The notes below the pieces were generated by a model. The model worked only from the letters and a program-made list of their open reading frames with translations, searched no databases and was not told the DNA's origin. From positions 186,001 to 250,000 of the forward strand of contig NZ_CP064791.1 of assembly GCF_017094465.1 (NCBI RefSeq): a DNA stretch of 64,000 bases. Reading direction: 5' to 3'. Shown piece after piece: positions 1 to 64,000 of the stretch (positions are counted from its first letter, which is position 1; every line of letters starts with the position of its first letter). Both the position numbers and the translations under genes were made by a program. The DNA is from Halapricum desulfuricans (GTDB lineage Archaea; Halobacteriota; Halobacteria; Halobacteriales; Haloarculaceae).

Positions 1-2643
1 CACCTCATCCGATTCCCTATTCCGGAGGTACGATCGGAAATCCTTCTCCGAGTCGTGTACTTCTTCTCCGTAGAGTCTTGCTAAGGTCGGATACGTTTCC
101 CTCGTACTTCGAGTCCGCGAGCGCTCTGAGACAGTGTCATCATCGGTTTCGGCTGTAGCATCGACACTATCTTTTCGTGACGAGCTCTTTGATTCTTGAT
201 CGACCGAACTGCGACTGCTGTTTGACGTAGTTTTGTTCTCACTCTCTTCCGGATCACTGTCACCGACATCGGCCTTGATGCGTGCTGCGAAAGATGGGCC
301 AATGTCATCGATCGACGATAGCTCTGATTGAGTTGCGAAGCGTATGTCTTCGATAGTCTCATAGCCTGCTTCTCGAAGCGCAATTGCTCGTGACGAATTG
401 ACACCGCTAATCTCAGTGAGTTTCTCAGTATCAGCGTCTGTCCCTGAATTGGCGCTCGTTGGACTATCTAAGCTGTTCTCGCTCTTCGAATGCTCCCAGG
501 CATACTCTTCCCACGAACCTAATATTTTGTCCGAGCCACGATTATCTGAGATTTCATCGTACAGTGCCCGCAAGTGATCGCTCTCGTTATCGTTTATTGT
601 CCACTCGTATTGACCGGCCTCGTCAAGTTGTTCGATAAAGTCCGTACCCGTGTGTAACAGCTCATCGAACAACTTCTGGTCAACGGAGTCTGCTATCGAG
701 AAGCCGGGTAACTTTTCGAATCGCGAGCCGAGTTCGCAGAACGAAGCTGCGTTCTCTATCAGCTTCTTTCCGTCTTCTCGGAATACCGCTGCATCTGGCG
801 TTTTCGGTATTCCTACCACGTTGTAGAACATCGCGTGTTTTGGGTCATCAGAGCTTCGGAGAATCCGTCCGATTCGTTGGACGAGTTCCGGGTTGACACT
901 CCCGGTCGCCATATTGATCGCGACTTCTGCGTTTTGCATATCGACTCCTTCTCCGAGAAGATCGCCGGTACCCAGAAGCACTGCCGATTCTCCCGGCTCA
1001 TCGAATTGGTCAACTATATCCCGCTGTTCTGTACTCTCCTGCTTGCGTGAGACTACGTATATGTGCTCAGTATTCCCGAGTTTCTCCGTGAGTCGAGTCT
1101 CTAACTCTTTGACTTGTGCATTGCTATCTGCCAGGACGACGACCTTCTCAGTCTTTATGTGATCGAGAACGATGTCTACGATCGCATCAAGCGACGGGGA
1201 GAGGTTCCAGTACTTCGTGCGCCGAGAGAACAACCGCGTGGTCAGGTTCCGGAACGGCTCGTCTCGTTGCTTGAGCTCGTTCCCTTTGGTAGTATGTGAG
1301 AATGTCCTGAAATCCTGGTAGGTCTCCAGCCGGCGGTCTGTTTCGATATCCAATCCCCCTCTCTCTAACCGCCTCCGGATATCTTCGAAGGATTCCTCTG
1401 CCCGTTTGGAGGCCTTCTCTAAATCCGAACTATCTCCATCGAACGGCGCGTATCGAACTTCCCAGTCAAACGATGGGATAACCCCGTGCTCTCTGGCCTC
1501 AGTGATAGTATATCGCTTCAGCTGCGGACCGATTCCATTTGAGAGGCGATCCTGAATTTTCGAACTCTCGCTTCCGGCGTCATCGACCGACCCAGACATT
1601 GCGAGGACGTCGCAATCAAACGCTTCGAGTAGCGTCCCCCATTCACTTCCCGTCGCGTAGTGGTGAGCTTCATCGAGGAGGACAAGATCGTAATCTAACC
1701 ACTCTTCGTTCACCAGAGATTGTGGTGTCCGGAAGTGAATTCGGCCCCAGGAGAGTTTAATATCGTCACTTCCGCTGGTCCGCTCTTCGGGGATATTCAG
1801 GTGGCGATCGAACTCTCTCCGCCACTGTTCCAGGATGAGGTCGTTGTGCGCTACGATAAGTACGTCTTCTCTGCCGCTGTTCGGCTCAAGGTTTGCTTCG
1901 ATGAGGCCTCGATCAGACGGATGAAGGTCGCCATATTTGAGAGCGATCGCACCCAGCCCGAGGACCGTCTTCCCCGTTGCAGTGGCCATATCGACATACC
2001 CTCGGAAATCGTTCTGCTGCCAGGCCTGAAGTGCATCCTGTTGATGCTCCCAGAGCGTCGTCATCATCTGGGGCTCGTCCATCAGAGTGAGGAGCCCTTT
2101 ACCAGCGTTCTGTTCGATATCCTCGAGTAACTGGTCGATGTTCGCTGCGATCGTTTCGTTTGCGAACATCCGCATCGTGATATCGGAGACGGTTCCGTTA
2201 TCCTCGGGGAGGATTGACCGCACACTCTCTCCGACTTCTTTCGTCAGGAGTTTCTCGATGACTGCTACGATCGCTTGCTGGACGTTTTCCAGGCCTGCAT
2301 CCTTGGTAACCTCGTAACCGAGTTCGTTCAACTGGTATGCAAACATTCCGAGCTGCTCATCGCTGATGTGCTCGCCGAGGATATCGGGTAAATCCGTGTA
2401 TTCGCCAGTTGACTGCTCGAGTCCTCGCCGGTAATAGGATCCCACTTCTCGCCCGAAATTGTCCTTCGCCAGGCTGATATTGCTGATACTGATGTTCGCG
2501 CTGATATCCTTGGCCGTTTCGTCTATATAAGGCGCCCATTCGGTTTTCGGGCGCTTCATGAGAAAGTCGTCGTGAAACTCTTCACCTGGTGATTGAAGGT
2601 TCCGAGTCCGATCGTCGGCTAGTCTATCGATGTTGTTAGTCAT
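1..2643 (-). CDS. SF2 DEAD/DEAH-box helicase with HhH domain (3' end beyond window)
   Basis: The frame is open from the ATG at 2641-2643 to the window edge (881 codons, no stop), so the C-terminus is missing. I see a long N-terminal domain, Walker A (ATGKT) near residue 218, a DEAHH box near 324 and motif VI (QRIGRILR) near 591. A helix-hairpin-helix pair follows at about 740-777 (ISGVNSSRA and IDDIGPSFA), then a Ser/Asp/Glu-rich tail. Family knowledge gives ATP-driven DNA or RNA translocation, with the HhH adding DNA binding. It is divergent from the next helicase operon, shares its lower GC, and is probably part of the same defence island. A TATA-like element lies about 30 nt upstream, consistent with a leaderless start. 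The exact system is unknown. Confidence 0.85.
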   Translation of the reverse strand, partial: MTNNIDRLADDRTRNLQSPGEEFHDDFLMKRPKTEWAPYIDETAKDISANISISNISLAKDNFGREVGSYYRRGLEQSTGEYTDLPDILGEHISDEQLGMFAYQLNELGYEVTKDAGLENVQQAIVAVIEKLLTKEVGESVRSILPEDNGTVSDITMRMFANETIAANIDQLLEDIEQNAGKGLLTLMDEPQMMTTLWEHQQDALQAWQQNDFRGYVDMATATGKTVLGLGAIALKYGDLHPSDRGLIEANLEPNSGREDVLIVAHNDLILEQWRREFDRHLNIPEERTSGSDDIKLSWGRIHFRTPQSLVNEEWLDYDLVLLDEAHHYATGSEWGTLLEAFDCDVLAMSGSVDDAGSESSKIQDRLSNGIGPQLKRYTITEAREHGVIPSFDWEVRYAPFDGDSSDLEKASKRAEESFEDIRRRLERGGLDIETDRRLETYQDFRTFSHTTKGNELKQRDEPFRNLTTRLFSRRTKYWNLSPSLDAIVDIVLDHIKTEKVVVLADSNAQVKELETRLTEKLGNTEHIYVVSRKQESTEQRDIVDQFDEPGESAVLLGTGDLLGEGVDMQNAEVAINMATGSVNPELVQRIGRILRSSDDPKHAMFYNVVGIPKTPDAAVFREDGKKLIENAASFCELGSRFEKLPGFSIADSVDQKLFDELLHTGTDFIEQLDEAGQYEWTINDNESDHLRALYDEISDNRGSDKILGSWEEYAWEHSKSENSLDSPTSANSGTDADTEKLTEISGVNSSRAIALREAGYETIEDIRFATQSELSSIDDIGPSFAARIKADVGDSDPEESENKTTSNSSRSSVDQESKSSSRKDSVDATAETDDDTVSERSRTRSTRETYPTLARLYGEEVHDSEKDFRSYLRNRESDEV

Positions 2644-2937
2644 CTTGAATGGGCGAACAGTGTACTATGTTACATAACCACACGACTTAGACCCTTCTGT
2701 GAGATTCAAATCGTGATAACGCAACATTTCTCGTTCCATGTGTGTAACATACTCCAATAAAAATGTGAATTGCCGCAGCAGGTCAATACCTCCAATGACT
2801 ACTCTTCCGAACAAAGTAGTGACCGAGCGACCGTCGAACTCGTTTCTATCTGAAATTCACACACCCGTGATACCCGATAAGTCTCGACAAGAGCTACCGT
2901 ACCTGCTTATTTGTGTTCAAATAATAGAGGTGACCAC
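2644..2937. promoter_or_regulatory. Divergent promoter region of the defence island
   Basis: This 294-nt gap separates two divergent helicase genes. On the minus strand a TATA-like GGTTATGTA lies at about 2670-2678, roughly 30 nt before the start at 2643. On the plus strand CTTATTT lies at about 2906-2912, ahead of the GTG at 2938. An 8-bp inverted repeat (ATGTTACA at 2667-2674, TGTAACAT at 2743-2750) overlaps the minus-strand TATA element and could be an operator arm. No open frame here looks like a gene. Confidence 0.45.
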
Positions 2938-4350
2938 GTGACTGATTTCGAAATGCCAGATTGGATCGAAGCCCGTCCATATCAGCAAGAGGCGATCCAG
3001 CACTGGCTGGATGCGTCGGGTAACGGAATCTTACATATGGCGACGGGGACCGGCAAGACGATTACGTCGCTGATGGCTGCCACTCACGTTGCGTCTTCGC
3101 TGGACGGTGGATTCGTTCTCGTCGTCGCAGTACCGTATCAGCATCTCGTCGATCAGTGGGCGGATGATTTGTCCGAATTTGGGGCCAAGCCGATTCTCGC
3201 CTACGAGTCACGTCGGAACTGGCAGCCCCAACTGGAGCGCCAACTCTTGGAACTCAACCGAGGTCACCGGGAGACGTGTGTCGTCGTCACGACTCACCGC
3301 ACCTTGTCCGGGGAGTCAGCGAGACGAACGCTTCGTCGCTCACGAGGCCAGATGATGCTGATCGCTGACGAAGTCCACCACTTAGGGTCTCCACAGCAAC
3401 AGAAGGCGCTCATGGACGAGTTCGGCCTTCGTCTCGGTCTTTCTGCGACACCAGAACGCTGGTACGACGAAGAAGGAACAGAGGAACTCAACACCTATTT
3501 CGGAGGGCAAGTGTTCGATTACGGACTCCAGAAGGCGATCGAAGCCGGCGCTTTGTGCGAATATTACTACATCCCACATATCGTCGAACTCCAGGACGAC
3601 GAGATGGAGGAGTACTTCCGTCTTACCGGAAAGATCGGTCGGCTCATGGCGAAGGAGGGTGGTGACCCAGACATTGCATTAGAAGGCAACGATGCATTAC
3701 AGGCGGCCTTGTTCAAGCGGGCTCGACTCGTGGGCACAGCACGAGAGAAACTGGAACTGTTGGTTGACCTCCTCGAACAGGAGTCGGAACTGTCTCACAC
3801 GCTCGTCTATTGCAGCGACGGATCGACTGGCGTCGATACAAAGCGGGAGCGCCACGTGGATGCTGTCACGGCTCGTCTTCGTTCTTCTTTCGACGTTCGA
3901 ATCGAGCGGTTCACTGCCAGAGAAAATCAAGCCGAACGTGAAGAGCTACTGAATAGCTTTAAATCTGGAAAGATAGATATCCTGACTTCAATTCGGTGCT
4001 TGGACGAAGGAGTGGACGTCCCTGCGACGAAGCGGGCTCATATTCTCGCTAGTACGTCGAACCCACGCCAATACGTACAGCGCCGTGGTCGTATCCTCCG
4101 AAAGCACAAAGACAAGAAATACGCCGTTATTCACGACTATATTACCGTCCCTGACACCGAGATCCATCCGCAATCACTATCAGACGACCAATATCGTGCA
4201 GAGCGAACACTTATTCGGAAAGAACTGGAGCGGGTCTCTACATTCGCAGAAGCGGCCCGGAATCATCCTGACGCGGATGTAGATGGTGTTCCGACTACAG
4301 AGCGGTCACTACAGGAGATTAAACGTCGGTACGATCTCCTCACCGTCTGA
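2938..4350 (+). CDS. DEAD/DEAH helicase, type III restriction R-subunit-like
   Basis: A 470-residue SF2 helicase. It shows a Q-motif-like RPYQQEAI near residue 15, Walker A (GTGKT) near 37-41, DEVHH near 143, SATPER near 168 and motif VI (QRRGRILRKHK) near 380. I chose the GTG at 2938 because GAGGTGA lies just upstream; an ATG at 2911 in the same frame would add nine unlikely residues. It is the first gene of a run containing a 52-aa protein, a DndD-like ATPase and a Dnd-associated-4-like protein. In the family this module uses ATP to move on or unwind DNA. Here it is probably the motor of a phosphorothioation-linked defence complex. There is no nuclease motif, so cleavage by this protein alone is not supported. 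Confidence 0.88.
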   Translation: MTDFEMPDWIEARPYQQEAIQHWLDASGNGILHMATGTGKTITSLMAATHVASSLDGGFVLVVAVPYQHLVDQWADDLSEFGAKPILAYESRRNWQPQLERQLLELNRGHRETCVVVTTHRTLSGESARRTLRRSRGQMMLIADEVHHLGSPQQQKALMDEFGLRLGLSATPERWYDEEGTEELNTYFGGQVFDYGLQKAIEAGALCEYYYIPHIVELQDDEMEEYFRLTGKIGRLMAKEGGDPDIALEGNDALQAALFKRARLVGTAREKLELLVDLLEQESELSHTLVYCSDGSTGVDTKRERHVDAVTARLRSSFDVRIERFTARENQAEREELLNSFKSGKIDILTSIRCLDEGVDVPATKRAHILASTSNPRQYVQRRGRILRKHKDKKYAVIHDYITVPDTEIHPQSLSDDQYRAERTLIRKELERVSTFAEAARNHPDADVDGVPTTERSLQEIKRRYDLLTV

Positions 4351-4410
4351 TCTGAAATCCTTACTCGGCTGTTCCATTCGAGAGCCGCTGTCACGTTGCG
4401 CCAAATCAAC

Positions 4411-4420
4411 ATATAAATAG
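4411..4420 (+). promoter_or_regulatory. TATA element before the small Dnd-linked gene
   Basis: ATATAAATAG sits about 25-30 nt upstream of the ATG at 4442, the usual archaeal spacing for a leaderless transcript. It suggests the small gene, the DndD-like gene and the following gene can be transcribed separately from the helicase. Confidence 0.6.
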
Positions 4421-4441
4421 ATGCGGAAACCAGTACGAGTG

Positions 4442-4600
4442 ATGACTGGTGTTTCGGACGAAGAGGTTTCCATTACGCGGGACAAGCTCGTCAAGGTCAG
4501 AGAACGCGTCCTTGAAGCCGAAAAGGAAAAACTGCATCTCGACCTTGCTCGGGGTATCAACGACGAAATTGAGCAGATAATCCGAGAAGAAATCAACTGA
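4442..4600 (+). CDS. Small DNA-modification-system-associated protein (52 aa)
   Basis: This encodes 52 residues, highly charged and predicted mostly helical, ending in IIREEIN. Its TGA overlaps the next ATG by one base (TGATG), so it is almost certainly translationally coupled to the DndD-like gene. A strong TATA box at leaderless distance supports it as real. Small proteins of this size annotated as DNA modification system-associated occur at haloarchaeal dnd loci; I assign it there by context and general resemblance, not by a motif. A role as a bridging or regulatory subunit of the ATPase is inference. Confidence 0.7.
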   Translation: MTGVSDEEVSITRDKLVKVRERVLEAEKEKLHLDLARGINDEIEQIIREEIN

Positions 4601-6630
4601 TGCAACTCGATAGACTCGAGCTTGAGAACTTCCGGCAGTTCAGAGACGAGACGATCGCGTTTGCAACTGGAAGTGATCGGAACGTGACCGTCGTCCACGG
4701 GGCGAACGGGTCTGGAAAGACGACGCTTTTGAACGCATTTACGTGGTTGTTCTACGGAAACGTCGATTTCGACACGCGCCCTGACCGACTCGCCAGCGAA
4801 GGTGCGATGGCCAACGCTCAACCAGGCGACCGGATCACTGTGTCCGTTCAGCTGCAATTTGAACACGAGGGAGAAGCCTATATCGCTCAGCGCGAGGCCA
4901 TCTACGAGAAGCGATCTGCGACTGACTTCGACGGTGAGATGATCGACAGTGAGGTGACTGTAAAGTACCGGAACAACGGGAGCTGGAAGCCCAGAAACAA
5001 CCCCGAAAACACCCTTGATCAGATCATCCCTGAACGGCTGAGTGGGTTGTTTTTCTTCGACGGGGAGGATATCGACGAGCTAGCGGGTATCGACAACCAG
5101 GATCGGATTCAAGAGGCAATCCAGAACATCATGGGCCTCACCATCTTGGAGCGCGCAAATCGACATCTCGATACCGTCGCCGGGCGGTTTGAGGACGAAG
5201 TTGATGAATATGCCAGCGATGAACTCTCTGAACTCATCTCGGAAAAGCGGACTATCGAAGACGACATTGAGGAGTTCAAGCGGGACCGAGATGACACTCA
5301 GCGGCGGAAAGAGCGAATTGAGTCGGAGATTGAAGATCTCGAACAGAAACTCGAGCGGCTTGATGAGAGCGCAGCGTTGCAAGAGCGTCGAGAAGAATAT
5401 CGTGAAGATCTCGCTGAAGTCGAAGACCGAATCGACTCGCTTGATGAAGATATAAAAACACAGATCAGCCAAAATGGCTTCGTCCCCTTGGCGATGCCCC
5501 TTCTCAAAGAAACAGCAACCGAGCTGGATCAGATGCGCGAAGAAGGAGTTATCCCATCTGAACTCAGTAATTCGTTCGTTGACTCGCTGCTCGACGCGGG
5601 GCAGTGTATCTGTGGGCGCCCGTTGGAGCCTGGAACCGACCACTACGACAAGGTCGCTTCGATGCGAGGTGATGCCGTTGCAGATGGCGTTGAGCAATCT
5701 GCAATCCGGATTATCGGGCACCTCAACGAGGTTTCTGACAAGGAGTCCGAATTCTTTGACTCGATTGACGAGATCATCGAACAACGAAAGGATCTTTACG
5801 ACCGTCGAGACGAGCTGGAAGAACTCATAGACGAAGTCAGTTCGGAACTCCAGGGGATGAATCAGACTACCGAGTCTGGTCAGTCTATCGGCGAACTGGA
5901 AGCGAAGCGTGAACAAAAGGAGACAGAGCGTGAAGAGGCGATTAGCGAAATCGCCCGTATTGAAGAGCGGATTGAGCGCAAACAAGAGGAACTCGAATCA
6001 CTCGAAGAACAAATAGATGAACAGCAGGACGAGCGGGAAGAGGCTCTCCTGGCTAAACGACGGCAGAAAGCCGCTGAACTGGTTCAAGACGAATTAGAAG
6101 GATCCTTCGAGGATCTCAAGGATCAAGTCCGGCAGTGGTCGAACAAAATGATCAAGCAGACGTTCGACGACATCGCGAGCAAAGATTTGACCGCTGAAAT
6201 CACAGACGACTTCGAACTCAAAATCTGGCAGGACGTTGGTGACGAACGCGTCGAAGTAGACAAGTCAACTGGTGAGCGCCAGATTGCGAGTCTGGCATTC
6301 ATCGGTAGCTTGGTCAATATCGCTCGTGAGAGATACGAGTCCGACTCTGATTCAGAGTACTTCACTGGCGGTATTTATCCGCTGGTAATGGACTCACCGT
6401 TCGGCGCCTTGGACAAGGATCATCGCCGGCAAGTGAGCAAGGTCATCCCCTCTCTCGCGAATCAGGTAGTCGTCTTTGCAACTGACTCCCAGTGGGAGGG
6501 CCCAGTCGAAGAAGAGATGCGCGACATCATTGGAGAACAGTATTGGCTTGACTTTGATTCTGGTGAAGGCGAAGGTGAATACCCACAGACTCGAATCGCG
6601 GCTGAACAGGCAAGCATACGAGGTGACTGA
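4600..6630 (+). CDS. DndD-like SMC-family ATPase
   Basis: A 676-residue SMC/Rad50-type protein. Walker A GANGSGKTT is at residues 34-42. Two long Glu/Arg/Lys-rich coiled coils lie at about 190-300 and 390-510, flanking a CxCG hook (CICGRPLEPG, near 335) that could bind zinc. The C-terminal half-site has the signature STGERQIASLAF near 555 and Walker B LVMDSPFGALD near 595. The N-terminus (LELENFRQFRDE) and overall layout match DndD, the ATPase of DNA phosphorothioation systems, more than Rad50, which is longer. It overlaps the preceding stop and is followed 2 nt later by a Dnd-associated protein 4-like gene. Its role could be modification (true DndD) or a paralogous restriction ATPase; the absence of dndC and dndE beside it favours the latter. 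Confidence 0.82.
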   Translation: MQLDRLELENFRQFRDETIAFATGSDRNVTVVHGANGSGKTTLLNAFTWLFYGNVDFDTRPDRLASEGAMANAQPGDRITVSVQLQFEHEGEAYIAQREAIYEKRSATDFDGEMIDSEVTVKYRNNGSWKPRNNPENTLDQIIPERLSGLFFFDGEDIDELAGIDNQDRIQEAIQNIMGLTILERANRHLDTVAGRFEDEVDEYASDELSELISEKRTIEDDIEEFKRDRDDTQRRKERIESEIEDLEQKLERLDESAALQERREEYREDLAEVEDRIDSLDEDIKTQISQNGFVPLAMPLLKETATELDQMREEGVIPSELSNSFVDSLLDAGQCICGRPLEPGTDHYDKVASMRGDAVADGVEQSAIRIIGHLNEVSDKESEFFDSIDEIIEQRKDLYDRRDELEELIDEVSSELQGMNQTTESGQSIGELEAKREQKETEREEAISEIARIEERIERKQEELESLEEQIDEQQDEREEALLAKRRQKAAELVQDELEGSFEDLKDQVRQWSNKMIKQTFDDIASKDLTAEITDDFELKIWQDVGDERVEVDKSTGERQIASLAFIGSLVNIARERYESDSDSEYFTGGIYPLVMDSPFGALDKDHRRQVSKVIPSLANQVVVFATDSQWEGPVEEEMRDIIGEQYWLDFDSGEGEGEYPQTRIAAEQASIRGD

Positions 6631-6632
6631 TT

Positions 6633-7115
6633 ATGGGACAGCCGATTATCCGTTACTGCAAGACTGAACTCTACGATCGCCTCGTTGACGAGCACGAGAT
6701 CTTCGAGAACTACTACGACTTGCTCGTCTTCTTGGCCGTCGTAGGCTACCACGAGAACAAAATCAAGCGGAACAACTTCAAGGGGAGCTCGTCTGACGGT
6801 ACGAAAGGCGAAGCAGGTCTTCGAAACGTCCACTCGAAGGAACTCTATCGGACTGTAATGGCGTGTCTCGCTTTTCACCACACCAGCGACCCCGAGGCGC
6901 TCGTTGATGCTGATACGCAAATGGAGACGCTTGCTAAGTATTCGGCCGGCGGTCTCGAAGTCATTGAACAGGAAATCAGTGACGTGGCTGGCGACCCTAC
7001 GGACGCTATCCTGAACTATATCGAACGGAATCAGGGTGAGGATTCCGGGATCAGTGGTGAACTCGGGAAGATTGTCGAGAGCTTCGATGATCAGATGATG
7101 GGCTTTGAAGAATAG
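6633..7115 (+). CDS. Dnd system-associated protein 4-like
   Basis: A 160-residue protein starting 2 nt after the DndD-like stop, so it shares the same transcript. It contains YYDLLVFLAVVGYHENK near residues 26-42 and KYSAGGLEVIEQEI near 102-115. These fit what I recall of the dnd system-associated protein 4 family (a YRDLLVFAAALG-like stretch, then EYANGGLEIL-like). The family has no established catalytic activity. It is predicted soluble and mostly helical. An alternative is an uncharacterised DndE-like partner, but it lacks the short basic DndE layout. A T-rich tract (7128-7132) after the stop may terminate transcription. Confidence 0.68.
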   Translation: MGQPIIRYCKTELYDRLVDEHEIFENYYDLLVFLAVVGYHENKIKRNNFKGSSSDGTKGEAGLRNVHSKELYRTVMACLAFHHTSDPEALVDADTQMETLAKYSAGGLEVIEQEISDVAGDPTDAILNYIERNQGEDSGISGELGKIVESFDDQMMGFEE

Positions 7116-7158
7116 TCCTTCATTTTTCGGCGATCACATCCCGGGAACAACGATACAC

Positions 7159-7167
7159 ATTTAAACA
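7159..7167 (+). promoter_or_regulatory. TATA element
   Basis: ATTTAAACA lies 24-32 nt upstream of the ATG at 7191, fitting a leaderless transcript that starts a separate unit after the Dnd-like operon. Confidence 0.55.
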
Positions 7168-7190
7168 ATTTCGTCTCCCTCGTATAATCG

Positions 7191-7859
7191 ATGGCAAGTG
7201 ACCGCCCACCAGTACACGATGCTCTCACTGTCCTCGATAACAAGAACTTCTACCGAAACGAGGAGTGGTGGAAATCTGTCGTCCGATATCAGTACGAGGG
7301 TTCCGACCAATCAGAACTCGCAATCTATCTCTGGCACAAGGATGACGGTGAATGGACGCGGAAGAATAAGTACGTCATCAAGACACCGGACGCGTGGGCC
7401 ACAGACAAAGCGATTGTCAACGCGATATTCTCGGAGTCACTGGCTGAGAGTGACGAAGAATTCCCCGTGAGTGACTACTATTCGGTGGGTACTGGCGAAA
7501 CAGTATTCAAATCGGATGGGTGGTGGAAAGCGATCGTCTTGATCGACCAGAAGGGGTCATACGAAACGCAGGAGGTCATGGTCTATCTCTGGCAGGAAAC
7601 TGATGACGGCTGGCGTCGCCGGCAAAAATATACGATCAAAGACGAAGACTCGTGGAAAGAAGAGGCGGGAGTCGTTGAATCGATGTTAGATATGGAAGCA
7701 TCGTCTACCGATCGTGGTTCGGCATCGAAGGAGACTACCCAAGGAGCCAGCGGGTCGCAATCGAAGAGTCCTGGTACTACTACCTCTCTGCCAAAAGCGG
7801 ATGAGTTCGAACAGCTTAGCCGGGAGATTGAAGATCATCTGAGCGTTCAGGGTAAGTAA
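7191..7859 (+). CDS. Uncharacterised protein with a duplicated Trp-rich domain
   Basis: 222 residues, no recognised family. Two tandem copies of a roughly 55-residue unit are visible: residues about 19-72 and 104-158. Each has an EWW/GWWK start, a VYLW or IYLWH strand, a DDGEW or DDGWR turn, a KYVIK or KYTIK strand and a final DAW or DSW. Spacing of Trp and Tyr suggests a small beta-rich fold, possibly a ligand- or nucleic-acid-binding module. The last 50 residues are Ser/Gly/Thr-rich and probably disordered, ending in a short charged helix. It lies in the low-GC island between the Dnd-like operon and another unusual gene, so defence or regulation is plausible but unproven. Confidence 0.72.
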   Translation: MASDRPPVHDALTVLDNKNFYRNEEWWKSVVRYQYEGSDQSELAIYLWHKDDGEWTRKNKYVIKTPDAWATDKAIVNAIFSESLAESDEEFPVSDYYSVGTGETVFKSDGWWKAIVLIDQKGSYETQEVMVYLWQETDDGWRRRQKYTIKDEDSWKEEAGVVESMLDMEASSTDRGSASKETTQGASGSQSKSPGTTTSLPKADEFEQLSREIEDHLSVQGK

Positions 7860-8009
7860 TCTGTATATATTCTACCCAATATTTGATGAATTAACTCTGG
7901 TGTCTTCTGTATCTTAGTTAACCTTTGATATACATTGAACGACCAACCAGTAGTAGAAGCCCAGCTGTGTCACGAAACGGTATTCCTGTTGTTGATGCTG
8001 TGATCCGAT

Positions 8010-9695
8010 ATGAATGAGGATAAAGCTGAAATCGACTTGATAGAGCCTCCTACCGTCGTTTCTGAAGTTGATAAGGATAAATTCCTGTTCTATCTCGCTG
8101 GTCAAGTACCAGTCGCAGTGAGTCAGTTTGCAGAGGACTGCACAGAAAGCGAGCCAGAAGTCAAAAACACTCTCAGCTCTCGCTTCCAGAACGAGATCAA
8201 GCTTGACCACACTGGTTTTCTCACGTTGACCGATGCAGCGAGGAGCAACATTCTGTCGTTCGCTAACCCACTCATCTCAGATGCTGTTGCTGCACAGAAG
8301 CGCGGGAAATCGATCGTAGAAGACGGGGACTACAAAGATGCGATAGAACACTACCGACATGCTGAATCACTATTTTCGGAAGCAGAAAGCCGTCTGGGAG
8401 CGGTTGGTGATGTTCCGGAGAAGTTGACTCGTCGCCTTGAGAGCGTCCGCGATACGCATGATAGTATCCAGAAGAAGGCAGTGAATGATGTTCTCACTCA
8501 TCGGAAGTTCGTTGGTGAGCAACACGAAGAGAAAGGCGATGATGCGATGCACAACAATGAGTTTGCCGAAGCTGTGGATGAGTTCGAAGATGCCGTGGAC
8601 GCCTTCAAGGAGGCGAAAGCAGCGGTTGAAAAATATCATTCGCAACTTCTCAGCCCTGATAGTTCGGGTCTTGATCAATCACCAATTGAGAGCCGGATCG
8701 ACGGATTAAGGCGAAAACTCGAAGCGGCGAAAGACAGAGTTGAGATCGACCTGGATCCAGATACATCGTCGTCGCAGAAAGAGGACAAGGCACAATCAGA
8801 GAATACCGAATCGCAGTCGGGTACTGAAGAAGAGAGTACCGAACTTTCTAATGCCGAAGCCGTGGCTGATAACGATTCTGCGGTCCCTTCTGCCGACAAT
8901 CAGTCCCGGGCTGAATTGATCTCAGAGTTGCAGGAGCTTGATCAAGAGTGGTCCAAGATAGACCGGAAATTGTTATACTCAATAAGTGATTATCACCCAG
9001 ACGACTTCGAAGAAGAGTTCGGGAGTGTAGATGCAGCACTCATCGAAGCTGGAGTGATAGACGAGCCTGGTGAAGACAAAGAAAGCGATAATCACTCTGA
9101 AAGCACTTCGGCGGAGACAGACGATGAGTTCGAACAGGCTCTCGTTGATGCGGGAGTGATAGACGAGCCTGGTGAAGGTAAAGAGACCGAAACGACTTCA
9201 CAGGAGTCGAATTCTACGGGTGATAGTCCCGATCCGGACGATTTCGCGGCAATTTCCGATATGCAGCCAAACAAGCGGTTCAGTGGGGAACTCGCAATTA
9301 AATTGGAAAGCGAATCGTATGCCGGCGCGAAGAAAGACGCAGCGTTTGAGGTAACCGACGCGTCCGGAGAAACTGTCCGGCTCGATTTCTGGTCGAAACA
9401 CGGGCTGGACATTCCGGAGTCAACCGGAACGTGGTACGTGATGAAGGAGCTTCGATTGCAGCAATGGGAAAAAGACGGGGAAACGAATCGAAATCTCTCG
9501 AGCAGTCGTGATACGCAGTGGCGGCAGATTGGCAATGACGACTCAACGGGCTCCCGGAATAGCGAGGATGATCAAGCAAAAGCAACTGGGACGGCTTCAC
9601 AGTCAGAATCAGCAACAGAAACTCAAGAAGCCTCTGATGAATCTGGTGGGATGCTTGGTTCGATCGTCTCCGAATTTGACGACGACCTCGTATAG
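8010..9695 (+). CDS. Multidomain protein: helical repeats, HNH-associated repeats, OB-like domain
   Basis: 561 residues. Residues 1-90 may be a winged helix. About 95-245 are paired amphipathic helices of TPR-like spacing (two units of KGDDA or RGKSI type followed by FAEAVDEFEDA and YKDAIEHYRHA). An acidic linker follows. Residues 296-347 match the homing-endonuclease-associated (HNH) repeat pattern: ELISELQEL, a Tyr/His core, then EEFGSVDAALIEAGVID. A shortened second copy ends at about 390 (FEQALVDAGVIDEPGE). Residues 405-510 look like an OB fold (VTDASGETVRLDFWSKHG, then WYVMKELRLQQW). No HNH nuclease motif is present. It may be a DNA-binding scaffold of the island; function unknown. Confidence 0.75.
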   Translation: MNEDKAEIDLIEPPTVVSEVDKDKFLFYLAGQVPVAVSQFAEDCTESEPEVKNTLSSRFQNEIKLDHTGFLTLTDAARSNILSFANPLISDAVAAQKRGKSIVEDGDYKDAIEHYRHAESLFSEAESRLGAVGDVPEKLTRRLESVRDTHDSIQKKAVNDVLTHRKFVGEQHEEKGDDAMHNNEFAEAVDEFEDAVDAFKEAKAAVEKYHSQLLSPDSSGLDQSPIESRIDGLRRKLEAAKDRVEIDLDPDTSSSQKEDKAQSENTESQSGTEEESTELSNAEAVADNDSAVPSADNQSRAELISELQELDQEWSKIDRKLLYSISDYHPDDFEEEFGSVDAALIEAGVIDEPGEDKESDNHSESTSAETDDEFEQALVDAGVIDEPGEGKETETTSQESNSTGDSPDPDDFAAISDMQPNKRFSGELAIKLESESYAGAKKDAAFEVTDASGETVRLDFWSKHGLDIPESTGTWYVMKELRLQQWEKDGETNRNLSSSRDTQWRQIGNDDSTGSRNSEDDQAKATGTASQSESATETQEASDESGGMLGSIVSEFDDDLV

Positions 9696-10022
9696 CAGCC
9701 TACGTAGTGGTTCACGATATCTTAGATCTTGAGGCGCGCGCCAGATTCACTAGCTTCGAGAAGGGCCAACGATCGCCTGAAAATATAGCTTCCACTCACC
9801 TTGCTACACTCGTCATCTGTATTCAGCGTCCGTTTGTATGCTTCCTCGACATTTTCAACAGACCCGGCCATCACAGAAGGCACGACGACAGCGGCCCGCA
9901 TCCATAGTATGGATGAACTCCAGAACCAACGAGTAATTCTGAACGCCCTCGAAATCAGAAAACAGCAGGTACAGACGCTGCGTGGCGCGAAACCGTTGGC
10001 TCATAATCGTGCATACTGTGGA
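9696..10022. other. Intergenic island edge, no convincing gene
   Basis: This stretch holds no recognised gene. One minus-strand frame of 59 codons (9722-9901) is open, but it has no recognisable motif or promoter and I do not call it. Base composition shifts here from the lower-GC island toward the tRNA-containing core. Confidence 0.5.
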
Positions 10023-10097
10023 TGGGCCCTGCCGGATTTGAACCAGCGCTCAATCGGTTATGAGCCGATCGCTTTAACCGGACTAAGCTAAGGGCCC
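10023..10097 (-). tRNA. tRNA-Ile2 or tRNA-Met (CAT anticodon)
   Basis: On the minus strand the 7-bp acceptor stem is GGGCCCT/AGGGCCC. The anticodon arm is ATCGG-CTCATAA-CCGAT and the T arm is GCTGG-TTCAAAT-CCGGC, with discriminator A. The anticodon is CAT. The GGGCCC acceptor start is more like archaeal tRNA-Ile2 (agmatidine-modified C34) than elongator Met, but I cannot settle that by eye. Its 3' end faces the accessory island. Confidence 0.88.
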
Positions 10098-10412
10098 TCG
10101 CTCGCGTTTTCTCGATGGGGCGACTAAACTGTACCGTCTTCTGCCGTTGGCCCTTGGGAGTTCTGAACGAACACGCCGTCCCGAGATCTGTTCGCTGTGA
10201 GTTTGACCGAACGAGAAGCCCCGTCCCGAGAACTGCGAGCAGTTCTCGTGGGCCGAAAAATCGCTCCGCGATTTGACGCCGCCGCCAGGACTCGAACCGA
10301 TGCAAGACGGTCCGGGTCGCTCGCTTACGCTCGCTTCCCGGACTGCGACTTCCGTGTCCGAGTCCTGCGAATCTCGTCCGCATCGCTCACCGTCTTGTTC
10401 GCGATAGAAGGA
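10098..10412. other. Inter-tRNA spacer with attachment-site scar
   Basis: This 315-nt spacer between two minus-strand tRNAs has no gene. It holds a copy of the tRNA-Asn 3' end at 10275-10298. It also holds short hairpins: CGAGAACTG/CAGTTCTCG around 10222-10246 and AAATCG/CGATTT around 10258-10274. It looks like the residue of one or more integration events. Confidence 0.55.
10275..10298 (-). repeat. 24-bp direct repeat of tRNA-Asn 3' end (att-like)
   Basis: Positions 10275-10298 repeat 10411-10434 exactly over 24 bp. The shared block is the T-loop, the 3' T stem and the 3' acceptor strand of tRNA-Asn plus two flanking bases. Upstream of the T-loop the copy stops matching, so it is not a second tRNA. 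Tyrosine-recombinase elements that integrate in tRNA 3' ends leave this kind of scar. Confidence 0.75.
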
Positions 10413-10485
10413 CGCCGCCGCCAGGACTCGAACCTGGGACAACCACGTTAACAGCGTGGTGCTCTACCATCTGAGCTACGGCGGC
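10413..10485 (-). tRNA. tRNA-Asn (GTT)
   Basis: On the minus strand the acceptor GCCGCCG pairs with CGGCGGC and the discriminator is G. The anticodon stem CACGC/GCGTG-type helix encloses TGTTAAC with anticodon GTT. The T arm is CCAGG-TTCGAGT-CCTGG. All arms pair well, so it is an intact gene. Its 3' half is duplicated at 10275-10298. Confidence 0.95.
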
Positions 10486-10583
10486 CCGTTGTTACACTCT
10501 CAGGTAGTTGGAGTTATTTGATAGGGCTTTCGCTTCGCCAGTGCATCGACACGCTTTCACGTACTTGCCGGCATCCTTCTGCT

Positions 10584-11984
10584 ATGAGCGACGAGTTCGA
10601 CGCCGTCGTCTCGACGGTTCGCGAGCGGGTCGAGCCCGACCGCGAGGAACGCCGGCGACTCCGGGATGCCGTCGCGGAGCTGACCGACCGCATCGAAGCC
10701 GCAATCGAGGAACTGCCTGTCGAAGCGGACGTGATCCAGGTCGGCTCGACAGCCCGCGGGACCTGGATCGCCGGCGATCGCGACGTGGACCTGTTCGTGC
10801 GCTTCCCGCCGGATCTCCCTCGTGAACAGCTCGAGGAGTACGGACTCCAGGTTGGACACGAAGTCCTGCCCGGCGGTCGTGAGGAATACGCCGAACACCC
10901 GTACGTCGTCGGCGAGTTTGCGGGATTCGACGTCGATCTCGTCCCCTGCTACGACGTGTCCGGCGCGACCGCGATCCAGTCGGCGGTCGATCGCACGCCG
11001 TTTCACACCGAGTACCTGACCGAACGACTCGACGCCGATCTCGCCAGCGAGGTCCGGGTCTGCAAGCAGTTTCTCACTGGTATCGGCGTCTACGGTAGCG
11101 ACCTGCGAACACGCGGGTTCTCGGGCTATCTGACCGAGCTGTTGATCCTCGAATACGGCGGTTTCCGGTCGTTCGTCGAGACTGCTGCGAACTGGCTCCC
11201 CCCTGTCGAGTTCGATCCCGAAGGTCACCGCGAGCGCGAGACGGCGTCGCCGTCCCGGGAGAGAGGCGGCGCTTCTGACCGCCCGTTCGACGATCCACTG
11301 GTGGTGATCGACCCAACCGATCCCGAGCGTAACGTGGCCGCGGTCTGCAGCGAAGAGAGTGTCGCCCGCCTCCAGCATTACGCCCGCGAACTGGTCGCCG
11401 ACCCCCGAGTCGAGCTCTTTGAGCAGTCCGAGCCGGAACCTGTCGATCCCGACACCGTTCTCGACGCGTTCGAGCGGCGAGGGACCACGCCCGCGACAGT
11501 CGGCTTCGAAACCCCGGATCTCGTCGAGGACGACCTCTATCCGCAACTGGAGAAGACCAGGGGCGGTATCGTCGGGCTGCTCGAACGCCACGGGTTCGAC
11601 ATCCTCCGATCGACGACTATCGCTGACGAGGATCGAGCGGTCGTTCTCGCGGAGCTTGCGGTCGCCGAACGGCCGGCCATCCAGCGCCACGAGGGGCCAC
11701 CGGTCCACGTCCGCGAACACGCCGAGAGCTTCTTCGAGCGATACGACGGGACGGCGGCTGCCGGACCGTTCCTCGATGGGGATCGCTACGTCGTCGAGCG
11801 CGAGCGCCAGTTCCGGACCGCCGCGGCGTTGCTCGAAAGCGACGAGCTCTTCGACGTGGGTCTCGGCACGACGATCGAGCGCCAGCTCCGGGAGTCGTAT
11901 ACCGTCCGCGTCGGCTCGGATGTCGCGGTGCTGGCCGAACGATTCGGCACCGAGCTGGCGCAGTATCTTGATCCGGCACCCTGA
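10584..11984 (+). CDS. cca: CCA tRNA nucleotidyltransferase, archaeal class I
   Basis: 466 residues, normal for the archaeal enzyme that adds or repairs the 3' CCA of tRNAs using CTP and ATP. The nucleotidyltransferase signature is clear near residues 50-65 (GSTARGTWIAGDRDVDLFV), with the two metal-binding Asp residues and a third acidic residue in FAGFDVDLVP. The region KQFLTGIGVYGSDLRTRGFSGYLTELLI matches the central helical domain. I start at MSDEF (10584) because the longer frame adds 22 unlikely residues across the promoter. It stands next to the tRNA genes, but no shared transcript is evident because the tRNAs lie on the other strand. Confidence 0.95.
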   Translation: MSDEFDAVVSTVRERVEPDREERRRLRDAVAELTDRIEAAIEELPVEADVIQVGSTARGTWIAGDRDVDLFVRFPPDLPREQLEEYGLQVGHEVLPGGREEYAEHPYVVGEFAGFDVDLVPCYDVSGATAIQSAVDRTPFHTEYLTERLDADLASEVRVCKQFLTGIGVYGSDLRTRGFSGYLTELLILEYGGFRSFVETAANWLPPVEFDPEGHRERETASPSRERGGASDRPFDDPLVVIDPTDPERNVAAVCSEESVARLQHYARELVADPRVELFEQSEPEPVDPDTVLDAFERRGTTPATVGFETPDLVEDDLYPQLEKTRGGIVGLLERHGFDILRSTTIADEDRAVVLAELAVAERPAIQRHEGPPVHVREHAESFFERYDGTAAAGPFLDGDRYVVERERQFRTAAALLESDELFDVGLGTTIERQLRESYTVRVGSDVAVLAERFGTELAQYLDPAP

Positions 11985-11995
11985 CCACCCTCGAA

Positions 11996-13021
11996 TCAGT
12001 CGTCGTCAGAATCGATCGACGGGAATCCCTGCTCTTTGAGGTTCGCGATGACCGAGCGCCCGTTGTCGTTGACCGACCACTCACGTGTGGGTGGTTCGTG
12101 ACCGTCGAACACCTCGTGGACCATCTTGACGCCGTCCGAGAGTGTCTCCAGTCCGTAGCCCCCTTCGAGGACGAACCCCAGGCCTGCATCGATCTGCTCG
12201 GTCAGCTCCCACAGGAAGTCCGTCATCAGCCCGTACCCGTCTGTGGTGACGACCATGCGGGAGATCGGGTCGTGCTCGTGGGCGTCGAACCCGGCACTGA
12301 CCAACAACAGATCGGGATCGAACGCTTCCAGCGACGGGCCGACTACTTCTTCGAGTGCGGCCATGTACTCGGCGTCGCCACAGCCGGCCGGGAACGGGGC
12401 GTTCAGCGTGGTCAACTCGGCGTCGCCCTCGCCGGTCTCGCCGATGCCGCCGGTGCCGGGGTACAGTCCCTCTTCGTGAAACGACACGTAGAACACGTCT
12501 TCGCGGTCGTAGAACATGTCTTGCGTGCCGTTACCGTGGTGGACGTCCCAGTCCAGGATCGCCACGCGATCGGCCAGATCCCGATCGATGACGTGCTGGG
12601 CGGCGACTGCGGCGTTGTTGATGAAGCAAAACCCCATCGCGTCGTCCTCGACGGCGTGGTGGCCCGGTGGTCGACCGAGCGCGAACGGCACTTCGTTGCC
12701 GCTGGTACTGTCGAGCGCCGCTTTCGCGGCCCACTGAGCCAGTCCCGCGCTCGCCATCACGGCGTCCCAGGTCGCCTCGACGGCGACGGTGTCGGCGTCC
12801 CAGTTGCCGCCTCCCTCCTCGCAGAACTCGTGTACGTCGCTGACGTAGTCGGCGTCGTGGACGGTCGACACGTCGGACTCGGTGGCCGAGTCGGGCGCGA
12901 CGTATTCGACGTTGTCACACTCCGATAGCGTCTCTCGGATCGCCCGAAGGCGGTCGGGACTCTCCGGGTGGCGGGCGCCGGTGTCGTGTTCGAGGCAGAT
13001 CTCGCGGTAGCCAAACCTCAT
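11996..13021 (-). CDS. Histone deacetylase family (class II-like/AcuC) hydrolase
   Basis: 341 residues with the zinc deacetylase core: RPPGHHA near residue 122, ILDWDVHHGNGTQ near 155, SAGFDAHEHDP near 245 and a C-terminal LEGGYGLETL. The tandem His pair and the Asp/His/Asp zinc ligands are all present, so an active amidohydrolase is expected. Substrates in archaea are unsettled: acetylated proteins, acetylpolyamines or other acyl amides. Its ATG overlaps the stop of the histone gene by 4 nt (ATGA), so the two are probably translated together. It is the last gene of the rpa2-like/lipoprotein/histone run. Confidence 0.93.
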   Translation of the reverse strand: MRFGYREICLEHDTGARHPESPDRLRAIRETLSECDNVEYVAPDSATESDVSTVHDADYVSDVHEFCEEGGGNWDADTVAVEATWDAVMASAGLAQWAAKAALDSTSGNEVPFALGRPPGHHAVEDDAMGFCFINNAAVAAQHVIDRDLADRVAILDWDVHHGNGTQDMFYDREDVFYVSFHEEGLYPGTGGIGETGEGDAELTTLNAPFPAGCGDAEYMAALEEVVGPSLEAFDPDLLLVSAGFDAHEHDPISRMVVTTDGYGLMTDFLWELTEQIDAGLGFVLEGGYGLETLSDGVKMVHEVFDGHEPPTREWSVNDNGRSVIANLKEQGFPSIDSDDD

Positions 13022-13455
13022 TCAAAGTAGGGCCCGAGTTCGTCGTATAGTTCAATGTCCTCTCCCTTAACAGTACGCCGTCCGGCATGACGTGCCAGCA
13101 TCGCCGCGGCCGCCGCGACGGTGTCGGCCTCCGCTTCGAGCAGGGACGCCAGTGCGATCCGCGCGTCCATCGACACGCGGTAGTCCTTGATGTCGAGCCG
13201 CGCGATCCGGTCGACGGGCGCGATCGGCAACTCCAGAGCGTCCGGGTCGGGGACGGTCTCGACGCCGAAGTCCTCCGGCATCAGGGTCTTTCGGCCGTCC
13301 CCCGTCGCGCGCTCGGCCGCCCCGACTGCACGCTCGGCACCCTGTTCCTGTATCCGGCGAGTTAGCGCTTCAGTCGCCTCGGAACTCACGCGCAGGTTCC
13401 CGGCGTTGCGACGGATGATCGTATCCACCGGGGCGAACGGTAGCTCGACGCTCAT
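13018..13455 (-). CDS. Archaeal histone, tandem two-fold (doublet) type
   Basis: 145 residues from MSVELPFAPVD (13455); the longer frame start at 13542 adds a non-histone leader. Two histone folds are fused head to tail. Fold 1 is at about 5-65 (LPFAPVDTIIRRN). Fold 2 is at about 75-140 (LPIAPVDRIARLDIKDYRVS, then RTVKGEDIELYDEL). Haloarchaeal histones are this acidic doublet form, which makes a pseudo-dimer. Whether it packages the chromosome or acts more like a regulator is debated for halophiles. It lies between RPA and a deacetylase-family enzyme, with ATGA coupling to the latter. Confidence 0.93.
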   Translation of the reverse strand: MSVELPFAPVDTIIRRNAGNLRVSSEATEALTRRIQEQGAERAVGAAERATGDGRKTLMPEDFGVETVPDPDALELPIAPVDRIARLDIKDYRVSMDARIALASLLEAEADTVAAAAAMLARHAGRRTVKGEDIELYDELGPYFE

Positions 13456-13582
13456 ACGCCATGTCGGGGCCGATGCGGGCTTAAGGGTTTCCCGTCCGCG
13501 CTCCTCGCAGGTCGCCGACCCCTCTCTGCCGAGCGGTGCCACGCAGCCGTCCTATTGTCAACCCACCACAACGAACGAGTTG

Positions 13583-14083
13583 TCACGGTGACGTGACGTT
13601 GTCGAGAAACCACTCCGCCTGTCCTTCGGAATCGAATCTGTGGACGCGGACGCCGGAAACGGACGCCTCGTCGTACGGGCCGACGATATCGACCGTCGCT
13701 CCGATGTTCGTCGTTTCGACGTCGTCGAACGACCGTCGTTCCCAGCTGTCCCGGCCGGCCATCCGACCTTTGACAGTGAATTCGGCCGGATCGCTGTCCC
13801 ACTCGCCGTAGATCAGTGCGCTGTTGATATCGTTCCATTCGAGGGCCTCGTCGCCTTCGTGACGGCTCCCGGCAACTTCGAAACCGGGCAGGCTGTACCT
13901 GTCGTCGTGGACGACCGTCCCGTTACGTTCGATCTGTATCTCCACGTCGGCGCTTCCCGGCCAGCCGTTGTTGGCGCGAACGAACCAGAGCCTGTGTTCT
14001 CGCCCCGTGATTCGGTCGATGCATCCCGAACCGCCGATCACTGCCGCCCCACCGACGGCTGTAAGAAACGAACGGCGGTTCAT
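13583..14083 (-). CDS. Predicted Tat lipoprotein, unknown function
   Basis: 166 residues. The N-terminus MNRRSFLTAVGGAAVIGGSGC has the twin Arg, a hydrophobic stretch and a lipobox Cys at 21, so it should be exported folded and lipid-anchored outside the cell. The mature part is beta-rich and acidic, without a family I recognise. It starts 4 nt after the RPA stop, so it is probably on the RPA transcript despite an unrelated cellular location. Confidence 0.82.
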   Translation of the reverse strand: MNRRSFLTAVGGAAVIGGSGCIDRITGREHRLWFVRANNGWPGSADVEIQIERNGTVVHDDRYSLPGFEVAGSRHEGDEALEWNDINSALIYGEWDSDPAEFTVKGRMAGRDSWERRSFDDVETTNIGATVDIVGPYDEASVSGVRVHRFDSEGQAEWFLDNVTSP

Positions 14084-14087
14084 CGGT

Positions 14088-15515
14088 TTACAACAGTTCT
14101 TCAGCCTCGACCCGGTCGGCCCGGCGCTGGCCGCGCACGGTGACCTGCTGGCCGAGTTCGACGCGCTCGTCGGTCTCGACGCTGATCGTCTCCTCGCCGT
14201 CGTCGACGATCACCGGGTCGCCCGTCTGGACGACCGTCCCCGTCACTTCTATCTGCTCGCCGCCCGCGCTGTCGCTGTTGTCACCGCTGGCGCCCGCTGG
14301 CTCGCTTCCGTCGTCGTCCCCGCGGTCGTCCGCGAACGCGTCGAGGCCAGTCGACGATTCGCTGTTTGCACTCTCGCTGTCTCCGTTTCTCGCCGCTCCC
14401 GCACCGGACCCGTCCTCCAGTACGACCACCGTCGACCCCCATCCTGCCGAGGCCTCCAGATCGTCCTGCCAGCCGTCCTGGATCTCGGCGTCGGCGACGA
14501 ACACCTCGTCGCCCGGCCCCAGGTCGGTGTCGGCTTTCTCGCCCCACAGCGCCACGCGGATGTCCCCGGTGTCGTCCTGGATCCGGACGTTTCGGACCTG
14601 CCCCTCGCTGCCGTCGTCCCGATCGAACGTCCGTTTCGGATCGACCGACCGGACGACTCCGCCCAGATCGACCGTCTGCTCGAGTTCGACGCCGTCGATC
14701 GGATCCGTCTCGGGACTGAAGTCGATGCTGTCGTCGACCTCCTCGACGGCGCCGCGGTCGCCGACGTGTAATTCGAGGCTCCCGTCGCGCTCGCGGACGT
14801 AGCCGTCGACGACCTCGACGGGCGTGCCGGCGTCCAACTGCTCGGCGCGGTCGGCCCGGTCGTCCCACAGCGTCACGCGGATTCGCCCGGACTCGTCGCC
14901 AAGCGTGAGGTTCGCGACCCGGCCCTCGCTGCCGTCGTCCCGATCGAACGTGCGGATCGATTCGGTCCCGAGGACGATCCCCTGGACGTTCACGTCTGAT
15001 TGGCCCATCGACAGCGAGTCGATGTCGGTCCGCCCGTCGAGGTCGACGTCAATCTCGGCGTCGTCGTCCGGTTCGGCCTTCTCGACGCTGACCTCCAGCC
15101 CGTTGTAGCCGTCCTTCGGGCGGCCCTTGATCCGCAGGACCTGCCCCGCTTCGAGCGTGCCGTCGTCGATCGAGACGGCCTGTTCGTCCCAGAACGCCAG
15201 TCGCACCTGCCCCGTCTCGTCGGCGGCCTCGACGTTGATGACGTGGCCGTCCTCGTCCTCGCCATCGCGTTCGAACGTGCGCAGTTCCCCGATCGAGGTC
15301 ACCTTCGCGAGGAACTTCACCTCGTCCATGCCGGTCTCGATGTCGGCGATGGCGTTGACCTCGTTCTCGCTGAGTTCGTGGGCGATCAGCATCGCGGCCG
15401 TCTCCTCGTCCGCGAGCCCCCCCATCTGTTCGACCTTCTCCTCGACGGCCTCCCGGAACTTTTCCTCGGAGACATCGGCTTCGAGATCCGCGTAGACGTC
15501 CTCGATCGCACCCAT
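14088..15515 (-). CDS. rpa2: Replication protein A, multi-OB single-strand DNA-binding protein (RPA2-like)
   Basis: 475 residues with an N-terminal helical domain and four OB-like units, at about 66-150, 168-255, 275-365 and 425-475. The units share the pattern RTF(E/D)RD...(D/E)E(S/T)G.(I/V)R(V/L).(F/L)W. No zinc finger is visible. It would coat single-stranded DNA during replication and repair. Four OB folds and the adjacent histone and deacetylase genes fit the haloarchaeal RPA2 locus as I remember it, hence the symbol; RPA1 is the main alternative. A Ser/Asp/Gly-rich linker separates OB3 and OB4. Confidence 0.9.
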   Translation of the reverse strand: MGAIEDVYADLEADVSEEKFREAVEEKVEQMGGLADEETAAMLIAHELSENEVNAIADIETGMDEVKFLAKVTSIGELRTFERDGEDEDGHVINVEAADETGQVRLAFWDEQAVSIDDGTLEAGQVLRIKGRPKDGYNGLEVSVEKAEPDDDAEIDVDLDGRTDIDSLSMGQSDVNVQGIVLGTESIRTFDRDDGSEGRVANLTLGDESGRIRVTLWDDRADRAEQLDAGTPVEVVDGYVRERDGSLELHVGDRGAVEEVDDSIDFSPETDPIDGVELEQTVDLGGVVRSVDPKRTFDRDDGSEGQVRNVRIQDDTGDIRVALWGEKADTDLGPGDEVFVADAEIQDGWQDDLEASAGWGSTVVVLEDGSGAGAARNGDSESANSESSTGLDAFADDRGDDDGSEPAGASGDNSDSAGGEQIEVTGTVVQTGDPVIVDDGEETISVETDERVELGQQVTVRGQRRADRVEAEELL

Positions 15516-15588
15516 AGCTAGCCGTGATCACGGCTGGATCGCGTTTAAAGAATGCGGTCGCTACGTCCACCGGCTCCGAGAGTGTGTC

Positions 15589-16047
15589 TTAGCGATGGAC
15601 GTCGGCGACGGTTTCCAGGTCGCCCTCGCCGTGCTCGACGACGATACGGTCCGGAAGCGTCCCCTCGAAACCGATGGTCGCCGTGTACTCGACACGTCCG
15701 AGACACTGCACACAAACGTCGCCCGTCGGTTTCGTCCCGACGGTTACCGTCACTGTACCCGTCCCGGTGGCGTCGTCCACAGCCGCGAGAGTCGCCTCCT
15801 GACAGGGGTTGGCGGCGCCGATCGCCCCGTCGACGGCGATCTCCGTTCTCTCCGTGTCGAAGGAGACGCTCGCCGTTTCGTCGGGCCCGCCACAGCCCGC
15901 CTCTGTCGTCGTGATCGATCGGGAGCCGACCGAGGCAGATTCCGTATCTGTCTCCGTCGGACCAGTGGCTCCGCTCGCACCGCCACAGCCGGCCAGGCCG
16001 ATCGCCGCCGTGACCCCGAAGCTGGCCAGGAGCGTCCGTCTATCCAT
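15589..16047 (-). CDS. Predicted Tat lipoprotein, unknown function
   Basis: 152 residues from MDRRTLLASFG. It has the twin Arg, a hydrophobic core and a lipobox Cys in GLAGC at about residue 21. The mature chain has a Thr/Ser/Glu-rich spacer, then about 95 residues with several Cys (AGCGGP, ANPCQEA, VCVQCLG) that may form disulfides or bind metal. I do not recognise the family. It lies upstream of the RPA operon on the same strand, 73 nt away. Confidence 0.78.
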   Translation of the reverse strand: MDRRTLLASFGVTAAIGLAGCGGASGATGPTETDTESASVGSRSITTTEAGCGGPDETASVSFDTERTEIAVDGAIGAANPCQEATLAAVDDATGTGTVTVTVGTKPTGDVCVQCLGRVEYTATIGFEGTLPDRIVVEHGEGDLETVADVHR

Positions 16048-16183
16048 GGTTCGTGGTTCGTTGGCCACACAAAAACCCGTACCGGAGCGTCAAACGGTCC
16101 TTTGACTCTGTCGCTGGCACGCTGTGTCGTGGCGATGGTCGAACCGTAACCCCTTTAGTCGCCACCTGGGTATGAGTAGATGC

Positions 16184-16256
16184 GTCCGGGTAGGGTAGTG
16201 GACTATCCTCTTGGCTTGCGGAGCCAGGGACCGGAGTTCAAATCTCCGTCCGGACG
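16184..16256 (+). tRNA. tRNA-Arg (GCG)
   Basis: The acceptor GTCCGGG pairs with TCCGGAC (one G-T), discriminator G. The D stem is GGGT/ATCC, the anticodon arm TTGGC-TTGCGGA-GCCAG with anticodon GCG, and the T arm CGGAG-TTCAAAT-CTCCG. A T run follows directly at 16257-16260 and may terminate transcription. Confidence 0.93.
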
Positions 16257-16450
16257 TTTTCTATTCCACAAGACGACGAGCGACAGCGAGACGACCGCGT
16301 CGACGAAACTCCGCGAGGCGATCTGAGCAGACGAGAAAGACGCAGCGAAGCGGGTGTTTCTCGACGAGTTTAAATTCTCTTCCAAGCGTCTGCCACAAAA
16401 CCGCGACCGGTCCACGAAAGCCCCATTGGCGTCGACATCGAACTCGGCGT

Positions 16451-17092
16451 ATGGACGCACACCTCCGGGCGGGCATCGCGATCTACAACGCGGGCTACTA
16501 TCACGCCGCCCACGACGCCTGGGAAGAGTACTGGATGGGGCTGTCAGAAGGCCCGGACAAGGACTTCCTGCAGGGGCTGATCCAGTTCACTGCGGCGGTC
16601 TATCACACGACCAACGACAACTGGCTCGGCGCGCGCAAACTCGCCGATACGTCCCAGGAGTATCTCGACGGCCTGGGCGATCGATATTGCGGCGTGGATC
16701 TCTCCACTGTCAGGTATCACCTCCGGGCGCTCGAACGCGACCCCGAACGCGTCGGCTCCGCACCGCCGCCGCAGGTCGAACACGACGGCCGCCCGGTCGG
16801 CCTCGACGACCTCGACTTCGAGGCGACCGGCGTCGCCGCGACGGTACTGGCCGAAGACCTCGAGTACGACGAGGGGGTCTTCGAACGCGGCGTCGAGTAC
16901 GCCCGTCGCGATCTCGAGGACGGCAATCAGACGAGTCCGTTCGTGTCGCTCGTGTTGGATTTCGTCCGGGAGTCACAGGGCACCGGTGAGGGAGACTCGG
17001 ATGTCGACCACCGGGACATCATCGCTCAGCGGCTCGGCGAACACGTCGATCGCCGCCGGAGTCGCGAGGCCGACGTCGATGGGCTGTTCTAG
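16451..17092 (+). CDS. DUF309 family protein
   Basis: 213 residues from MDAHLRAG; the longer frame reads through the tRNA-Arg and is not coding. The N-terminal helical domain carries the DUF309 hallmark HDAWEEYWMG near residues 19-28, followed by FLQGLIQFTAAVYH. The family is a small all-helical domain of unknown biochemical function. The C-terminal 100 residues are acidic and less conserved. Its stop overlaps the convergent metallohydrolase stop by 4 nt (CTAG). Confidence 0.88.
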   Translation: MDAHLRAGIAIYNAGYYHAAHDAWEEYWMGLSEGPDKDFLQGLIQFTAAVYHTTNDNWLGARKLADTSQEYLDGLGDRYCGVDLSTVRYHLRALERDPERVGSAPPPQVEHDGRPVGLDDLDFEATGVAATVLAEDLEYDEGVFERGVEYARRDLEDGNQTSPFVSLVLDFVRESQGTGEGDSDVDHRDIIAQRLGEHVDRRRSREADVDGLF

Positions 17093-17832
17093 CTGTCCAG
17101 CGTCACCGCTATTTCGTCGTCCACCGCCGCGGCGAACGCCTCGGCGTCGGTCTCCAGCGCTTCGAAGGTATTGTAGTGGATCGGGACGACAAGCTCCGGC
17201 TTCAGTTCGTTCGCGAGCGCCGCAGCTTCCGTCCGATCCATCGTGAACGCCCCGCCGATCGGCGGCAGGAAGACGTCCACAGCAAGCGCGGCGTGGCCGT
17301 CGAGCACGTCCGTGTCGCCGGGCCAGCAGACCCGCGTTCCGTCGATCGCGAGCAGGTAGCCACAGCCACGCCCCTCCGGGTGGTACGGCGAGCCGTCGGG
17401 GCGGGTGTGTGGTCCGTTCGGTTCGTTGTACGCCGGCAGCGTCCAGATCGCGACGCCCGCGACGACGAGGTCGGATTCGTCGTCGACGGCCCGCAGCTCG
17501 TAGTCGAGATTGGCCAGTCGCGGAAGATCGCGTCGCGACCCCTGGAGATCCATTCCCTCGAAGGCGACGACCGTCGCGTCCTCGCTTGCGACCCGATCGA
17601 TCCCGTCCGGATCGTAGTGGTGGGCGTGCGTGACACAGACGACGTCGCCGTCTTCCGGCCGGTAGTCCCGACTCGGCGGGTGGGCCACGCCGGGCGTGTC
17701 CGGCTCCCACTCGCCGGTGAGCACGCCGTAGCGGCCCGGATCGAGGTAGACGACCGTGCCGTCGGCCGCTTCGAGCCGCACCGTCGCGTATCCGAGCCAC
17801 TCGATCGTGAGTCCGTCGTACGTGACTGTCAT
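17089..17832 (-). CDS. MBL-fold metal-dependent hydrolase
   Basis: 247 residues from MTVTYDGLTIEWLGYAT. The metallo-beta-lactamase signature appears as THAHHYDPDG near residue 70, with later metal ligands GDTD near 175 and PIHYNTF near 215, in the UlaG/YtnP-like arrangement. Substrate unknown; related proteins hydrolyse phosphoesters, lactones or thioesters. The protein is probably cytoplasmic, with no signal peptide. It lies 56 nt downstream of the DNA ligase gene on the same strand, so it may be cotranscribed. Confidence 0.88.
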   Translation of the reverse strand: MTVTYDGLTIEWLGYATVRLEAADGTVVYLDPGRYGVLTGEWEPDTPGVAHPPSRDYRPEDGDVVCVTHAHHYDPDGIDRVASEDATVVAFEGMDLQGSRRDLPRLANLDYELRAVDDESDLVVAGVAIWTLPAYNEPNGPHTRPDGSPYHPEGRGCGYLLAIDGTRVCWPGDTDVLDGHAALAVDVFLPPIGGAFTMDRTEAAALANELKPELVVPIHYNTFEALETDAEAFAAAVDDEIAVTLDS

Positions 17833-17888
17833 ATTGTCCAGATCAGGCGGAATCGGCAAAAGTCCCGCGCCGGAGCCGCCCCGACACG

Positions 17889-19538
17889 CTACTGCTCGGC
17901 GGCCAGCCGTTCGACTCGTTCGAGGGTGTCTCCGTCCTCGGGTGTCTTGTCCTCGCGGACGCCCAGAAACCGGGGGAACCGCAGTGCGTAGCCTGATTCG
18001 TAGGTGCTGGATGTCTGCAACTCCTCGTAGCCGACCTCGAAGACGACCGCCGGGTCGAGATCGACCGCGACGCCGTCCTCGCTGCGGACGTGCGACTCGA
18101 GGCGCTCGGTCAGCGACTGGAGTTGCTCGTCGGTGATGCCGGTCGCGACGTTGCCGACCGGCGCGTAGCCGTCCGGCGTGCGCGCCGAGACCTCGAACGT
18201 CCCGAGCAGTTCGGCGCGCCGCCCCTCGCCCCACTCCGCACCTGTGACGACCAGATCCAGCGTCTCTACGTCGGGCTTGCGCTTGCGCCAGTGTTTACCG
18301 CGCCGACCCGGTGTGTACGCCGACTCGGGATCCTTGAGCATGATCCCCTCGTGGCCCGCCTCCAGCGTCTCGGCCTCGATCTCGGCGATCGCCTCGCCGT
18401 CCTCGGCGAGCCACCACTCCGAGACGCCCGTCGAAAGCAGCCGTTCGAGGCGCTCGCGACGCGCTTCGAGCGCGGCGTCCAGCAGGTCTTCCCCGTCCGC
18501 GTGCAGACAGTCGAACGCCCGCAGGCGTACTTCCACGTTCTCGCGGGCCTTCGCGACGTCGTGTTTCCGGCGAAAGCGCCGCAATACGTCCTGGAATGGA
18601 AGCATCTCGCCGTCCTCGTCGATCGCGACGACTTCCCCGTCGAGGATCGCCGGCGCGTCCAGTTCGCACTCGACGAAGGCGACGACCTCCGGCAGGGCGT
18701 CGGTCACCTCCTCCATGTTCCGCGAGAACAGCCGCGCCCGATCGCCGTCGTAATGGACCTGTACCCGCGCGCCGTCGTACTTGACTTCGACCGCGGCTTG
18801 CCCCCAGTCTTCGAGTGCGCCGGTGACCGTCCCGGTCTGGGCGAGCATCGCCTGGACCGGTCGCCCGATCTCGAGGTGTAACTCTTCGAGGCCGTCTTCG
18901 CCGTCCTCGCGTGCGACCGCCGCGACGAGCCCATAATCGTTGGTGACCTGCAGCGCGCGCTCGACCGCCTCGATCGGTGCGTCGAACGCTCCGGCGATGG
19001 CGTCTCTGACCGTCCCGCCCCCGACGCCGATCCGCATCTCCCCGAGGACGAGCCGGGCGAGATACCGCGCTTCCGTCGCGTTCGAACGGTTGAACAGCCC
19101 GAAGAGCAGGTCCGTCTTCGTGTCCTGGCTGCCGGCACCTTCGGCCGCGGCCAGCTCACGGAGGTCGCCGTCCACTTCGGCGACGGTCAGCCCGTCGTCG
19201 TCACCGCCGGTGAACGCGCCCAGCCCCTGCTGTCCGCCGAGGTCGTAACTGGCGGCGACGGTGCCGATCTCACCGCGGTCGGCGAGCCGGGCTTCCACGT
19301 CCGCCGCGGTGACGTTGTGCCCGGCCGCACGGGCGATCGCCTCGTAACATAGCGCGGGTCCGATGTCCAGCGTCCGGGAGTCGTGCGCGGGGAACACCCG
19401 TCCCTGTAGAAAACGGACGATACTCGGGAGGTCCGACCCGGCCACTGCGAGCAGGTTGCTGACCCGCTCGGTTATTTCGGTGTCGGCGCTCGCGGCCTCG
19501 ATCTCGTGTGCCCGATCGGCGAACGCGGCGAAGTCCAT
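17889..19538 (-). CDS. lig: ATP-dependent DNA ligase
   Basis: 549 residues, the usual archaeal/eukaryal ligase I size. Residues 1-210 form the helical DNA-binding domain. The adenylation motif is EVKYDGARVQ near residue 250, with the nucleotidyl Lys. Further motifs are FSRNMEEVT, ILDGEVVAI, EGIMLKDPES and the GKHWRKRKP motif V region, with an OB-fold C-terminus. It seals nicks in Okazaki fragments and repair intermediates using ATP. ATP is the expected cofactor; NAD ligases have a different layout with zinc-finger and BRCT domains, absent here. Confidence 0.96.
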   Translation of the reverse strand: MDFAAFADRAHEIEAASADTEITERVSNLLAVAGSDLPSIVRFLQGRVFPAHDSRTLDIGPALCYEAIARAAGHNVTAADVEARLADRGEIGTVAASYDLGGQQGLGAFTGGDDDGLTVAEVDGDLRELAAAEGAGSQDTKTDLLFGLFNRSNATEARYLARLVLGEMRIGVGGGTVRDAIAGAFDAPIEAVERALQVTNDYGLVAAVAREDGEDGLEELHLEIGRPVQAMLAQTGTVTGALEDWGQAAVEVKYDGARVQVHYDGDRARLFSRNMEEVTDALPEVVAFVECELDAPAILDGEVVAIDEDGEMLPFQDVLRRFRRKHDVAKARENVEVRLRAFDCLHADGEDLLDAALEARRERLERLLSTGVSEWWLAEDGEAIAEIEAETLEAGHEGIMLKDPESAYTPGRRGKHWRKRKPDVETLDLVVTGAEWGEGRRAELLGTFEVSARTPDGYAPVGNVATGITDEQLQSLTERLESHVRSEDGVAVDLDPAVVFEVGYEELQTSSTYESGYALRFPRFLGVREDKTPEDGDTLERVERLAAEQ

Positions 19539-19595
19539 CGCCCAACGGTTGCCCGCTCGCGACCCTAATACTGTCGTCCTGTCACGGCACGCGGA

Positions 19596-22106
19596 TCAGC
19601 CGGTGGCTCCGACTGGGATGAGCGCTTCTGTCGTACCGCTCGTGTCGGTCCGGTTGTGGGTAACCGTCGCCTCCACGGCCACCTGGTAGCTGCCTGCCGG
19701 GTACGGCCGGTCAGTTTCGTTGCCCGCGTAGTCGAACTGGCGGTTGTCGTTCGTGTCCAGATGGGGGACGGCGACGATATCGAGTTCACTCCGATCGGGT
19801 GGGTTATCGAGCGTGACGACGACGTTGCGGTGGGTTCCCGGCGGCAGGTACTCCGTTCGGCCGATCACGTCGCCATCCCGGTCGTCGATGTGGACGACAA
19901 CGAACCCGCCGTCGGACATCGAGACCGACTCGACGGTCATCTGCTCGCCGTCCGTCACGGGCTGGGTCCCGAAGTTGATCGACGCGACCGGCGACGACAG
20001 GAGCAGGAGGGCCACGTACGCGATGGCGAGCATCCCCGCCGCGTGTTTGGCGCCGTCTTTGAGCGTCCCCTCGCCGAGTTGCCCGGCGATGAACCCCGAG
20101 AACAGGGCCTGGACCAGTGCCGTGTGGAAGAAGACCAGCGCGTAGGCGGCCTTGTCGACCTCACCGAGGCGGGCGAACTGCTCGGCGTTGACTCCCAGCC
20201 GGTTGGGGCCCTCGGGCGTCTGGATCGATTCGGGCAGCGCGGGGATCAGCACCTCCTGGACGGCGATGATGATCACGAGAAAGACGAAAAACGAGATGTA
20301 GATGACGACCAGATAGGTAAACATCTGCTGGCGGCGCTGGCGTCGCATCCGCAGGTCCGACCGGGACTGGTCGGCGGCGATCCGCAGCACCGGTCCGAGC
20401 TTGCCACTGGCGTGCATTGCGTTGGTCAGCAGCGTCACGACCCGTGCGATCGAGGTCGTCCGGACGCGCCGCCCGAACCTGACCAGCGCGGCCTGCACGT
20501 TCGCGCCCATCTCCACGTCGCTCCAGATCCGGTCAACCTCGTCGCCGAGTGCGTCTAGGTCGCTGTCTCTGACCCGATCGAGGCTCTCGACGACGGACAT
20601 TCCGGCCTCGTTGAGGCTCGCGAGCCGTTCGAGCAGATCGGGCGTCGCCGCCTCGATCCGGTCGATGCGCCGCTTGTACAGCTCGCGGACGACGGCGAAG
20701 GTCCCGAGGACGAACAGCCCGGCCTGGATGAGGATATCGTCGAGCACCCGCACGCTGATCCCGTCTCCGGCCAGCGCGGCGGGCACCCGGAGTCCGATCC
20801 AGACCAGCGCGATCGGGATAGTCAGATACAGCAACCGCGTCGGATGCCACATAATTGTCTGCAGCGGCGATCCGAACACCCCCTTGAGGCGACTGGCGCG
20901 GTCGTAGAGGCGCAGTTGTGCCAGATTCGACCGAACCGTCGGACTCACTCCTCCGTCAGCGCTCGCTGTCGGCGTCTCGGGGACGGTCTTGCTCCGGGAC
21001 CGACTCGCGGTGTCCGGGGTACTCGTGCTCTCGTCGTCCGCCGCGAGCTGGGAGACGCCGCTCTCGCGGGCGATGCCGAGCTGTTCGAGTTTCTGCATCA
21101 GGAAGACCATGAACCCGGCGTTGGCCAGCGGGATGATCAGGTATCCGATCATCTTGATGAACAGTAGCGTGTCCGTCGTCGTGAGCCCGAACACGAGCAG
21201 GATCGTCACCAGAAAGAGCATCCCCGCGACCAGCACCGTCACGTACGCCTCGGCGATCGTCGCCAGCAACTCCAGGATCTCCTCTTGGCGCTCTTCTGCC
21301 TCTTCCTGGTAGCGTTCGTACTCTGACTGCAGGAAGCGAGGCAGGCTCCGGCCGCTCTGGAGGACGCTCGCGAGGTTCTCGGAGAAGGTCTTCCACTTCT
21401 CGCTGGGCGTCCGGTAGGCGATCCGCCGGATCGCCGAGATCACGTCCGTGTTGAACAGGTCCATCTGCCGGACGCCGACGTTGACCTCCGCGGCCGCGTC
21501 CCCGTAGATCCCCTGGTTCTCTCCGAGCGTGCGCATCACCGTCGGAAACGTCGTCCCGCCGCGGGAGAGGGCGTACATGAACGCGACTGTCCGCGGCAGC
21601 GCCTCGTTGATCCCGCGTCGGCGGACCTCGGCGTTGCTCTGTGGGATCTGCCAGCGGAAGACGTACGCGAGCGTCGCCGCGAGCGAGCCGACGGCGACCC
21701 CGCCGCCGACGTACAGCAGGCTCCGTGCGGTCGGCGAGAGCACGATCTCCAGGTTCGGGTCGCCGAACGCCTCGCCCATCACGGAGGGCAACTGTGCCAG
21801 CGTGGCCGCCACCGCCGGCAGCACCGCGAGTGTGCCGGCGACGAGATAGACGCCCAGCGTTCCGCCCGCTATCCCGGCGACGACGGTGTACAGGTACGTC
21901 CGCGTCGTGTAGATGCGGTATGTCTGATCGACGTGTGCGGCCTCCAGCGACCGCTTGCGCGCCGTCGAGTCGACGACGAACCGGTCGAACGCGAGCCGCG
22001 ATATCCGGGAGACGAAGCCGCTCGCCCACGAACTGACGGTCACGAGCGAGAGAAGCCCCACGAGGACCGCGGCGATCCCGAGCGGGAGAAACTGGATCGG
22101 CTCCAT
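19596..22106 (-). CDS. Type IV pilus/archaellum-like membrane platform protein (PilC, double T2SSF)
   Basis: 836 residues. Two T2SSF (FlaJ/TadC-type) domains are visible, about 190-350 and 530-690, each with a helical cytoplasmic part (ALSRGGTTFPTVMRTLGE; RLASLNEAGMSVVESLDRV) and flanking membrane helices. The C-terminal 130 residues are a predicted extracytoplasmic beta domain. This is the membrane platform on which a PilB ATPase acts to assemble or secrete pilins; haloarchaea carry several PilB-PilC pairs. It starts 2 nt after the PilB stop, so they form an operon. No pilin or prepilin peptidase gene is adjacent, so the substrate is unknown. Confidence 0.9.
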   Translation of the reverse strand: MEPIQFLPLGIAAVLVGLLSLVTVSSWASGFVSRISRLAFDRFVVDSTARKRSLEAAHVDQTYRIYTTRTYLYTVVAGIAGGTLGVYLVAGTLAVLPAVAATLAQLPSVMGEAFGDPNLEIVLSPTARSLLYVGGGVAVGSLAATLAYVFRWQIPQSNAEVRRRGINEALPRTVAFMYALSRGGTTFPTVMRTLGENQGIYGDAAAEVNVGVRQMDLFNTDVISAIRRIAYRTPSEKWKTFSENLASVLQSGRSLPRFLQSEYERYQEEAEERQEEILELLATIAEAYVTVLVAGMLFLVTILLVFGLTTTDTLLFIKMIGYLIIPLANAGFMVFLMQKLEQLGIARESGVSQLAADDESTSTPDTASRSRSKTVPETPTASADGGVSPTVRSNLAQLRLYDRASRLKGVFGSPLQTIMWHPTRLLYLTIPIALVWIGLRVPAALAGDGISVRVLDDILIQAGLFVLGTFAVVRELYKRRIDRIEAATPDLLERLASLNEAGMSVVESLDRVRDSDLDALGDEVDRIWSDVEMGANVQAALVRFGRRVRTTSIARVVTLLTNAMHASGKLGPVLRIAADQSRSDLRMRRQRRQQMFTYLVVIYISFFVFLVIIIAVQEVLIPALPESIQTPEGPNRLGVNAEQFARLGEVDKAAYALVFFHTALVQALFSGFIAGQLGEGTLKDGAKHAAGMLAIAYVALLLLSSPVASINFGTQPVTDGEQMTVESVSMSDGGFVVVHIDDRDGDVIGRTEYLPPGTHRNVVVTLDNPPDRSELDIVAVPHLDTNDNRQFDYAGNETDRPYPAGSYQVAVEATVTHNRTDTSGTTEALIPVGATG

Positions 22107-22107
22107 A

Positions 22108-23739
22108 TCACTCTGTCGTCGTGACCACGTCGCTCGCTTCGACTGTCTCCATGACGCGATCCTTGTCGGCGTAATACCGGTTGACCCACGAGGTGAACCG
22201 CCGGTAGTCGGTGATGCCCTCCTCCCAGAGATACGAGAGGACTGCCTTCCTGTCTTTGAGTTCGCTCAGCAACTCCGAACGAGTCCAGCCCCGATCCGCC
22301 TGGATCTCCTCGAGCAGATCGGAGTTGCGCTGGCGGAAGGCGTCCTCCTCGGCGTTCCAGGCGAAGGTGTTCGAGTAGTCCAGTTCGCCGGTCCGCTGGT
22401 CGATCCCCTCGATCTCCGCGAGGGTCTTGATCCGTCGGACGCGCTTGTCCTCGTGGCGGGTCAACACCTGTACACAGAGCAGGTCGAGACTGGCGACCAT
22501 CGGCCGCGGGACGTTGATCGGCTCGTTCTCCAGCCGGTTGATCACCGTCTGGACGGAGTCGGCGTGCATCGTCGAGTAGGTCGTGTGGCCGGTGTTCATC
22601 GCCTGGAACAGCGTCACCGCCTCCTGGCCGCGGACCTCGCCGACGACGATGTACTCCGGTCGATGGCGCAGCGCCGACCGCAGCAGGTCGTACATCGTGA
22701 TGTCGTCCTCGTCGAATCGCTCGCGGGTCACCGAAGAGAGCCAGTTGTCGTGATACAGCGACAGCTCCCGGGTGTCCTCGATCGTCAGCACCTTCGATCG
22801 CGGCGGGACGAACATCGAGACGGCGTTCATACTCGTTGTCTTGCCCGCGGCAGTCCCGCCCGCGAAGATCAGCGACTTGTTGGACTCGATGGCCAGCCAC
22901 AGGAAGGCGAGCATGTCCAGATCGACCGTCCCGAACTCCAGCAGATCGACCGGCGTGAACGGCTCCTCGGCGTACTTTCGGATGGTGAAGGCCGACCCAC
23001 GTGGCGTGACTTCCTCGCCCAGGGCGAGTTCGATCCGCGAGCCGTCCGGTAGCGTCGTCGAGACGACGGGATCCGAGACGGAGATGTGCCGTCCCGACCG
23101 CTGGGCGAGCTGGATCACGAAGTTCCGAAGTTCCTGCTCGCCGAAGGTGACGTTCGTCTCGATGTCGGTGTACGCCTCGTGATACGCGAAGATCGGCAGC
23201 CCGACGCCGTCACAGGAGATGTCCTCGATGTCCGGGTCGTGCATCAGCGGGTCGATCTTGCCGTAGCCCTGGAACTGCCGGTAGAGATAATAGAACAGCC
23301 GGTAGAACGACTCCGGCTCGATCACGACGCCGTATTCCTCCAGGCGCGCCTCTAGCTCCTCCAGCAGTGCCGTCTCGGGGTCGTCCTCGATGTTCTCGCG
23401 ATACAGAAGGGGCGTCCGGATGTCTTCGAACAGCCGTTCGAGCAGATCAGTTTCGAGTTCGTCCAGGGTCGGCTCGACGACGTGATACCGGTGTTCGTTC
23501 TCCTCTGGATCGTGGTTGATCGAGACGAACGCGTAGGGGGCGTTGAGCCAGTAGCGTTCGATCTCGTCCATTCCCGCGAGCCCGTCGAACGTCACCAGCG
23601 GGTCGTGTTTGACGGGATCGTAATCCTCGACGTCGATCGACGAGCCCGTGATGACCCGCATCGAGCGGACCAGCCGCGCCTTCGCGCCGCTCAACAACCC
23701 GTCTGACTCGCCGGCCGGTTCGCGTTCGGAATCTGCCAT
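22108..23739 (-). CDS. Type II/IV secretion system ATPase (PilB/archaellar FlaI-like)
   Basis: 543 residues from MADSEREP; the longer frame adds a leader with no support. The core is a secretion ATPase: Walker A FAGGTAAGKTTSMN near residue 300, an Asp box (TIEDTRELSLYH), Walker B VGEVRGQEA near 370 and a His box (MNTGHTTYSTMHADS). It would power assembly of a type IV pilus-like fibre through the PilC protein encoded 2 nt downstream. The Walker A has GTAAGKT, within the family's range. Confidence 0.93.
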   Translation of the reverse strand: MADSEREPAGESDGLLSGAKARLVRSMRVITGSSIDVEDYDPVKHDPLVTFDGLAGMDEIERYWLNAPYAFVSINHDPEENEHRYHVVEPTLDELETDLLERLFEDIRTPLLYRENIEDDPETALLEELEARLEEYGVVIEPESFYRLFYYLYRQFQGYGKIDPLMHDPDIEDISCDGVGLPIFAYHEAYTDIETNVTFGEQELRNFVIQLAQRSGRHISVSDPVVSTTLPDGSRIELALGEEVTPRGSAFTIRKYAEEPFTPVDLLEFGTVDLDMLAFLWLAIESNKSLIFAGGTAAGKTTSMNAVSMFVPPRSKVLTIEDTRELSLYHDNWLSSVTRERFDEDDITMYDLLRSALRHRPEYIVVGEVRGQEAVTLFQAMNTGHTTYSTMHADSVQTVINRLENEPINVPRPMVASLDLLCVQVLTRHEDKRVRRIKTLAEIEGIDQRTGELDYSNTFAWNAEEDAFRQRNSDLLEEIQADRGWTRSELLSELKDRKAVLSYLWEEGITDYRRFTSWVNRYYADKDRVMETVEASDVVTTTE

Positions 23740-23848
23740 AACTCGGGAACGTCGCCACCGTGGCGCTTCTTGCCGTGGATTTAGGTCCCACGTACTTAAA
23801 TTCGACACCCCGACTATCGCTCCTCGAAACGTGCGCGGCGGGGTGTCC

Positions 23849-24424
23849 TCACCGTCGCTCCGCGCGGAGCAACGCGACCGCGAGCGCGCCCATGATGACG
23901 GTCCCGATCGGGACCGGCACGCCGCCGAGGTCCCAGTCGAGGAAGTACAACGCTGTTGCGACTCCCGTCGTGGTGGTCGCGGCCGCCAGCAGCCACCCGA
24001 TCACGCTGGCCGGCGAGGCAGGGCTGCGGGCGGTGACGCCATCCTCGTCGCGATAGAGCGCGAGGCTGTACGCGAACGCTCCTGCCAACACGACCGCGGC
24101 CAGCGCCCAGGCGATGCTGCCCGCTCCCATCCACCCGTCGTAGTGGCCGACCGCTCCGATTGGGGTGGCGACGAACAGCCCGGACGCGAGTTGCGTCCCC
24201 GGATACTGGGCCGCGAGAGCGTTCTCCGCCGAGACGAGCTGGCTGCCTGCCTGGATAATCACCGGAATCCGGACCTGGAGCTCGATCACTGACAGCCGCA
24301 CGAAGACGACGGTGCTGTCCAGTGCCGCGGCCGGCTGGTAGGCGATATTCCAGGGCAACACCATCGCGAGCCACGCCGAGAGGACCGCGAACTCGCTGGC
24401 GTACTCCGAGCGGACCCAGGCCAT
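23849..24424 (-). CDS. Haloarchaeal multi-pass membrane protein, unknown function
   Basis: 191 residues from MAWVRSEYASE. I see about four hydrophobic segments: residues 15-35, 95-120, 140-160 and 165-185. Between the first two is a roughly 55-residue extracytoplasmic loop. The MAWVRSEYA start followed by AWLAMVLPWN is a conserved haloarchaeal pattern (a DUF7549-like family, from memory). No catalytic motif. It is divergent from the next gene, with a 92-nt shared promoter region. Confidence 0.78.
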   Translation of the reverse strand: MAWVRSEYASEFAVLSAWLAMVLPWNIAYQPAAALDSTVVFVRLSVIELQVRIPVIIQAGSQLVSAENALAAQYPGTQLASGLFVATPIGAVGHYDGWMGAGSIAWALAAVVLAGAFAYSLALYRDEDGVTARSPASPASVIGWLLAAATTTTGVATALYFLDWDLGGVPVPIGTVIMGALAVALLRAERR

Positions 24425-24516
24425 TGTAAGAGTGACCATAGTCCGGGAGCGTAAAGATGTCGTTCGCCGGTGGCGTTACGTTCTTCCCGATTCGTGCCGT
24501 ACCTCGAAACGAGTCA

Positions 24517-24936
24517 ATGCGGCGCGAAGAGTTCACGACCCACGTCGATACCGACGAACTGCCCCGGCTGACCGTCTCCTTTGCGGGGACGACCGACGTA
24601 CTTCGGGAGCGATTAGCCGAGGATGGACAGTCGCCGGACGCGTCCGATATCGACGTCTCCTATCGACGGACACCGGCGGACGATCCCGGTGTCCTCGGCG
24701 TGGCCCACCGGCTCACCGGCGAGTTCGCCTTCGAGGCTCCCCTGGCGTCGTCCGACCTGCACTCGCTCGTCGACGCGACCAGCCGCCGTGAGGAGGGCGA
24801 CCGTCGCTACCAGCTCCGGATCGAGCCCGGTGACGGCGACCCCGTCGTCTTCGAGAAGGAGGCGCTCTTAGTCTACGACGGCGACGGCAACCTCGACCGC
24901 GAGCACAGCCTCATCCCCGGCGGCGTCGAGTTGTAG
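24517..24936 (+). CDS. Conserved haloarchaeal protein (DUF5793-like)
   Basis: 139 residues from MRREEFTTHV; the frame is open 20 codons further upstream but that part is unlikely. It is a small acidic, mixed alpha/beta protein with no signal or membrane helix. The MRREEFT start followed by a short strand resembles the haloarchaeal DUF5793 family as I recall it; this is a weak assignment. It ends convergent to the Sir2 gene. Confidence 0.68.
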   Translation: MRREEFTTHVDTDELPRLTVSFAGTTDVLRERLAEDGQSPDASDIDVSYRRTPADDPGVLGVAHRLTGEFAFEAPLASSDLHSLVDATSRREEGDRRYQLRIEPGDGDPVVFEKEALLVYDGDGNLDREHSLIPGGVEL

Positions 24937-24955
24937 GGATGGTTTCCTCCGCCGC

Positions 24956-25708
24956 TTATTCCAGCGCCTCGACCAGCGCCGGCAGCAGCTCGGTCACGTC
25001 CGCTCGAAGATCGTAGTCGGCCCGGTCGCTGAGCGGCGTCGCTTCGAGGTTGACGACCGCGAGCGTCGCACCTGACCGCTGGGCGCGAGCCGGGAGTCCT
25101 GCCGCAGGCTGGACCTGTAGCGACGAGCCGACCGCCAGAAAGAGATCGCTCCGCCCGGCCAGCTCGTGCGCCCGGATCGTCGGCTCGTCGGGCATCGACT
25201 CGCCGAACAGCACGACAGCCGGCTTCAGCACGCCGCCACACCCCTCACACCGGGGCGGCAGTTCGCCCTCGGCGGCCCGCTCGAACGCCGTCTCGGCCGG
25301 GAGTCTGCGGCCGCACTCGACGCATTCGGCCTCGCGGTTCGTCCCGTGCAGTTCGACGACCGTCTCCGAACCGGCGGCCGCGTGCAGGCCGTCGACGTTC
25401 TGTGTGACGACGGCCTCAAGGTACCCCTCTCGCTCCAGTTCGGCCAGCGCGTGATGGGCGCCGTTCGGTTCGACCTCGCTGTCCCCGTAGAAGGCGTCCC
25501 GGAGGTCGAGCCGATCGCGCCAGAACCCCCCGGGATCGGCGTTGAATCGCCGGTAGTGGAAGTCACGCTGGTCGAATTGCTCCCAGATGCCGCCCTCCCC
25601 GCGAAACGAGGGGATGCCCGACGCGGTCGAGACGCCCGCGCCGGTCAGCGCGACGACCCGCTCCGCGTCGGCGATCGCGCCGGCCAGTGACTCTATCGGA
25701 TCGTCCAT
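24956..25708 (-). CDS. Sir2-family NAD-dependent deacylase
   Basis: 250 residues, typical for a compact sirtuin. NAD binding is shown by ALTGAGVSTASGIPSFRG near residue 21, the catalytic region by TQNVDGLH near 103 and the general-base His in ELHGT near 121. A Cys4 zinc site is formed by CVECGRR and CEGCGG, and VGSSLQVQPAAG completes the Rossmann site. It would remove acetyl or longer acyl groups from lysines, producing nicotinamide and O-acyl-ADP-ribose. Start chosen at MDDPIES, just downstream of the divergent sucC promoter. Confidence 0.94.
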   Translation of the reverse strand: MDDPIESLAGAIADAERVVALTGAGVSTASGIPSFRGEGGIWEQFDQRDFHYRRFNADPGGFWRDRLDLRDAFYGDSEVEPNGAHHALAELEREGYLEAVVTQNVDGLHAAAGSETVVELHGTNREAECVECGRRLPAETAFERAAEGELPPRCEGCGGVLKPAVVLFGESMPDEPTIRAHELAGRSDLFLAVGSSLQVQPAAGLPARAQRSGATLAVVNLEATPLSDRADYDLRADVTELLPALVEALE

Positions 25709-25816
25709 ATACAGGCCTACGGGGGCGGATGGGTTGGCTCCTGTGGATCGATCCAGTGGAGGCCGACGGCACGTGGGGACAACACATCTGCCGGCCACAC
25801 CTGCAGCAGGGCCGGG

Positions 25817-25823
25817 ATTTAAG
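25817..25823 (+). promoter_or_regulatory. TATA element for sucCD
   Basis: ATTTAAG lies 28-34 nt before the sucC ATG at 25851, as expected for a leaderless haloarchaeal promoter. Confidence 0.6.
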
Positions 25824-25850
25824 CGCGCGCCACTCCCCTGTGAGAGTGAT

Positions 25851-27044
25851 ATGCGATTGCACGAATATCAGGCCAAGGAGGTCTTCGCCGATGCCGGGAT
25901 CCCGACACCGGACGCGCAACTGGCCGAGACCGTCGAAGCGGCCGTCGATGCGGCCGAGTCGATCGGCTATCCGGTCGCGATCAAGGCGCAGGTACACGTC
26001 GGGGGCCGCGGCAAGGCCGGCGGGATCAAACTCGCCGAGTCCGAGTCGGAGGCCCGTGCGGCCGCCGAGTCGATCCTCGGGATGGATCTGAAGGGGTATC
26101 GCGTCAGCCGCGTTCTCGTCGAAGAGGCCGTCGATTTCGTCGACGAACTGTACGTCGGCGTGACGATGGACCGCGGCGAGGGCCGTCCCGTCGCGATGGT
26201 CTCGACGAGAGGCGGCGTCAATATCGAGGAGGTCGCCCACGAGGACCCGGACGCCATCGCACGCGAGCACGTCGATCCCGCCTTCGGGATGCACCCCTTC
26301 CAGGCCCGGAAGGCCGTCTACGAGGCCGGGGTCGACCGCGACGTTGCGGGCGACGTCGCTTCTATCCTGCAGACACTCTACCAGCTCTGGGACGAGAGGG
26401 ACGGATCGGACGCCGAGATCAACCCGCTGATGATAACGAGCGCGGAGCGTGACGCCGCGGGCAGTGCGGGCGACGACGTGCGGGCGGAGCGGGGCGTCAT
26501 CGCCGCCGACGCCGTGTTCAACGTCGACGACGACGCGCTCTTTCGCCAGCCGGAACTCGCGGCGATGGAAGAAGCCGCCAGCGAGGGCGACGCACTCGAG
26601 GCCAAGGCCGACGAGTACGGCTTCGATTACGTTCGCCTGTCGGGCAACGTCGGTATCATCGGTAACGGTGCGGGGCTGGTGATGACGACGCTGGATCTCG
26701 TCGATCACTACGGCGGGTCGCCCGCGAACTTCCTGGACGTGGGCGGCGGCGCGAAGGCCCAGCGGATCGCCAACGCTCTGGACATGGTCTTCTCCGACGA
26801 GAACGTCGATTCGGTGGTGTTCAACATCTTCGGGGGGATCACCCGCGGCGACGAGGTCGCGAACGGCATCAACCAGGCCCTAGAGCAGTTCGACGAGATC
26901 CCCAAGGAGGTCGTCGTCCGGCTGGCGGGGACGAACGCCGAGGAGGGGATGGCGATCCTCAACGAGGATCTCGTCACGGTCGAGGATACCCTGGAGGACG
27001 CGGTCAAACGTGCGGTCGAATACGCACAGGAGGTCAACGCATGA
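25851..27044 (+). CDS. sucC: Succinyl-CoA synthetase (ADP-forming) beta subunit
   Basis: 397 residues. The ATP-grasp start [16 protein letters not shown] is classic. [16 protein letters not shown] contributes nucleotide binding, and NPLMI with its acidic partner the metal site. The C-terminal CoA-ligase domain has [17 protein letters not shown] and [13 protein letters not shown]. With SucD it interconverts succinyl-CoA and succinate in the TCA cycle with substrate-level phosphorylation. Its stop overlaps the sucD ATG by 4 nt (ATGA). Confidence 0.97.
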
Positions 27045-27913
27045 GTGTTCTCGTCGACGAAGACACGCGCGTCGTGGTACAGGGAATTACCGGCGGAGAG
27101 GGGAAGTTCCACGCCGAACAGATGCTCGAATACGGCACGAACGTCGTCGCCGGTGCGGTCCCGGGCAAGGGTGGCCAGGCAGTCGCGGGCGTCCCGGTCT
27201 ACGATACGGTCCAGGGCGCGGTCCGCGAGGAAGACGCCGACGCCTCGGTCGTGTTCGTCCCGCCGGCGTTCGCGGCGGACGCGATCTTCGAGGCGCTGGA
27301 CGCCGACGGCCTCGATCTCGTCGTCGCGATCACCGAGGGAATCCCGACGCAGGACATGAGCCGCGTCTATCGCAAACTCGCGGAGACGGACACTCACCTC
27401 GTCGGGCCGAACTGCCCCGGCGTGATCACCCCGGGCGAGGCCAAACTCGGCATCCTGCCGGGGGACATCTTCAGCGATGGCAACGTCGGACTGGTCTCGC
27501 GGTCGGGAACGCTGACCTACCAGGTCGTGGACAACCTCACCCAGCGCGGGATCGGCCAGACGACCGCTATTGGCATCGGCGGCGATCCCATCATCGGGAC
27601 GGACTTCGTCGACGCTCTGGAACTGTTCGAGGCCGATCCCGAGACGGAGGCCGTCGTCATGTGCGGGGAGATCGGCGGCGAAGACGAGGAGGAGGCCGCC
27701 CGCTACATCGGCGAGCGGATGGACACGCCCGTCGTGGGGTTCATCGCCGGCCGCACCGCGCCGCCGGGCAAGCGCATGGGCCACGCCGGCGCGATCGTCT
27801 CCGGCAGCGGTACCGGTACGGCCGAGTCGAAGATCGCCGCCCTGGAAGCGAACGGTGTGCCGGTCGGTGACACGCCCGAAGATGTCGCCGATCACGTCGC
27901 GGACCTCCTCTAG
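27041..27913 (+). CDS. sucD: Succinyl-CoA synthetase (ADP-forming) alpha subunit
   Basis: 290 residues. The CoA-binding Rossmann domain has [17 protein letters not shown] near residue 11 and VPGKGG near 43. The phosphohistidine helix region is [19 protein letters not shown], with the catalytic His just before AGAIVSGS near 243. VGPNCPGVI near 121 is also characteristic. It pairs with SucC in an alpha2-beta2 or alpha-beta enzyme; the 4-nt overlap supports coupled translation. Confidence 0.97.
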
Positions 27914-28053
27914 TCGTTTCCGGACAGCTAGCGCCACTGCGGCTCTGTCTGGCTGCCGTCGTCATGTTTCGGACGTACCCGCCGTGGGACGGATCCGAAG
28001 CGAGGCGATCGCGACACGAACTTTGATACTAGCGAGCACACAACGTTGGAACA

Positions 28054-29424
28054 ATGACGGATTCCGAGCCGATCCGCGTGGTCCACGTCGACAGCGATCC
28101 CGATTTCCTGGAGGTCGTCGCCGAGCATCTCGAATCCGAGAACGAGGCACTGGCCGTCGAGGGAGAGACCGATCCACAAGCCGCGCTGGATCGACTCGAT
28201 CGGACTTCGGTCGACTGTGTCCTCAGCGACCATCGCCCGGCCGGGATCGACGGGCTCGACTTCCTCGAACGCGTCCGCGAGCGCCACCCGGAGATGCCCT
28301 TCGTTCTCTATACCAGCCACGGGAGCGAGGAGATCGCCAGCGAGGCCATCTCGGCGGGTGTTACCGAGTATATGCAAAAGGAGACCGGCACCGACCAGTA
28401 CGCCGTCCTCGCGAACACGATCACCAACGCAGTCGAGCACACGCGCACGGAGGCGGCGCTGCAGGAAAGTCAACAGCGCTATCGGACCGTCGTCGAGCAG
28501 AGTCACGACGGGATTTTCATCTACCGAGACGGCACGTTCGAGTTCGTCAACGAGCGGTTCTGTGCGATCACTGGCTACGAGGAAGACACGCTGATCGGTA
28601 TGGACGTGTTCGAACTCATTCATCCGGACGACCGTGACCGGGTCCGGGAGATCAGCCGGCGACGACAGTCCGGGGAAGCCCCTCCACAGCAGTACGAGGC
28701 GCGGATCGTCACCGCCGACGGCGAGACGCGTGAGGCGTCGCTCAGCGTCCGGTCGACCACCTACGACGGCGAGCCCGCCGAGATCGGCTCGATCCGGGAC
28801 GTGACTGATCGGTATCGCAGCGCGGAACGGCTCGACGAGTTCGCCAGCATCGTCTCCCACGATCTGCGCAACCCGCTGAACGTCCTGTCTGGCCGACTGG
28901 ATCTCGCCCGCGAGACCGGCGACGAGACGCACTTCGATGCCCTCGAACGGTCGATCGACAAGATGGAAACCCTCTTGGAGGAGATGCGCGACCTCGCCAG
29001 AGCCGGGTTGCCGGTCCGGGAACCCGCCGTCGTCGACGTCGAGTCGACCGCCCGCGAGGCCGCGGAGACCACCGATCTGACGGTGACTACCGAGGCGGGT
29101 CTGCCGACGATCGAGGCCGACCGCGATCGACTCGAAGGCGCTCTCGTCGAGTGTTTCGAGAACGTCGCGGTCCACACCGACTGTGATTCGGTCCGGGTTC
29201 GACCGACCGAGGACGGCTTCGCTGTCGTCGACGACGGACCCGGAATCGAGGCGAGCGAGCGCGACCGCGTCTTCGAGGCGGGATACACGACCGACACCGA
29301 CCGGACCGGCTTCGGGCTGGCGATCGTCGAGTGGATCGCCGACGCTCACGGCTGGTCGGTCGCGGCCGAGGCATCGTCGTCGGGCGGGACGCGGATCGTG
29401 ATCTCGGACGTCGGTCGGACCTGA
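28054..29424 (+). CDS. Hybrid sensor: receiver, PAS and histidine kinase
   Basis: 456 residues. Residues 1-125 are a receiver domain with the phospho-acceptor Asp near 59 in VLSDHRPAG and a Lys near 110 (MQKETG). Residues 140-250 form a PAS domain (YRTVVEQSHDGIFIYRDG). A short HisKA has SHDLRNPLNV with the His near 268, and the HATPase_c runs from about 340 (N-like box ECFENVAVH, then VDDGPGIE and GFGLAIV). There is no membrane helix, so it is cytosolic. The receiver-first layout is common in haloarchaea; stimulus and output are unknown, and no partner regulator is adjacent. Confidence 0.92.
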   Translation: MTDSEPIRVVHVDSDPDFLEVVAEHLESENEALAVEGETDPQAALDRLDRTSVDCVLSDHRPAGIDGLDFLERVRERHPEMPFVLYTSHGSEEIASEAISAGVTEYMQKETGTDQYAVLANTITNAVEHTRTEAALQESQQRYRTVVEQSHDGIFIYRDGTFEFVNERFCAITGYEEDTLIGMDVFELIHPDDRDRVREISRRRQSGEAPPQQYEARIVTADGETREASLSVRSTTYDGEPAEIGSIRDVTDRYRSAERLDEFASIVSHDLRNPLNVLSGRLDLARETGDETHFDALERSIDKMETLLEEMRDLARAGLPVREPAVVDVESTAREAAETTDLTVTTEAGLPTIEADRDRLEGALVECFENVAVHTDCDSVRVRPTEDGFAVVDDGPGIEASERDRVFEAGYTTDTDRTGFGLAIVEWIADAHGWSVAAEASSSGGTRIVISDVGRT

Positions 29425-29514
29425 TCCCGTCGACTGGTGGCTCCGCGAGTCCGTTTTCGTGACCGATACTCGGGGTGTAACCTATACGTGCGACCAGCCA
29501 ATACGGATAGACGA

Positions 29515-30432
29515 ATGATCGAGGCCCGCGACCTCCGCAAAGAGTACGGCGGCTTCTCGGCCGTCGAAGGGAGCACGTTTTCGGTCGATTCCGGGGAGGT
29601 GTTCGGCATCATCGGCCCGAACGGGGCCGGCAAGACGACGACGCTGAAGATGATCGCCGGGCTGATCGAACCCACGAGCGGCAGCGTCTCGGTCGCCGGC
29701 TACGAGGCCGGCGAAAGCGAGATGCGCCACCAGCTCGGCTTTCTCCCCGAGGAATCGCCGCTCTACGAGGAGATGACTCCCCGGACGTATCTACACTTCT
29801 TCGCCGATCTGTACGACGTCCCCGACGATGTCGCCGAACGGCGCATCCGCGAGACGCTGGACGAACTCGACTTGCAACACCGCGATCGCCAGATCGGGGA
29901 CATGTCCAAGGGGATGAAACGGAAGGTCGCGATCGCCCGGTCACTGATCAACGACCCGGACGTGTTGATCTACGACGAACCGGCCAGCGGGCTGGACCCG
30001 CTGACGACGAACTACATCATCGAATTCACCAGCCAGCTCGCCGCGGAGGGCAAGACGATCGTCTTCAGCGCGCACAACCTCTTTCACGTCGAGTCGATCT
30101 GCGACCGCGTGGCGATCATGAACGACGGGGCGATCGTCGCCCGCGGCGGCCTCGAGGAACTGCAGGCCGAATACGGCGAGACGGTCTATCACGTCCACAC
30201 GACCGTCGAAGTCCCCGACAGCGTCGCGACGAACGGCCGATACGTCCGAACCGTCGAGACGATGGCCGAGGTCGAGACCACCCGGGAGGCCGCCCAGGAG
30301 GCCGGCGGCTCGATCATCGACATCCGGACCGAAGAATCCAGCCTGGAGGAAGTCTTTCTTAATGTCGCTGACGGTCGTGACAGTCGCACACAGTCAAGCA
30401 CGCCTGCGGCCGATTCGAGTCCGGAGGTCTGA
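29515..30432 (+). CDS. ABC transporter ATP-binding protein (ABC-2 type)
   Basis: 305 residues from MIEARDLRK. Walker A GPNGAGKTTT is near residue 39, the signature is MSKGMKRKVAIARSL near 133, Walker B VLIYDEPASGLD near 153 and the switch His in FSAHNLFH near 188. The extended C-terminus ends in SSLEEVFLNVADG, the tail typical of NatA/CcmA-like exporters. It drives the two membrane proteins that follow within 2 nt and by overlap. A substrate (export of lipid, drug or polymer) cannot be told. Confidence 0.93.
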   Translation: MIEARDLRKEYGGFSAVEGSTFSVDSGEVFGIIGPNGAGKTTTLKMIAGLIEPTSGSVSVAGYEAGESEMRHQLGFLPEESPLYEEMTPRTYLHFFADLYDVPDDVAERRIRETLDELDLQHRDRQIGDMSKGMKRKVAIARSLINDPDVLIYDEPASGLDPLTTNYIIEFTSQLAAEGKTIVFSAHNLFHVESICDRVAIMNDGAIVARGGLEELQAEYGETVYHVHTTVEVPDSVATNGRYVRTVETMAEVETTREAAQEAGGSIIDIRTEESSLEEVFLNVADGRDSRTQSSTPAADSSPEV

Positions 30433-30434
30433 CC

Positions 30435-32330
30435 GTGCGACCGCGCAAGATCCTGCGGATCGCCCGCTGGGAGGTGACGAAAAACGCCGGCGGGATCGAC
30501 CGCAAGACTGCCGCCGTCGTCGCCGTGACGTTGCTCGTGCTAGGTGCGGCTGCACCGCTCGTCGTCGCGCAGGGCGGTGTCACGCTTGATGAAGGCTTCT
30601 ACCGCGTCGGCGTCGACGAAGAGAGTCCGCTGTACCCGGTCGTCGCGAGCGACTCGACGTTCGCGGTTCAGGATCCTGATGCGGAACTCGGTTCCGAGAT
30701 CGACCTGCGGATTCGCGGCACACAGGTGGTCGCCAGCAACTCACAGAAGGGACAGGCGGCCCTGGCGGAGTTGCGCAGTAGCGTCGACTCGTATAACGAC
30801 CGTGTCATGGCCGGGGAATCCAACCAGTCGGCCGCGTTCCCGGTCACGGTGACGCTCGAATACGCCGAACGGAATCTCACGACGACCGCCGAGACTGAAA
30901 CGCTCGACGGCGGGACAGTCGACGATGGCACATCTCCCGACAGTACAACGCCCGACGATGGCGGAAACGGGTCCGATGGGCGGAGCAGTGGTGGCGGGTC
31001 CGACGGAGCGAACGGCGATGGTTCCGATGGAGCGACTGACGGCGACGGCTCCGACGGCACGGCCGATGACGGATCCACGGGCGACGGTTCGGGAGGGGAC
31101 ATCGGCGGTATCGCCCGCGGTCTCACGGGTAGCGATGCGATGACGGGCACGCCGTCGGACATCTCGCCGCCGTTTCCCTTCCAGTCGCTGATCCTGGCGT
31201 TCCTGTTCGTCGTCCCGCTGAACTTCGTCATCCAGGCGTACGGATCGACGATGCTCAGCGAACGGCTCAACCGGCGGGGTGAACTCATGCTGGTGGCACC
31301 GGTTTCTCGCGGGGACATCATCGCCGGCAAGACCCTGCCGTACTTCCTCGGTGCGTTGCTGTTCGAGGGGCTGATCGCGGGCGCCGTTCTCTACCTGCAG
31401 CCCGATTCCGGCAGCGGACTGTACGCGCTGGCCGCGGTCGTGCCGCTCATCCTGCTCTTTCTCTCCGCGACGTTCCTCGGTGCGATGTTCGCCCGCTCGT
31501 TCAAGGAACTCACCTTCGTCACCGTCTCGATCACGGTCGGGCTGACGACCTACGCGTTCGTCCCGGCGATCTTCACCGACGTGACGCCGATCGCGCTCAT
31601 CTCGCCGCTGACAATCGTCGTCCGCGACATCCAGGGCGTCGGGATCGAGCCGCTATCGCTGTTGCTCTCGACGCTGCCACCGCTGTTCACTGCGGGATTG
31701 TTCTTCGTGCTCGGCGCGGGGCTGTACCGCGAGGAGGACATGTTCACCCAGCGGCCGATCCCGCTGAAGGTGCTCGATTCGCTCGCCGGCCGGATTCACC
31801 GCCGGCGCAGCGTCGCACTCGTCGTGATCTTGCTCATGCCGCTGGTCATCCTCTCGGAGCTGGTCGCCGTCGCCGCGGTCTACCCGATCTCGATGGGGTT
31901 GCCCCGGCCGATCTGGCTCGGGCTGATCCTGCTCTCGATCGTCGTGATCGAGGAACTCGCCAAGAGCCTGCCGATATATGCGGGATTCGTCCACAACCGC
32001 TATGACCGCTCGCTCCGCTCGGCGCTTGCCGTCGGGGCGATCGCTGGCTTCGGATTTTTCGTTGCCGAGAAGGGACTACTGCTCGTTCAGTTGCTTGGCG
32101 GGTTGCCAGAGGTCCAGCAGGCGGCGGTCGTCTCGGCCGGTCCGACAGCCGGCATCGGCCCGGCGGTTGGCCTGCTGTTGTTGCTCGCGCCGCTGGCACT
32201 GCACGTCGTCACGGCGGCGACCTCCGCAGTCGGGATGCGATCCGGCCGACAGGGCTACGCTATCGGGCTCACGGCCGCGATCGCGATTCACTTCGTCTAC
32301 AACTTCTCGGTGGTGATGCTCGTTGTTTGA
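30435..32330 (+). CDS. ABC-2 permease fused to a PrsW-like intramembrane protease domain
   Basis: 631 residues, GTG start 2 nt after the ATPase stop. The N-terminal TM helix is followed by about 115 extracytoplasmic residues. Next comes a Gly/Ser/Asp low-complexity linker (about 165-225) and a six-helix ABC-2 permease region (about 250-450, with SERLNRRGELMLVAPVSRGDIIAGK). The C-terminal third has PrsW-type motifs: EELAK near 506-510, FFVAE near 541-545 and HVVTAATSAVG near 589-599. PrsW proteins are membrane glutamic/metalloprotease-like enzymes related to CPBP proteases. The combination suggests an exporter with built-in protein processing; that is inference. Confidence 0.85.
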   Translation: MRPRKILRIARWEVTKNAGGIDRKTAAVVAVTLLVLGAAAPLVVAQGGVTLDEGFYRVGVDEESPLYPVVASDSTFAVQDPDAELGSEIDLRIRGTQVVASNSQKGQAALAELRSSVDSYNDRVMAGESNQSAAFPVTVTLEYAERNLTTTAETETLDGGTVDDGTSPDSTTPDDGGNGSDGRSSGGGSDGANGDGSDGATDGDGSDGTADDGSTGDGSGGDIGGIARGLTGSDAMTGTPSDISPPFPFQSLILAFLFVVPLNFVIQAYGSTMLSERLNRRGELMLVAPVSRGDIIAGKTLPYFLGALLFEGLIAGAVLYLQPDSGSGLYALAAVVPLILLFLSATFLGAMFARSFKELTFVTVSITVGLTTYAFVPAIFTDVTPIALISPLTIVVRDIQGVGIEPLSLLLSTLPPLFTAGLFFVLGAGLYREEDMFTQRPIPLKVLDSLAGRIHRRRSVALVVILLMPLVILSELVAVAAVYPISMGLPRPIWLGLILLSIVVIEELAKSLPIYAGFVHNRYDRSLRSALAVGAIAGFGFFVAEKGLLLVQLLGGLPEVQQAAVVSAGPTAGIGPAVGLLLLLAPLALHVVTAATSAVGMRSGRQGYAIGLTAAIAIHFVYNFSVVMLVV

Positions 32331-33372
32331 CGACGTTCGGATCGCCATCGCGCGACGCGATATCGCGAGTCTCTCCCGGGAGAAGACGATCGTTCTCGCG
32401 CTGGCGATCCAGGTCTTCATCGCCGCGTTCTCGTCGTTTCTGGTCGTTGGGCTCACCTCGCTGTACGATCCCGGCAGCGTCGAGTCCGGCGAACTCACCT
32501 TCGGTGTCTCCGGTGACACCCGCGACGAACTCGACGAAGCGGCACGGGAGGCCGGCGTCGAGATCGAACAGTACCCGACACAAGCGGCCGCGATGGACGC
32601 CTTCCAGCGTGGGGAGGTAGTCGGCGTCCTCGCTGCTGATGCCTCTGGAGAGCGGATCGCAGTGACAGCGACGGTTCCAGACGGGAGTATCCAGTCGACG
32701 CTCGCGGTCGTCAAAGCCAGGGACGTGCTCGAAGCGCTCGAACGCAACGAACGCACGGCCCGGGCAGCCTACCTGGAAACCGATCCCGTCCCGCTTCCGC
32801 CCGAGGCGGACGCTAGCTCGTACTTCGGGTTCACGTACACGGTGCTCGTCCCGCTGTTGTTGTTCCTGCCGCCGTTCATCAGCGGATCGGTCACCGTGGA
32901 CGTACTGACCGAGGAGATCGAACGCGGGACGCTGGAGTTGCTCCGGGTCGCACCGGTCTCGCTGACGGACATCTTCGACGGGAAGGCGCTCGGAATGGCG
33001 ATACTGGCCCCGCTGCAGGCGCTGCTGTGGATCGCGCTGTTGGCCGTCAACGGGATCGCCATCGAAAACGCCCTCCCGCTCGTCGTGCTGGTCTCGGCGG
33101 TCGCGCTGCTGGTCGTCGTGCTCGGGGCGGTGCTCGGGCTGACGCTCGGCCAGCGCCGGCAGGCCCAGCTGCTGTACTCGATTATCGCGCTGGGGCTGTT
33201 CGGCGCGGCCGCGCTCCTGCCGGAACACCCCGCGACCGTCGCCGCCAAGCTCGCCGTCGGGAGCCAGACGACCGCCACCACCGCGACGGTCCTCGGGCTC
33301 TCGGTGCTCGCTGTCGTGTCGTACGCCGCCACGCGCCGGTACGTTGGCTCGATCGACCCCGAGCGGTACTAG
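32323..33372 (+). CDS. ABC-2 type permease subunit
   Basis: 349 residues with a TTG start at 32323 that overlaps the preceding stop by 8 nt; an in-frame stop just upstream rules out a longer start, though a downstream start is possible. One N-terminal TM helix (residues 25-47) precedes a roughly 130-residue external domain. Five to six TM helices follow, with the ABC-2 feature EEIERGTLELLRVAPVS near 205-220. It forms the second half of the exporter with the preceding permease and ATPase. Confidence 0.88.
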   Translation: MFDDVRIAIARRDIASLSREKTIVLALAIQVFIAAFSSFLVVGLTSLYDPGSVESGELTFGVSGDTRDELDEAAREAGVEIEQYPTQAAAMDAFQRGEVVGVLAADASGERIAVTATVPDGSIQSTLAVVKARDVLEALERNERTARAAYLETDPVPLPPEADASSYFGFTYTVLVPLLLFLPPFISGSVTVDVLTEEIERGTLELLRVAPVSLTDIFDGKALGMAILAPLQALLWIALLAVNGIAIENALPLVVLVSAVALLVVVLGAVLGLTLGQRRQAQLLYSIIALGLFGAAALLPEHPATVAAKLAVGSQTTATTATVLGLSVLAVVSYAATRRYVGSIDPERY

Positions 33373-33487
33373 CGTGGCTCCGGGCGCTCTTGCGCTCCCC
33401 CGCTCGTCAACGTCAGGTGTGTCCTGCTGGCGGCCATTGCATTTCCTCAACGATTAATGTATATGTTTGGGGCTACAACGTGCTAGT

Positions 33488-33643
33488 ATGCCCCACGGAC
33501 AAGACCTGGAAAACGCGAACGATCCGGAATCGCCGTCGGTGTACGAGTGCCTGGGCTGTGGCGCGATCGTCACCTCGAAGAGCCATCCGGGCACCTGTGA
33601 GTGCGGCGGCGAGTTCCACAACCGGGCGAAATCGATCGAATAA
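33488..33643 (+). CDS. Small zinc-ribbon (rubrerythrin-like domain) protein, 51 aa
   Basis: The sequence has two CxxCG/CxCGG knuckles (ECLGCGAIV and GTCECGGEFHN), a complete four-Cys zinc ribbon. Haloarchaea encode many such tiny rubrerythrin-like zinc ribbons of unknown role, possibly nucleic-acid or protein binding. A TATA-like run (TTAATGTATATG, 33451-33462) lies about 26-37 nt before the ATG. A T tract at 33655-33660 follows the stop and may terminate transcription. Confidence 0.8.
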   Translation: MPHGQDLENANDPESPSVYECLGCGAIVTSKSHPGTCECGGEFHNRAKSIE

Positions 33644-33685
33644 TCGCCCGGGAGATTTTTCGTCTCGCCGGCCCGGCTATAGCGT

Positions 33686-34663
33686 ATGGAATATACGACG
33701 CTGGGTTCGACTGGGATCGAAGTCAGTCGCATCGCGCTCGGCTGTATGAGTTTCGGGACGCCGGAGTGGCGCGAGTGGGTTCTTGATGACGAGGAGAGCC
33801 GCGAGATCATCGAGCGCGCGATCGAGTTAGGGATCAACTTCTTCGACACGGCCAACATGTACTCTCTCGGGGAGAGCGAGCGGATTCTCGGGGACGTCCT
33901 CGGGGAGTACGACCGCGACGAACAGGTCGTCGCCACCAAAGCGTACTTCGAGATGGACGAGGGCAACCCGAACTCACAGGGGCTGTCCCGCAAGACCATC
34001 GAGCAGGAGCTATCGAACTCGCTGGACCGGCTCGGGATGGATACTGTCGATCTCTACCAGATCCACCGGTGGGACGAAGCGACGCCCATCGAGCAGACGC
34101 TACGGGCCCTCGACGACGCCGTTCGTCGCGGACAGGTCCGCCATATCGGGGCCTCGTCGATGTGGGCCTACCAGTTCGCGGACGCCCTGCACACGAGCGA
34201 GCGGCTCGGCCTGGAGCGCTTCCAGACGATGCAGAACCACTACAACCTGCTGTATCGCGAGGAGGAACGCGAGATGCTGCCTCTGTCCGAGCGCGAGGGC
34301 GTCGGCGTCGTCCCCTGGAGTCCGCTGGCGCGTGGGTATCTCGCCCGTCCCCACGAGGAGTTCGACGTGACGACCCGGGGACAGACCGACGACTACGCGC
34401 GCGACCATCCCTACTTCGAGGGTGGCGGCCGCGAGATCAACGAACGCGTCGCCGAACTCGCCGCCGAGAAGGGTGTGACGATGGCCCAGATCGCGCTGGC
34501 CTGGCTCCTCCACCAGGACGCCGTCGACGCCCCGATCGTCGGCACGACCAGCGTCGAACACCTTGAAGACGCCGTCGAGGCCCTGGAGATCGACCTGACC
34601 GCCAGCGAGCAGGCCTATCTCGAAGAACCGTACGAGCCGGTCCCGGTGTCGGGCCACGACTGA
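33686..34663 (+). CDS. Aldo/keto reductase
   Basis: 325 residues of an (alpha/beta)8 NAD(P)H-dependent oxidoreductase of the AKR/YajO-like group. The catalytic residues are Asp in FDTANMYS, the Tyr of the same motif, Lys in VVATKAYF near 90 and His in YQIHRWDEAT near 125. The C-terminal cofactor loop IVGTTSVEHLEDAVEAL is present. Start MEYTTLGSTGIEVSRIALG is standard. Substrate unknown; carbonyl detoxification or sugar-derived aldehydes are possible. Confidence 0.94.
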   Translation: MEYTTLGSTGIEVSRIALGCMSFGTPEWREWVLDDEESREIIERAIELGINFFDTANMYSLGESERILGDVLGEYDRDEQVVATKAYFEMDEGNPNSQGLSRKTIEQELSNSLDRLGMDTVDLYQIHRWDEATPIEQTLRALDDAVRRGQVRHIGASSMWAYQFADALHTSERLGLERFQTMQNHYNLLYREEEREMLPLSEREGVGVVPWSPLARGYLARPHEEFDVTTRGQTDDYARDHPYFEGGGREINERVAELAAEKGVTMAQIALAWLLHQDAVDAPIVGTTSVEHLEDAVEALEIDLTASEQAYLEEPYEPVPVSGHD

Positions 34664-34668
34664 TTCGG

Positions 34669-35499
34669 TCAGTACGGCGTCTCGGGGCCCGGCGGGACCT
34701 GTCGTTTGTGCGCGCTGCGTTCGTACAGGTTTCGAACGCGTTCGACGACAGGTTCCTCGACACCGACCTCACGGGCGGTCGCGCTGGCTGGCACGTCGCC
34801 TTCGACGTGCAACGCCAGGATCGAGTCGAGCGTGTCGTACTCGATGCCGAGTTCTTCCTCGTCGGTCTGACCGACCCACATTCCCGCGGTCGGCGTGCGT
34901 GCCGCGACCGACTCCGGGACGCCGACGTGTCGAGCTAGCTGTCGCACCTGCTGTTTGTAGAGGTTGGCGATCGGGTGACAGTCGACCGCACCGTCGCCGT
35001 ACTTGGTGAAGTAACCGATCAGTGCTTCGGTCCGATTGCCTGTCCCGACCACCAGGCCGTTCTCGGTGTTGGCGACGAGGTAGTTCAGGACTGCTCGCGT
35101 GCGGACGCGGACGTTCCCGGCCGCCATGCGGTGTTCCCCTCCCTCGGGATAGGCCTCGAGGAACGACTCGACGATCGGGCCAACCTCAATCACGTCGTGG
35201 GGGAGTTCGAACCGCTCGGCGACGCGGACGGCGTCGCTCATCGTCTCCTCGTCGTTGACCTCGCTGGGCATCACCAGTCCGTGGACCCGCTCGGGACCGA
35301 GCGCGTCGGCGGCCAGTCCGGCGATCAGACCACTGTCGACCCCGCCTGAGATTGCGACGACAGCTTTCTCGGCGCCTGCCGCGTCCAGCTGTTCCTGAAT
35401 GAACCCGGTGATGTGCTCCCGTCTCGCTTCCAGTTCGTCATCGTTCAGCGTGAGATCGAGCGGGCTGTCCGCCTGTGCGATCGCTTCGTCGTCGGTCAT
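34669..35499 (-). CDS. nadE: NAD(+) synthase, ammonia-dependent
   Basis: 276 residues, matching single-domain NadE without a glutaminase. The PP-loop SGGVDSGL is near residue 50. TGNRTEALIGYFTKYGDGAVD near 153-173 binds deamido-NAD and ATP, and the C-terminus SAHKRQVPPGP is typical. It amidates deamido-NAD to NAD using ammonia and ATP. Convergent with the aldo/keto reductase, 5 nt between the stops. Confidence 0.96.
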   Translation of the reverse strand: MTDDEAIAQADSPLDLTLNDDELEARREHITGFIQEQLDAAGAEKAVVAISGGVDSGLIAGLAADALGPERVHGLVMPSEVNDEETMSDAVRVAERFELPHDVIEVGPIVESFLEAYPEGGEHRMAAGNVRVRTRAVLNYLVANTENGLVVGTGNRTEALIGYFTKYGDGAVDCHPIANLYKQQVRQLARHVGVPESVAARTPTAGMWVGQTDEEELGIEYDTLDSILALHVEGDVPASATAREVGVEEPVVERVRNLYERSAHKRQVPPGPETPY

Positions 35500-35616
35500 G
35501 TGCGGGCTTTCGGCGTGATCGAGTAAATAGGCACGCGTGGCGTGAGCAGAACTGGACGCCTGTCGAATGGCGTGGAAACGCTACGTTAAAGTGCGCCGAC
35601 GGTTCAGATGTGACCA

Positions 35617-35749
35617 AGCGCCGGTGGTGAGCAAATCCAGCGGATTTGCGAGCCTCGGCGCGCGAGCGAACGAAGTGTGCGATGTGTGCCGGTGTTGAGA
35701 CGGACGCAGTCCGTCGATGCACGGCGTGATGTGAACGAGCGCCGGTGGT
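35617..35749 (+). repeat. Degenerate repeats of the tRNA-Gly 5' end
   Basis: The 12-mer AGCGCCGGTGGT at 35617-35628 recurs at the start of tRNA-Gly (35738-35749), and a weaker copy (GTGCCGGTGTTG) lies at about 35687-35698. Each copy is preceded by a GATGTG-like hexamer. They look like decayed partial duplications of the tRNA-Gly start and its upstream sequence. Confidence 0.5.
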
Positions 35750-35809
35750 CTAGTGGTAGGACATGAGCTTCCCAAGCTCATAGCCCGGGTTCAATTCCCG
35801 GCCGGCGCA
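35739..35809 (+). tRNA. tRNA-Gly (CCC)
   Basis: The acceptor GCGCCGG pairs with CCGGCGC, discriminator A. The anticodon arm TGAGC-TTCCCAA-GCTCA gives anticodon CCC, and the T arm is CCGGG-TTCAATT-CCCGG. All arms pair. It borders a small AT-richer insertion. Confidence 0.94.
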
Positions 35810-36123
35810 GTGAGCGAGCCTGCGAGCGAACGAGCAGGTCAGGAATTGAATCACCACGGTTTCAATCCCGCAGTTGATCCTTGATCTGCTTGATGAGGGC
35901 GGACCTTGCGAAGAAGTAGCTGAGAAACTGATCGACTCGTTCCACGGTGATGGAGAATAGTGAGGCAGTACTACGTCGACTAGGTCACAGAGCTTTCCGA
36001 ACAGGAACTACAATCCGTGTTCGACGTTGCGGAACAGCTGGTCTGCCTGTTTGGAGTCGATCCGTCGTTTGGATTCTAACTATAGCAATATATTTATAAG
36101 TGTTATTGGTATAGTTGGAATAT
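35810..36123. other. Spacer with decayed coding fragment and promoter of the next gene
   Basis: Most of this 314-nt spacer has no gene. At 35989-36081 one plus frame reads like the C-terminal end of a protein (ELSEQELQSVFDVAEQL onward, ending FGF and a stop), but it is blocked upstream by an in-frame TAG, so it is probably a gene remnant. TATTTATAA at 36091-36099 is a good TATA element about 25-33 nt before the ATG at 36124. Confidence 0.45.
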
Positions 36124-37776
36124 ATGAGGCGTATCGAGATCGAGGTACTGCAGGAGCTACGGACGAAGCCCCACTCCATCTCAGAACTAGCGGAACGGTT
36201 AGACAAGAACCAGGGATGGATTTCAGAGGTTGTCTCAGAACTGGCGGACAAGCACCTCGTCGAGAAAGACGGGCAGATAGCATACGCAGACACGTTTACG
36301 GCAAGACTACAGAACAGCCTCTCCGAGCGGTACAATCTAAAAGAATTACTTGTGGGGAAGAAGGAGGGTATCCTTCGTGAACTACACAGAGAGTCGCAGA
36401 CAGTATCTGAGCTTGAGAAGCAAGGATTTGCCTCCTCTACTGTGTATTCGGCACTGGATGATCTCCAAACACTGGGGGTAGTCACAAAGCAGGATGATGG
36501 CCGATACAGGGTCACCGATGAGACACTACAGCAGTATCTCACAGCGTCAAATACTGAAGGCACACACGGGGGAAAGTATGTGGCAGAAGAGGGGAAGATC
36601 GTGGTCGGCAGTAGAGGAGATGAGGCAGATGGTGAACCGACCGCTTTCTCCGCCTTCGAACGATACGGTGTTGAATACTATCCTGCTCAGGCGTATCGCT
36701 ACCAGAACGATTCCAGCCCAGGTATTGAGGAGGTTCTGATCCACGCCGTCAAAACCGCGGAAAACCGTAAACAGGCCACGATGGCCGTTGTCTTCTATCT
36801 CAAGCATCGATCGATATTGGAGTCCTCGGAACTGTGGAAACTCGCAAATAAATGGGATTGTGTCGAGGAGTGGGCCGATACCCTGGCATATGCGGACCAA
36901 CGCGACCCTAAGCACGGGGACCGGTTCCTTTCTTGGGATGAATTCACGTCGCTGGCTCAGGACTACGATGTCTTCCGCCGCGGATACCACCCGGAGGAAC
37001 GCCTTCAGGAAGGGCTTGAACAGCTGGGTGAAGCGCTCGATACGGAAGTCGATGCATACCTGCTGGGGGGCGGAAACTTGATTCTCCGAGGTTTAAAGGA
37101 TTCGACTAAGGACTTGGATATCGTCGTCGACGAAAGACAGTCGTTCCTGGAATTGGGTGAGGCACTCCGCGAGATAGGATACGAGGAGCGAACCGACTTG
37201 GAAGAAGCATACCAAGAACTCGACCCTGCAATCGTATTCGAGAAAGAAGGATCTCCGCGGTACGATATCTTCGTTGAAGCGGTGGCCGGCAAACTACAAC
37301 TAACGAAGGAGATGATGGACAGGGTCGACCAATCTTTTGAATACGGGAATCTGCGTATGCATCTGCTCTCCCTCACCGATATCTTCCTGTTCAAGTCTAT
37401 CACTGAACGAGAAGGCGACTTAGAGGACACAGCCCTGATCACACGTCAGGCCAGTTTAGACTGGAAAGCGATGCTCAAAGAGATCAAGAAGCAGGATAAA
37501 ATTGCAGGCCAATACTTTTCGTTTGCTGTCCTCGACACCATCGATATCCTGAAACAGCGCGAGAACATCGACCCGCCTATACATCAGAAACTGGTTTCAT
37601 ACTGTCTGGAAAAAGCATTGCTTGTCTCACTGGAAGAACCGAAAACGATCAAGGATCTCCGAGATGAACTCGATTTTCCCGACCACCGGATCTACAACAA
37701 ACTCCGGAAACTCGAAGAGGAAGGCCGGATCGAAGTAGACAGAGGAGGGACGCTCAACACGTATGCGATCAAGTAG
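36124..37776 (+). CDS. Winged-helix / nucleotidyltransferase-fold protein (accessory)
   Basis: 550 residues and AT-richer than its neighbours. An N-terminal winged helix (1-65, ISELAERLDKNQGWISEVV) and a second one (75-140, VSELEKQGFASSTVYSALDD) precede a middle helical region. Then comes a nucleotidyltransferase core near 310-335 (LLGGGNLILRGLKDSTKDLDIVVD, GGG...DxD pattern). A third winged helix closes the C-terminus (495-550). The GG and DxD motifs fit minimal NTases such as AbiEii/MenT-like toxins or DUF6036-type sensors, where the enzyme transfers nucleotides to tRNA or proteins. No antitoxin gene is adjacent, though a built-in HTH might regulate its own promoter. Location beside tRNA-Gly suggests horizontal transfer. 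Confidence 0.82.
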   Translation: MRRIEIEVLQELRTKPHSISELAERLDKNQGWISEVVSELADKHLVEKDGQIAYADTFTARLQNSLSERYNLKELLVGKKEGILRELHRESQTVSELEKQGFASSTVYSALDDLQTLGVVTKQDDGRYRVTDETLQQYLTASNTEGTHGGKYVAEEGKIVVGSRGDEADGEPTAFSAFERYGVEYYPAQAYRYQNDSSPGIEEVLIHAVKTAENRKQATMAVVFYLKHRSILESSELWKLANKWDCVEEWADTLAYADQRDPKHGDRFLSWDEFTSLAQDYDVFRRGYHPEERLQEGLEQLGEALDTEVDAYLLGGGNLILRGLKDSTKDLDIVVDERQSFLELGEALREIGYEERTDLEEAYQELDPAIVFEKEGSPRYDIFVEAVAGKLQLTKEMMDRVDQSFEYGNLRMHLLSLTDIFLFKSITEREGDLEDTALITRQASLDWKAMLKEIKKQDKIAGQYFSFAVLDTIDILKQRENIDPPIHQKLVSYCLEKALLVSLEEPKTIKDLRDELDFPDHRIYNKLRKLEEEGRIEVDRGGTLNTYAIK

Positions 37777-37810
37777 GCAACTCTGAGAGAGATCTACAGG
37801 CAGAGTAGGG

Positions 37811-38245
37811 CGAGTGCCTCGGGGTCATCCGGAAATCAAAGATTTCCGTGATCACGAGAATCGAAGATTCTCGGACGACTTGACCCCGAGGGTGAAGCCC
37901 GTCACCCGTGCAGTAATCCAAACAATTAATATAACAGAGATACTACGTGGTTGTAACGGTCAGAGAACACCCTCTAAAGGCGGAGTTGAAGACCTCAATT
38001 CCGCGCTGGCCGTGTCGCAGATTCGGAAACGTGGCCCCTCTCAACACGGTCCATTGGGCGTGAGACGGGGGTTTCAACGGGTCGAGTGGAGCGACCGACC
38101 TCCACGGACACACGCGGTGTGTTCGGGTGTTACTTCCAGCCGACCCCTTCACTGGGGAAGGTCGGAGGGAATTAAATTCCCTTGCCGGGCGCCGTGCCGA
38201 CCCTAAACAGGGAAGCCTCGGGGCTTGTCCCCGAGGTACTTCACT
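37811..38245. other. Structured non-coding element, transposon-end-like
   Basis: This region has no credible gene but is unusually rich in perfect hairpins. The left part (37817-37891) folds as an 11-bp outer stem (CCTCGGGGTCA/TGACCCCGAGG) enclosing two 8-bp hairpins, at 37830-37848 and 37855-37873. A 10-bp hairpin with one G-U lies at 37980-38004. The right end has an 8-bp hairpin CCTCGGGG/CCCCGAGG at 38216-38236. Both ends carry CCTCGGGG. This resembles a non-autonomous IS200/IS605-type element or a structured RNA. No TnpA or TnpB frame is present. Confidence 0.5.
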
Positions 38246-38249
38246 GGTT

Positions 38250-38272
38250 GAATCCTTGGTCCCAAAGGATTC
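38250..38272 (-). terminator. Hairpin after trpA, possible terminator
   Basis: GAATCCTT (38250-38257) pairs with AAGGATTC (38265-38272), an 8-bp stem with a 7-nt loop, 12 nt beyond the trpA stop. It could end trpCBA transcription or belong to the adjacent structured element. Confidence 0.35.
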
Positions 38273-38283
38273 GATAGCGCCGT

Positions 38284-39114
38284 TCACTCGCTTTCGACGG
38301 CCGCACCGACACCGCGCAACGCACCCGTCTTCAGCTCTCGCGCCTTCGCTTCGAGCTTCTCGGCGGTCTCGGCGACCGGTTCGTCGCGCTCGTGGCCCTC
38401 GGCGACGATGTCGACCAGCGCCGAGCCGACGATGACGCCGTCGGCACCGGCGCGAACGATCCGCTCGGCGTGCTCGCCGGTCTTGATCCCGAAGCCCACC
38501 GCCTTCGGGACGTCCCAGTCGCTGATACGCTCGAGCGTCTCGGCTGTCTGGTCGCTCACGTCCTCGCGAGCGCCCGTCACGCCCGTCCGGGCCTGGACGT
38601 AGACGTACCCGGAGACGCGCTCGCGCATGCTGTCGAGTCGGTCGTCGGTCGTCGTCGGCGCGACGATGAAGATCAGATCCAGGCCGAACTCGTCGCAGGC
38701 CTCTCTGAGCGGGTCGGCCTCCTCGGCGGGCAGATCGACGACGACGAACCCGGAGATTCCGACTTCAGCGGCGCGTTCGACGAACTTTCGGGGGCCGGCC
38801 TCGCTATCCCCGTACTGGAAGATGAGATTGTAGTAGGTCATACAGACGATCGGCACGTCCACGTCGACTTCCTCTACGAACTCGAAGTACCGCTCGGGCG
38901 TCATCCCCGCTTGCAGCGCCCGGACGATCGCGCTCTGGATGGTCGAGCCCTCGGCGATCGGCTCGGAGAAGGGCAGACCGAGTTCGATCACGTCAGCGCC
39001 GCCGCGTTCCAGCGCCCCGACGTACTCCAGCGAGGCCTCGTAGGAGGGATCGCCGGCGGCGAGATACGGGACGAAGGCCGGCTCCTCGGAGTCGAAGACC
39101 GCGTCGAGACTCAT
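38284..39114 (-). CDS. trpA: Tryptophan synthase alpha subunit
   Basis: 276 residues. A TIM barrel with the catalytic Glu in [11 protein letters not shown] near residue 43 and Asp in PYLAAGDPS near 23. The phosphate-binding [13 protein letters not shown] near 208 and [11 protein letters not shown] near 225 are present. It cleaves indole-3-glycerol phosphate to indole, passed to TrpB. Its ATG overlaps the trpB stop by 4 nt. A short Arg/Lys-rich region precedes the C-terminus. Confidence 0.97.
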
Positions 39115-40394
39115 TCGCGGTCACCCCGACTGCCGAGGCGTCCGGCACCCACCTGCTCGAAGACGCTCATATCGGGTGCGACGTCCAGATCTCGTTTTGC
39201 AGTCTCTTCGATGACGGTTTCGAGGTCCTTGTCGCCCCGTCCGGAGACGTTGACGATCGTGAGATCCCCCACTCTTTCGGGGTGTTCTTCGAGGAACGCG
39301 AACGCATGGGCCGTTTCCAGCGCGGGGATGATCCCCTCGTCCTGGGAGAGCCTGTGGAACGCCTCCAGCGCGGCGTCGTCGTCGACGTTGACCGGCGTCA
39401 CCCGACCTTCGTCGACCAGATGCGCCAGCTCGGGGCCGACGCCCGAGTAATCGAGTCCGGCTGACACCGAGTGCGATTCCATGATCTGGCCGTCGCCGTC
39501 CTGCAGGAGTTTCGTCCGCGCCCCGTGGAGGACACCCTCGTTTCCGGTGGACAGCGACGCCGAGTTCGGCGCGACGCCCTCCTCCTCGTCGACGGTCAGC
39601 GAGGACCCTCCCGCTTCCACTGCAAACAGGTCTACGTCCTCGTCGGAAACGAAGTGGTGGAACGCGCCCATCGTGTTCGAGCCGCCGCCCGCACACGCGA
39701 CGACGGAGTCCGGGAGGCGGCCCGCTTTCGCCTGGATCTGCTCGCGGGCTTCCTCGGAGATGACCGACTGGAAGTCCCGGACCATCGACGGGAACGGGTG
39801 CGGACCGACGATCGAGCCGATCACGTAGTGGGTGTCCTCGACGTTGGTCGCCCAGTCGCGCATCGTCTCGGAGATCGCTTCCTTGAGCGTGCCGCGGCCG
39901 ACGGTGACGGGATTGACCTCCGCGCCGTTGATCCGCATGCGGAAGACGTTGGGTCGCTGGCGGGCGATGTCGGTCTCGCCCATGTAGATCTCGCAGGGCA
40001 TGTCCAGGTAGGCGGCGGCCATCGCCGTCGCGGTACCGTGCTGTCCCGCGCCGGTCTCGGCGATGATCCGGTCTTTGCCCATGTACTTGGCGAGCAGGAC
40101 CTGTCCGAGCGCGTTGTTGAGCTTGTGTGCCCCGCCGTGTAGCAGGTCCTCGCGTTTGAGATAGACCTCCGTGTCGTAGCGTTCGCTGAGCCGGTCGGCC
40201 CGCTGCAGCGGGATGGGCCGACCGCCGAAGTCCGCCAGTCGCTCGCGGAACTCGTCCATAAACCCGTCCTCGTTGTCGAGAACGTATCGCCGGTAGGCGT
40301 CCGCCAGTTCCTCGATCGCCGGCATCAACACTTCGGGGACGTACTGGCCCCCGTACTGTCCGAAACTCCCGTCGGCTGGTTCGTCCGTACTCAT
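39111..40394 (-). CDS. trpB: Tryptophan synthase beta subunit
   Basis: 427 residues, PLP-dependent. The PLP Lys sits in [14 protein letters not shown] near residue 87, the phosphate loop is [15 protein letters not shown] near 235, and [12 protein letters not shown] is near 114. This is a TrpB1-type enzyme paired with TrpA, condensing indole with serine. It overlaps both neighbours by 4 nt in the order trpC-trpB-trpA. Confidence 0.97.
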
Positions 40395-41206
40395 AGATTC
40401 GTTAGTCGCTCCGTGTTCTTCTGCACGTCGCCGTCCATGATCGCGGATCCGATCAGCAGCGCGTCCGCCCCTGCCGAACGCATCCGCGCGGCGTCCTCGG
40501 GCGTTGCGATCCCGCTTTCGGCAATGAGCGTGACGCTCTCGGACCTTCGTCCTGCGTCCCCGCTCGACTGGCCGCCACGGACCAGCCGCCGCGCTTCCGG
40601 CGCGACCCGCTCGAACGTCGAGAGGTCGACCGCCAGTTTCGCCAGATCGCGGTTGTTGATCCCGACGATCTCCGCACCGGCCGCGAGCGCCGTCTCGACC
40701 TCCGTCTCGGTGTGGGTCTCGACGAGCACCTGAAACCCCCGGTCGTGGGCCGCCTCGATCAGGTCCGCGAGGTCATCGGTTCCCTCCTCTTGGAGAAAAC
40801 GCGCGATCAACAGGACGGCGTCGGCTTCGACGACGTCCAGTTGCGCCTCGTAGAGCAGAAAGTCCTTCCGGAGGACGGGTACGTCGACGGCCGCCCGGAC
40901 GCGTTCGAGCGTCTCCGGCGAGCCCCCGAAGTGCTCCGGCTCCGTGAGCACCGACAGCGCGGCCGCGCCGCCAGCGACCATCCGCTCGGCGAGCGCGACC
41001 GGGTCGTCCGTCCGCTCGCCGTCGGTCGTCGGACTCGTCGGTTTGACCTCGGCGATCACCGGCACCCGCCCGGCGGCCTCGGCGTCCGCGAACGCCGCCG
41101 GCAGCGACCGGGCCTCGACCGAGACTCGCCTGTCGGCCCCGCCTCTGTCGCGGGCCGCAGCCAGGATCGACTCGACTTCTGGGTCAATCTCTCCACTACT
41201 ATCCAT
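40391..41206 (-). CDS. trpC: Indole-3-glycerol-phosphate synthase
   Basis: 271 residues. A TIM barrel with [10 protein letters not shown] near 50 (catalytic Lys), [13 protein letters not shown] near 110, [15 protein letters not shown] near 180 and the C-terminal ALLIGSAIM phosphate site near 250. It closes carboxyphenylaminodeoxyribulose phosphate to indole-3-glycerol phosphate, the substrate of TrpA. It is the first gene of a trpCBA operon; the other trp genes are not in the window. Confidence 0.95.
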
Positions 41207-41232
41207 TATTGAACACTAATGGACACACTTGG

Positions 41233-41240
41233 GCATAAGA
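41233..41240 (-). promoter_or_regulatory. TATA-like element for trpCBA
   Basis: On the minus strand GTCTTATG lies 27-34 nt before the trpC ATG, the expected archaeal TATA position. An AT-rich stretch with direct ATTA repeats lies between it and the start. Confidence 0.4.
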
Positions 41241-41365
41241 CTTGCGTACTGCTTCTGGTCCAGCTGACTGGTCTACGGACTGCGACAATGCGGCTGGTCC
41301 AGTCGTGCACGGACTACCGACGGACGGAGATGTACGTTTTTAATCCGGGCGATCTATGCGTACGT

Positions 41366-41686
41366 ATGGATTCGTCTGACTCGCGTGATCGTCTGATCCC
41401 GATCGTCATCGGGCTCGTGGTCCTTTTCGCACCCGTGTTGATCCTCGCGCTCACGCTCGAGGTCCTCATTCTCACCGGCGATCTCGTTCTCGGGGAGTTG
41501 ACGCTGCTGGTGCTGCTCGAACTGTACCTCCTCGATCTCGTGGCGTTCGTCGTCCTCGCGTACGTCATCTACCGACTGACACTGTGGCTGGTCGAGCACC
41601 GCTCGCTCGACTCTCCTGACGAACTCCTGGAATCCGGACTCACTGGAAGCAACGACGATACCGACGACGAAGAAGACGATCGTTGA
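41366..41686 (+). CDS. Small haloarchaeal membrane protein
   Basis: 106 residues from MDSSDSRDRLIP; the upstream ATG at 41219 is rejected because its leader is not protein-like and a TATA-like TTTTTAAT lies just ahead of 41366. Two strong membrane helices (residues 12-36 and 45-72) and an acidic tail rich in Asp and Glu (TGSNDDTDDEED). No family recognised. Confidence 0.75.
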   Translation: MDSSDSRDRLIPIVIGLVVLFAPVLILALTLEVLILTGDLVLGELTLLVLLELYLLDLVAFVVLAYVIYRLTLWLVEHRSLDSPDELLESGLTGSNDDTDDEEDDR

Positions 41687-41755
41687 CTTCCTCCCCGCGC
41701 TGAAGCGCGAGGCTTTCTCCTCGATTATCCGTAAACGGATCCGCAAAGTCAATCG
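41687..41755. terminator. Convergent intergenic hairpins (possible terminator or IS end remnant)
   Basis: Two hairpins lie between convergent genes: CGCGC-TGAA-GCGCG near 41696-41709 flanked by CCTC/GAGG, and TCCGT-AA-ACGGA near 41728-41739. A CTTCCTCC...GGCTTTCTCC context resembles the sequence found after TnpB genes in haloarchaea. It could also simply end transcription from both sides. Confidence 0.4.
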
Positions 41756-42730
41756 TCACTTGAAGGCGCTCGCGACCAAAAGTGGGAAGACCAGCGTCGC
41801 CTCGGCCTCGACCAGCGTGTAGTTGGTTTCGTCTTCCTCTTTGATTTTGCCCCAGGAGACCGCCTCGCTGGGCGGTGCGCCGGACAGCGAACCGTCGCCT
41901 TCCATCCCGGTCGAGATGTAGACGACGTAATCCGCCCCGCCGCGGAAGAGGTTCGTCATGATCGCGTGGTGTTTCGGCAGCCCCGCGCCGACGGCGATCA
42001 GGCCGGTCGTGTCGGCCAGCAGGCCGTCCTCGATGAGCGAGTCGTAGTCGTCGAGAATCTCGATGCCGACCTCCGAATCGTAGGCCTGCCGATAGTAGTA
42101 CAGGAAGTTGCCGACCTCGGCGTCGGTCAGCGCCGGGCAGTAGACGGGCACGTCGTTGTCCGCGGCCTGTTTGAGCACCGAGTCCTCGTCCTCTAAGGTC
42201 TCGCCCAGTTCGCGTGCGAACGCCGTCGGGGTCCGGATCTTCTCCTCGGCGAAGAAGTCATCGAAGAAGTCATAGAGGTACTCCTCAAGCCAGACGTATC
42301 GATCGGAGGGCACGAAGAGGTTGCCGAGGCGGTTGATCCCCTGCTCGCGCAGCTCGGCCTCGTCTGCCTCCCACTCGCCCATCTTGAACGGCTTGGCCGT
42401 CTTGATGACGTCCTCGGTCAGCGATCCGGAGGTCGTGATGACGACGTCGACGTACCCCTCGCGGATCAGGTACGCGACGGCCTCGCGCAGTCCCGAGGAG
42501 ATGATATTGGAGGTGAACGTGAGATAGACCTTCGCATCCTGTTCCTGCATACGTTCGGCGATGTCGATCGCTTCGGCCAGCTGTGTCGCCTGAAAGCCCG
42601 TCGTCGCGTAGGAGTCCATCAGTTCCTCGAAGTCGAACTCCCCCCGAAAGTCGTAGCCACGAACGTCCGGGGTGTCGAGTTCCTCGTCGCTCCCGGGGAC
42701 GACGTTGTCGCGTGTCTCGTCGGCGTCCAT
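41756..42730 (-). CDS. dys: Deoxyhypusine synthase
   Basis: 324 residues. NAD-binding motifs TSNIISSGLREAVAYLI near 74, TTSGSLTEDVIK near 100 and STGMEGDGSLSGAPPSEAVSWGKI near 272, the latter ending in the catalytic Lys of SWGKI. It transfers the aminobutyl group of spermidine (or agmatine-based equivalents in archaea) to a lysine of translation factor aIF5A. In haloarchaea agmatine may replace spermidine; the sequence does not show which. Confidence 0.96.
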   Translation of the reverse strand: MDADETRDNVVPGSDEELDTPDVRGYDFRGEFDFEELMDSYATTGFQATQLAEAIDIAERMQEQDAKVYLTFTSNIISSGLREAVAYLIREGYVDVVITTSGSLTEDVIKTAKPFKMGEWEADEAELREQGINRLGNLFVPSDRYVWLEEYLYDFFDDFFAEEKIRTPTAFARELGETLEDEDSVLKQAADNDVPVYCPALTDAEVGNFLYYYRQAYDSEVGIEILDDYDSLIEDGLLADTTGLIAVGAGLPKHHAIMTNLFRGGADYVVYISTGMEGDGSLSGAPPSEAVSWGKIKEEDETNYTLVEAEATLVFPLLVASAFK

Positions 42731-42790
42731 GCAAGCGTCTACTCCAGGGAGCGGTTTGAATACCTCGAAATCGATCCGACAGTCTACAAC

Positions 42791-43645
42791 TCAATCGAGC
42801 GCGTGTCGGGGGACGATGTGAGGGTCGCCGTCGGGGTCGTGGCGGACGGAGGCGTCGACGTCGAAGACGTCCGCGAGCAACTGTTCGGTGACGACCTCCT
42901 CCGGCGGTCCCCAGTCGTAGACAGCTCCGTCCTCAAGAGCGACGAGATACTCCGCGAACCGCGTCGCCTGCTGGAGGTCGTGGAGCACGACACACACCGT
43001 CACGTCCCGCTCGTCGTTCAGCGTCCGGATGACCTCCATGACGCGAAGCTGGTGGTGGAGGTCCAGATACGTCGTCGGCTCGTCCAGCAGGAGAACGTCC
43101 GTGTCCTGTGCGAGCGCCATCGCGATGAACGCGAGTTGTTTTTGCCCGCCGGACAGCTCCGCGAGCGCGGTCTCCCGGAGGTGGTCGATGCCGGCGAGGT
43201 CGATCGCGCGGTCGATCGCCGCGTAGTCGTCTTCCGAGAGCGGATCGAGGAAGCCACGGTGTGGATAGCGGCCGTGGGTCACGAGGTCGGCAACCGTCAG
43301 CCCGCCCGGCGCGTCGTTCTCCTGGTCCAGCAGCCCGAGTTCGCGAGCGAGATCCGACACGGACCGCTCGTGGACGTCGCGGCCGTGCAACAGGACGGTC
43401 CCCGATTCCGGGCTCAGCTCGGCGGAGAGCCCCTTCAGGAGCGTCGACTTGCCGGAGCCGTTCGGCCCGACGAGCGCGGTGACTCTGCCGTCCGGGATGA
43501 CGAGGTGTTCGCAGTCGACGACGATCTCGTCGCCGTAACCGAGTTCGATATCCGACGCCAGCAGGGCGGCGTCTTCGATCGGTTCGGGGTCAGTCTCGTC
43601 TGGCGTCTGTGCTTCGGCCGTCGAGAGGAGTGGAATGTCCGGCAT
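42791..43645 (-). CDS. ABC transporter ATP-binding protein (iron/B12 type)
   Basis: 284 residues from MPDIPLLST; an unsupported longer frame overlaps the permease. Walker A GPNGSGKSTLL is near residue 60, the signature ELSGGQKQLAFIAMAL near 162 and Walker B VLLLDEPTTYLD near 182. A FepC/BtuD-type ATPase powering the FecCD permease encoded just upstream. The N-terminal 30 residues are a halophile-specific acidic extension. The start lies 2 nt after the permease stop, so one operon. Confidence 0.94.
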   Translation of the reverse strand: MPDIPLLSTAEAQTPDETDPEPIEDAALLASDIELGYGDEIVVDCEHLVIPDGRVTALVGPNGSGKSTLLKGLSAELSPESGTVLLHGRDVHERSVSDLARELGLLDQENDAPGGLTVADLVTHGRYPHRGFLDPLSEDDYAAIDRAIDLAGIDHLRETALAELSGGQKQLAFIAMALAQDTDVLLLDEPTTYLDLHHQLRVMEVIRTLNDERDVTVCVVLHDLQQATRFAEYLVALEDGAVYDWGPPEEVVTEQLLADVFDVDASVRHDPDGDPHIVPRHALD

Positions 43646-43647
43646 GG

Positions 43648-44769
43648 TCAAAACTCCGTGAACGAGTCGGTCCGGCGCAACAACAGCAGGAAGTACGGGC
43701 CACCGAGCAGGCCGGTCACGACGCCGACCGGGACCTGGGTGCCGGGCAGTGCAAGCCGTGCGAAGACGTCGGCGACGACGACCAGGGCCGGGCCCGCGAA
43801 CAGACACCCGGCCATCAGCTGGCGGTAGTCGCTGCCAACGAACGTGCGGACGACGTGTGGCACGACGAGGCCGACGAACCCGACCAGCCCGGCGACCGCG
43901 ACGGCGGCCGACGCGGCGACGATGGCGAGTGCGGACAGTCCGAACCGCATGTGCTCGACGCGCATCCCGAGCGAGCGTGCGGCGCGTTCGCCCAGCAGGA
44001 GCACGTCGAGCTGGCGGGCGCTGACCAGCGCGGCGGGCACGATCAGTAGCGTCGGTACTGCCACGATCCGGGCCTCGGGCCAGCCGACGCCGGTCAGCGA
44101 GCCGGCGAGCCACGCCACGGCCGTGCGCATCACGCCGTTGCTGTCGATGAAGTAGAACAGCCCGGTCTGGAGGCTGTTGAAGATCGTCCCCACGACGACG
44201 CCGGCGAGGACCAGTCGGACCGGAGTTGTACCGCCGCGCCACGCCACGGCATAGACCAGCAGGAACGCGGCGGTTCCACCGATCACGGCGGCCAGCGGGA
44301 GCAGGTACGCACCGAGCGAGAACAGCAGTGTGAACACGACGGCGACGCCCGCCCCCGAAGAGACCCCCAGGATGTACGGACTCGCGAGTTCGTTCCTGGT
44401 GATCGCCTGGAAGACGGCACCGGACACCGCGAGGTTGAGCCCGACGAACGCGGCGACGAGGACGCGGGGCAGCCGGCTGGTCCAGACGATGATCGTCGGG
44501 TTCGACAGCACGCCGAGATCGGCCGATAGACCCAGCGTCGCTGCGCCGCGTTCCCCGAGGACGAGCGTCGCGAGTACGTCGGGATCAGTCCAGACGGCCC
44601 GATCGAGCAGCGCGCGGACGGCTGTCTCCAGCGGCATCTCGTACGCGCCATATCTGACCTGTACGAGGCCGGCGATGACCGTCAGCAGAATGCTCGTCCC
44701 GATGATGCCGGCGAGCGTGGCGTCGAGATCGGGCGCGAGCGCGTCGTGAACGCGGCGTCGTCGTGACAT
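43648..44769 (-). CDS. FecCD-family ABC permease
   Basis: 373 residues, about ten predicted TM helices, typical of the BtuC/FecCD family. Landmarks are RLPRVLVAAFVGLNLAVSGAVFQAITRNELASP near 100-130 and GFVGLVVPHVVR near 320. It forms the homodimeric channel for iron-siderophore, haem or cobalamin import. It stands between the ATPase gene and the binding-protein gene, 3 nt from the latter. Confidence 0.95.
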   Translation of the reverse strand: MSRRRRVHDALAPDLDATLAGIIGTSILLTVIAGLVQVRYGAYEMPLETAVRALLDRAVWTDPDVLATLVLGERGAATLGLSADLGVLSNPTIIVWTSRLPRVLVAAFVGLNLAVSGAVFQAITRNELASPYILGVSSGAGVAVVFTLLFSLGAYLLPLAAVIGGTAAFLLVYAVAWRGGTTPVRLVLAGVVVGTIFNSLQTGLFYFIDSNGVMRTAVAWLAGSLTGVGWPEARIVAVPTLLIVPAALVSARQLDVLLLGERAARSLGMRVEHMRFGLSALAIVAASAAVAVAGLVGFVGLVVPHVVRTFVGSDYRQLMAGCLFAGPALVVVADVFARLALPGTQVPVGVVTGLLGGPYFLLLLRRTDSFTEF

Positions 44770-44772
44770 AGA

Positions 44773-45882
44773 TCAGGCGTCGCCGGACGTGACGATCGAA
44801 GCCAGTTCCTCGCGGTCGAACAGTTCGCCCTCGAAGGCGTCGGGATAGAGTGCGGTCGCGAACCGCTCGGTCGTGAACAGGTGCTGGAGCGGTCCCATGT
44901 ACAGCGGCCCGCCGCGGAACACGTCGCCGTTCTCGACGGCAGTGATTCGGCTGGCGGTTTCGTGATCCTGCATGAACGAGACGACCGTCTCCTCGAACTC
45001 CGAACGGGTCTTGTCCTCGTGGCCGCGCACGAACAGCACCTCGGGGTCGAGGTCGAACAACGTCTCGTAGTCGATCTTCGATCGGCTTCCGGTCGAGAGG
45101 GCGTCGACGTCGGAGTTCGCGATCGCGTCGCGGACGTTCAGATCGCGGAACGGCTTCTTGTTCGTCCCGTCTCCGCTGAGATAATACGGTGAGAACGACG
45201 TCGGCTGGTCGCCGCCGCCCCAGACGAGCGCGGCGCGTGGCCCTTCCGCGGACACGCCCGCTTCGATCTGCTCGACGAAGTCGTCGTGGAACGACCGGAT
45301 CGCATCGTAGCGGTCCTGCCGTTGGACGACCTGCGCGACTTTCTCGAAGGCCTCGTACAGGGTGTAATACTCGTAGTCGTGCCAGGCGTCGGTACGCCGG
45401 AAGATCGTGTTGCCCAGAAACGGCCCGGCCCGATCGGTGACGAACTCGATATCCGAATCGTCCATCCCGAAGACGTTCGTCAGCCAGTTGGGGTCCATCA
45501 GGTGGAGATCGGCGCCGATCGAGAGGAACGTCTCGCGGGTGAGGCCGGCGTCGATGAGGTTCGTCAGTTCTGCGGTGTTCATCTCGACGCCGTCAAGCTC
45601 GTCGTAGTGGTCGGTGTGGTAGCGACCGGCGTTGCCGATGGCGGTGATGGCATCCCCGTGCCCGAGCGCGACCAGCATATCGGCGTATCCGGACATGTAG
45701 ACGGCTATCTCCTCCGGAACAGTGTCGAACGTGACCTCGCCGACGGGCGCCATCGACACGCTATACGGCGCTGCTGTCCCCGTCGGCGACGTCTCGCCGC
45801 TATCGCCCGGACTGGCACAGCCCGCGACCGTACCTGTTAGCGCCACTATACTGCCCGATTTGAGGAATCTTCGTCGCTGCAT
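44773..45882 (-). CDS. Tat lipoprotein substrate-binding protein (iron/B12-type ABC importer)
   Basis: 369 residues. MQRRRFLKSGSIVALTGTVAGC has the Tat motif and lipobox Cys near 22. The mature part is a class III periplasmic-binding-protein fold with an ALGHGDAITAIGN stretch near 74 and a long central helix. The FecCD permease and ATPase follow in the same operon. An iron-repressor-like palindrome overlaps the promoter, so iron chelate or a related metal complex is the most likely ligand; cobalamin is the alternative. Confidence 0.92.
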   Translation of the reverse strand: MQRRRFLKSGSIVALTGTVAGCASPGDSGETSPTGTAAPYSVSMAPVGEVTFDTVPEEIAVYMSGYADMLVALGHGDAITAIGNAGRYHTDHYDELDGVEMNTAELTNLIDAGLTRETFLSIGADLHLMDPNWLTNVFGMDDSDIEFVTDRAGPFLGNTIFRRTDAWHDYEYYTLYEAFEKVAQVVQRQDRYDAIRSFHDDFVEQIEAGVSAEGPRAALVWGGGDQPTSFSPYYLSGDGTNKKPFRDLNVRDAIANSDVDALSTGSRSKIDYETLFDLDPEVLFVRGHEDKTRSEFEETVVSFMQDHETASRITAVENGDVFRGGPLYMGPLQHLFTTERFATALYPDAFEGELFDREELASIVTSGDA

Positions 45883-45888
45883 ACTCGA

Positions 45889-45910
45889 TTAGGCTGGCCT
45901 AAAACATAAA
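45889..45910 (-). promoter_or_regulatory. DtxR/Idr-type iron-box operator and TATA element
   Basis: TTAGGC-TG-GCCTAA at 45889-45902 is a perfect palindrome of the DtxR-family form reported for haloarchaeal Idr/SirR regulators. On the minus strand TTTTATG at 45904-45910 is the TATA element, about 22-28 nt before the ATG at 45882, so a bound repressor would sit between TATA and start. A half site GCCTAA at 45933-45938 lies further upstream. Confidence 0.75.
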
Positions 45911-46073
45911 AGCCCGTCGGTGTTTTCGGAAAGCCTAAAATCCTATCGAATAACCACGATAGACCACAGAGCGGAGGGTCCGGGCGTGCGCGGAAGCCGC
46001 GGCGCGACACGGGAACCGTCCGGTCGTTGTTTCGAGGACAACCGTTAGGTAACTCCCCGACAAGCAGAGGGAT

Positions 46074-47285
46074 ATGACCGACGCCGAGACGCTCGCCGAG
46101 CGCGTCAAAGCGGGCGACCTCCGACTGTACGCACTCGAAGACCACGCCGACGCCGACACGGCGGCCGCGGCCCGCCGGCACCTCCTCGCCGAGGAACTCG
46201 ACGTCGATCTGGAGACGGTCGGGGACTACTCGTTTCCGGCCGACAGTGCCGAGTCCAACGTCGAGAACCTGATTGGGGCGGCCCAGATCCCGCTGGGCGT
46301 CGCCGGCCCGCTCCCCGTCGACGGCGAGGCCGCGGACGGTTCCGTCTATCTCCCGCTGGCCACGACAGAGGGAGCCCTGGTTGCGAGCGTCAACCGCGGT
46401 GCGGGTGCGATCCGGGCCGCGGGCGGCGCGAGCACGACTGTCCTCGAACGCGGGATGACCCGCGCGCCGGTGTTCGAGGTCGGCGACATCCACGAGGCTG
46501 CGGCGGTCGCCGACTGGGTGCGGGCCAGTCTCGACCGACTCGCAACGGCGGCCGAAACGACGACCAACCACGGCGAGTTGCGCGAGGCGACCCCCTACGT
46601 CGTCGGTGACAGCGTCTTCGTCCGGTTCGTCTACGACACCAAGGACGCGATGGGCATGAACATGGCCACGATCGCGACCCGCGAGGCCGCCGACGTGATC
46701 GAATCGGAAACGCCAGCGTCGCTGGTAGCGGTCTCTGGCAACCTCTGTACTGACAAGAAACCGGCCGGGATCAACGCTATCGAGGGACGGGGCCGGTCGG
46801 TTGCCGCCGACGTCTTCCTGCCCACCGAGGTTCTCGAGGACCGTCTCGGGACGACCGCCGGGGCCGTCGCCGAGGTCAACACGCGCAAGAACCTGATCGG
46901 TAGCGCCAGGGCCGCCAGCCTGGGGTTCAACGCCCACGCCGCTAACGTCGTCGGCGCGGCCTTTCTCGCGCTCGGCCAGGACGTCGCCCAGGTCGTCGAG
47001 GGCGCACACGCCATCACGAGCGTCGAAGCCCGTAAAGACGGCCTGTACGCCTCCGTCACTCTGCCGGCGCTGGCGGTCGGCACCGTCGGTGGCGGCACGG
47101 GTCTCCCCACTCAGTCCGAAGCGCTCGAAATCCTTGGACTCGCTGGCGGTGGCAATCCGCCGGGATCCAACGGTGACGCGCTCGCCGAAGTGCTCGCAGC
47201 GGGTGCGCTGGCGGGCGAACTGTCGCTACTCGGTGCGCTCGCCGGCCGCCATCTCGCGAGTGCGCACGCCGAACACGGTCGGTGA
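46074..47285 (+). CDS. hmgA: 3-hydroxy-3-methylglutaryl-CoA reductase
   Basis: 403 residues, class I NADPH enzyme of the mevalonate pathway for archaeal lipids. Motifs: NLIGAAQIPLGVAGPL near 64, TTEGALVASVNRG near 98 (catalytic Glu), DAMGMNMAT near 190, NLCTDKKPAGIN near 223 (catalytic Lys) and GTVGGGTGLPTQ near 336. A His near the C-terminus (GRHLASAHAEH) fits the catalytic His. Known target of statins. Confidence 0.97.
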   Translation: MTDAETLAERVKAGDLRLYALEDHADADTAAAARRHLLAEELDVDLETVGDYSFPADSAESNVENLIGAAQIPLGVAGPLPVDGEAADGSVYLPLATTEGALVASVNRGAGAIRAAGGASTTVLERGMTRAPVFEVGDIHEAAAVADWVRASLDRLATAAETTTNHGELREATPYVVGDSVFVRFVYDTKDAMGMNMATIATREAADVIESETPASLVAVSGNLCTDKKPAGINAIEGRGRSVAADVFLPTEVLEDRLGTTAGAVAEVNTRKNLIGSARAASLGFNAHAANVVGAAFLALGQDVAQVVEGAHAITSVEARKDGLYASVTLPALAVGTVGGGTGLPTQSEALEILGLAGGGNPPGSNGDALAEVLAAGALAGELSLLGALAGRHLASAHAEHGR

Positions 47286-47326
47286 TCCGTCTGTTTTGTT
47301 CGTCACTCGCGACTCCTGGACCCCGT

Positions 47327-47682
47327 TCACGCTTCGGACAGACCGAAACTCTCGGCCGCGAGGACCGCCCCGCCGAGCCCCAGCCCGATCACACCGGCCA
47401 CGAACGGGACGATCGACGGCGTCACCAGAAAAGAGAGTCCGAAGACGATCGCTCCGGCACCGGCGACTACCTCCCCCAGGCCGCGGGTGCGCGCGCCGAT
47501 CCGGAGATGGCCGACCCCGACTGCGCTGAAGCCCGCACCGAACAACCCCATCGCGACGACGCTCAGGTCGACGCCGGCGAGGGTGAGCGGTCCGAACCGC
47601 CCGGCCGTGACGATGAGGGCCCGGCCAGCACGCCGACGAGACTGCTCGCCAGATCGAGCCGGAGACGCGTTTGCTCCGTCAT
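47327..47682 (-). pseudogene. Small membrane protein gene with single-base frameshift
   Basis: From the ATG at 47682, which overlaps the upstream stop by 4 nt, the frame reads MTEQTRLRLDLASSLVGVLAG and then leaves frame near 47632. The +1 frame continues naturally (ALIVTAGRFGPLTLAGVDLS) into the open frame ending at 47327, with four hydrophobic segments. One G missing in a GGG run on the minus strand would restore one 118-residue membrane protein. Either a real mutation or a sequencing error; the 74-residue ORF from 47551 is the intact downstream part. Confidence 0.65.
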
Positions 47683-48083
47683 GAGTCGGATTCCTCGCCC
47701 GGCTGTTCGTCGGACTCGAAGGCGCCGGTCACGAGTGCGAGCTGATAGGTTCCGCTCACCAGCAGTGCGACTGCGGCTCCGGCGACGAAGGCAAGACTCG
47801 GACTCCCCCGCGGGGCCAGCAGCGCGAGCACGACCGCAGTCCCCGAGACGAGGTGTGCGACGCCGCGTTTCGGCATGCCGAGCGCGACGTTGTCGTACAG
47901 GCCGACGACGCCGAACGCGAGCGCGACGGTTGCGAGCGCGACGACCGTGAGCCCCTGTCCGAGCAGCTCGGTCCCGTCAGTCGCGGCCACGACGACCAGC
48001 ACCAGCCCGAGGAGGAACCCGACCACGCCGGCACCGATCCCGAGGACGAAATCGCGTCCGTCTGCCGAAAGGGAAGCGGCCAT
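47679..48083 (-). CDS. Small four-helix membrane protein
   Basis: 134 residues from MAASLSADGRD; the longer frame start is unsupported. Four predicted TM helices (13-35, 43-65, 75-92 and 97-118) and an acidic tail. No family recognised. Its stop overlaps the ATG of the next small membrane protein gene by 4 nt, and the two may be related by size and topology. Confidence 0.72.
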   Translation of the reverse strand: MAASLSADGRDFVLGIGAGVVGFLLGLVLVVVAATDGTELLGQGLTVVALATVALAFGVVGLYDNVALGMPKRGVAHLVSGTAVVLALLAPRGSPSLAFVAGAAVALLVSGTYQLALVTGAFESDEQPGEESDS

Positions 48084-48193
48084 TGTCGGCTGTTCACGCC
48101 CGATACATTTGAAGCTTGATGGACGACTTCGGTCCACACAGCGCACGCCGGGCCGGCTCACGGAGCGGTCCCTGCCCCGTTTGTGGTGCTCCG

Positions 48194-48718
48194 TCACAGC
48201 CGACGGTAGACGCCGTCCGATTCCGTGATCTCGCCCGCGCGACGGAGCTTCTCCAGCGCCTGTTCCGTGTACGACTCGGGGACGCCTCGCTCTCGCGCGT
48301 AGGCGGCGATGGCTTCGGCGGTCGGCTCCCCGAGTTCGGTCAGCGCGTCCGTGACGATCTCCTTCCGGCTGCGTGATCCCCCTTCCCCGCGCTCGGCGCG
48401 ATCGCCAGCCTGTGCGGCCGCGTCCGGGTCGACCCCCGCGGCTTCGAGATACGTCTCGTCGTCGACGCCCGCTTCCTCGAGTCGCTCGCCCATACTCGCA
48501 AAATCCGCCAGCTCGGCGAACGCCTCGTCCATGTCCTGGCGCTTCGCCAGCATCGCCGCCCGCACCTGCTTGGCGTGATCGGGGTCCTCAGTCGTGACGA
48601 ACTGCTTGAGCCGATCGAAGCGCCGCCGTGCGCCACACTGAGGACACTGTGTCGTCTCCGGCCGCCCCTCGAGGACCCACAGCGCGCTGCAATCGCTGCA
48701 TCCGACGACCGCGTACAT
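48194..48718 (-). CDS. DUF5817-like zinc-ribbon protein
   Basis: 174 residues from MYAVVGCSDCSALW; the 63 codons upstream in frame are not credible. N-terminal four-Cys ribbon (CSDC and CPQC) followed by FDRLKQFVTTEDPDHAKQVRAAMLAKRQ. A C-terminal winged-helix-like domain (TEAIAAYARERG-like, ALEKLRRAGEITE) may bind DNA. This resembles the haloarchaeal DUF5817 family from memory. Role unknown. Confidence 0.74.
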   Translation of the reverse strand: MYAVVGCSDCSALWVLEGRPETTQCPQCGARRRFDRLKQFVTTEDPDHAKQVRAAMLAKRQDMDEAFAELADFASMGERLEEAGVDDETYLEAAGVDPDAAAQAGDRAERGEGGSRSRKEIVTDALTELGEPTAEAIAAYARERGVPESYTEQALEKLRRAGEITESDGVYRRL

Positions 48719-48928
48719 ACCTGGGACTACGTGCCGGGCCACAAGAACGTGCCGTCCGGCGGCGAAGATTTTTGTCGGTCGACAGAGATATGCTTGCTGT
48801 GATCCGTTCAGGGCCGATCCACGATCGGTCAGTCCATCGCCGCCAGCTATCCGGCCTTTCGGGATCCCGGCACGGGCTCTCTGTCCACGACGGCAGCAGA
48901 TACTCACGGCGACCGGGGTGGGTCTAGC

Positions 48929-50134
48929 GTGGCGGCCACCTTCTACGTGCTTGCGGTGCTGGCGACGCTGTCCGGGCTCGGCATGGCGTGGGCGCTCGGG
49001 GCCAACAGCAACTCACCGCCCTTCGCCCCCGCGATCGGTGCCAACGCCATCTCGACGATGCGGGCGGCGTTCGTCATCGGCATCCTCGCGGCGCTCGGGG
49101 CGGTCACGCAGGGTGGTGCGATCTCCGAGACCGTCGGGGCCGATTTGACCATTGGCGCACAAATCACCCCACTTGCCGCGACCGCCGGTCTATTGACCGC
49201 GGCAGGGTTTATGACCTTTGGCGTCTACACCGGCTATCCCGTGCCGGCGGCGTTCGCGACGACGGGCGCGATGGTCGGCGTTGGGCTGTCGCTCGGCGGC
49301 GATCCAGCGTTCGGGACTTACCGGCGGCTCGGACAGTTCTGGCTGCTCGTCCCGCCAGTCTCTGGGGGGATGGCCTACGGCACTGCGACGCTGCTGCGCC
49401 GGGACGACATCCCCGAGACGGTCGGGGTGCCGCTGCTGGCGGCGGTCGTGTTCGGCATCGTCGCGAACGTCCAGCTCGGCGTGATCCCGTCACCGCCCGG
49501 TACGGACCAGAACTCGCTGGCCGGGTTCGCCTCGATGCTCGTCGAGTTGCCGACCGTCGGTGGCGTCGGCCCGATGGAACTTCTCGTGACGGCCGCGTTC
49601 GCAGTCGGGGCCTTCCTGGTGATCCGCCGTCGGACCCAGCGGTCCGCCGAACGGGGGATCCGGACGTTCCTGGTCGTTCTTGGGGGCATCGTCGCCTTCT
49701 CCAGCGGCGGCAGTCAGGTCGGGCTCGCCACCGGGCCACTGCAGGCACTGTTCGTTGAGGACCTCGGTCTCGACGTGATCGTCCTGCTGTCCCTCGGTGC
49801 GGTCGGGATCCTCGCGGGCGCGTGGATGGGATCGCCACGACTCCTGCAGGCCACCTCCCGCGAGTACGCACAGCTCGGGGCCCGGCGGTCGATCGCGGCG
49901 CTGGTCCCCGGTTTCATCATCGCACAGGTCGCGATCGCGCTGGGGATCCCGATCTCGTTCAACAACATCATCATCTCGGGCGTGATCGGCGGCGGACTCG
50001 CCGCCGGCTCGGCGGGCGTCTCCCGGCGGAAGATCGGCGTGACCGTCGCTTTCTGGCTGATCACGCTCTCGATGTCGGTCGCGATCGGCTACGGACTCTA
50101 CGCCGCCTTCTCGACAGCGCTCGGGATCGCCTGA
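48929..50134 (+). CDS. pit: Inorganic phosphate transporter, PiT family
   Basis: 401 residues with a GTG start at 48929. About ten TM helices arranged as two PiT repeats: ALGANSNSPPFAPAIGAN near 22-40 and AFSSGGSQVGLATGPL near 252-268 (the second has the family's N/S-rich signature). Takes up phosphate or a metal-phosphate complex using Na+ or H+. It is followed by a Usp gene on the other strand. Confidence 0.93.
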   Translation: MAATFYVLAVLATLSGLGMAWALGANSNSPPFAPAIGANAISTMRAAFVIGILAALGAVTQGGAISETVGADLTIGAQITPLAATAGLLTAAGFMTFGVYTGYPVPAAFATTGAMVGVGLSLGGDPAFGTYRRLGQFWLLVPPVSGGMAYGTATLLRRDDIPETVGVPLLAAVVFGIVANVQLGVIPSPPGTDQNSLAGFASMLVELPTVGGVGPMELLVTAAFAVGAFLVIRRRTQRSAERGIRTFLVVLGGIVAFSSGGSQVGLATGPLQALFVEDLGLDVIVLLSLGAVGILAGAWMGSPRLLQATSREYAQLGARRSIAALVPGFIIAQVAIALGIPISFNNIIISGVIGGGLAAGSAGVSRRKIGVTVAFWLITLSMSVAIGYGLYAAFSTALGIA

Positions 50135-50157
50135 GTCCGCTCGGTGCGTCCCGTCGG

Positions 50158-50586
50158 TCACCGCACGACCGTCACCGTCACCGGAGCCTCGCCGACGACC
50201 GCCGTCGTCACGGTCCCGAGCAGGCGTCGGGCGAGCCGGCCCCGATCGCCGCCGTGGCTCCCGATCACCACGTGATCGACGTCGTGTTCGTCGACGAACG
50301 AGAGGATCGCTTCGGCCGGGTCGCCGACCTCGACGACCGTTTCGACTGTTCGATCGTCGTCCTGGTCGGTGCTCACTCTCTCGACGATCTGTTCGGTGCG
50401 TTCGCGTGCACTCTGGCGACGCTCCTCGTCGGCTCCGACGATCCCGCCCTCGCTCATCGAACCGTCGATCGGCGTGACGACGTTCAGTACCGTGACCCGA
50501 CACTCGAAGGTCTCCAGTGCGTGTGCCAGCGCGTCCTCGGCGAGCGGCGAGCCGTCGAGCGCGACCAGCACGTTGGACGGTGCCAT
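50158..50586 (-). CDS. Universal stress protein (UspA family)
   Basis: 142 residues. The fold starts NVLVALDGSPLAEDALAHAL, and the ATP-binding loop GSHGGDRGRLARRLLGTVT near residues 114-132 has the G-x2-G-x9-G-S/T spacing. A nucleotide-binding dimer of unclear role; here it lies between a phosphate permease gene (convergent) and a CBS protein gene. Confidence 0.92.
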   Translation of the reverse strand: MAPSNVLVALDGSPLAEDALAHALETFECRVTVLNVVTPIDGSMSEGGIVGADEERRQSARERTEQIVERVSTDQDDDRTVETVVEVGDPAEAILSFVDEHDVDHVVIGSHGGDRGRLARRLLGTVTTAVVGEAPVTVTVVR

Positions 50587-50611
50587 ACAGAACGGTCTTT
50601 CCCCAGACCCA

Positions 50612-51055
50612 TTAGCTCCGGGGCTGGGACTTCGGCCCCCACTCCGATCCCATTTCGGCTATCTCGGCGGCTTCTGACCGAATATCCGAGAGGTGCCACA
50701 CGATGTCGGTCAGCGTGATGATCCCCAGCAGCTCGACCCCGTCCATCACGGGCACTTTCTTGACGCCCTCCCTGGCCATTCGCCTGGAGACGTGCTGGAT
50801 CGTCTCCTCTGGCGACGCGGTGATGACGGCTCCGTGTGAGAGTTCGCCTGCCCCGATCTCCGAGAGCGGCCGGTCGGTCCGATAGGCCGCCCGCAAGGCG
50901 TCGGTCTCCGTGATGATCCCCGTCGGATTTCCCTCCTCGCTGACGAGGATCACCGACCCGACGCCGTGTTCGAGTAACTTCCCAACCGCCGCCCGGAGCG
51001 TCCCGCTCTCGTCGCAGGTGACCACGTCGGTCGTCATCAGCTCCTCGACGAGCAT
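50612..51055 (-). CDS. CBS-domain pair protein
   Basis: 147 residues from MLVEELMTTDVV. Two CBS domains: about 1-60 (MTTDVVTCDESGTLRAAV, GIITETDALRA) and 70-125 (VITASPEETIQHVSRR, VELLGIITLTDI). Adenine nucleotide or SAM sensing is typical; no fused enzyme domain is present. Confidence 0.93.
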   Translation of the reverse strand: MLVEELMTTDVVTCDESGTLRAAVGKLLEHGVGSVILVSEEGNPTGIITETDALRAAYRTDRPLSEIGAGELSHGAVITASPEETIQHVSRRMAREGVKKVPVMDGVELLGIITLTDIVWHLSDIRSEAAEIAEMGSEWGPKSQPRS

Positions 51056-51086
51056 GACAGAGTATAGCACGCTTCGGAACAAAAGA

Positions 51087-52619
51087 CTACCCGTCCGTCG
51101 GCCCGACGCTCGAACCGCCGGCCATCTCGTCTGGATCCGTCGAGCCGTCCGCTATTGGGCCGCTGTGCTCGCGCCGGTGGCGGTATTCGACGATCGCTTC
51201 CTGCAGATCGTCGGCCAGCGCTCCCCGGAGCCGATCGGCCGCCCGCACGTCGATGTCGACGGCCTTCGCGTCGTCGCCGACGAGGCTGTAGGTGCCGGCG
51301 GTGTCGACGACCAGCGTCGCCAGGTCCCGGCGGCGCTGGAAGACCGTCTCGGCTGTGACGAGCGTCTGGATCCGGTAGATCGGGACGATCGTGATCCGGC
51401 GCGACCAGAACCCGTTTCGCGTGATGACGTAGTCCTCTTCGAGTCGGTAGCCGCGGTTGCGCCACTTGAGGTGTGCCGCCGGGGGGATGAGGACGACGCC
51501 TCCGAGCAACCAGTACCAGGGGGCGGACAGCGACGTGAGCTGGACGACCGCGTACGCGGCCGCGACCAGCACGGCCAGGACGATCCCGTAGCGGGCCGCG
51601 TAGCGCTCCCGGGCACGCTTTGGCGGTCGCTCGAAGTCGAGCCCCTCGAAGTCCTCGATCCGCCCGGCCAGCTCGATCGCGTGTGCCCGCTGTGCGATGG
51701 GAATCGCCGACTGGGAGCCGGATCCGCCCTGGCTGCCCCCGGCGTAGCCGGCCGTCTCGATCGAGAGGCTGGCGTAGCCGAGTCGACGCGCGATGACGTT
51801 CTCGGTGAGCGTGATCGTCTGCACCTTGTTCTTGGGGATCGAGCCGCTGAACCGCTGGAGCAGTCCCCGCTCGTAGCGGTACTCTTCGCCCTGATCGGTG
51901 AGGACGAACCCATAATACCGAGTCATGGCGATCGCGGCGCTGACCACCGCCGAAGCGACGACGAGCCCGACCAGCCCGACAACGAGGACGGCGACGCTCG
52001 CCGTCGCGGGTGCAAACTCCGTGAACACCGACGGGCCGACGATCGACGCCGGCACGGCGAGAATCGACAGCAATCGCAGGTCCATCGAGACGATTCCGAG
52101 GACGACCAGCTCGCGGCCGTCCAGCTCGAACAGCGTCTCACCCCTGTCTTCCGTGTCCCGTTCCGGCACCTCGCTCTCGCCGCGCTTGTGGCGGCTGACC
52201 TCTTCCTGGATGTGTTCTGCGTCCGTCCGGCCGACGTATCGCAGCCGCGCCTCGGTCTGGCCGCCGCCGGCGGTCTCTAGGCGGACCTCCGCGATATCCA
52301 GCGCGCGCTGGATCACGTTCTGGCGGATGTCGACGTTCTGGATCCGCCCGTAGGGGATCTCCCTGGCCCGTCGCGAGAGCACGCCGGAGTCGATATCGAA
52401 GGTGTCCGGAGTCAGTCGGTACTCGAAGCGCTGGTAGTACGCCAGCTGCCAGCCCAGCGAGAGCCCAATCCCGAGGAGCACGAGCACGCCGAACACGGCG
52501 ACCCCTTTGACGCCACCGATCGATCCGGCCCCCGCAATGCCAAAGATCGCGATCCCGACGACCAGCTGTAGCCCGCCTTCGACTGCCCGGTACGGAACGG
52601 AGAGTGGATCGAGTTGCAT
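51087..52619 (-). CDS. PH domain (YdbT/DUF304-like) membrane protein, large
   Basis: 510 residues. Three bacterial PH-like domains are separated by pairs of membrane helices: about 65-140, 240-320 and 390-480. Each has the YxLT or YRLEEDYVI strand followed by an RIQNV, NKVQTI or RIQTLV turn. This is the YdbS/YdbT layout; function unknown, possibly envelope stress tolerance. It follows the smaller PH protein gene by 1 nt, so they form an operon. Confidence 0.9.
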   Translation of the reverse strand: MQLDPLSVPYRAVEGGLQLVVGIAIFGIAGAGSIGGVKGVAVFGVLVLLGIGLSLGWQLAYYQRFEYRLTPDTFDIDSGVLSRRAREIPYGRIQNVDIRQNVIQRALDIAEVRLETAGGGQTEARLRYVGRTDAEHIQEEVSRHKRGESEVPERDTEDRGETLFELDGRELVVLGIVSMDLRLLSILAVPASIVGPSVFTEFAPATASVAVLVVGLVGLVVASAVVSAAIAMTRYYGFVLTDQGEEYRYERGLLQRFSGSIPKNKVQTITLTENVIARRLGYASLSIETAGYAGGSQGGSGSQSAIPIAQRAHAIELAGRIEDFEGLDFERPPKRARERYAARYGIVLAVLVAAAYAVVQLTSLSAPWYWLLGGVVLIPPAAHLKWRNRGYRLEEDYVITRNGFWSRRITIVPIYRIQTLVTAETVFQRRRDLATLVVDTAGTYSLVGDDAKAVDIDVRAADRLRGALADDLQEAIVEYRHRREHSGPIADGSTDPDEMAGGSSVGPTDG

Positions 52620-52620
52620 G

Positions 52621-53202
52621 TTAGACGGCGTCCTCTCCCTCGGATTCGATCGCCAGTGCTTTCAGCCGCGTCTGGAGGTCGTCTGCTTCCAATGGTCTGA
52701 TCCCCGGGATCGTCACGTCGGCCCCGCGCGAGCCGGCCGTGTAGACGACCAGCGACGAGAGCCCCATCGCCCGTTCGATCGGGCCGCGACTCGTGTCGAT
52801 GTGCTGGACGCGAACGTAGGGGACGACCGTCCGAACGCGCGTGATCACGCCGCGATCGAGAAACAGCGAGTCCTCGCGGACCTCGTAGGACCAGGATCGA
52901 TACAGCAACAGCGCGTGGGCGGTTCCGAGGGCAGTCGCCACCACGAACACGGCCGGACCGATCCACGGCTGCTCGGGCGCGAGTGCCCCTGCCACGGCGG
53001 CCGAGATTCCACCCAGCACGAGCGCGACGATGACTGCACGGCCGACCCACAGCCACCGCACCCGCGGATCTAGCGTCCGAGTGTCGGTCGTATACGCCTC
53101 GGGATCGGATCCGTTCCCCTCTTCCGACGGGTCTGTCCCCTCCGATGACTCTTCGTCAGTCAGTTCGTCTGCCCCCACTGACGTGTCGGCTGACTCGTCC
53201 AT
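52621..53202 (-). CDS. PH domain (YdbS-like) membrane protein, small
   Basis: 193 residues from MDESADTS. An acidic disordered N-terminus (1-45), two TM helices (50-95) and one PH-like domain (100-175) with YEVREDSLFLDRG and VPYVRVQHID. It is the partner of the downstream large PH protein, as ydbS is of ydbT in bacteria. Confidence 0.88.
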   Translation of the reverse strand: MDESADTSVGADELTDEESSEGTDPSEEGNGSDPEAYTTDTRTLDPRVRWLWVGRAVIVALVLGGISAAVAGALAPEQPWIGPAVFVVATALGTAHALLLYRSWSYEVREDSLFLDRGVITRVRTVVPYVRVQHIDTSRGPIERAMGLSSLVVYTAGSRGADVTIPGIRPLEADDLQTRLKALAIESEGEDAV

Positions 53203-53228
53203 CGTCGGTTGATGCGTCCGTCTCCGGC

Positions 53229-53936
53229 TTATAGCCTGTGCTCGACCTGTCGGATTCGACCGGCCGTGACTGCCTCCCCGGGCGCGTAATGCACGAGCGG
53301 CTCGCCTGACGGACGGTCGAATCCCGAAGCCGAGAAGAGTGTGTTCTCCCGAATCGTCAGATTCGCCGGCGTGATCGCCCACGGATCGTGCGCGACCGTG
53401 CCCTCGAAGAGCGTCCCGTTCGCGACGAAAAACCGGTAGTTCTCGACTAGGAACGCCGCCGTCGACCCGGGCTCGGCCGGGCTGGCCGGCCCCCGTGGCT
53501 CGATTGTCGCGTCGAAGGCCGCTGGCTCGACGCCGTCGTGGGTCCGGTAGCTGCGAAAGCGAATCCCCTCCTCGCTCTCGGTGACCTGCATCTCCGCCCG
53601 GTAGTACGGCAGCCGGAAGAGCCGCCGGGCGATCGCGACGCTCAACGAGTCGTCGGCGTCGAGATTGTAGAAGTAGACACCGGAATCGTCGCCGTGGCGG
53701 ACGTACGTCCGGAGGTTCAGCTCCGGGAACGACCGGCCGATCGGCGAGAATCGCGGCCGGATGTCCTCCATGACGAATCCGACGACGCTCAGCCAGGCCC
53801 GTCCGTCCGGACCGGTATCGACAGCGAGGGCGTCCGGCAGCGTCGGCGCGATCACGTCTGGATCGATCGGCCAGTGTGCGAAGACGGCATCCCGCCAGCG
53901 CATCGACAACAGGGCGGTGTGATCGGGATTCGGCAT
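53229..53936 (-). CDS. DUF2071 (YqjF-like) protein
   Basis: 235 residues from MPNPDHTALLSMRWRDAVFAHWPID. The family's ...HWPIDPDVIAPTLP and ELNLRTYVRHGDDSGVYFYNLDAD stretches are clear, and LFRLPYYRAEM follows. It is a beta-barrel of the YqjF/acetoacetate decarboxylase-like superfamily with unknown activity. An upstream in-frame ATG at 54053 adds a basic leader and is rejected. Confidence 0.9.
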   Translation of the reverse strand: MPNPDHTALLSMRWRDAVFAHWPIDPDVIAPTLPDALAVDTGPDGRAWLSVVGFVMEDIRPRFSPIGRSFPELNLRTYVRHGDDSGVYFYNLDADDSLSVAIARRLFRLPYYRAEMQVTESEEGIRFRSYRTHDGVEPAAFDATIEPRGPASPAEPGSTAAFLVENYRFFVANGTLFEGTVAHDPWAITPANLTIRENTLFSASGFDRPSGEPLVHYAPGEAVTAGRIRQVEHRL

Positions 53937-54087
53937 ACTCCCCGTAGGGTCTCGACCGGCTTGTACGGTCGGATCAGGTACCGTTCGGCTCGCTCGGGGA
54001 GGGTCGTGAACTGCCAGGAAAGCGGCTGAAAGCGACGGGTGGGTCGCTTCCAAAGGTCTTTGCCTTTCCCGCCGCTAGGATGATCCG

Positions 54088-54747
54088 ATGCAGGAAGCCG
54101 GGGCGATCCGGGCGGCCGCGCTTGAGGCCGTCGAGGATGTCGACCCACACGTCGTCTACGAGCGCATCGAGGCGCTACTCGATCAGGAGCCGATGGCTCC
54201 CGGTGTCTTCACGGTCGCGTGTGCGAGCGCGATCCTCGAACGATCCGGCAGGACGATCGACGACCTCGCCGCCGAGGACGCGCTCGCCGAACGGGCAGCC
54301 GGCGTGCAGCTCATCTATTCCGGGCTCAGCCGGACGCGCGCGCTCGCGTCCGATCCGCCGTGGACGCGCGGTGACGCCGAACGCGGCAATCTCGACGTGC
54401 TCGTCGCCGATATCCTCGTCGCCCGGGGATTCTATCTCCTGGCCCGGACCGAAGCCAGCGACGAGGCCGTCGCGGTCGTTCGGGCGTTCGGACGCGATCA
54501 GACGATCGCACACGAAACCGACGACGCGATCTCGCACGATCTCGAACGGGACGTCTTCGAGTTGGCCGCCGTCGCGGGTGCGACCGCCGCCGGAACGACC
54601 CCCTCCCCGCAGCTCCGGGAGTTCGCGACCGATCTCGGCCGCGACGGCGCCAGGACGCTCCCGGGGACGCTCGAGGAGCAGCTCACGGCCGTCATCAGCG
54701 TCGATTCCAGCGGGACCGACGGTGTCCGGACCTCCGCCGATCACTGA
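54088..54747 (+). CDS. Haloarchaeal helical protein (DUF7114-like)
   Basis: 219 residues, nearly all helix and acidic. It has a MAPGVFTVACASAIL stretch near 36 and AERAAGVQLIYSGLSRTRALAS near 68-89. The pattern resembles polyprenyl synthase-like helical bundles without the two DDxxD motifs; I recall a DUF7114 family like this but cannot confirm it. Activity unknown. Confidence 0.7.
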   Translation: MQEAGAIRAAALEAVEDVDPHVVYERIEALLDQEPMAPGVFTVACASAILERSGRTIDDLAAEDALAERAAGVQLIYSGLSRTRALASDPPWTRGDAERGNLDVLVADILVARGFYLLARTEASDEAVAVVRAFGRDQTIAHETDDAISHDLERDVFELAAVAGATAAGTTPSPQLREFATDLGRDGARTLPGTLEEQLTAVISVDSSGTDGVRTSADH

Positions 54748-54816
54748 TTGCCCACCGTTTTCGCTGCGGTCGAATCGAAACGCCTAAAGACAACTCGGGG
54801 TAACCAACAGGTGCGT

Positions 54817-54888
54817 GCCTGGGTAGCTTAGCGGTAAAGCGCGTCCTTGGTAAGGACGAGAGCCCGGGTTCAAATCCCGGCCTAGGCT
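54817..54888 (+). tRNA. tRNA-Thr (GGT)
   Basis: The acceptor GCCTGGG pairs with CCTAGGC (one G-T), discriminator T. The anticodon arm CGTCC-TTGGTAA-GGACG gives anticodon GGT, and the T arm is CCGGG-TTCAAAT-CCCGG. A T-rich tract (ATTTTCTTT, 54891-54899) after the gene may terminate it. Confidence 0.94.
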
Positions 54889-55048
54889 TCATTTTCTTTC
54901 ACGCTTCGCGGTCGTATTGCGCCCGCCACGCGATAACGGTGGATCTGTCCGCAAGACGCTGCAACTATTCAGCTAATCGTCCATCTCCGCCTGACGTACG
55001 ACGGTGCTGTCTGGACAGATTTATGTGCTCCCTAGATAATACCATGGT

Positions 55049-55513
55049 ATGCCTGAAGGAGTCTTATCCGAAGACGATACAGCACGCAACAGGGCAGCAA
55101 CCGATACCGAGCGGACGCTCGTCGTCGGACAGGAGCGCCCGATCAGAATCAGCACCGGTCACCGGATTCGACATCACTCGGGGAAGTGCTCACGCCCCCA
55201 CGGACACAACTACGAGTTCGTCGTCGAGGTCACCGGCGAACTCACCGAACAGGGCTGGGTCGTAGACAAAGGAGATATTACCACAGTATTATACGAGTGG
55301 GACCACCGTTTCCTGCTGGAACAGGGCGACCCGCTGATCGATGCCTTCGAACAGAGCGGCGACGGTGACGCTGTCGTCGTTCTGGAACAGCCACCGACAG
55401 CCGAGGTTATGAGCCTCAAGCTGGAGGAGAAGATGCTCGAAGCGTTCCCGGACACCGTCTCTGACGTCTCAGTACAGGTCTGTGAGACGAACGAGCTCTG
55501 TGCGTCCTACTGA
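55049..55513 (+). CDS. queD: 6-carboxytetrahydropterin synthase (QueD)
   Basis: 154 residues. Zinc His residues in STGHRIRHH and SRPHGHNYEF, with the catalytic Cys in GKCSRPHGHN. The DKGDITTVLYEWDHRFLL stretch and C-terminal CETNELCASY follow. It makes 6-carboxy-tetrahydropterin from dihydroneopterin triphosphate. First gene of a preQ0 operon. A TATA-like GATTTATG lies about 26-33 nt upstream (55017-55024). Its stop overlaps queE by one base. Confidence 0.94.
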   Translation: MPEGVLSEDDTARNRAATDTERTLVVGQERPIRISTGHRIRHHSGKCSRPHGHNYEFVVEVTGELTEQGWVVDKGDITTVLYEWDHRFLLEQGDPLIDAFEQSGDGDAVVVLEQPPTAEVMSLKLEEKMLEAFPDTVSDVSVQVCETNELCASY

Positions 55514-56289
55514 TGCCCGTCAACGCCGACAGCGACGCCTTCGAGGCTGATCGCCCCAGCGAGTCCGACACCGCGTTGCCGATCAACGAGCTGTTCTACT
55601 CTCTGCAGGGCGAAGGCAAGCTCTCGGGCGTCCCGACGGTGTTCGTCCGTACCAGCGGCTGCAACCTGCGCTGCTGGTTCTGCGATTCCTATCACACCTC
55701 CTGGGAACCCACCCACGCCTGGATGGACGTCGAGGACATCCTTGACGAAATCGCGAGCTATGACGCCGAACACGTCGTGCTGACCGGCGGCGAGCCGATG
55801 ATCCACGACGAGGCCGTCGAGCTGTTGAACCGACTCGGCGACCGTGGCTACCACACGACCGTCGAGACCAACGGCACGATCTACCGCGACGCCCACATCG
55901 ACCTCGCGAGTATCAGCCCGAAACTCCAGAGTAGCACCCCAACCGCCGACCGCGATCCCATGGGCGACGGCGACTGGGCCGATCGACACGAGCAACAGCG
56001 GATCGATATCGACGCGCTCGCGGCATTGGTCGACGGGTATCCGAGCCAGCTCAAGTTCGTCGTGACCGACCGCGAGGACATGACCGAGATCGAAACGCTC
56101 CTTTCGCGGATCCGTGGGGCAGCAACGGCCGCGGTCCCCGCTGAGGACGTGTTGCTGATGCCCGAAGGCACGACGCGAGACGAGCTGGATCGCACGCGAA
56201 CCGCCGTCGCCGATCTGGCGATGGAGTACGGCTACCGCTACACCCCGCGGCTCCACGTCGATCTGTGGAACGACGCGCCCGGAACCTAA
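55513..56289 (+). CDS. queE: 7-carboxy-7-deazaguanine synthase (QueE, radical SAM)
   Basis: 258 residues. The radical SAM cluster motif is CNLRCWFC near residue 50 (CxxxCxxC), preceded by LFYSLQGEGKLSGVPTVFVR. TGGEPMIHDEA near 95 binds SAM, and TTVETNGTIYRD follows. It converts carboxytetrahydropterin to 7-carboxy-7-deazaguanine. It sits between queD (1-nt overlap) and folE (10 nt). Confidence 0.95.
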   Translation: MPVNADSDAFEADRPSESDTALPINELFYSLQGEGKLSGVPTVFVRTSGCNLRCWFCDSYHTSWEPTHAWMDVEDILDEIASYDAEHVVLTGGEPMIHDEAVELLNRLGDRGYHTTVETNGTIYRDAHIDLASISPKLQSSTPTADRDPMGDGDWADRHEQQRIDIDALAALVDGYPSQLKFVVTDREDMTEIETLLSRIRGAATAAVPAEDVLLMPEGTTRDELDRTRTAVADLAMEYGYRYTPRLHVDLWNDAPGT

Positions 56290-56299
56290 CGAATCACCT

Positions 56300-56938
56300 A
56301 TGAGTGACGACACCCAACTCGACGACCGTTCGACGGACGAATCGCTTCCCGTGCAGACCGATCCCACTTCCGGAATCGACCACGAGAAGGCCCAGCGCGG
56401 CGTCAAACTCGTCCTCGAAGCCATCGGCGAGGACCCGGATCGGCCCGGACTCACCGACACCTGGCAGCGCCGCATCCCCGAGATGCTCGCAACGCTGAGC
56501 GAAGGCGACCGGCAGGCGGCCAAACCCACGATGCGGACCTTCGAGGCGACCAGTCAGGATCTCGTCGTGAAAACCGGTATTCCTGTTTACAGCCTCTGTG
56601 AGCACCATATGCTGCCGTATCACGGGACCGCTCACATCGCCTACCGGCCGGACGGCGACGTGGTCGGCCTCTCGAAACTGATCCGATACGTGCGCTGGCA
56701 GTCCCGGCGCCTGACGATGCAAGAAGAGCTGACACAGGACATCGCTCACGGGCTGGCCGAGGAACTCGATGCGGAAGCCGTCCTGGTGGAGATATCGGCG
56801 ACACATATGTGCGAGGCGATGCGCGGCATCGAGACGGAGACGACCACCACGACCCGGGCGACCATCGGCGAGCCGACCAGCGGCGAGCGACAGCGGTTCC
56901 AGGACGCGATCGCGCGGACGGACGGTGAGACGCGATGA
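56300..56938 (+). CDS. folE: GTP cyclohydrolase I, class IA (FolE)
   Basis: 212 residues. The zinc site has the Cys and His of SLCEHHMLPYHG near 96-107 and the second Cys in ATHMCEAMRG near 174. The start GVKLVLEAIGEDPDRPGLTDTWQRRIPEM is FolE1-like. It opens GTP to dihydroneopterin triphosphate, the substrate of QueD, so with queD/E/C the complete GTP-to-preQ0 route lies here. Most archaea use the unrelated MptA or FolE2-type enzyme, making a FolE1 notable. Its stop overlaps queC by 4 nt. Confidence 0.94.
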   Translation: MSDDTQLDDRSTDESLPVQTDPTSGIDHEKAQRGVKLVLEAIGEDPDRPGLTDTWQRRIPEMLATLSEGDRQAAKPTMRTFEATSQDLVVKTGIPVYSLCEHHMLPYHGTAHIAYRPDGDVVGLSKLIRYVRWQSRRLTMQEELTQDIAHGLAEELDAEAVLVEISATHMCEAMRGIETETTTTTRATIGEPTSGERQRFQDAIARTDGETR

Positions 56939-57633
56939 CCGAACACGACCGCGCCGTCGTCCTGGTCTCCGGCGGGATGGACAGCGCCACGGCCGTCTAC
57001 GAGGCCATCGAGAGGGGCTACGACCCCTACTTCCTGCACACCTCCTACGGCCAAAACACCGAATCCACGGAACTAGCGTCTGCGAAGGCACTGGCCGAGG
57101 AGGTCGAAGCCGCCGACTTCCTGCATGTCGAGACGGAGCATCTCGCGGCGATCGGCGCCTCCAGCCTCACCGACGACGGGATGGACGTCGAAGACGCCGA
57201 TCTCGACAGCGACGAGATCCCCAGTTCTTACGTCCCGTTCCGGAACGCTAACCTCCTCGCCATGGCCGTCTCGTATGCGGAGGCAAACGACTGTTCGGCC
57301 ATTTTCATCGGCGCTCACAGCGAGGACTTCTCGGGGTATCCCGACTGCCGACCTGACTTCTTCGAGGCGTTTCAGCGAGTGATCGACGTCGGCACGAAAC
57401 CCGGGACCAATATCGATCTCGTCGCGCCGTTCGTCGAGTGGTCGAAGACCGACATCGCCGAGCGGGGACTCGAGTTGGGCGTCCCATACGAGCACACCTG
57501 GAGCTGCTATCAGGACGAGTCGCCGGCGTGTGGTACCTGTGATGCGTGTGCGTTCCGACTGCAGGCGTTCCAGAACCTGGGCGAACGCGATCCGATCGAA
57601 TACGCCGAGCGGCCGGACTACACCGACGCCTGA
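56935..57633 (+). CDS. queC: 7-cyano-7-deazaguanine synthase (QueC)
   Basis: 232 residues. The PP-loop VSGGMDSATAVY near 11 binds ATP. The zinc Cys residues are in SCYQDESPACGTCDACAFR near 190-208. It makes preQ0 from carboxydeazaguanine and ammonia. In archaea preQ0 is exchanged into tRNA at position 15 for archaeosine. It closes the operon. Confidence 0.96.
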   Translation: MTEHDRAVVLVSGGMDSATAVYEAIERGYDPYFLHTSYGQNTESTELASAKALAEEVEAADFLHVETEHLAAIGASSLTDDGMDVEDADLDSDEIPSSYVPFRNANLLAMAVSYAEANDCSAIFIGAHSEDFSGYPDCRPDFFEAFQRVIDVGTKPGTNIDLVAPFVEWSKTDIAERGLELGVPYEHTWSCYQDESPACGTCDACAFRLQAFQNLGERDPIEYAERPDYTDA

Positions 57634-57647
57634 GAGTGGCCCGCCGG

Positions 57648-58307
57648 CTACCGCCCCTGGGTCAACCGGAACCCGATCTGCTGGGGCAGCCCGGCCTCGA
57701 CGACCTCGTGGATCACGGCGTCGGTGTCGTACTCGACCCGCCGTTCGTCGACTGTCCGCTCGTCTAGGTCGACGATGCTGTAGGCGGCCCGGTGGTCGCG
57801 GTCGCGGGGCTGACCGACGCTCCCGGGGTTGAGGACGATCCCGTCGTCGTAGATCTCGTGGTGCTGGACGTGGGTGTGCCCCATGATCAGGACGTCCTCT
57901 CCGTCGAGCAGGTCGGGGCTGAACTCCGAGGGCCGCGTGTAGTGATCCGGGTCGTCCGGGTGGCCGTGGACGAGCTTCACGCGGCCGCCGAACAGCGTCC
58001 GCTCGGTTGGCAACGCCGCCAGCCACTCGATCTGCTCGTCGGTCAACTGCTCGCGGGCGTACTCGACGCCCGCGGCGGCCATGTCGTTGAATCCCGGATA
58101 CTGGCCGGTGACGACTGCCCGGTCGTGGTTCCCTTCGATCGTCGGCGCGTCGGCGTCCCGAATGGTATCGACACATTCCCCCGGCCAGGGGTTGTATCCG
58201 ACCACGTCGCCCGCACAGACGAGCTCGTCGACATCGGGCATGTCCTCCAGGACCGCGTCCAGGGCGACGATGTTTCCGTGTACGTCCGAGATGACCCCGA
58301 TCTTCAT
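57648..58307 (-). CDS. Metallophosphoesterase (YfcE/MJ0936-like)
   Basis: 219 residues with the full metallophosphoesterase set: ISDVHGN near 6, GDVVGYNPWPGE near 33, EGNHDRAVV near 58, HGHPDDPDHY near 114 and GHTHVQHHE near 141. A two-metal enzyme of this group hydrolyses phosphodiesters such as cyclic nucleotides or nucleotides; the substrate is not predictable. Convergent with queC, 14 nt apart. Confidence 0.94.
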   Translation of the reverse strand: MKIGVISDVHGNIVALDAVLEDMPDVDELVCAGDVVGYNPWPGECVDTIRDADAPTIEGNHDRAVVTGQYPGFNDMAAAGVEYAREQLTDEQIEWLAALPTERTLFGGRVKLVHGHPDDPDHYTRPSEFSPDLLDGEDVLIMGHTHVQHHEIYDDGIVLNPGSVGQPRDRDHRAAYSIVDLDERTVDERRVEYDTDAVIHEVVEAGLPQQIGFRLTQGR

Positions 58308-58515
58308 GTCCCCGTCTCGTATCGGGTCGAACTTAGTACGCCCGTTCTCCCTGCGATCGCCGCTCCGAAGACGGCCGTCGCCACGCCGGCGCGCCCTCCG
58401 ACTCCACGGACCGGCCCGACTGTCCGAACCGCATCGCTTTTCACAGTAGTGTTAGTATGCTTGTAACAACAGATGAATCGACAGTCGAGCACGCACGACA
58501 ACGGGGTGTGATCCC

Positions 58516-59268
58516 ATGGACGAAGAAGACGCCGTCGAGGCGCTCACACGGCTGGGATTGACGACGTACGAGGCGCGCGTATTTGTCGCGCTCCAGCAAC
58601 TCGGGACGGGGTCCGCGAGCGATATCGCCGAGATCACGGCCGTTCCGCGTTCGCAGGTCTACGGCGCGGCCGAGGACCTGCAATCCCGTGGGTTGCTCGA
58701 CGTCCAGCAGACGCGGCCGACGGTGTATCGGCCCGTCTCGCCCGAGGAGGCCGAGCGCCGGCTGCTCTCCCAGCTCGAGTCGGTCGGACAGGACGCTTTC
58801 GCGTATCTGGACGACGTCCGCGGCAGTGCTGACAACGACGAGGAGCGCAGCGAGGCGATCTGGACGGTTCGCGGCCAGCCCAACGTGCGCGACCGCGTGA
58901 TCGATCTGATCGGCGACGCGGACGAGCGGGTCGTCTACGGGACCCCCGATCCCGAACTTCTCGAGGAGGAACTCCTGGCGGCGTTGCAGGCGGCCGCTGA
59001 AGACGGAATCGACGCGACGGTCGTCAGCGACGAGCCGGCGGTCTTCGACGCGGTCCCCGAATCGATCGAGACGGTCCGACAGCCGGCGGACGACCAGCCC
59101 GAGGCCAGCACGGCGCGCCTGTTACTCGTCGACTCCGACACGCTGTTAATGGGCGTCATCTCGGCTGATCTCGGTGACGACGGGGAGATCGCGTTCTGGA
59201 GTGCCGGCACGTCCTTCGCGACGGTCCTGTCCATCCTCTCCGAAGAGATGATCGAACTGGATGGGTAA
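58516..59268 (+). CDS. TrmB-family transcriptional regulator
   Basis: 250 residues. The N-terminal winged helix LTRLGLTTYEARVFVALQQLG near 9-30 and ITAVPRSQVYGAAEDLQSRGLL near 40-62 match TrmB. A coiled linker follows, and a C-terminal sensing-type domain (NVRDRVIDLIGDADERVVYG onward) resembles the PLD-like fold seen in haloarchaeal TrmB paralogs. Target genes cannot be inferred here; the flavin reductase is convergent. Confidence 0.9.
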   Translation: MDEEDAVEALTRLGLTTYEARVFVALQQLGTGSASDIAEITAVPRSQVYGAAEDLQSRGLLDVQQTRPTVYRPVSPEEAERRLLSQLESVGQDAFAYLDDVRGSADNDEERSEAIWTVRGQPNVRDRVIDLIGDADERVVYGTPDPELLEEELLAALQAAAEDGIDATVVSDEPAVFDAVPESIETVRQPADDQPEASTARLLLVDSDTLLMGVISADLGDDGEIAFWSAGTSFATVLSILSEEMIELDG

Positions 59269-59281
59269 TGGGCCCGGTCGT

Positions 59282-59929
59282 TCACTCCCCGTCCGGCAGG
59301 TCGTCCTGCACGCGTTCGCCCGGATACCGCCGCAGGTCGTCGTCGCTCAACGACGCGTAGTAGCGTGACTTCGTCTCCTCGTCGCCGTCGGCCCAGTCGC
59401 TGCCCATGTACGCCAGCACGTCCGTGTCGGACAGGGACAGCACGCGTCCGTCGAGCCCGCCGCGGGTGACGTGGGCGGTCTCGACTTCGGCGAAGTAGTA
59501 GGTGCAGTTCTCGAAGGTGAACGAATCCAGTACCGAACACTCGATGTTGCCGACCGCATCCGCGAGCAGCGGCACGTCCACGTGTTTCCCGGGCACGGTT
59601 TCGACGTCGAGATAGTCGAGTTTGTCGACGTCGCGGCCGCTGACCTGTCCGGCGACCGCCAGGGCGTCGATCATCCCCGTCGACGGGGCCGCCAGCACGA
59701 ACTCGCCGCTCTGCTCGATGATCTCGTGGGTGTAGGTCTTGTGACTGACCGCCAGCTGATATCGCAGCGGATCGTAGCCGGCCAGCATCCACCAGGACGC
59801 GGTCATGAGGTTCGGACCCGTCTCCGGGCTGTTGGTCACGACCAGCGAGACGACTTTCGGCTTGAACAGTGATTTCGAATCGTGTGCCGACACCTCTTCG
59901 AGTTCGGCTCGCGGTTCGGCTGCGGGCAT
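59282..59929 (-). CDS. Flavin reductase family protein (FMN-binding split barrel)
   Basis: 215 residues. The fold is recognised from VVSLVVTNSPETGPNLMTASWWMLAGYDPLRYQLAVSH near 27-65, with the residues that bind FMN, and FVLAAPSTGM near 78. Such proteins reduce flavin or use FMN on unknown substrates. It precedes, divergently, the exported redox cluster; a link to it is possible but not shown. Confidence 0.88.
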   Translation of the reverse strand: MPAAEPRAELEEVSAHDSKSLFKPKVVSLVVTNSPETGPNLMTASWWMLAGYDPLRYQLAVSHKTYTHEIIEQSGEFVLAAPSTGMIDALAVAGQVSGRDVDKLDYLDVETVPGKHVDVPLLADAVGNIECSVLDSFTFENCTYYFAEVETAHVTRGGLDGRVLSLSDTDVLAYMGSDWADGDEETKSRYYASLSDDDLRRYPGERVQDDLPDGE

Positions 59930-60019
59930 ATGTCGGCATACTCCCGGACGGATCTAATAGTATTGTTCCCGGCAGCTTCCGCTCGTGTTCCCCACACTGA
60001 CCCGTCCGGGAGCGGGGGA

Positions 60020-60029
60020 TATTTAAATA
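60020..60029 (+). promoter_or_regulatory. TATA element of the ferredoxin lipoprotein gene
   Basis: TATTTAAATA, a strong archaeal TATA sequence, is 34-43 nt before the ATG at 60063 and so predicts a leader of only about 10 nt. Confidence 0.6.
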
Positions 60030-60062
60030 GCTGTATATTCAAACCCAATCCGGATCCGGGGG

Positions 60063-60983
60063 ATGACCGTATCGACCAGTATGGACGGACGCCACGCGAT
60101 CGACGACAGCGACGAGCAGCCAGAATCGACTGATGGTGGGTCATCGGAGACGACCGGGCTCGATAGCAGCACGCGCCGCCGGCTGCTCGCGAGCACGGCG
60201 AGCGTGAGCGCGCTCGCGACGGCCGGCTGTCTCGGCATTTTGGGTGACGGCAGCGAGACCGGGCCACGCCCGGGCGAGCCGACGCCGTACGACGGGACCG
60301 AAACTGACGCCGGCACGCCCAGCGGCGACGCGTTCGACATCGAGTTCCTCAAACAGGAGACGACGCTCAGCATCAGCAGCGACACGGCGATGCTCGACGC
60401 GGCTCTCGACGAGGATCTGGACGTGCCCTATCAGTGCCAGGTCGGCGTCTGTGGGCAGTGCACCTCGAAGGTCGAGGACGGCGACGCGACCGAGCTGGTC
60501 GAACACGACGGCAACCAGTACCTCAGCGACGCCCAGATCGAAGCCGGATACGTGCTGACCTGCGTGGGCTACCCGCGCGGCGACTTCTCGCTGACGACCG
60601 GCGTGCAAGACGAGGCCGACTCCGTCAGCGGCGGGACCGAAACGCCGTCCGAAGAGACTCCCACGCCTGGCGAGACCGAGAGCTACGCCATCGAGTTCCT
60701 CAAACAGGAGACGACGCTCGACATCAGCAGCGACACGGCGATGCTCGACGCGGCTCTCGACGAGGATCTGGACGTGCCCTATCAGTGCCAGGTCGGCGTC
60801 TGTGGGCAGTGCACCTCGAAGGTCGAGGGCGATGGCGATACGACTGATATGGTCGAACACGACGGCAATCAGTATCTCAGTGACGAGCAGATTCAAGAAG
60901 GATACGTACTGACCTGTGTCGGCTACCCGCGCTCGGACTTCTCGCTCGAAACTGGTCTGAAGGACGAAGCCGATCAGGTCTGA
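60063..60983 (+). CDS. Exported lipoprotein with two tandem [2Fe-2S] ferredoxin domains
   Basis: 306 residues. The Tat-type TRRRLLAST and a lipobox (TAGC, Cys near 56) come after a polar N-region of about 36 residues. Two plant-type ferredoxin domains follow, about 92-190 and 209-306. Each has the cluster motif CQVGVCGQCTSK and a fourth Cys in VLTCVGYP. Each starts FLKQETTL(S/D)ISSDTAMLDAALDEDLDVPYQC. They would hold two [2Fe-2S] clusters on the outer face of the membrane. The following genes encode an NrfD-like subunit and an Fe-S subunit, so it is probably an electron carrier of that system. Confidence 0.88.
   Translation: MTVSTSMDGRHAIDDSDEQPESTDGGSSETTGLDSSTRRRLLASTASVSALATAGCLGILGDGSETGPRPGEPTPYDGTETDAGTPSGDAFDIEFLKQETTLSISSDTAMLDAALDEDLDVPYQCQVGVCGQCTSKVEDGDATELVEHDGNQYLSDAQIEAGYVLTCVGYPRGDFSLTTGVQDEADSVSGGTETPSEETPTPGETESYAIEFLKQETTLDISSDTAMLDAALDEDLDVPYQCQVGVCGQCTSKVEGDGDTTDMVEHDGNQYLSDEQIQEGYVLTCVGYPRSDFSLETGLKDEADQV
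60338..60477 (+). repeat. Near-identical 140-bp internal repeat (second copy 60689-60828)
   Basis: The DNA coding for the first half of the ferredoxin domain is repeated after 351 bp, with two adjacent base changes in about 140 bp. The remaining parts of the two domains are less alike. This is a recent in-frame duplication or gene conversion, in keeping with 117-residue spacing of the domains. Confidence 0.85.
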
Positions 60984-61085
60984 TCCCTATCTCCGTGGCG
61001 TGTTCATCCTGCGCGCCCGGATTCACCTCTTCTACCGTTGCTGTTTGAGACACACGCCAGCCCCGTCTATCGCGGACACGACCGG

Positions 61086-61095
61086 GTATATAAAG
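61086..61095 (+). promoter_or_regulatory. TATA element and 5' leader of the NrfD operon
   Basis: GTATATAAAG predicts a start site near 61120, leaving about 105 nt of leader before the NrfD ATG at 61228, unlike the leaderless genes nearby. A 36-codon frame (61105-61215) overlaps it but has no clear start signal, and I do not call it a gene. A G-rich tract (GGGGGGACC) at 61216-61224 may serve as ribosome binding. Confidence 0.5.
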
Positions 61096-61227
61096 GGCTG
61101 TAAAATGAATATACATCCGTATCGCTGTGACGGTCTGAGTAAGTCATATGAAGTGGTGCGTGAAACCAGTGCGTGCGGATATCGGCGTATCGTGGCGACA
61201 GACGCGTACGTGTAGGGGGGACCTGCG

Positions 61228-62250
61228 ATGACCGCGGTCAGTCCGCTCCTGCCCAGCCAGTTCTGGAGTCTCTCGATCGGTGTGTACCTGTTCCTGGGTG
61301 GGCTCGCCGGCGGTGCGTACGTCACCGGCGCGGTCGCTGACTTCCTGAGCGTTCGGGATCCGTCCCGCCGGGAGGGCTATCTGGCGACGGCTCGCTGGGG
61401 GACGGTCCTCGGTGTCGTCGCGCTGGCGATCGGCGGCCCGATCCTGCTGTTTCACCTGGGCGAGCCCCTGCACGTCATCATGTTCTGGCTGTTCACGAAC
61501 TTCGACTCGTGGATGACCATCGGCATCTGGGTCATCGTGCTGTTCATGGTGCTTTCGATCCTGCAGGCGCTGTGGCTCGGCTTCGGTGCCGACAGGGGCT
61601 TTTCGATCCCCGGTGACGTGCTGTCGCCGGTGACCGGGTTGATCGACACGGTCGCGGACACGACGCGACCGAGCGAGGGCGTTCGGCGCGGGCTCAACGC
61701 CTTTGGCGCACTTGTCGGCGTTCTGCTGATCGTCTACACGGCGCTGCTGCTCAGTGCCTCCTCGGAGGTCGTTCCGATGTGGGACGCGACGTGGCTCCCG
61801 CCGCTGTTTCTGGCGAGCGGGCTCTCGATGGGAATCGCCGCCGCCGTCGGCGCGACGACGCTCACGCGGGGCGTCAACGACACGGGCGTGACGATGTTCA
61901 GTATCGCCGACGACGTGATCATCGTCGCCGAAATGGTCGTTATCTATATGCTGCTTGCGACGCTGGTCAACGGCGGTCCGACCGCCGTCGAGACCCAGCG
62001 ATACCTCCTGACGGAGGGGAACGTGATCTTCTGGGGTGGCGTCGTCGCCGCCGGCCTGCTGTTGCCGCTTGCGATCTCCGGCGGTCTGCTCGCTTTGGAG
62101 TGGCGCTACGATCTCCACGAGAACCCGCGACTTGAACGGCTGGCGACCGCCGGCTACGCGACGAAGTTCGGCTTCGTCATCTTCGGCGGGTTGATGCTTC
62201 GGCTGACGATCATCTACGCGGCGTTGAACGTGCCGCTGTTTGGAGTGTGA
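61228..62250 (+). CDS. NrfD/PsrC-family membrane subunit
   Basis: 340 residues with about nine TM helices. The first segment QFWSLSIGVYLFLGGLAGGAYVTG is characteristic of NrfD/PsrC, and FHLGEPLHVIMFWLF near 75 is a conserved quinone-side region. This family passes electrons between the membrane quinone pool and an Fe-S subunit, typically in polysulfide, tetrathionate, DMSO or nitrite complexes, and may pump protons. The next gene, the 4Fe-4S subunit, starts 5 nt after its stop. Confidence 0.92.
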   Translation: MTAVSPLLPSQFWSLSIGVYLFLGGLAGGAYVTGAVADFLSVRDPSRREGYLATARWGTVLGVVALAIGGPILLFHLGEPLHVIMFWLFTNFDSWMTIGIWVIVLFMVLSILQALWLGFGADRGFSIPGDVLSPVTGLIDTVADTTRPSEGVRRGLNAFGALVGVLLIVYTALLLSASSEVVPMWDATWLPPLFLASGLSMGIAAAVGATTLTRGVNDTGVTMFSIADDVIIVAEMVVIYMLLATLVNGGPTAVETQRYLLTEGNVIFWGGVVAAGLLLPLAISGGLLALEWRYDLHENPRLERLATAGYATKFGFVIFGGLMLRLTIIYAALNVPLFGV

Positions 62251-62255
62251 TTACG

Positions 62256-63491
62256 ATGAGTGACAAATCCAACTACGACGACATCGAGGACCGGGCCGAG
62301 GAACGACTCTCACACGTCGAGTTCGACACCGAACTCGGCAAGCAGATGGCACGCGATGCCCGCCGCGTCTCGAACGACGAGCTCTCGCGAGCGGCCTTCG
62401 AGGAGAAGTACGTCGACGACGTCCGCCAGGAGTTCGGTGTCGATCTGCGATCGGACAGCCAGGCGGACGCCGAAGCCACGCCGGGCGTCCCGCCGACCGA
62501 GAGCAAGGCCTCCCGACGGGACATGCTCAAGGCGACCGGCGCGCTCGCGACGGGCGCGGTGGCAGCCGGCGCGGGCAGTAGCGTGGCCGGGGAGTTCGTC
62601 TCCGGCAGTACCGGCGGCACGGCGGCCGCCCAGGAGGGCGGGGACGTCCAGATGGGGATGGTCATCGACACCACGACCTGTATCGAGTGTCTCCGATGTG
62701 TCCAGGGCTGTAAAGAGGAGAACAACACGCCCGAGGGGCACTTCTGGCAGGACGTCTTCCGCTTCCAGCGTGAGGACAAAGAGTACGACGCCGCGCCGAA
62801 CACCCTTGAAGGGTCTGACCCGCTGCAGCGTCCCTGTATGCACTGTGACGACGCACCCTGTATCGAGGTGTGTCCGAACAACTCCCGGTTCAAGACCGAG
62901 AACGGTCGGGTCCTCTGTGACTACGACACCTGTCTGGGCTGTGCCTACTGTGAGGTCGCCTGCCCGTATCACGTCAACTCCTTCGTCCACGAGGGGCCGC
63001 CGGACTACCTCGCGAACCCCGAGGAGAACGAGGACTACGAACCGATCCTCGACGACGTCACCGCGGAGTTCGAAGACCAGAAACGCGACGAGGAAGGGCG
63101 CTGGGTCGCCGGAACGCCGCCGGACGGATCCTGTAGCAAGTGTACGTTCTGTGCTCACCGCGAGCTCGACGACGAACAGGACGGCTCGACGACCGCCTGC
63201 GAGGACGTCTGCCCGGTCGACGCGATCCAGTTCGGGGACCTCCACGACCCCGAGAGCGCACCCCGGCAGTACCTCCGGGAGACCGTCGGCGAACTCGACG
63301 ACGCGGAGGCCGGTCCCAAACAGTACATCGAGGAGTACCCCGACGAGACGTTCACCCTCCGTGAGGACGCATCGGATCCGAACATCATCTACGTCGGCGA
63401 CGACCTCTCGGATGTCGAGGTGACGGCCGTCCCCGGACCGACGACGAAGGATGACCGTGGACTCGAGGAGAAAGACCGAACGCTACACTGA
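62256..63491 (+). CDS. Tat-exported four-cluster 4Fe-4S protein (PsrB/DmsB-like)
   Basis: 411 residues from the ATG at 62256. An unusually long N-region (about 83 residues, with charged helices) precedes the Tat signal SRRDMLKATGAL and an Ala-rich hydrophobic stretch. Cluster motifs: CIECLRCVQGC, CMHCDDAPCIEVC, CLGCAYCEVAC and the C-terminal CSKCTFC plus CEDVCPVDA, enough for four clusters. This is the electron-transfer subunit of a molybdopterin-type or related complex. The catalytic subunit would be expected downstream of the window. Confidence 0.93.
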   Translation: MSDKSNYDDIEDRAEERLSHVEFDTELGKQMARDARRVSNDELSRAAFEEKYVDDVRQEFGVDLRSDSQADAEATPGVPPTESKASRRDMLKATGALATGAVAAGAGSSVAGEFVSGSTGGTAAAQEGGDVQMGMVIDTTTCIECLRCVQGCKEENNTPEGHFWQDVFRFQREDKEYDAAPNTLEGSDPLQRPCMHCDDAPCIEVCPNNSRFKTENGRVLCDYDTCLGCAYCEVACPYHVNSFVHEGPPDYLANPEENEDYEPILDDVTAEFEDQKRDEEGRWVAGTPPDGSCSKCTFCAHRELDDEQDGSTTACEDVCPVDAIQFGDLHDPESAPRQYLRETVGELDDAEAGPKQYIEEYPDETFTLREDASDPNIIYVGDDLSDVEVTAVPGPTTKDDRGLEEKDRTLH

Positions 63492-63690
63492 TCGCACCTC
63501 TTCGTGACTGGTGGAACTGTCTACCGGTGCGATCGGCCGGGCCACCAGCAATCACTCTCAGTCTGTCCCACTCCGTCTGCCTGTTCGTGTGATTTCTGAT
63601 CGTCGAGTGGTGGTTGTTCACATAGATACACGGGATAACTGTATGATTAACCACTACATTCCGGCTTGTGGCACTAACTACCGGGCACTG

Positions 63691-63699
63691 CTTATATAT
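63691..63699 (+). promoter_or_regulatory. TATA element of the last gene
   Basis: CTTATATAT lies 27-35 nt before the ATG at 63726, giving a leaderless start. The 200 nt before it hold no gene that I see. Confidence 0.6.
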
Positions 63700-63725
63700 C
63701 CCTGTACGTTTCCAGACTAGTCTTT

Positions 63726-64000
63726 ATGGGGATGGGGCGGCATCGTAACTGTGTAATGACACCTGAGCCGTCAGATTCCGAATCAGACACAGGCGTTTCG
63801 CGACGGAAGTTCGTCGCCGGCGGTGCCGCCGGCTGGGCGTCCGTCGCGCTCGCCGGTTGTAACGCGCTGAGTCCCGGTGACGACACCGACACCGAAGAAC
63901 CGACTGACACCGAGACCGAGACTGGCACGCCCGAGCCCCAGCCGGAGAACTACGTCGTGACCGACGACATTCTCGCCGGATCGGGCGGGTCCGCTCCCGC
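63726..64000 (+). CDS. Tat lipoprotein, partial (3' end beyond window)
   Basis: Only the first 91 codons are visible. Two in-frame ATGs exist, at 63726 (best distance to TATA) and 63756. VSRRKFVAGGAAGWASVALAGC carries the Tat motif and lipobox Cys, then a Thr/Glu/Asp linker and a beginning domain (ENYVVTDDILAGSGGSAP). It shares polarity and location with the NrfD and 4Fe-4S genes and is probably another extracytoplasmic part of the redox cluster. Confidence 0.75.
   Translation, partial: MGMGRHRNCVMTPEPSDSESDTGVSRRKFVAGGAAGWASVALAGCNALSPGDDTDTEEPTDTETETGTPEPQPENYVVTDDILAGSGGSAP

Follow-up and report, generated by a model that had tools for sequence, protein, structure and literature searches.

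Does a haloarchaeal ABC exporter carry an intramembrane protease within one of its own permease chains, and if so, what might the two halves do together? The question is raised by a gene at 30435..32330 (+ strand, as are the operon genes and the parts of the protein described below) of the 64,000-nucleotide stretch of Halapricum desulfuricans DNA analysed here, referred to as the window. The gene starts with GTG and encodes a 631-aa protein, which we describe as an ABC-2/type-V permease joined to a PrsW-type intramembrane protease domain (the fusion). It is the middle member of a head-to-tail trio in a genome of 2.88 Mb. Upstream lies a DrrA/NatA-like ABC ATPase subunit (29515..30432; 306 aa; ABC_tran, E = 1.7e-30), with the Walker A motif GPNGAGKT at residue 34 and the signature SKGM at residue 131; an alternative upstream start of this frame at 29437 is unlikely. 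Downstream, a second ABC-2 permease (32323..33372; ABC2_membrane_3, E = 3.2e-20), the partner subunit, lacks a protease domain, and its gene shares 8 bases with the fusion gene. The closest named relative of the fusion, from Halapricum hydrolyticum, was 89% identical over residues 227-631.

The fusion was modelled from a 66-sequence alignment (mean pLDDT 79), as a single chain without partner subunits, in which a path shared by protease and exporter is not visible. From the model helices and the loop charges, the protein is predicted to have 11 TM helices in an N-in/C-out topology. Each cytosolic loop carries at least two K/R residues, and the outer loops carry 0 or 1, the large acidic extracellular domain excepted. 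The predicted order of segments is TM1 (residues 23-45; 30501..30569; a helix over exactly these residues in the model), the extracellular domain (residues 46-248; 30570..31178), TM2-TM6, a cytosolic hinge and TM7-TM11. The extracellular domain is acidic (38 D+E vs 9 K+R), with modelled strands and helices between residues 56 and 126 and pLDDT blocks of 80-96 over residues 51-130. It also contains a Gly/Asp/Ser linker (residues 161-236; 30915..31142; 24 G, 17 D and 11 S out of 76), which is predicted to be disordered from its composition and a pLDDT mostly below 50, and which had the highest mean entropy among six regions compared. A sequence-only reading of the gene had named this linker together with the permease region as preceding the protease motifs; it lies in the extracellular TM1-TM2 loop, ahead of the ABC-2 core and not between permease and protease. 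The junction itself is formed by the hinge, which begins YREEDMFTQRP (residues 431-458; 31725..31808; 7 K+R). Its residues Y431-D435, F437 and Q439 were identical in 110/110 rows from the class (window included) and not strictly conserved in sequences from outside it; in all counts, the class is Halobacteria and the phylum Halobacteriota.

In the window copy, ABC2_membrane_3 matched residues 250-381 at E = 4.2e-5, under the Pfam cut-off, and the same family matched 56/66 members at E<=1. The VIA-align comparison of residues 1-439 with solved structures gave ABCA7/ABCA4 at Z = 16.7 and NosY at Z = 15.7; the first 24 rows were all ABC transporters, followed by a MATE protein at 7.7. These matches therefore point to a type-V-like exporter half, with the downstream permease as the other half. 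The ABC-2 core, TM2-TM6, was placed by the same alignment at residues 249-430 (31179..31724). As in ABCA-/NosFY-type (type V) permeases, TM1 is followed by an extracellular domain and then by TM2-6, and on the modelled fold and this shared plan, residues 1-439 are half of an ABC-2/type-V exporter. ABCA transporters are lipid exporters. In contrast to the ABCA-/NosFY-type permeases, the fusion has five extra helices after TM6, outside the matched 1-439, which form the protease domain.

This domain, TM7-TM11 (residues 459-631; 31809..32327), was assigned as a PrsW-type glutamic intramembrane protease from profiles, model and conservation. We examined it in a joint alignment of 149 sequences, including the window copy and 40 sequences from outside the class; one further sequence, cut by a contig end (L097), was dropped. 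Not all 149 sequences are independent, as clustering reduces them to 136 groups at 95% identity and to 112 at 80%. Among the 40, L186 represents a partial frame, and its N-terminal columns are not to be trusted. Four motifs were found. Motif 1, EExxK, comprises E506, E507 and K510 (31950..31964; EELAK at 506-510 in the window copy), all present in 149/149 sequences. Motif 2, FxxxE followed by K, comprises F541, E545 and K546 (32055..32072; FFVAE at 541-545), with F and E in 149/149 and K in 147/149. Motif 3 is His590 (32202..32204; 149/149), which the window copy presents as H590-V-V-T593...G600. Motif 4, HxxY[N/D], comprises H619, Y622 and N623 (32289..32303), with H and Y in 149/149; the last position is N in 135 sequences and D in the other 14. 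All four lie mid-helix, in the confidently modelled helices 491-519, 527-554, 576-601 and 605-630. Clustering of the motif residues, the criterion set in the sequence-only reading, was approached indirectly through these helix positions and the fold match given below. The sequence-only reading had listed three ordered PrsW motifs: their order and the first two, EExxK and FxxxE, were confirmed, while the third proved to be HxxT rather than HxxxT, and the fourth, H619xxYN623, had been missed. Members of the PrsW family (PF13367; M82, PMC9263693) likewise have EExxK, FxxxE, a His on the next helix and HxxY[N/D] on the last, and FxxxE is present in the stand-alone haloarchaeal PrsW set. In the accessible text of PMC4602095, the PrsW motifs are given as EExxK, an extra His and HxxxD; the D form at position 623 matches the HxxxD given for Bacillus subtilis PrsW.

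The invariance of these residues stands out against the divergence of the domain. The alignment contained 19 invariant positions overall, and within residues 445-631 only 8/187 positions were invariant, namely E506, E507, K510, F541, E545, H590, H619 and Y622, all of them motif residues. The catalytic-type residues are thus much more strictly conserved than the rest of the domain, in which the 40 distant members were 23-44% identical to the window copy (median 27%). Because these eight residues are identical in 149/149 sequences and are the sole invariants of 445-631, the motif matches, on this sequence evidence, are not due to chance.

The homology to PrsW was also sought with profiles. The window copy gave no PrsW/PF13367 match in Pfam or NCBIfam scans, so the observation made in the sequence-only reading escapes the standard profiles. 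Among orthologues from 97 class genomes, PF13367 matched the C terminus of 39/72 at E<=1e-3 and of 36/72 above the curated cut-off, and a same-genus orthologue (G069) scored 26.2 bits vs a cut-off of 23.5. With the default filters of hmmscan, PF13367 was found in just 4/66 members at E<=1 (best 1.4e-9) and in 0/7 distant members. In profile-profile comparison (hhalign), the domain matched 27 stand-alone haloarchaeal PrsW proteins at E = 1.7e-7, and the wider 149-row alignment matched them at E = 2.5e-6 with the motifs aligned. The controls gave 0.61 for reversed PrsW and 0.32-0.68 for three column-shuffles; with the ABC core of the fusion in place of its protease domain, the E value against PrsW was 0.086. 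The A1 profile also picked up stand-alone PrsW genes; in G011, for example, its match (E = 9e-9) fell within the place matched by PF13367.

When the C-terminal domain was modelled alone, the pLDDT rose to 91. Its best solved match was APH-1 (5a63_C; 161 aligned residues, rmsd 4.5) at a VIA-align Z of 10.6; for helical bundles, a Z under about 13 can arise from a common helix arrangement alone, and we therefore regard this match as support rather than proof. The three top rows were all APH-1 (Z = 10.5-10.6), followed by Mce1-LucB at 7.9, and Rce1 (4cad_I) reached a Z of 5.2, within the noise range. Foldseek's own E value for the APH-1 match was 0.87, and Foldseek returned nothing at E<=0.001 for either the fusion or the C-terminal model; a sequence search of solved structures gave one chance-level match (E = 0.36), overlapping the linker. 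APH-1, a scaffold subunit of gamma-secretase, is taken here to share the fold of the domain, at an identity of 10%. The accessible text of PMC4602095 places PrsW and APH-1 in a single superfamily. The assignment of the C-terminal domain as a PrsW-type protease is well supported by these sequence and model comparisons, from which proteolytic activity would be expected. The proposal that an ABC-2 permease and a PrsW-type protease occupy one chain at 30435-32330 was thus upheld by the profile-profile match to PrsW, the APH-1 and ABCA fold matches and the motifs kept in 149/149 sequences.

Stand-alone PrsW proteins, such as B. subtilis PrsW and the haloarchaeal HVO_0408, differ from the fusion in having no ABC permease in front. 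They also differ after motif 2, where the fusion has K (FxxxEK, 147/149), whereas stand-alone haloarchaeal PrsW has N (26/26 matches, 27 sequences); judging from these sequences, the K looks diagnostic of the fused clade. The window genome also encodes a stand-alone PrsW (L001, G000:C1:2400457-2401032; PF13367, E = 1.1e-45), and a PF13367 match over the cut-off was present in 97/97 class genomes scanned, the sole one in G021 being the fusion. Membership in the CPBP/Rce1 family (PF02517) was considered because an NCBIfam model is named for an ABC/CPBP fusion (see below). It was rejected on motifs and profiles: the domain has EExxK and FxxxE in place of EExxxR, FxxxH and HxxxN. The window protein had no PF02517 match, nor was that family one of the 23 listed across 66 members. 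In hhalign, the fused domain matched 31 CPBP sequences at E = 0.013, with 33 columns aligned; the same 31 were matched by stand-alone PrsW at just 0.0035, so this comparison cannot resolve the superfamily level.

The fusion gene was found in 106/145 class genomes; since the other 39/145 gave no match, the operon is dispensable. Outside the class, 65/147 phylum genomes matched the full-length profile at E<=1e-3 (hand count). The match in one of these (G271) was rejected as an unrelated permease, and another genome (G252), first seen as a partial match, contained a full-length copy with the motifs. When the 106 class genomes were checked for full length, the listed pieces reached at least residue 627 in 105. 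In the remaining genome, G091 (L226, G091:C1:2503500-2509500), the frame leaves the fusion family at residue 419, the protease domain is gone and the partner permease lacks its first ~50 residues, which indicates that a segment spanning both genes is missing. We judge this to be a decayed operon, not a working protease-free form. A copy in G140 (L229, G140:C1:848000-853500) is spread over three frames with one in-frame TGA and is either decayed or mis-sequenced; the locus retains the ATPase and the partner permease. Halorussus salinisoli has a second, orphan copy (L041:4001-5935), with intact protease motifs and without an adjacent ATPase or second permease. Around this copy lie, as named by eye, a transposase-like gene and genes for repeat-rich proteins and for a rhomboid-like membrane protein (970-2616). 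The plasmid records contained one relative, annotated as 'ABC transporter permease subunit'.

Synteny was scored in the 104 of 109 class loci with enough flank. In 103/104, the fusion gene was immediately preceded by the ATPase and immediately followed, on the same strand, by the second permease. In loci from outside the class, the partner permease came next on the same strand in 40/40, and the ATPase was upstream in 34/40 (33 divergent, 1 on the same strand) and absent from the fetched stretch in 6. Over all loci pooled, the partner permease adjoined the fusion in 143/144 and the ATPase in 137/144. Beyond the three operon genes, no other neighbour was shared by more than 25/80 class loci or 5/40 outside loci, the neighbouring ORFs having been named by eye after selection with a crude rule, under which the fusion itself was picked up in 69/80 and 38/40. 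The commonest in the class was an SRPBCC-like ORF of ~145 aa on the opposite strand, ~1.8 kb upstream (25/80 loci, L032-L111). An ~80-aa zinc-finger-like protein occurred ~1.8 kb upstream of the fusion in 19/80 class loci (L032-L111), and an aldo/keto reductase in 16/80, or 36/109 by a looser count. The SRPBCC-like ORF and the zinc-finger-like protein may be chance neighbours or partners. As no neighbour is widely shared, the substrate is probably encoded elsewhere in the genome.

Fusions of this kind have a precedent. NCBIfam NF041647, 'ABC transporter permease subunit/CPBP intramembrane protease', combines, like the fusion, an ABC-2 permease with a glutamic protease over 636 positions; permease-like matches extend to ~410 and CPBP matches start from ~420. 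An exporter half joined to a glutamic intramembrane protease is therefore already known as a kind of protein. The protease of NF041647 is CPBP by name, whereas that of the fusion is of PrsW type, and what is new here is the PrsW version of such a fusion, in archaea. No match to NF041647 exceeded the equivalog cut-off of 435 bits in 196 phylum genomes. Weak matches occurred in 16/66 members (best 2.9e-5), the window fusion matched neither NF041647 nor any other NCBIfam model, and none of the seven distant members scanned had an NCBIfam match. Separate genes elsewhere in the phylum resemble the halves of NF041647: L166 the permease half (E = 6e-31) and L167-L172 the CPBP half (down to E = 1.7e-27). 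Neither Pfam nor NCBIfam gave a match naming a PrsW/ABC fusion, and no open-access paper among those listed described one; the accessible portions of reviews of haloarchaeal membrane proteases mention the PrsW protease and CAAX/CPBP enzymes, and no ABC fusion. The present domain adds a likely intramembrane protease to the haloarchaeal set.

Sequence comparison and modelling establish a fused architecture with PrsW homology and invariant catalytic-type residues, accompanied by conserved partner genes. A possible mechanism can be proposed on this basis. The three genes would form a heterodimeric ABC exporter consisting of the ATPase, permease A and permease B, with permease A bearing the PrsW-type glutamic protease domain behind its cytosolic C-terminal hinge. 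Fusion behind this hinge would position the protease in the membrane, next to the route of transport. There it would cut a transmembrane peptide within the bilayer, such as what remains of a signal peptide or a membrane anchor, and the ABCA-like exporter would use ATP to lift the hydrophobic fragment from the membrane, clearing the active site and possibly releasing the peptide. By analogy, such a cleave-and-clear machine would be a one-polypeptide counterpart of the pathway formed by the protease Eep/RseP and the exporter EcsAB, a reading to which we assign a probability of roughly 0.45. A fused protease whose catalytic-type residues are intact in 149/149 sequences fits such a cycle. Against the reading stand the orphan copy L041, which keeps its motifs with neither partner gene nearby, the dispensability of the operon, the missing PF13367 match of the window copy together with the few hmmscan matches, and the modest scores of the APH-1 match. 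Proteolytic activity, the nature of the substrate, the direction of transport and the coupling of cleavage to transport are what we infer, the coupling because the fusion is conserved and Eep/EcsAB provides a precedent; the sequence-only reading, which had proposed such coupling, is thus upheld in part.

Eep/RseP (a site-2 protease) and EcsAB/PptAB pair intramembrane proteolysis with ABC export in one peptide pathway, as proposed here; these are, in contrast to the fusion, separate bacterial proteins, and the analogy is functional only. Eep/RseP is a metalloprotease of another family than PrsW. According to the accessible text of the sources, linear peptides from lipoprotein signal sequences in Staphylococcus aureus require both Eep and EcsAB (PMC7157817), intramembrane proteolysis is inhibited in B. 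subtilis when Ecs is inactivated (PMC2996298), and work on polymorphic toxins raised the possibility that processing and extrusion go through PrsW itself (PMC3482391). Eep and EcsAB are joined by genetics; the protease and exporter studied here are physically fused, across an archaeal phylum. The proposal bears on how cells dispose of the peptides that intramembrane cleavage leaves behind in the bilayer, and as one dispensable operon with orthologues in culturable haloarchaea, the system is tractable. A bolder version, in which the Halobacteriota protein is a self-contained, ancient protease-exporter complex that cuts membrane peptides and pumps them out in one processive act, we consider doubtful. 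If true, it would represent a membrane-embedded analogue of protease-translocase machines with an origin separate from those of the ABC/CPBP fusions and Eep/EcsAB.

The main rival to the cleave-and-clear reading is a transporter-gated signalling protease, in which the ABC complex would sense envelope stress or a ligand and switch on the PrsW domain, transport being secondary. The cut would then fall on a membrane-tethered regulator, much as RsiW is cleaved by PrsW in B. subtilis. The NosY match of the permease half (Z = 15.7) agrees with this reading, since the ABC complex to which NosY belongs probably transmits force and does not export a solute. The accessible texts further describe the founding PrsW as a site-1 signalling protease (PMC4602095, PMC3482391) and bacterial PrsW domains as fused to sensory domains (PMC3482391). 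However, no widely shared regulator was present at the locus among 80 class and 40 outside loci, and the stand-alone PrsW found in the window genome and in almost every one of the 97 class genomes scanned could fill the signalling role. On balance we find this rival unlikely.

The resemblance of the exporter core to ABCA transporters would also suit a maturation or sorting enzyme of the myxosortase or Rce1 kind, which would remove N- or C-terminal anchors from envelope proteins while the exporter expelled the tag or inserted a lipid-linked product. MrtX, a myxosortase of the CPBP family, is reported to cleave MYXO-CTERM tags (PMC11980579, accessible text), but the motifs of the fusion are of PrsW and not CPBP type, and PGF-CTERM tags in Haloferax are, in the source text available, already processed by archaeosortase. 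In the general survey of neighbours, no protein bearing such a tag was noticed; this explanation appears quite improbable. The odds are slim for an ordinary exporter with a structural, non-proteolytic appendage comparable to APH-1 in gamma-secretase. APH-1 is indeed the best solved match of the domain, but the eight PrsW motif residues are invariant in 149/149 sequences while identity over the rest of the domain falls to a median of 27%. In a scaffold, retention of the two glutamates, the lysine and the two histidines would not be expected, which makes a scaffold unlikely. That the motifs arose by chance in a hydrophobic C-terminus could be argued from the window copy, which alone gave no significant PrsW match; the profile, control and conservation results contradict it, leaving a negligible probability.

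Two further observations concern the surroundings of the operon in the window. Just upstream, positions 28054-29424 encode a response-regulator/PAS/histidine-kinase protein (by eye). Because a homologue was found in just 15/109 loci, for which the flanks mostly covered only 1.5-4 kb, this protein probably stands outside the exporter-protease system. The G+C content was 51-58% at 1-12000 and 36001-40000 vs 64-68% elsewhere in the window, and this lower value suggests that the two parts are acquired islands. Positions 36115-37776 encode a winged-helix/nucleotidyltransferase-like protein, named by eye.

Follow-up and report, generated by a model that had tools for sequence, protein, structure and literature searches.

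Known routes by which respiratory electrons pass beyond the membrane consist mostly of c-type cytochromes or molybdenum enzymes. In the NrfABCD system, which leads from quinol to the periplasm, the carrier NrfB is a haem-c protein. PsrABC, TtrABC and DmsABC (the CISM enzymes) combine B- and C-type subunits with Tat export and a molybdopterin catalytic subunit, and the menaquinone complexes DsrMKJOP, Qrc and Hmc join an NrfC/NrfD-type module to other redox carriers. Known plant-type [2Fe-2S] ferredoxins (PF00111, TIGR02008), in contrast, are soluble proteins, found mostly in the cytosol or in plastids. We analysed a stretch of 64,000 nucleotides from Halapricum desulfuricans (NZ_CP064791.1, positions 186,001 to 250,000, forward strand; hereafter the window), in which a double ferredoxin with a lipoprotein signal, here called FDX2, is followed by NrfD, NrfC and then a repeat lipoprotein, LP8:

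60063..60983, + strand: FDX2, Tat lipoprotein with two plant-type [2Fe-2S] ferredoxin domains, 306 aa
60174..60230, + strand: FDX2 twin arginine R38-R39 to lipobox TAGC (Cys56), assigned by spacing and the haloarchaeal rule
60333..60620, + strand: FDX2 ferredoxin domain 1 (Fer2/TIGR02008), ligands C125, C130, C133 and C167
60684..60974, + strand: FDX2 ferredoxin domain 2 (Fer2/TIGR02008), ligands C242, C247, C250 and C285
61228..62250, + strand: NrfD/PsrC-type quinone-interacting membrane subunit, 340 aa (PF03916, 1.7e-30)
62247..63491, + strand: NrfC/DsrO-like subunit with four [4Fe-4S] clusters and an internal Tat signal SRRDMLK; likely start ATG 62256
63726..63998, + strand: start of LP8, Tat lipoprotein of ~110-aa repeats; likely start ATG 63756

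Both ferredoxin domains claimed in the initial annotation were recovered by profile searches (Fer2 twice in Pfam, 2.5e-26; the NCBIfam plant ferredoxin model TIGR02008 in two stretches, 133 bits, cut-off 81), and each retains the complete CX4CX2C...C ligand set of a plant-type [2Fe-2S] ferredoxin, eight cysteines in all. By sequence, the nearest solved structures are cyanobacterial and chloroplast ferredoxins; an AlphaFold model from a four-sequence alignment reached pLDDT 32. The linker between the domains is rich in Thr, Pro and Glu. An alternative in-frame ATG at 60081 coincides with the start in two relatives.

The N-terminus carries the Tat motif STRRRLLA and the only hydrophobic stretch of the protein (residues 41-59); the second arginine lies 16 residues before Cys56, a leucine follows the cysteine, and charge is absent before the lipobox. 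Haloarchaeal Tat lipoproteins have 12-21 residues between the twin arginine and the lipobox cysteine and LAGC-like boxes, and Tat is the presumed route for most lipoproteins of these organisms (PMC2945643). FDX2 shows every element of this rule (RR, 12-21 spacing, an [..]AGC box, no charge before it) and is thus predicted to be exported and lipid-anchored on the outer face, as had been proposed from the window itself. A cytosolic FDX2 with a non-functional signal would place the protein where ferredoxins usually reside. We regard this as highly improbable, since the rule was trained on lipoproteins of haloarchaea and the signal is kept in 13 of 13 orthologues with a constant spacing of 16-17 residues.

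These orthologues were collected from 392 Halobacteriales genomes (E of 5e-40 or better), 12 of which, from six genera, encode a complete tandem FDX2; Halapricum sp. CBA1109 supplied the thirteenth sequence. None of the 13 has lost the twin arginines, the lipobox or any of the eight cluster cysteines. Full-length relatives outside Halobacteriales were not found in a 295-genome phylum sample, nor was any FDX2 relative found in the plasmid and viral collections searched. The nearest paralogue in the window genome (L070_4, 40%) is likewise membrane-bound, but it has a single domain behind an N-terminal transmembrane helix, with the ferredoxin cytoplasmic by the positive-inside rule. One genome (G323) encodes a further tandem Tat lipoprotein ferredoxin of another subtype, and single-domain Tat-lipoprotein ferredoxins are present in several other haloarchaea. 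Some of the latter (L108, L110, L112 and L113) lie near universal-stress-like proteins and P-type ATPases, and are devoid of NrfC/NrfD. What is new here is therefore only the arrangement, as NrfC/NrfD modules, Tat lipoproteins and single-domain Tat-lipoprotein ferredoxins were already known.

The neighbouring subunits have the features of a quinone module. Eight transmembrane helices are predicted in NrfD, and NrfC contains four [4Fe-4S] motifs, whose 16 cysteine columns are each kept by 11 or all 12 of the sequences compared. All 12 NrfC sequences examined carry a Tat signal, two of them also a lipobox. DsrO was the best NCBIfam match of NrfC (144 bits, under the cut-off of 200), followed by NrfC itself (113 bits, also below cut-off), and, unlike in DsrMKJOP, Qrc and Hmc, a multihaem cytochrome was not found. 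FDX2, NrfC and an NrfD-type protein are grouped across six genera, side by side or within kilobases at nearly all loci; neighbour genes in the fetched loci were called by a simple script based on ORFs and codon scores, which may have missed some genes or misplaced their starts. At two loci (L051, L052) the three genes stand together without the rest of the cluster; in G200 and G342 FDX2, NrfC and a HybB-type NrfD are all that remains together. In G023 and G054, NrfC/NrfD lie 4-5 kb away from FDX2. The initial annotation had placed an NrfD and a 4Fe-4S subunit next to the ferredoxin, and the comparison of gene order in other genomes bears this out. Its further suggestion that FDX2 feeds a respiratory complex is not established: a catalytic subunit adjoins FDX2 at no locus read. 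In lacking a molybdopterin subunit beside the three genes, the locus also differs from the CISM operons; it adds a [2Fe-2S] lipoprotein to what it shares with them, namely B- and C-type subunits, Tat export and a DmsR-like regulator.

A catalytic partner might nevertheless be encoded elsewhere, with FDX2 acting as accessory donor to a separate extracellular molybdenum enzyme of the Psr, Phs or Ttr type and NrfC/NrfD providing an additional, shared quinone module. The window genome has seven matches to the molybdenum catalytic family; rhodanese or TorD-like genes share an operon with several of them, and NrfD is closest (38-40%) to the PsrC-type subunits of two of these enzymes. However, the molybdenum operons read already own B and C subunits and none adjoins FDX2, and we consider this explanation unlikely. 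The ten CISM enzymes listed in the published proteogenomic study of Halodesulfurarchaeum formicicum apparently exclude the FDX2 locus, and its main text does not mention NrfD.

The NrfABCD system offers a parallel, with NrfC and NrfD homologues beside an exported carrier, although the carrier is here a lipid-anchored double ferredoxin and NrfA (pentahaem, PF02335) has no match in the window genome; the E. coli control was positive. The cytochrome c assembly family PF01578 is also absent from the window genome; its controls were positive in 9 of 14 cases, and because the Haloferax control was likewise negative, this absence alone is no proof that cytochrome c is lacking. Genes for c-type cytochromes are reported absent from related natronoarchaea (PMC6176080). 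On these grounds, a double ferredoxin in an NrfB-like place is the most economical interpretation. The reading we favour, as slightly more likely than not, is that FDX2 is a lipid-anchored two-cluster ferredoxin that serves as external relay of the NrfC/NrfD quinone module and replaces a periplasmic cytochrome.

According to this relay model, FDX2 would be put together in the cytoplasm and acquire both [2Fe-2S] clusters there. Tat exports folded proteins, which makes cluster insertion before export possible. The folded protein would leave via Tat, be fixed to the outer face of the membrane by the lipid on Cys56, and act as a tethered relay exchanging electrons with the exported NrfC and its four [4Fe-4S] clusters, while NrfD would join NrfC to the menaquinone pool; FDX2 would thereby fill the role that NrfB, or another periplasmic cytochrome of the c type, takes elsewhere. 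The model is consistent with i) the conservation of the Tat/lipobox signal and cluster cysteines, the Tat signal and 16 cysteines of NrfC and the eight-helix NrfD, and ii) the FDX2/NrfC/NrfD grouping, the shared promoter and co-occurrence described below, the absence of NrfA and PF01578, and the DmsR-like regulator. Against it stand the lack of a catalytic partner in the cluster and the non-adjacent NrfC/NrfD of G023 and G054.

When the cells grow anaerobically, electrons would most likely run outward, from quinol to an acceptor outside the cell, though only by a small margin over the reverse. Potentials of plant-type ferredoxins usually lie near -300 to -450 mV. That of menaquinone is about -74 mV (PMC5437934). 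Because the former are usually lower, outward flow would run against the potential difference, except with specially tuned clusters or with help from the membrane potential; the thiosulfate reductase of a related organism has also been proposed to run uphill from menaquinol (PMC5437934). Inward flow would be downhill for a typical plant-type ferredoxin: FDX2 might be reduced by a low-potential donor outside the cell, or by electrons released when a substrate of LP8 and the TIG/ABC system encoded nearby is oxidised, and pass these electrons through NrfC/NrfD to menaquinone. A DoxX-family protein, from the superfamily to which the small subunit of thiosulfate:quinone oxidoreductase belongs, stands beside the TIG gene at 8 of 10 loci read that have no FDX2/NrfCD (L094-L103) versus none of 9 with FDX2 and TIG (L011, L042-L050), as if quinone-linked modules were exchanged. 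From this, FDX2-NrfC-NrfD seems to stand in for DoxX as the component that ties the TIG system to quinone. However, the match of the DoxX protein to DoxD itself is below cut-off, and the distribution and regulators of FDX2 point to anaerobic, sulfur-reducing genomes; we give this inward reading a limited chance. A different DoxX (32% identical) lies beside FDX2 at L008, and in two Halapricum genomes (L093, L104) the second TIG copy neighbours neither DoxX nor FDX2/NrfCD.

Most of the larger cluster (TIG protein, ABC importer, CoxG and repeat lipoprotein) extends outside the window. Features bearing on it are:

59282..59929, - strand: flavin-reductase-like protein (PF01613, 1.5e-24), divergent from FDX2, signal peptide absent
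L011:15205-16638, - strand: TIG/Ig-domain protein, ~477 aa, without signal peptide or transmembrane helix
60022..60042, + strand: FDX2 promoter element TTTAAATAGCTGTATATTCAA (TATA box and GCTGTATATT motif), found by genome pattern search
61087..61109, + strand: nrfD promoter, TATA box and GCTGTAAAATGAA, a variant of the shared element

LP8 runs past the window end (362 aa in full, L011:9726-10814) and comprises two to three repeats without a confident Pfam family. A cupredoxin reading of these repeats (C-x-P...M) was dropped, as the histidine is not conserved across relatives; the AlphaFold model, from a single sequence, reached pLDDT 46. Homologues of LP8 occur at 10 FDX2 loci and also in FDX2-less clusters, and homologues of the flavin-reductase-like protein lie near LP8, CoxG or TIG genes in other genomes too. 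Convergent to nrfD, nrfC and LP8 runs an operon that encodes CoxG, a pair of ABC permeases with an ATPase, an NMT1-like lipoprotein and the 477-aa TIG/Ig protein. Behind it come two genes for HTH_10 regulators, of which one contains a DmsR_N domain and flanks the cluster as a DmsR-like regulator. This set of genes is kept in other Halapricum, in Halodesulfurarchaeum, in rearranged form in genus g36 and partly in G030. CoxG may be imagined as a quinone shuttle; one archaeal CoxG has been shown to act as a membrane anchor (PMC11962113). The TIG protein was found in 22 of 392 genomes, with 55-94% identity across haloarchaea, and a second copy lies elsewhere in the window genome (L093:8903-10342).

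FDX2, nrfD and TIG are each preceded by a TATA-like box followed by CTGyAwAwT. When the 2.88-Mb genome was searched with the pattern TTTAAANNGCTGTATATTNCA, allowing up to three mismatches, two sites were detected, upstream of FDX2 and of the TIG operon; the pattern was derived from these very sites, and the informative part is the absence of others in the genome. The reversed pattern gave no site in the whole genome, and the chance expectation within the window is 0. Other Halapricum species retain the element before all three genes; in Halodesulfurarchaeum it is retained before nrfD and TIG. In the relay model, FDX2/NrfCD, the ABC importer, the TIG/Ig protein, CoxG and LP8 would form one regulon. 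The confinement of the element to FDX2 and the TIG-ABC operon, and the presence of TIG in 10 of the 12 FDX2 genomes, would also agree with FDX2 serving LP8/TIG/ABC/CoxG, for instance through reduction of a bound substrate ahead of its uptake, with NrfC/NrfD merely as electron supply. Yet 12 genomes have the TIG system but no FDX2, and two loci (L051, L052) have FDX2-NrfC-NrfD but not the TIG system; we give this explanation only a limited chance.

Among the 392 genomes, TIG accompanies FDX2 in these 10 of 12 carriers against 0.7 expected, and the rhodanese lipoprotein of the sulfur-respiration Psr operon in 8 of 12 against 0.4, figures that shared ancestry inflates. At genus level the associations give p of 8e-5 for TIG and 0.005 for the rhodanese (overlap in three of six FDX2 genera). 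Many FDX2-carrying haloarchaea are likely sulfur breathers. Near one FDX2-less TIG/DoxX cluster (G367, L098:12156-14455), adjoining DsrE-like, TusA-like and rhodanese/beta-lactamase genes hint at a sulfur link, and UbiD-like and CODH/xanthine-dehydrogenase-like genes lie near the TIG cluster in other FDX2-less genomes (L097:4515-4946, L101:3532-7180).

An extension of the relay model, which we put forward tentatively and hold to be improbable as a whole, is a cytochrome-c-free conduit of sulfur-respiring haloarchaea, leading from menaquinone through NrfD, NrfC and FDX2 to an external acceptor or an EB_dh lipoprotein, and possibly reaching insoluble sulfur or other extracellular partners. In G342, an EB_dh haem-domain lipoprotein adjoins FDX2, NrfC and the HybB-type NrfD. 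G368 has an EB_dh lipoprotein with an NrfC/NrfD pair, and a single-domain ferredoxin lipoprotein some kilobases off; an EB_dh lipoprotein and a single-domain ferredoxin lipoprotein are divergently encoded in G023 and, judged by homology, in G054. In the window genome, EB_dh occurs only within a Nar/DMSO-type operon. The EB_dh (haem b) Tat lipoproteins at L053:7178-9513, L116:8387-9955 and L052:7308-9332, which adjoin or lie close to lipoprotein ferredoxins or NrfC/NrfD, are candidate external haem partners. An outside-anchored, quinone-linked [2Fe-2S] ferredoxin would be a different solution from the known exits, fitting haloarchaea without detected cytochrome c assembly, and FDX2 is a concrete, genetically testable candidate in the cultured genera Halapricum and Halodesulfurarchaeum.

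Finally, the two ferredoxin domains had been described as near-identical, which is true of the window protein (82% amino acid identity) but not of the family, whose other members show 38-71%. At nucleotide level, the first ~146 nt of the domains are 97% identical and the next 143 nt 78%. Because the near-identity is local and relatives reach only 38-71%, a recent gene conversion probably occurred in the window lineage. In the domain tree, domain 2 of the window FDX2 is placed with the first domains of Halapricum (support 99/96), and both domains cluster by lineage in Halodesulfurarchaeum, g36 and G200, for which repeated homogenisation or repeated duplication would be the simplest reading. The near-identity by itself bears no functional message. 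Upstream in the window (55049-57633), QueD-, QueE-, GTP cyclohydrolase- and QueC-like genes, of archaeosine/queuosine precursor type, were recognised by eye.
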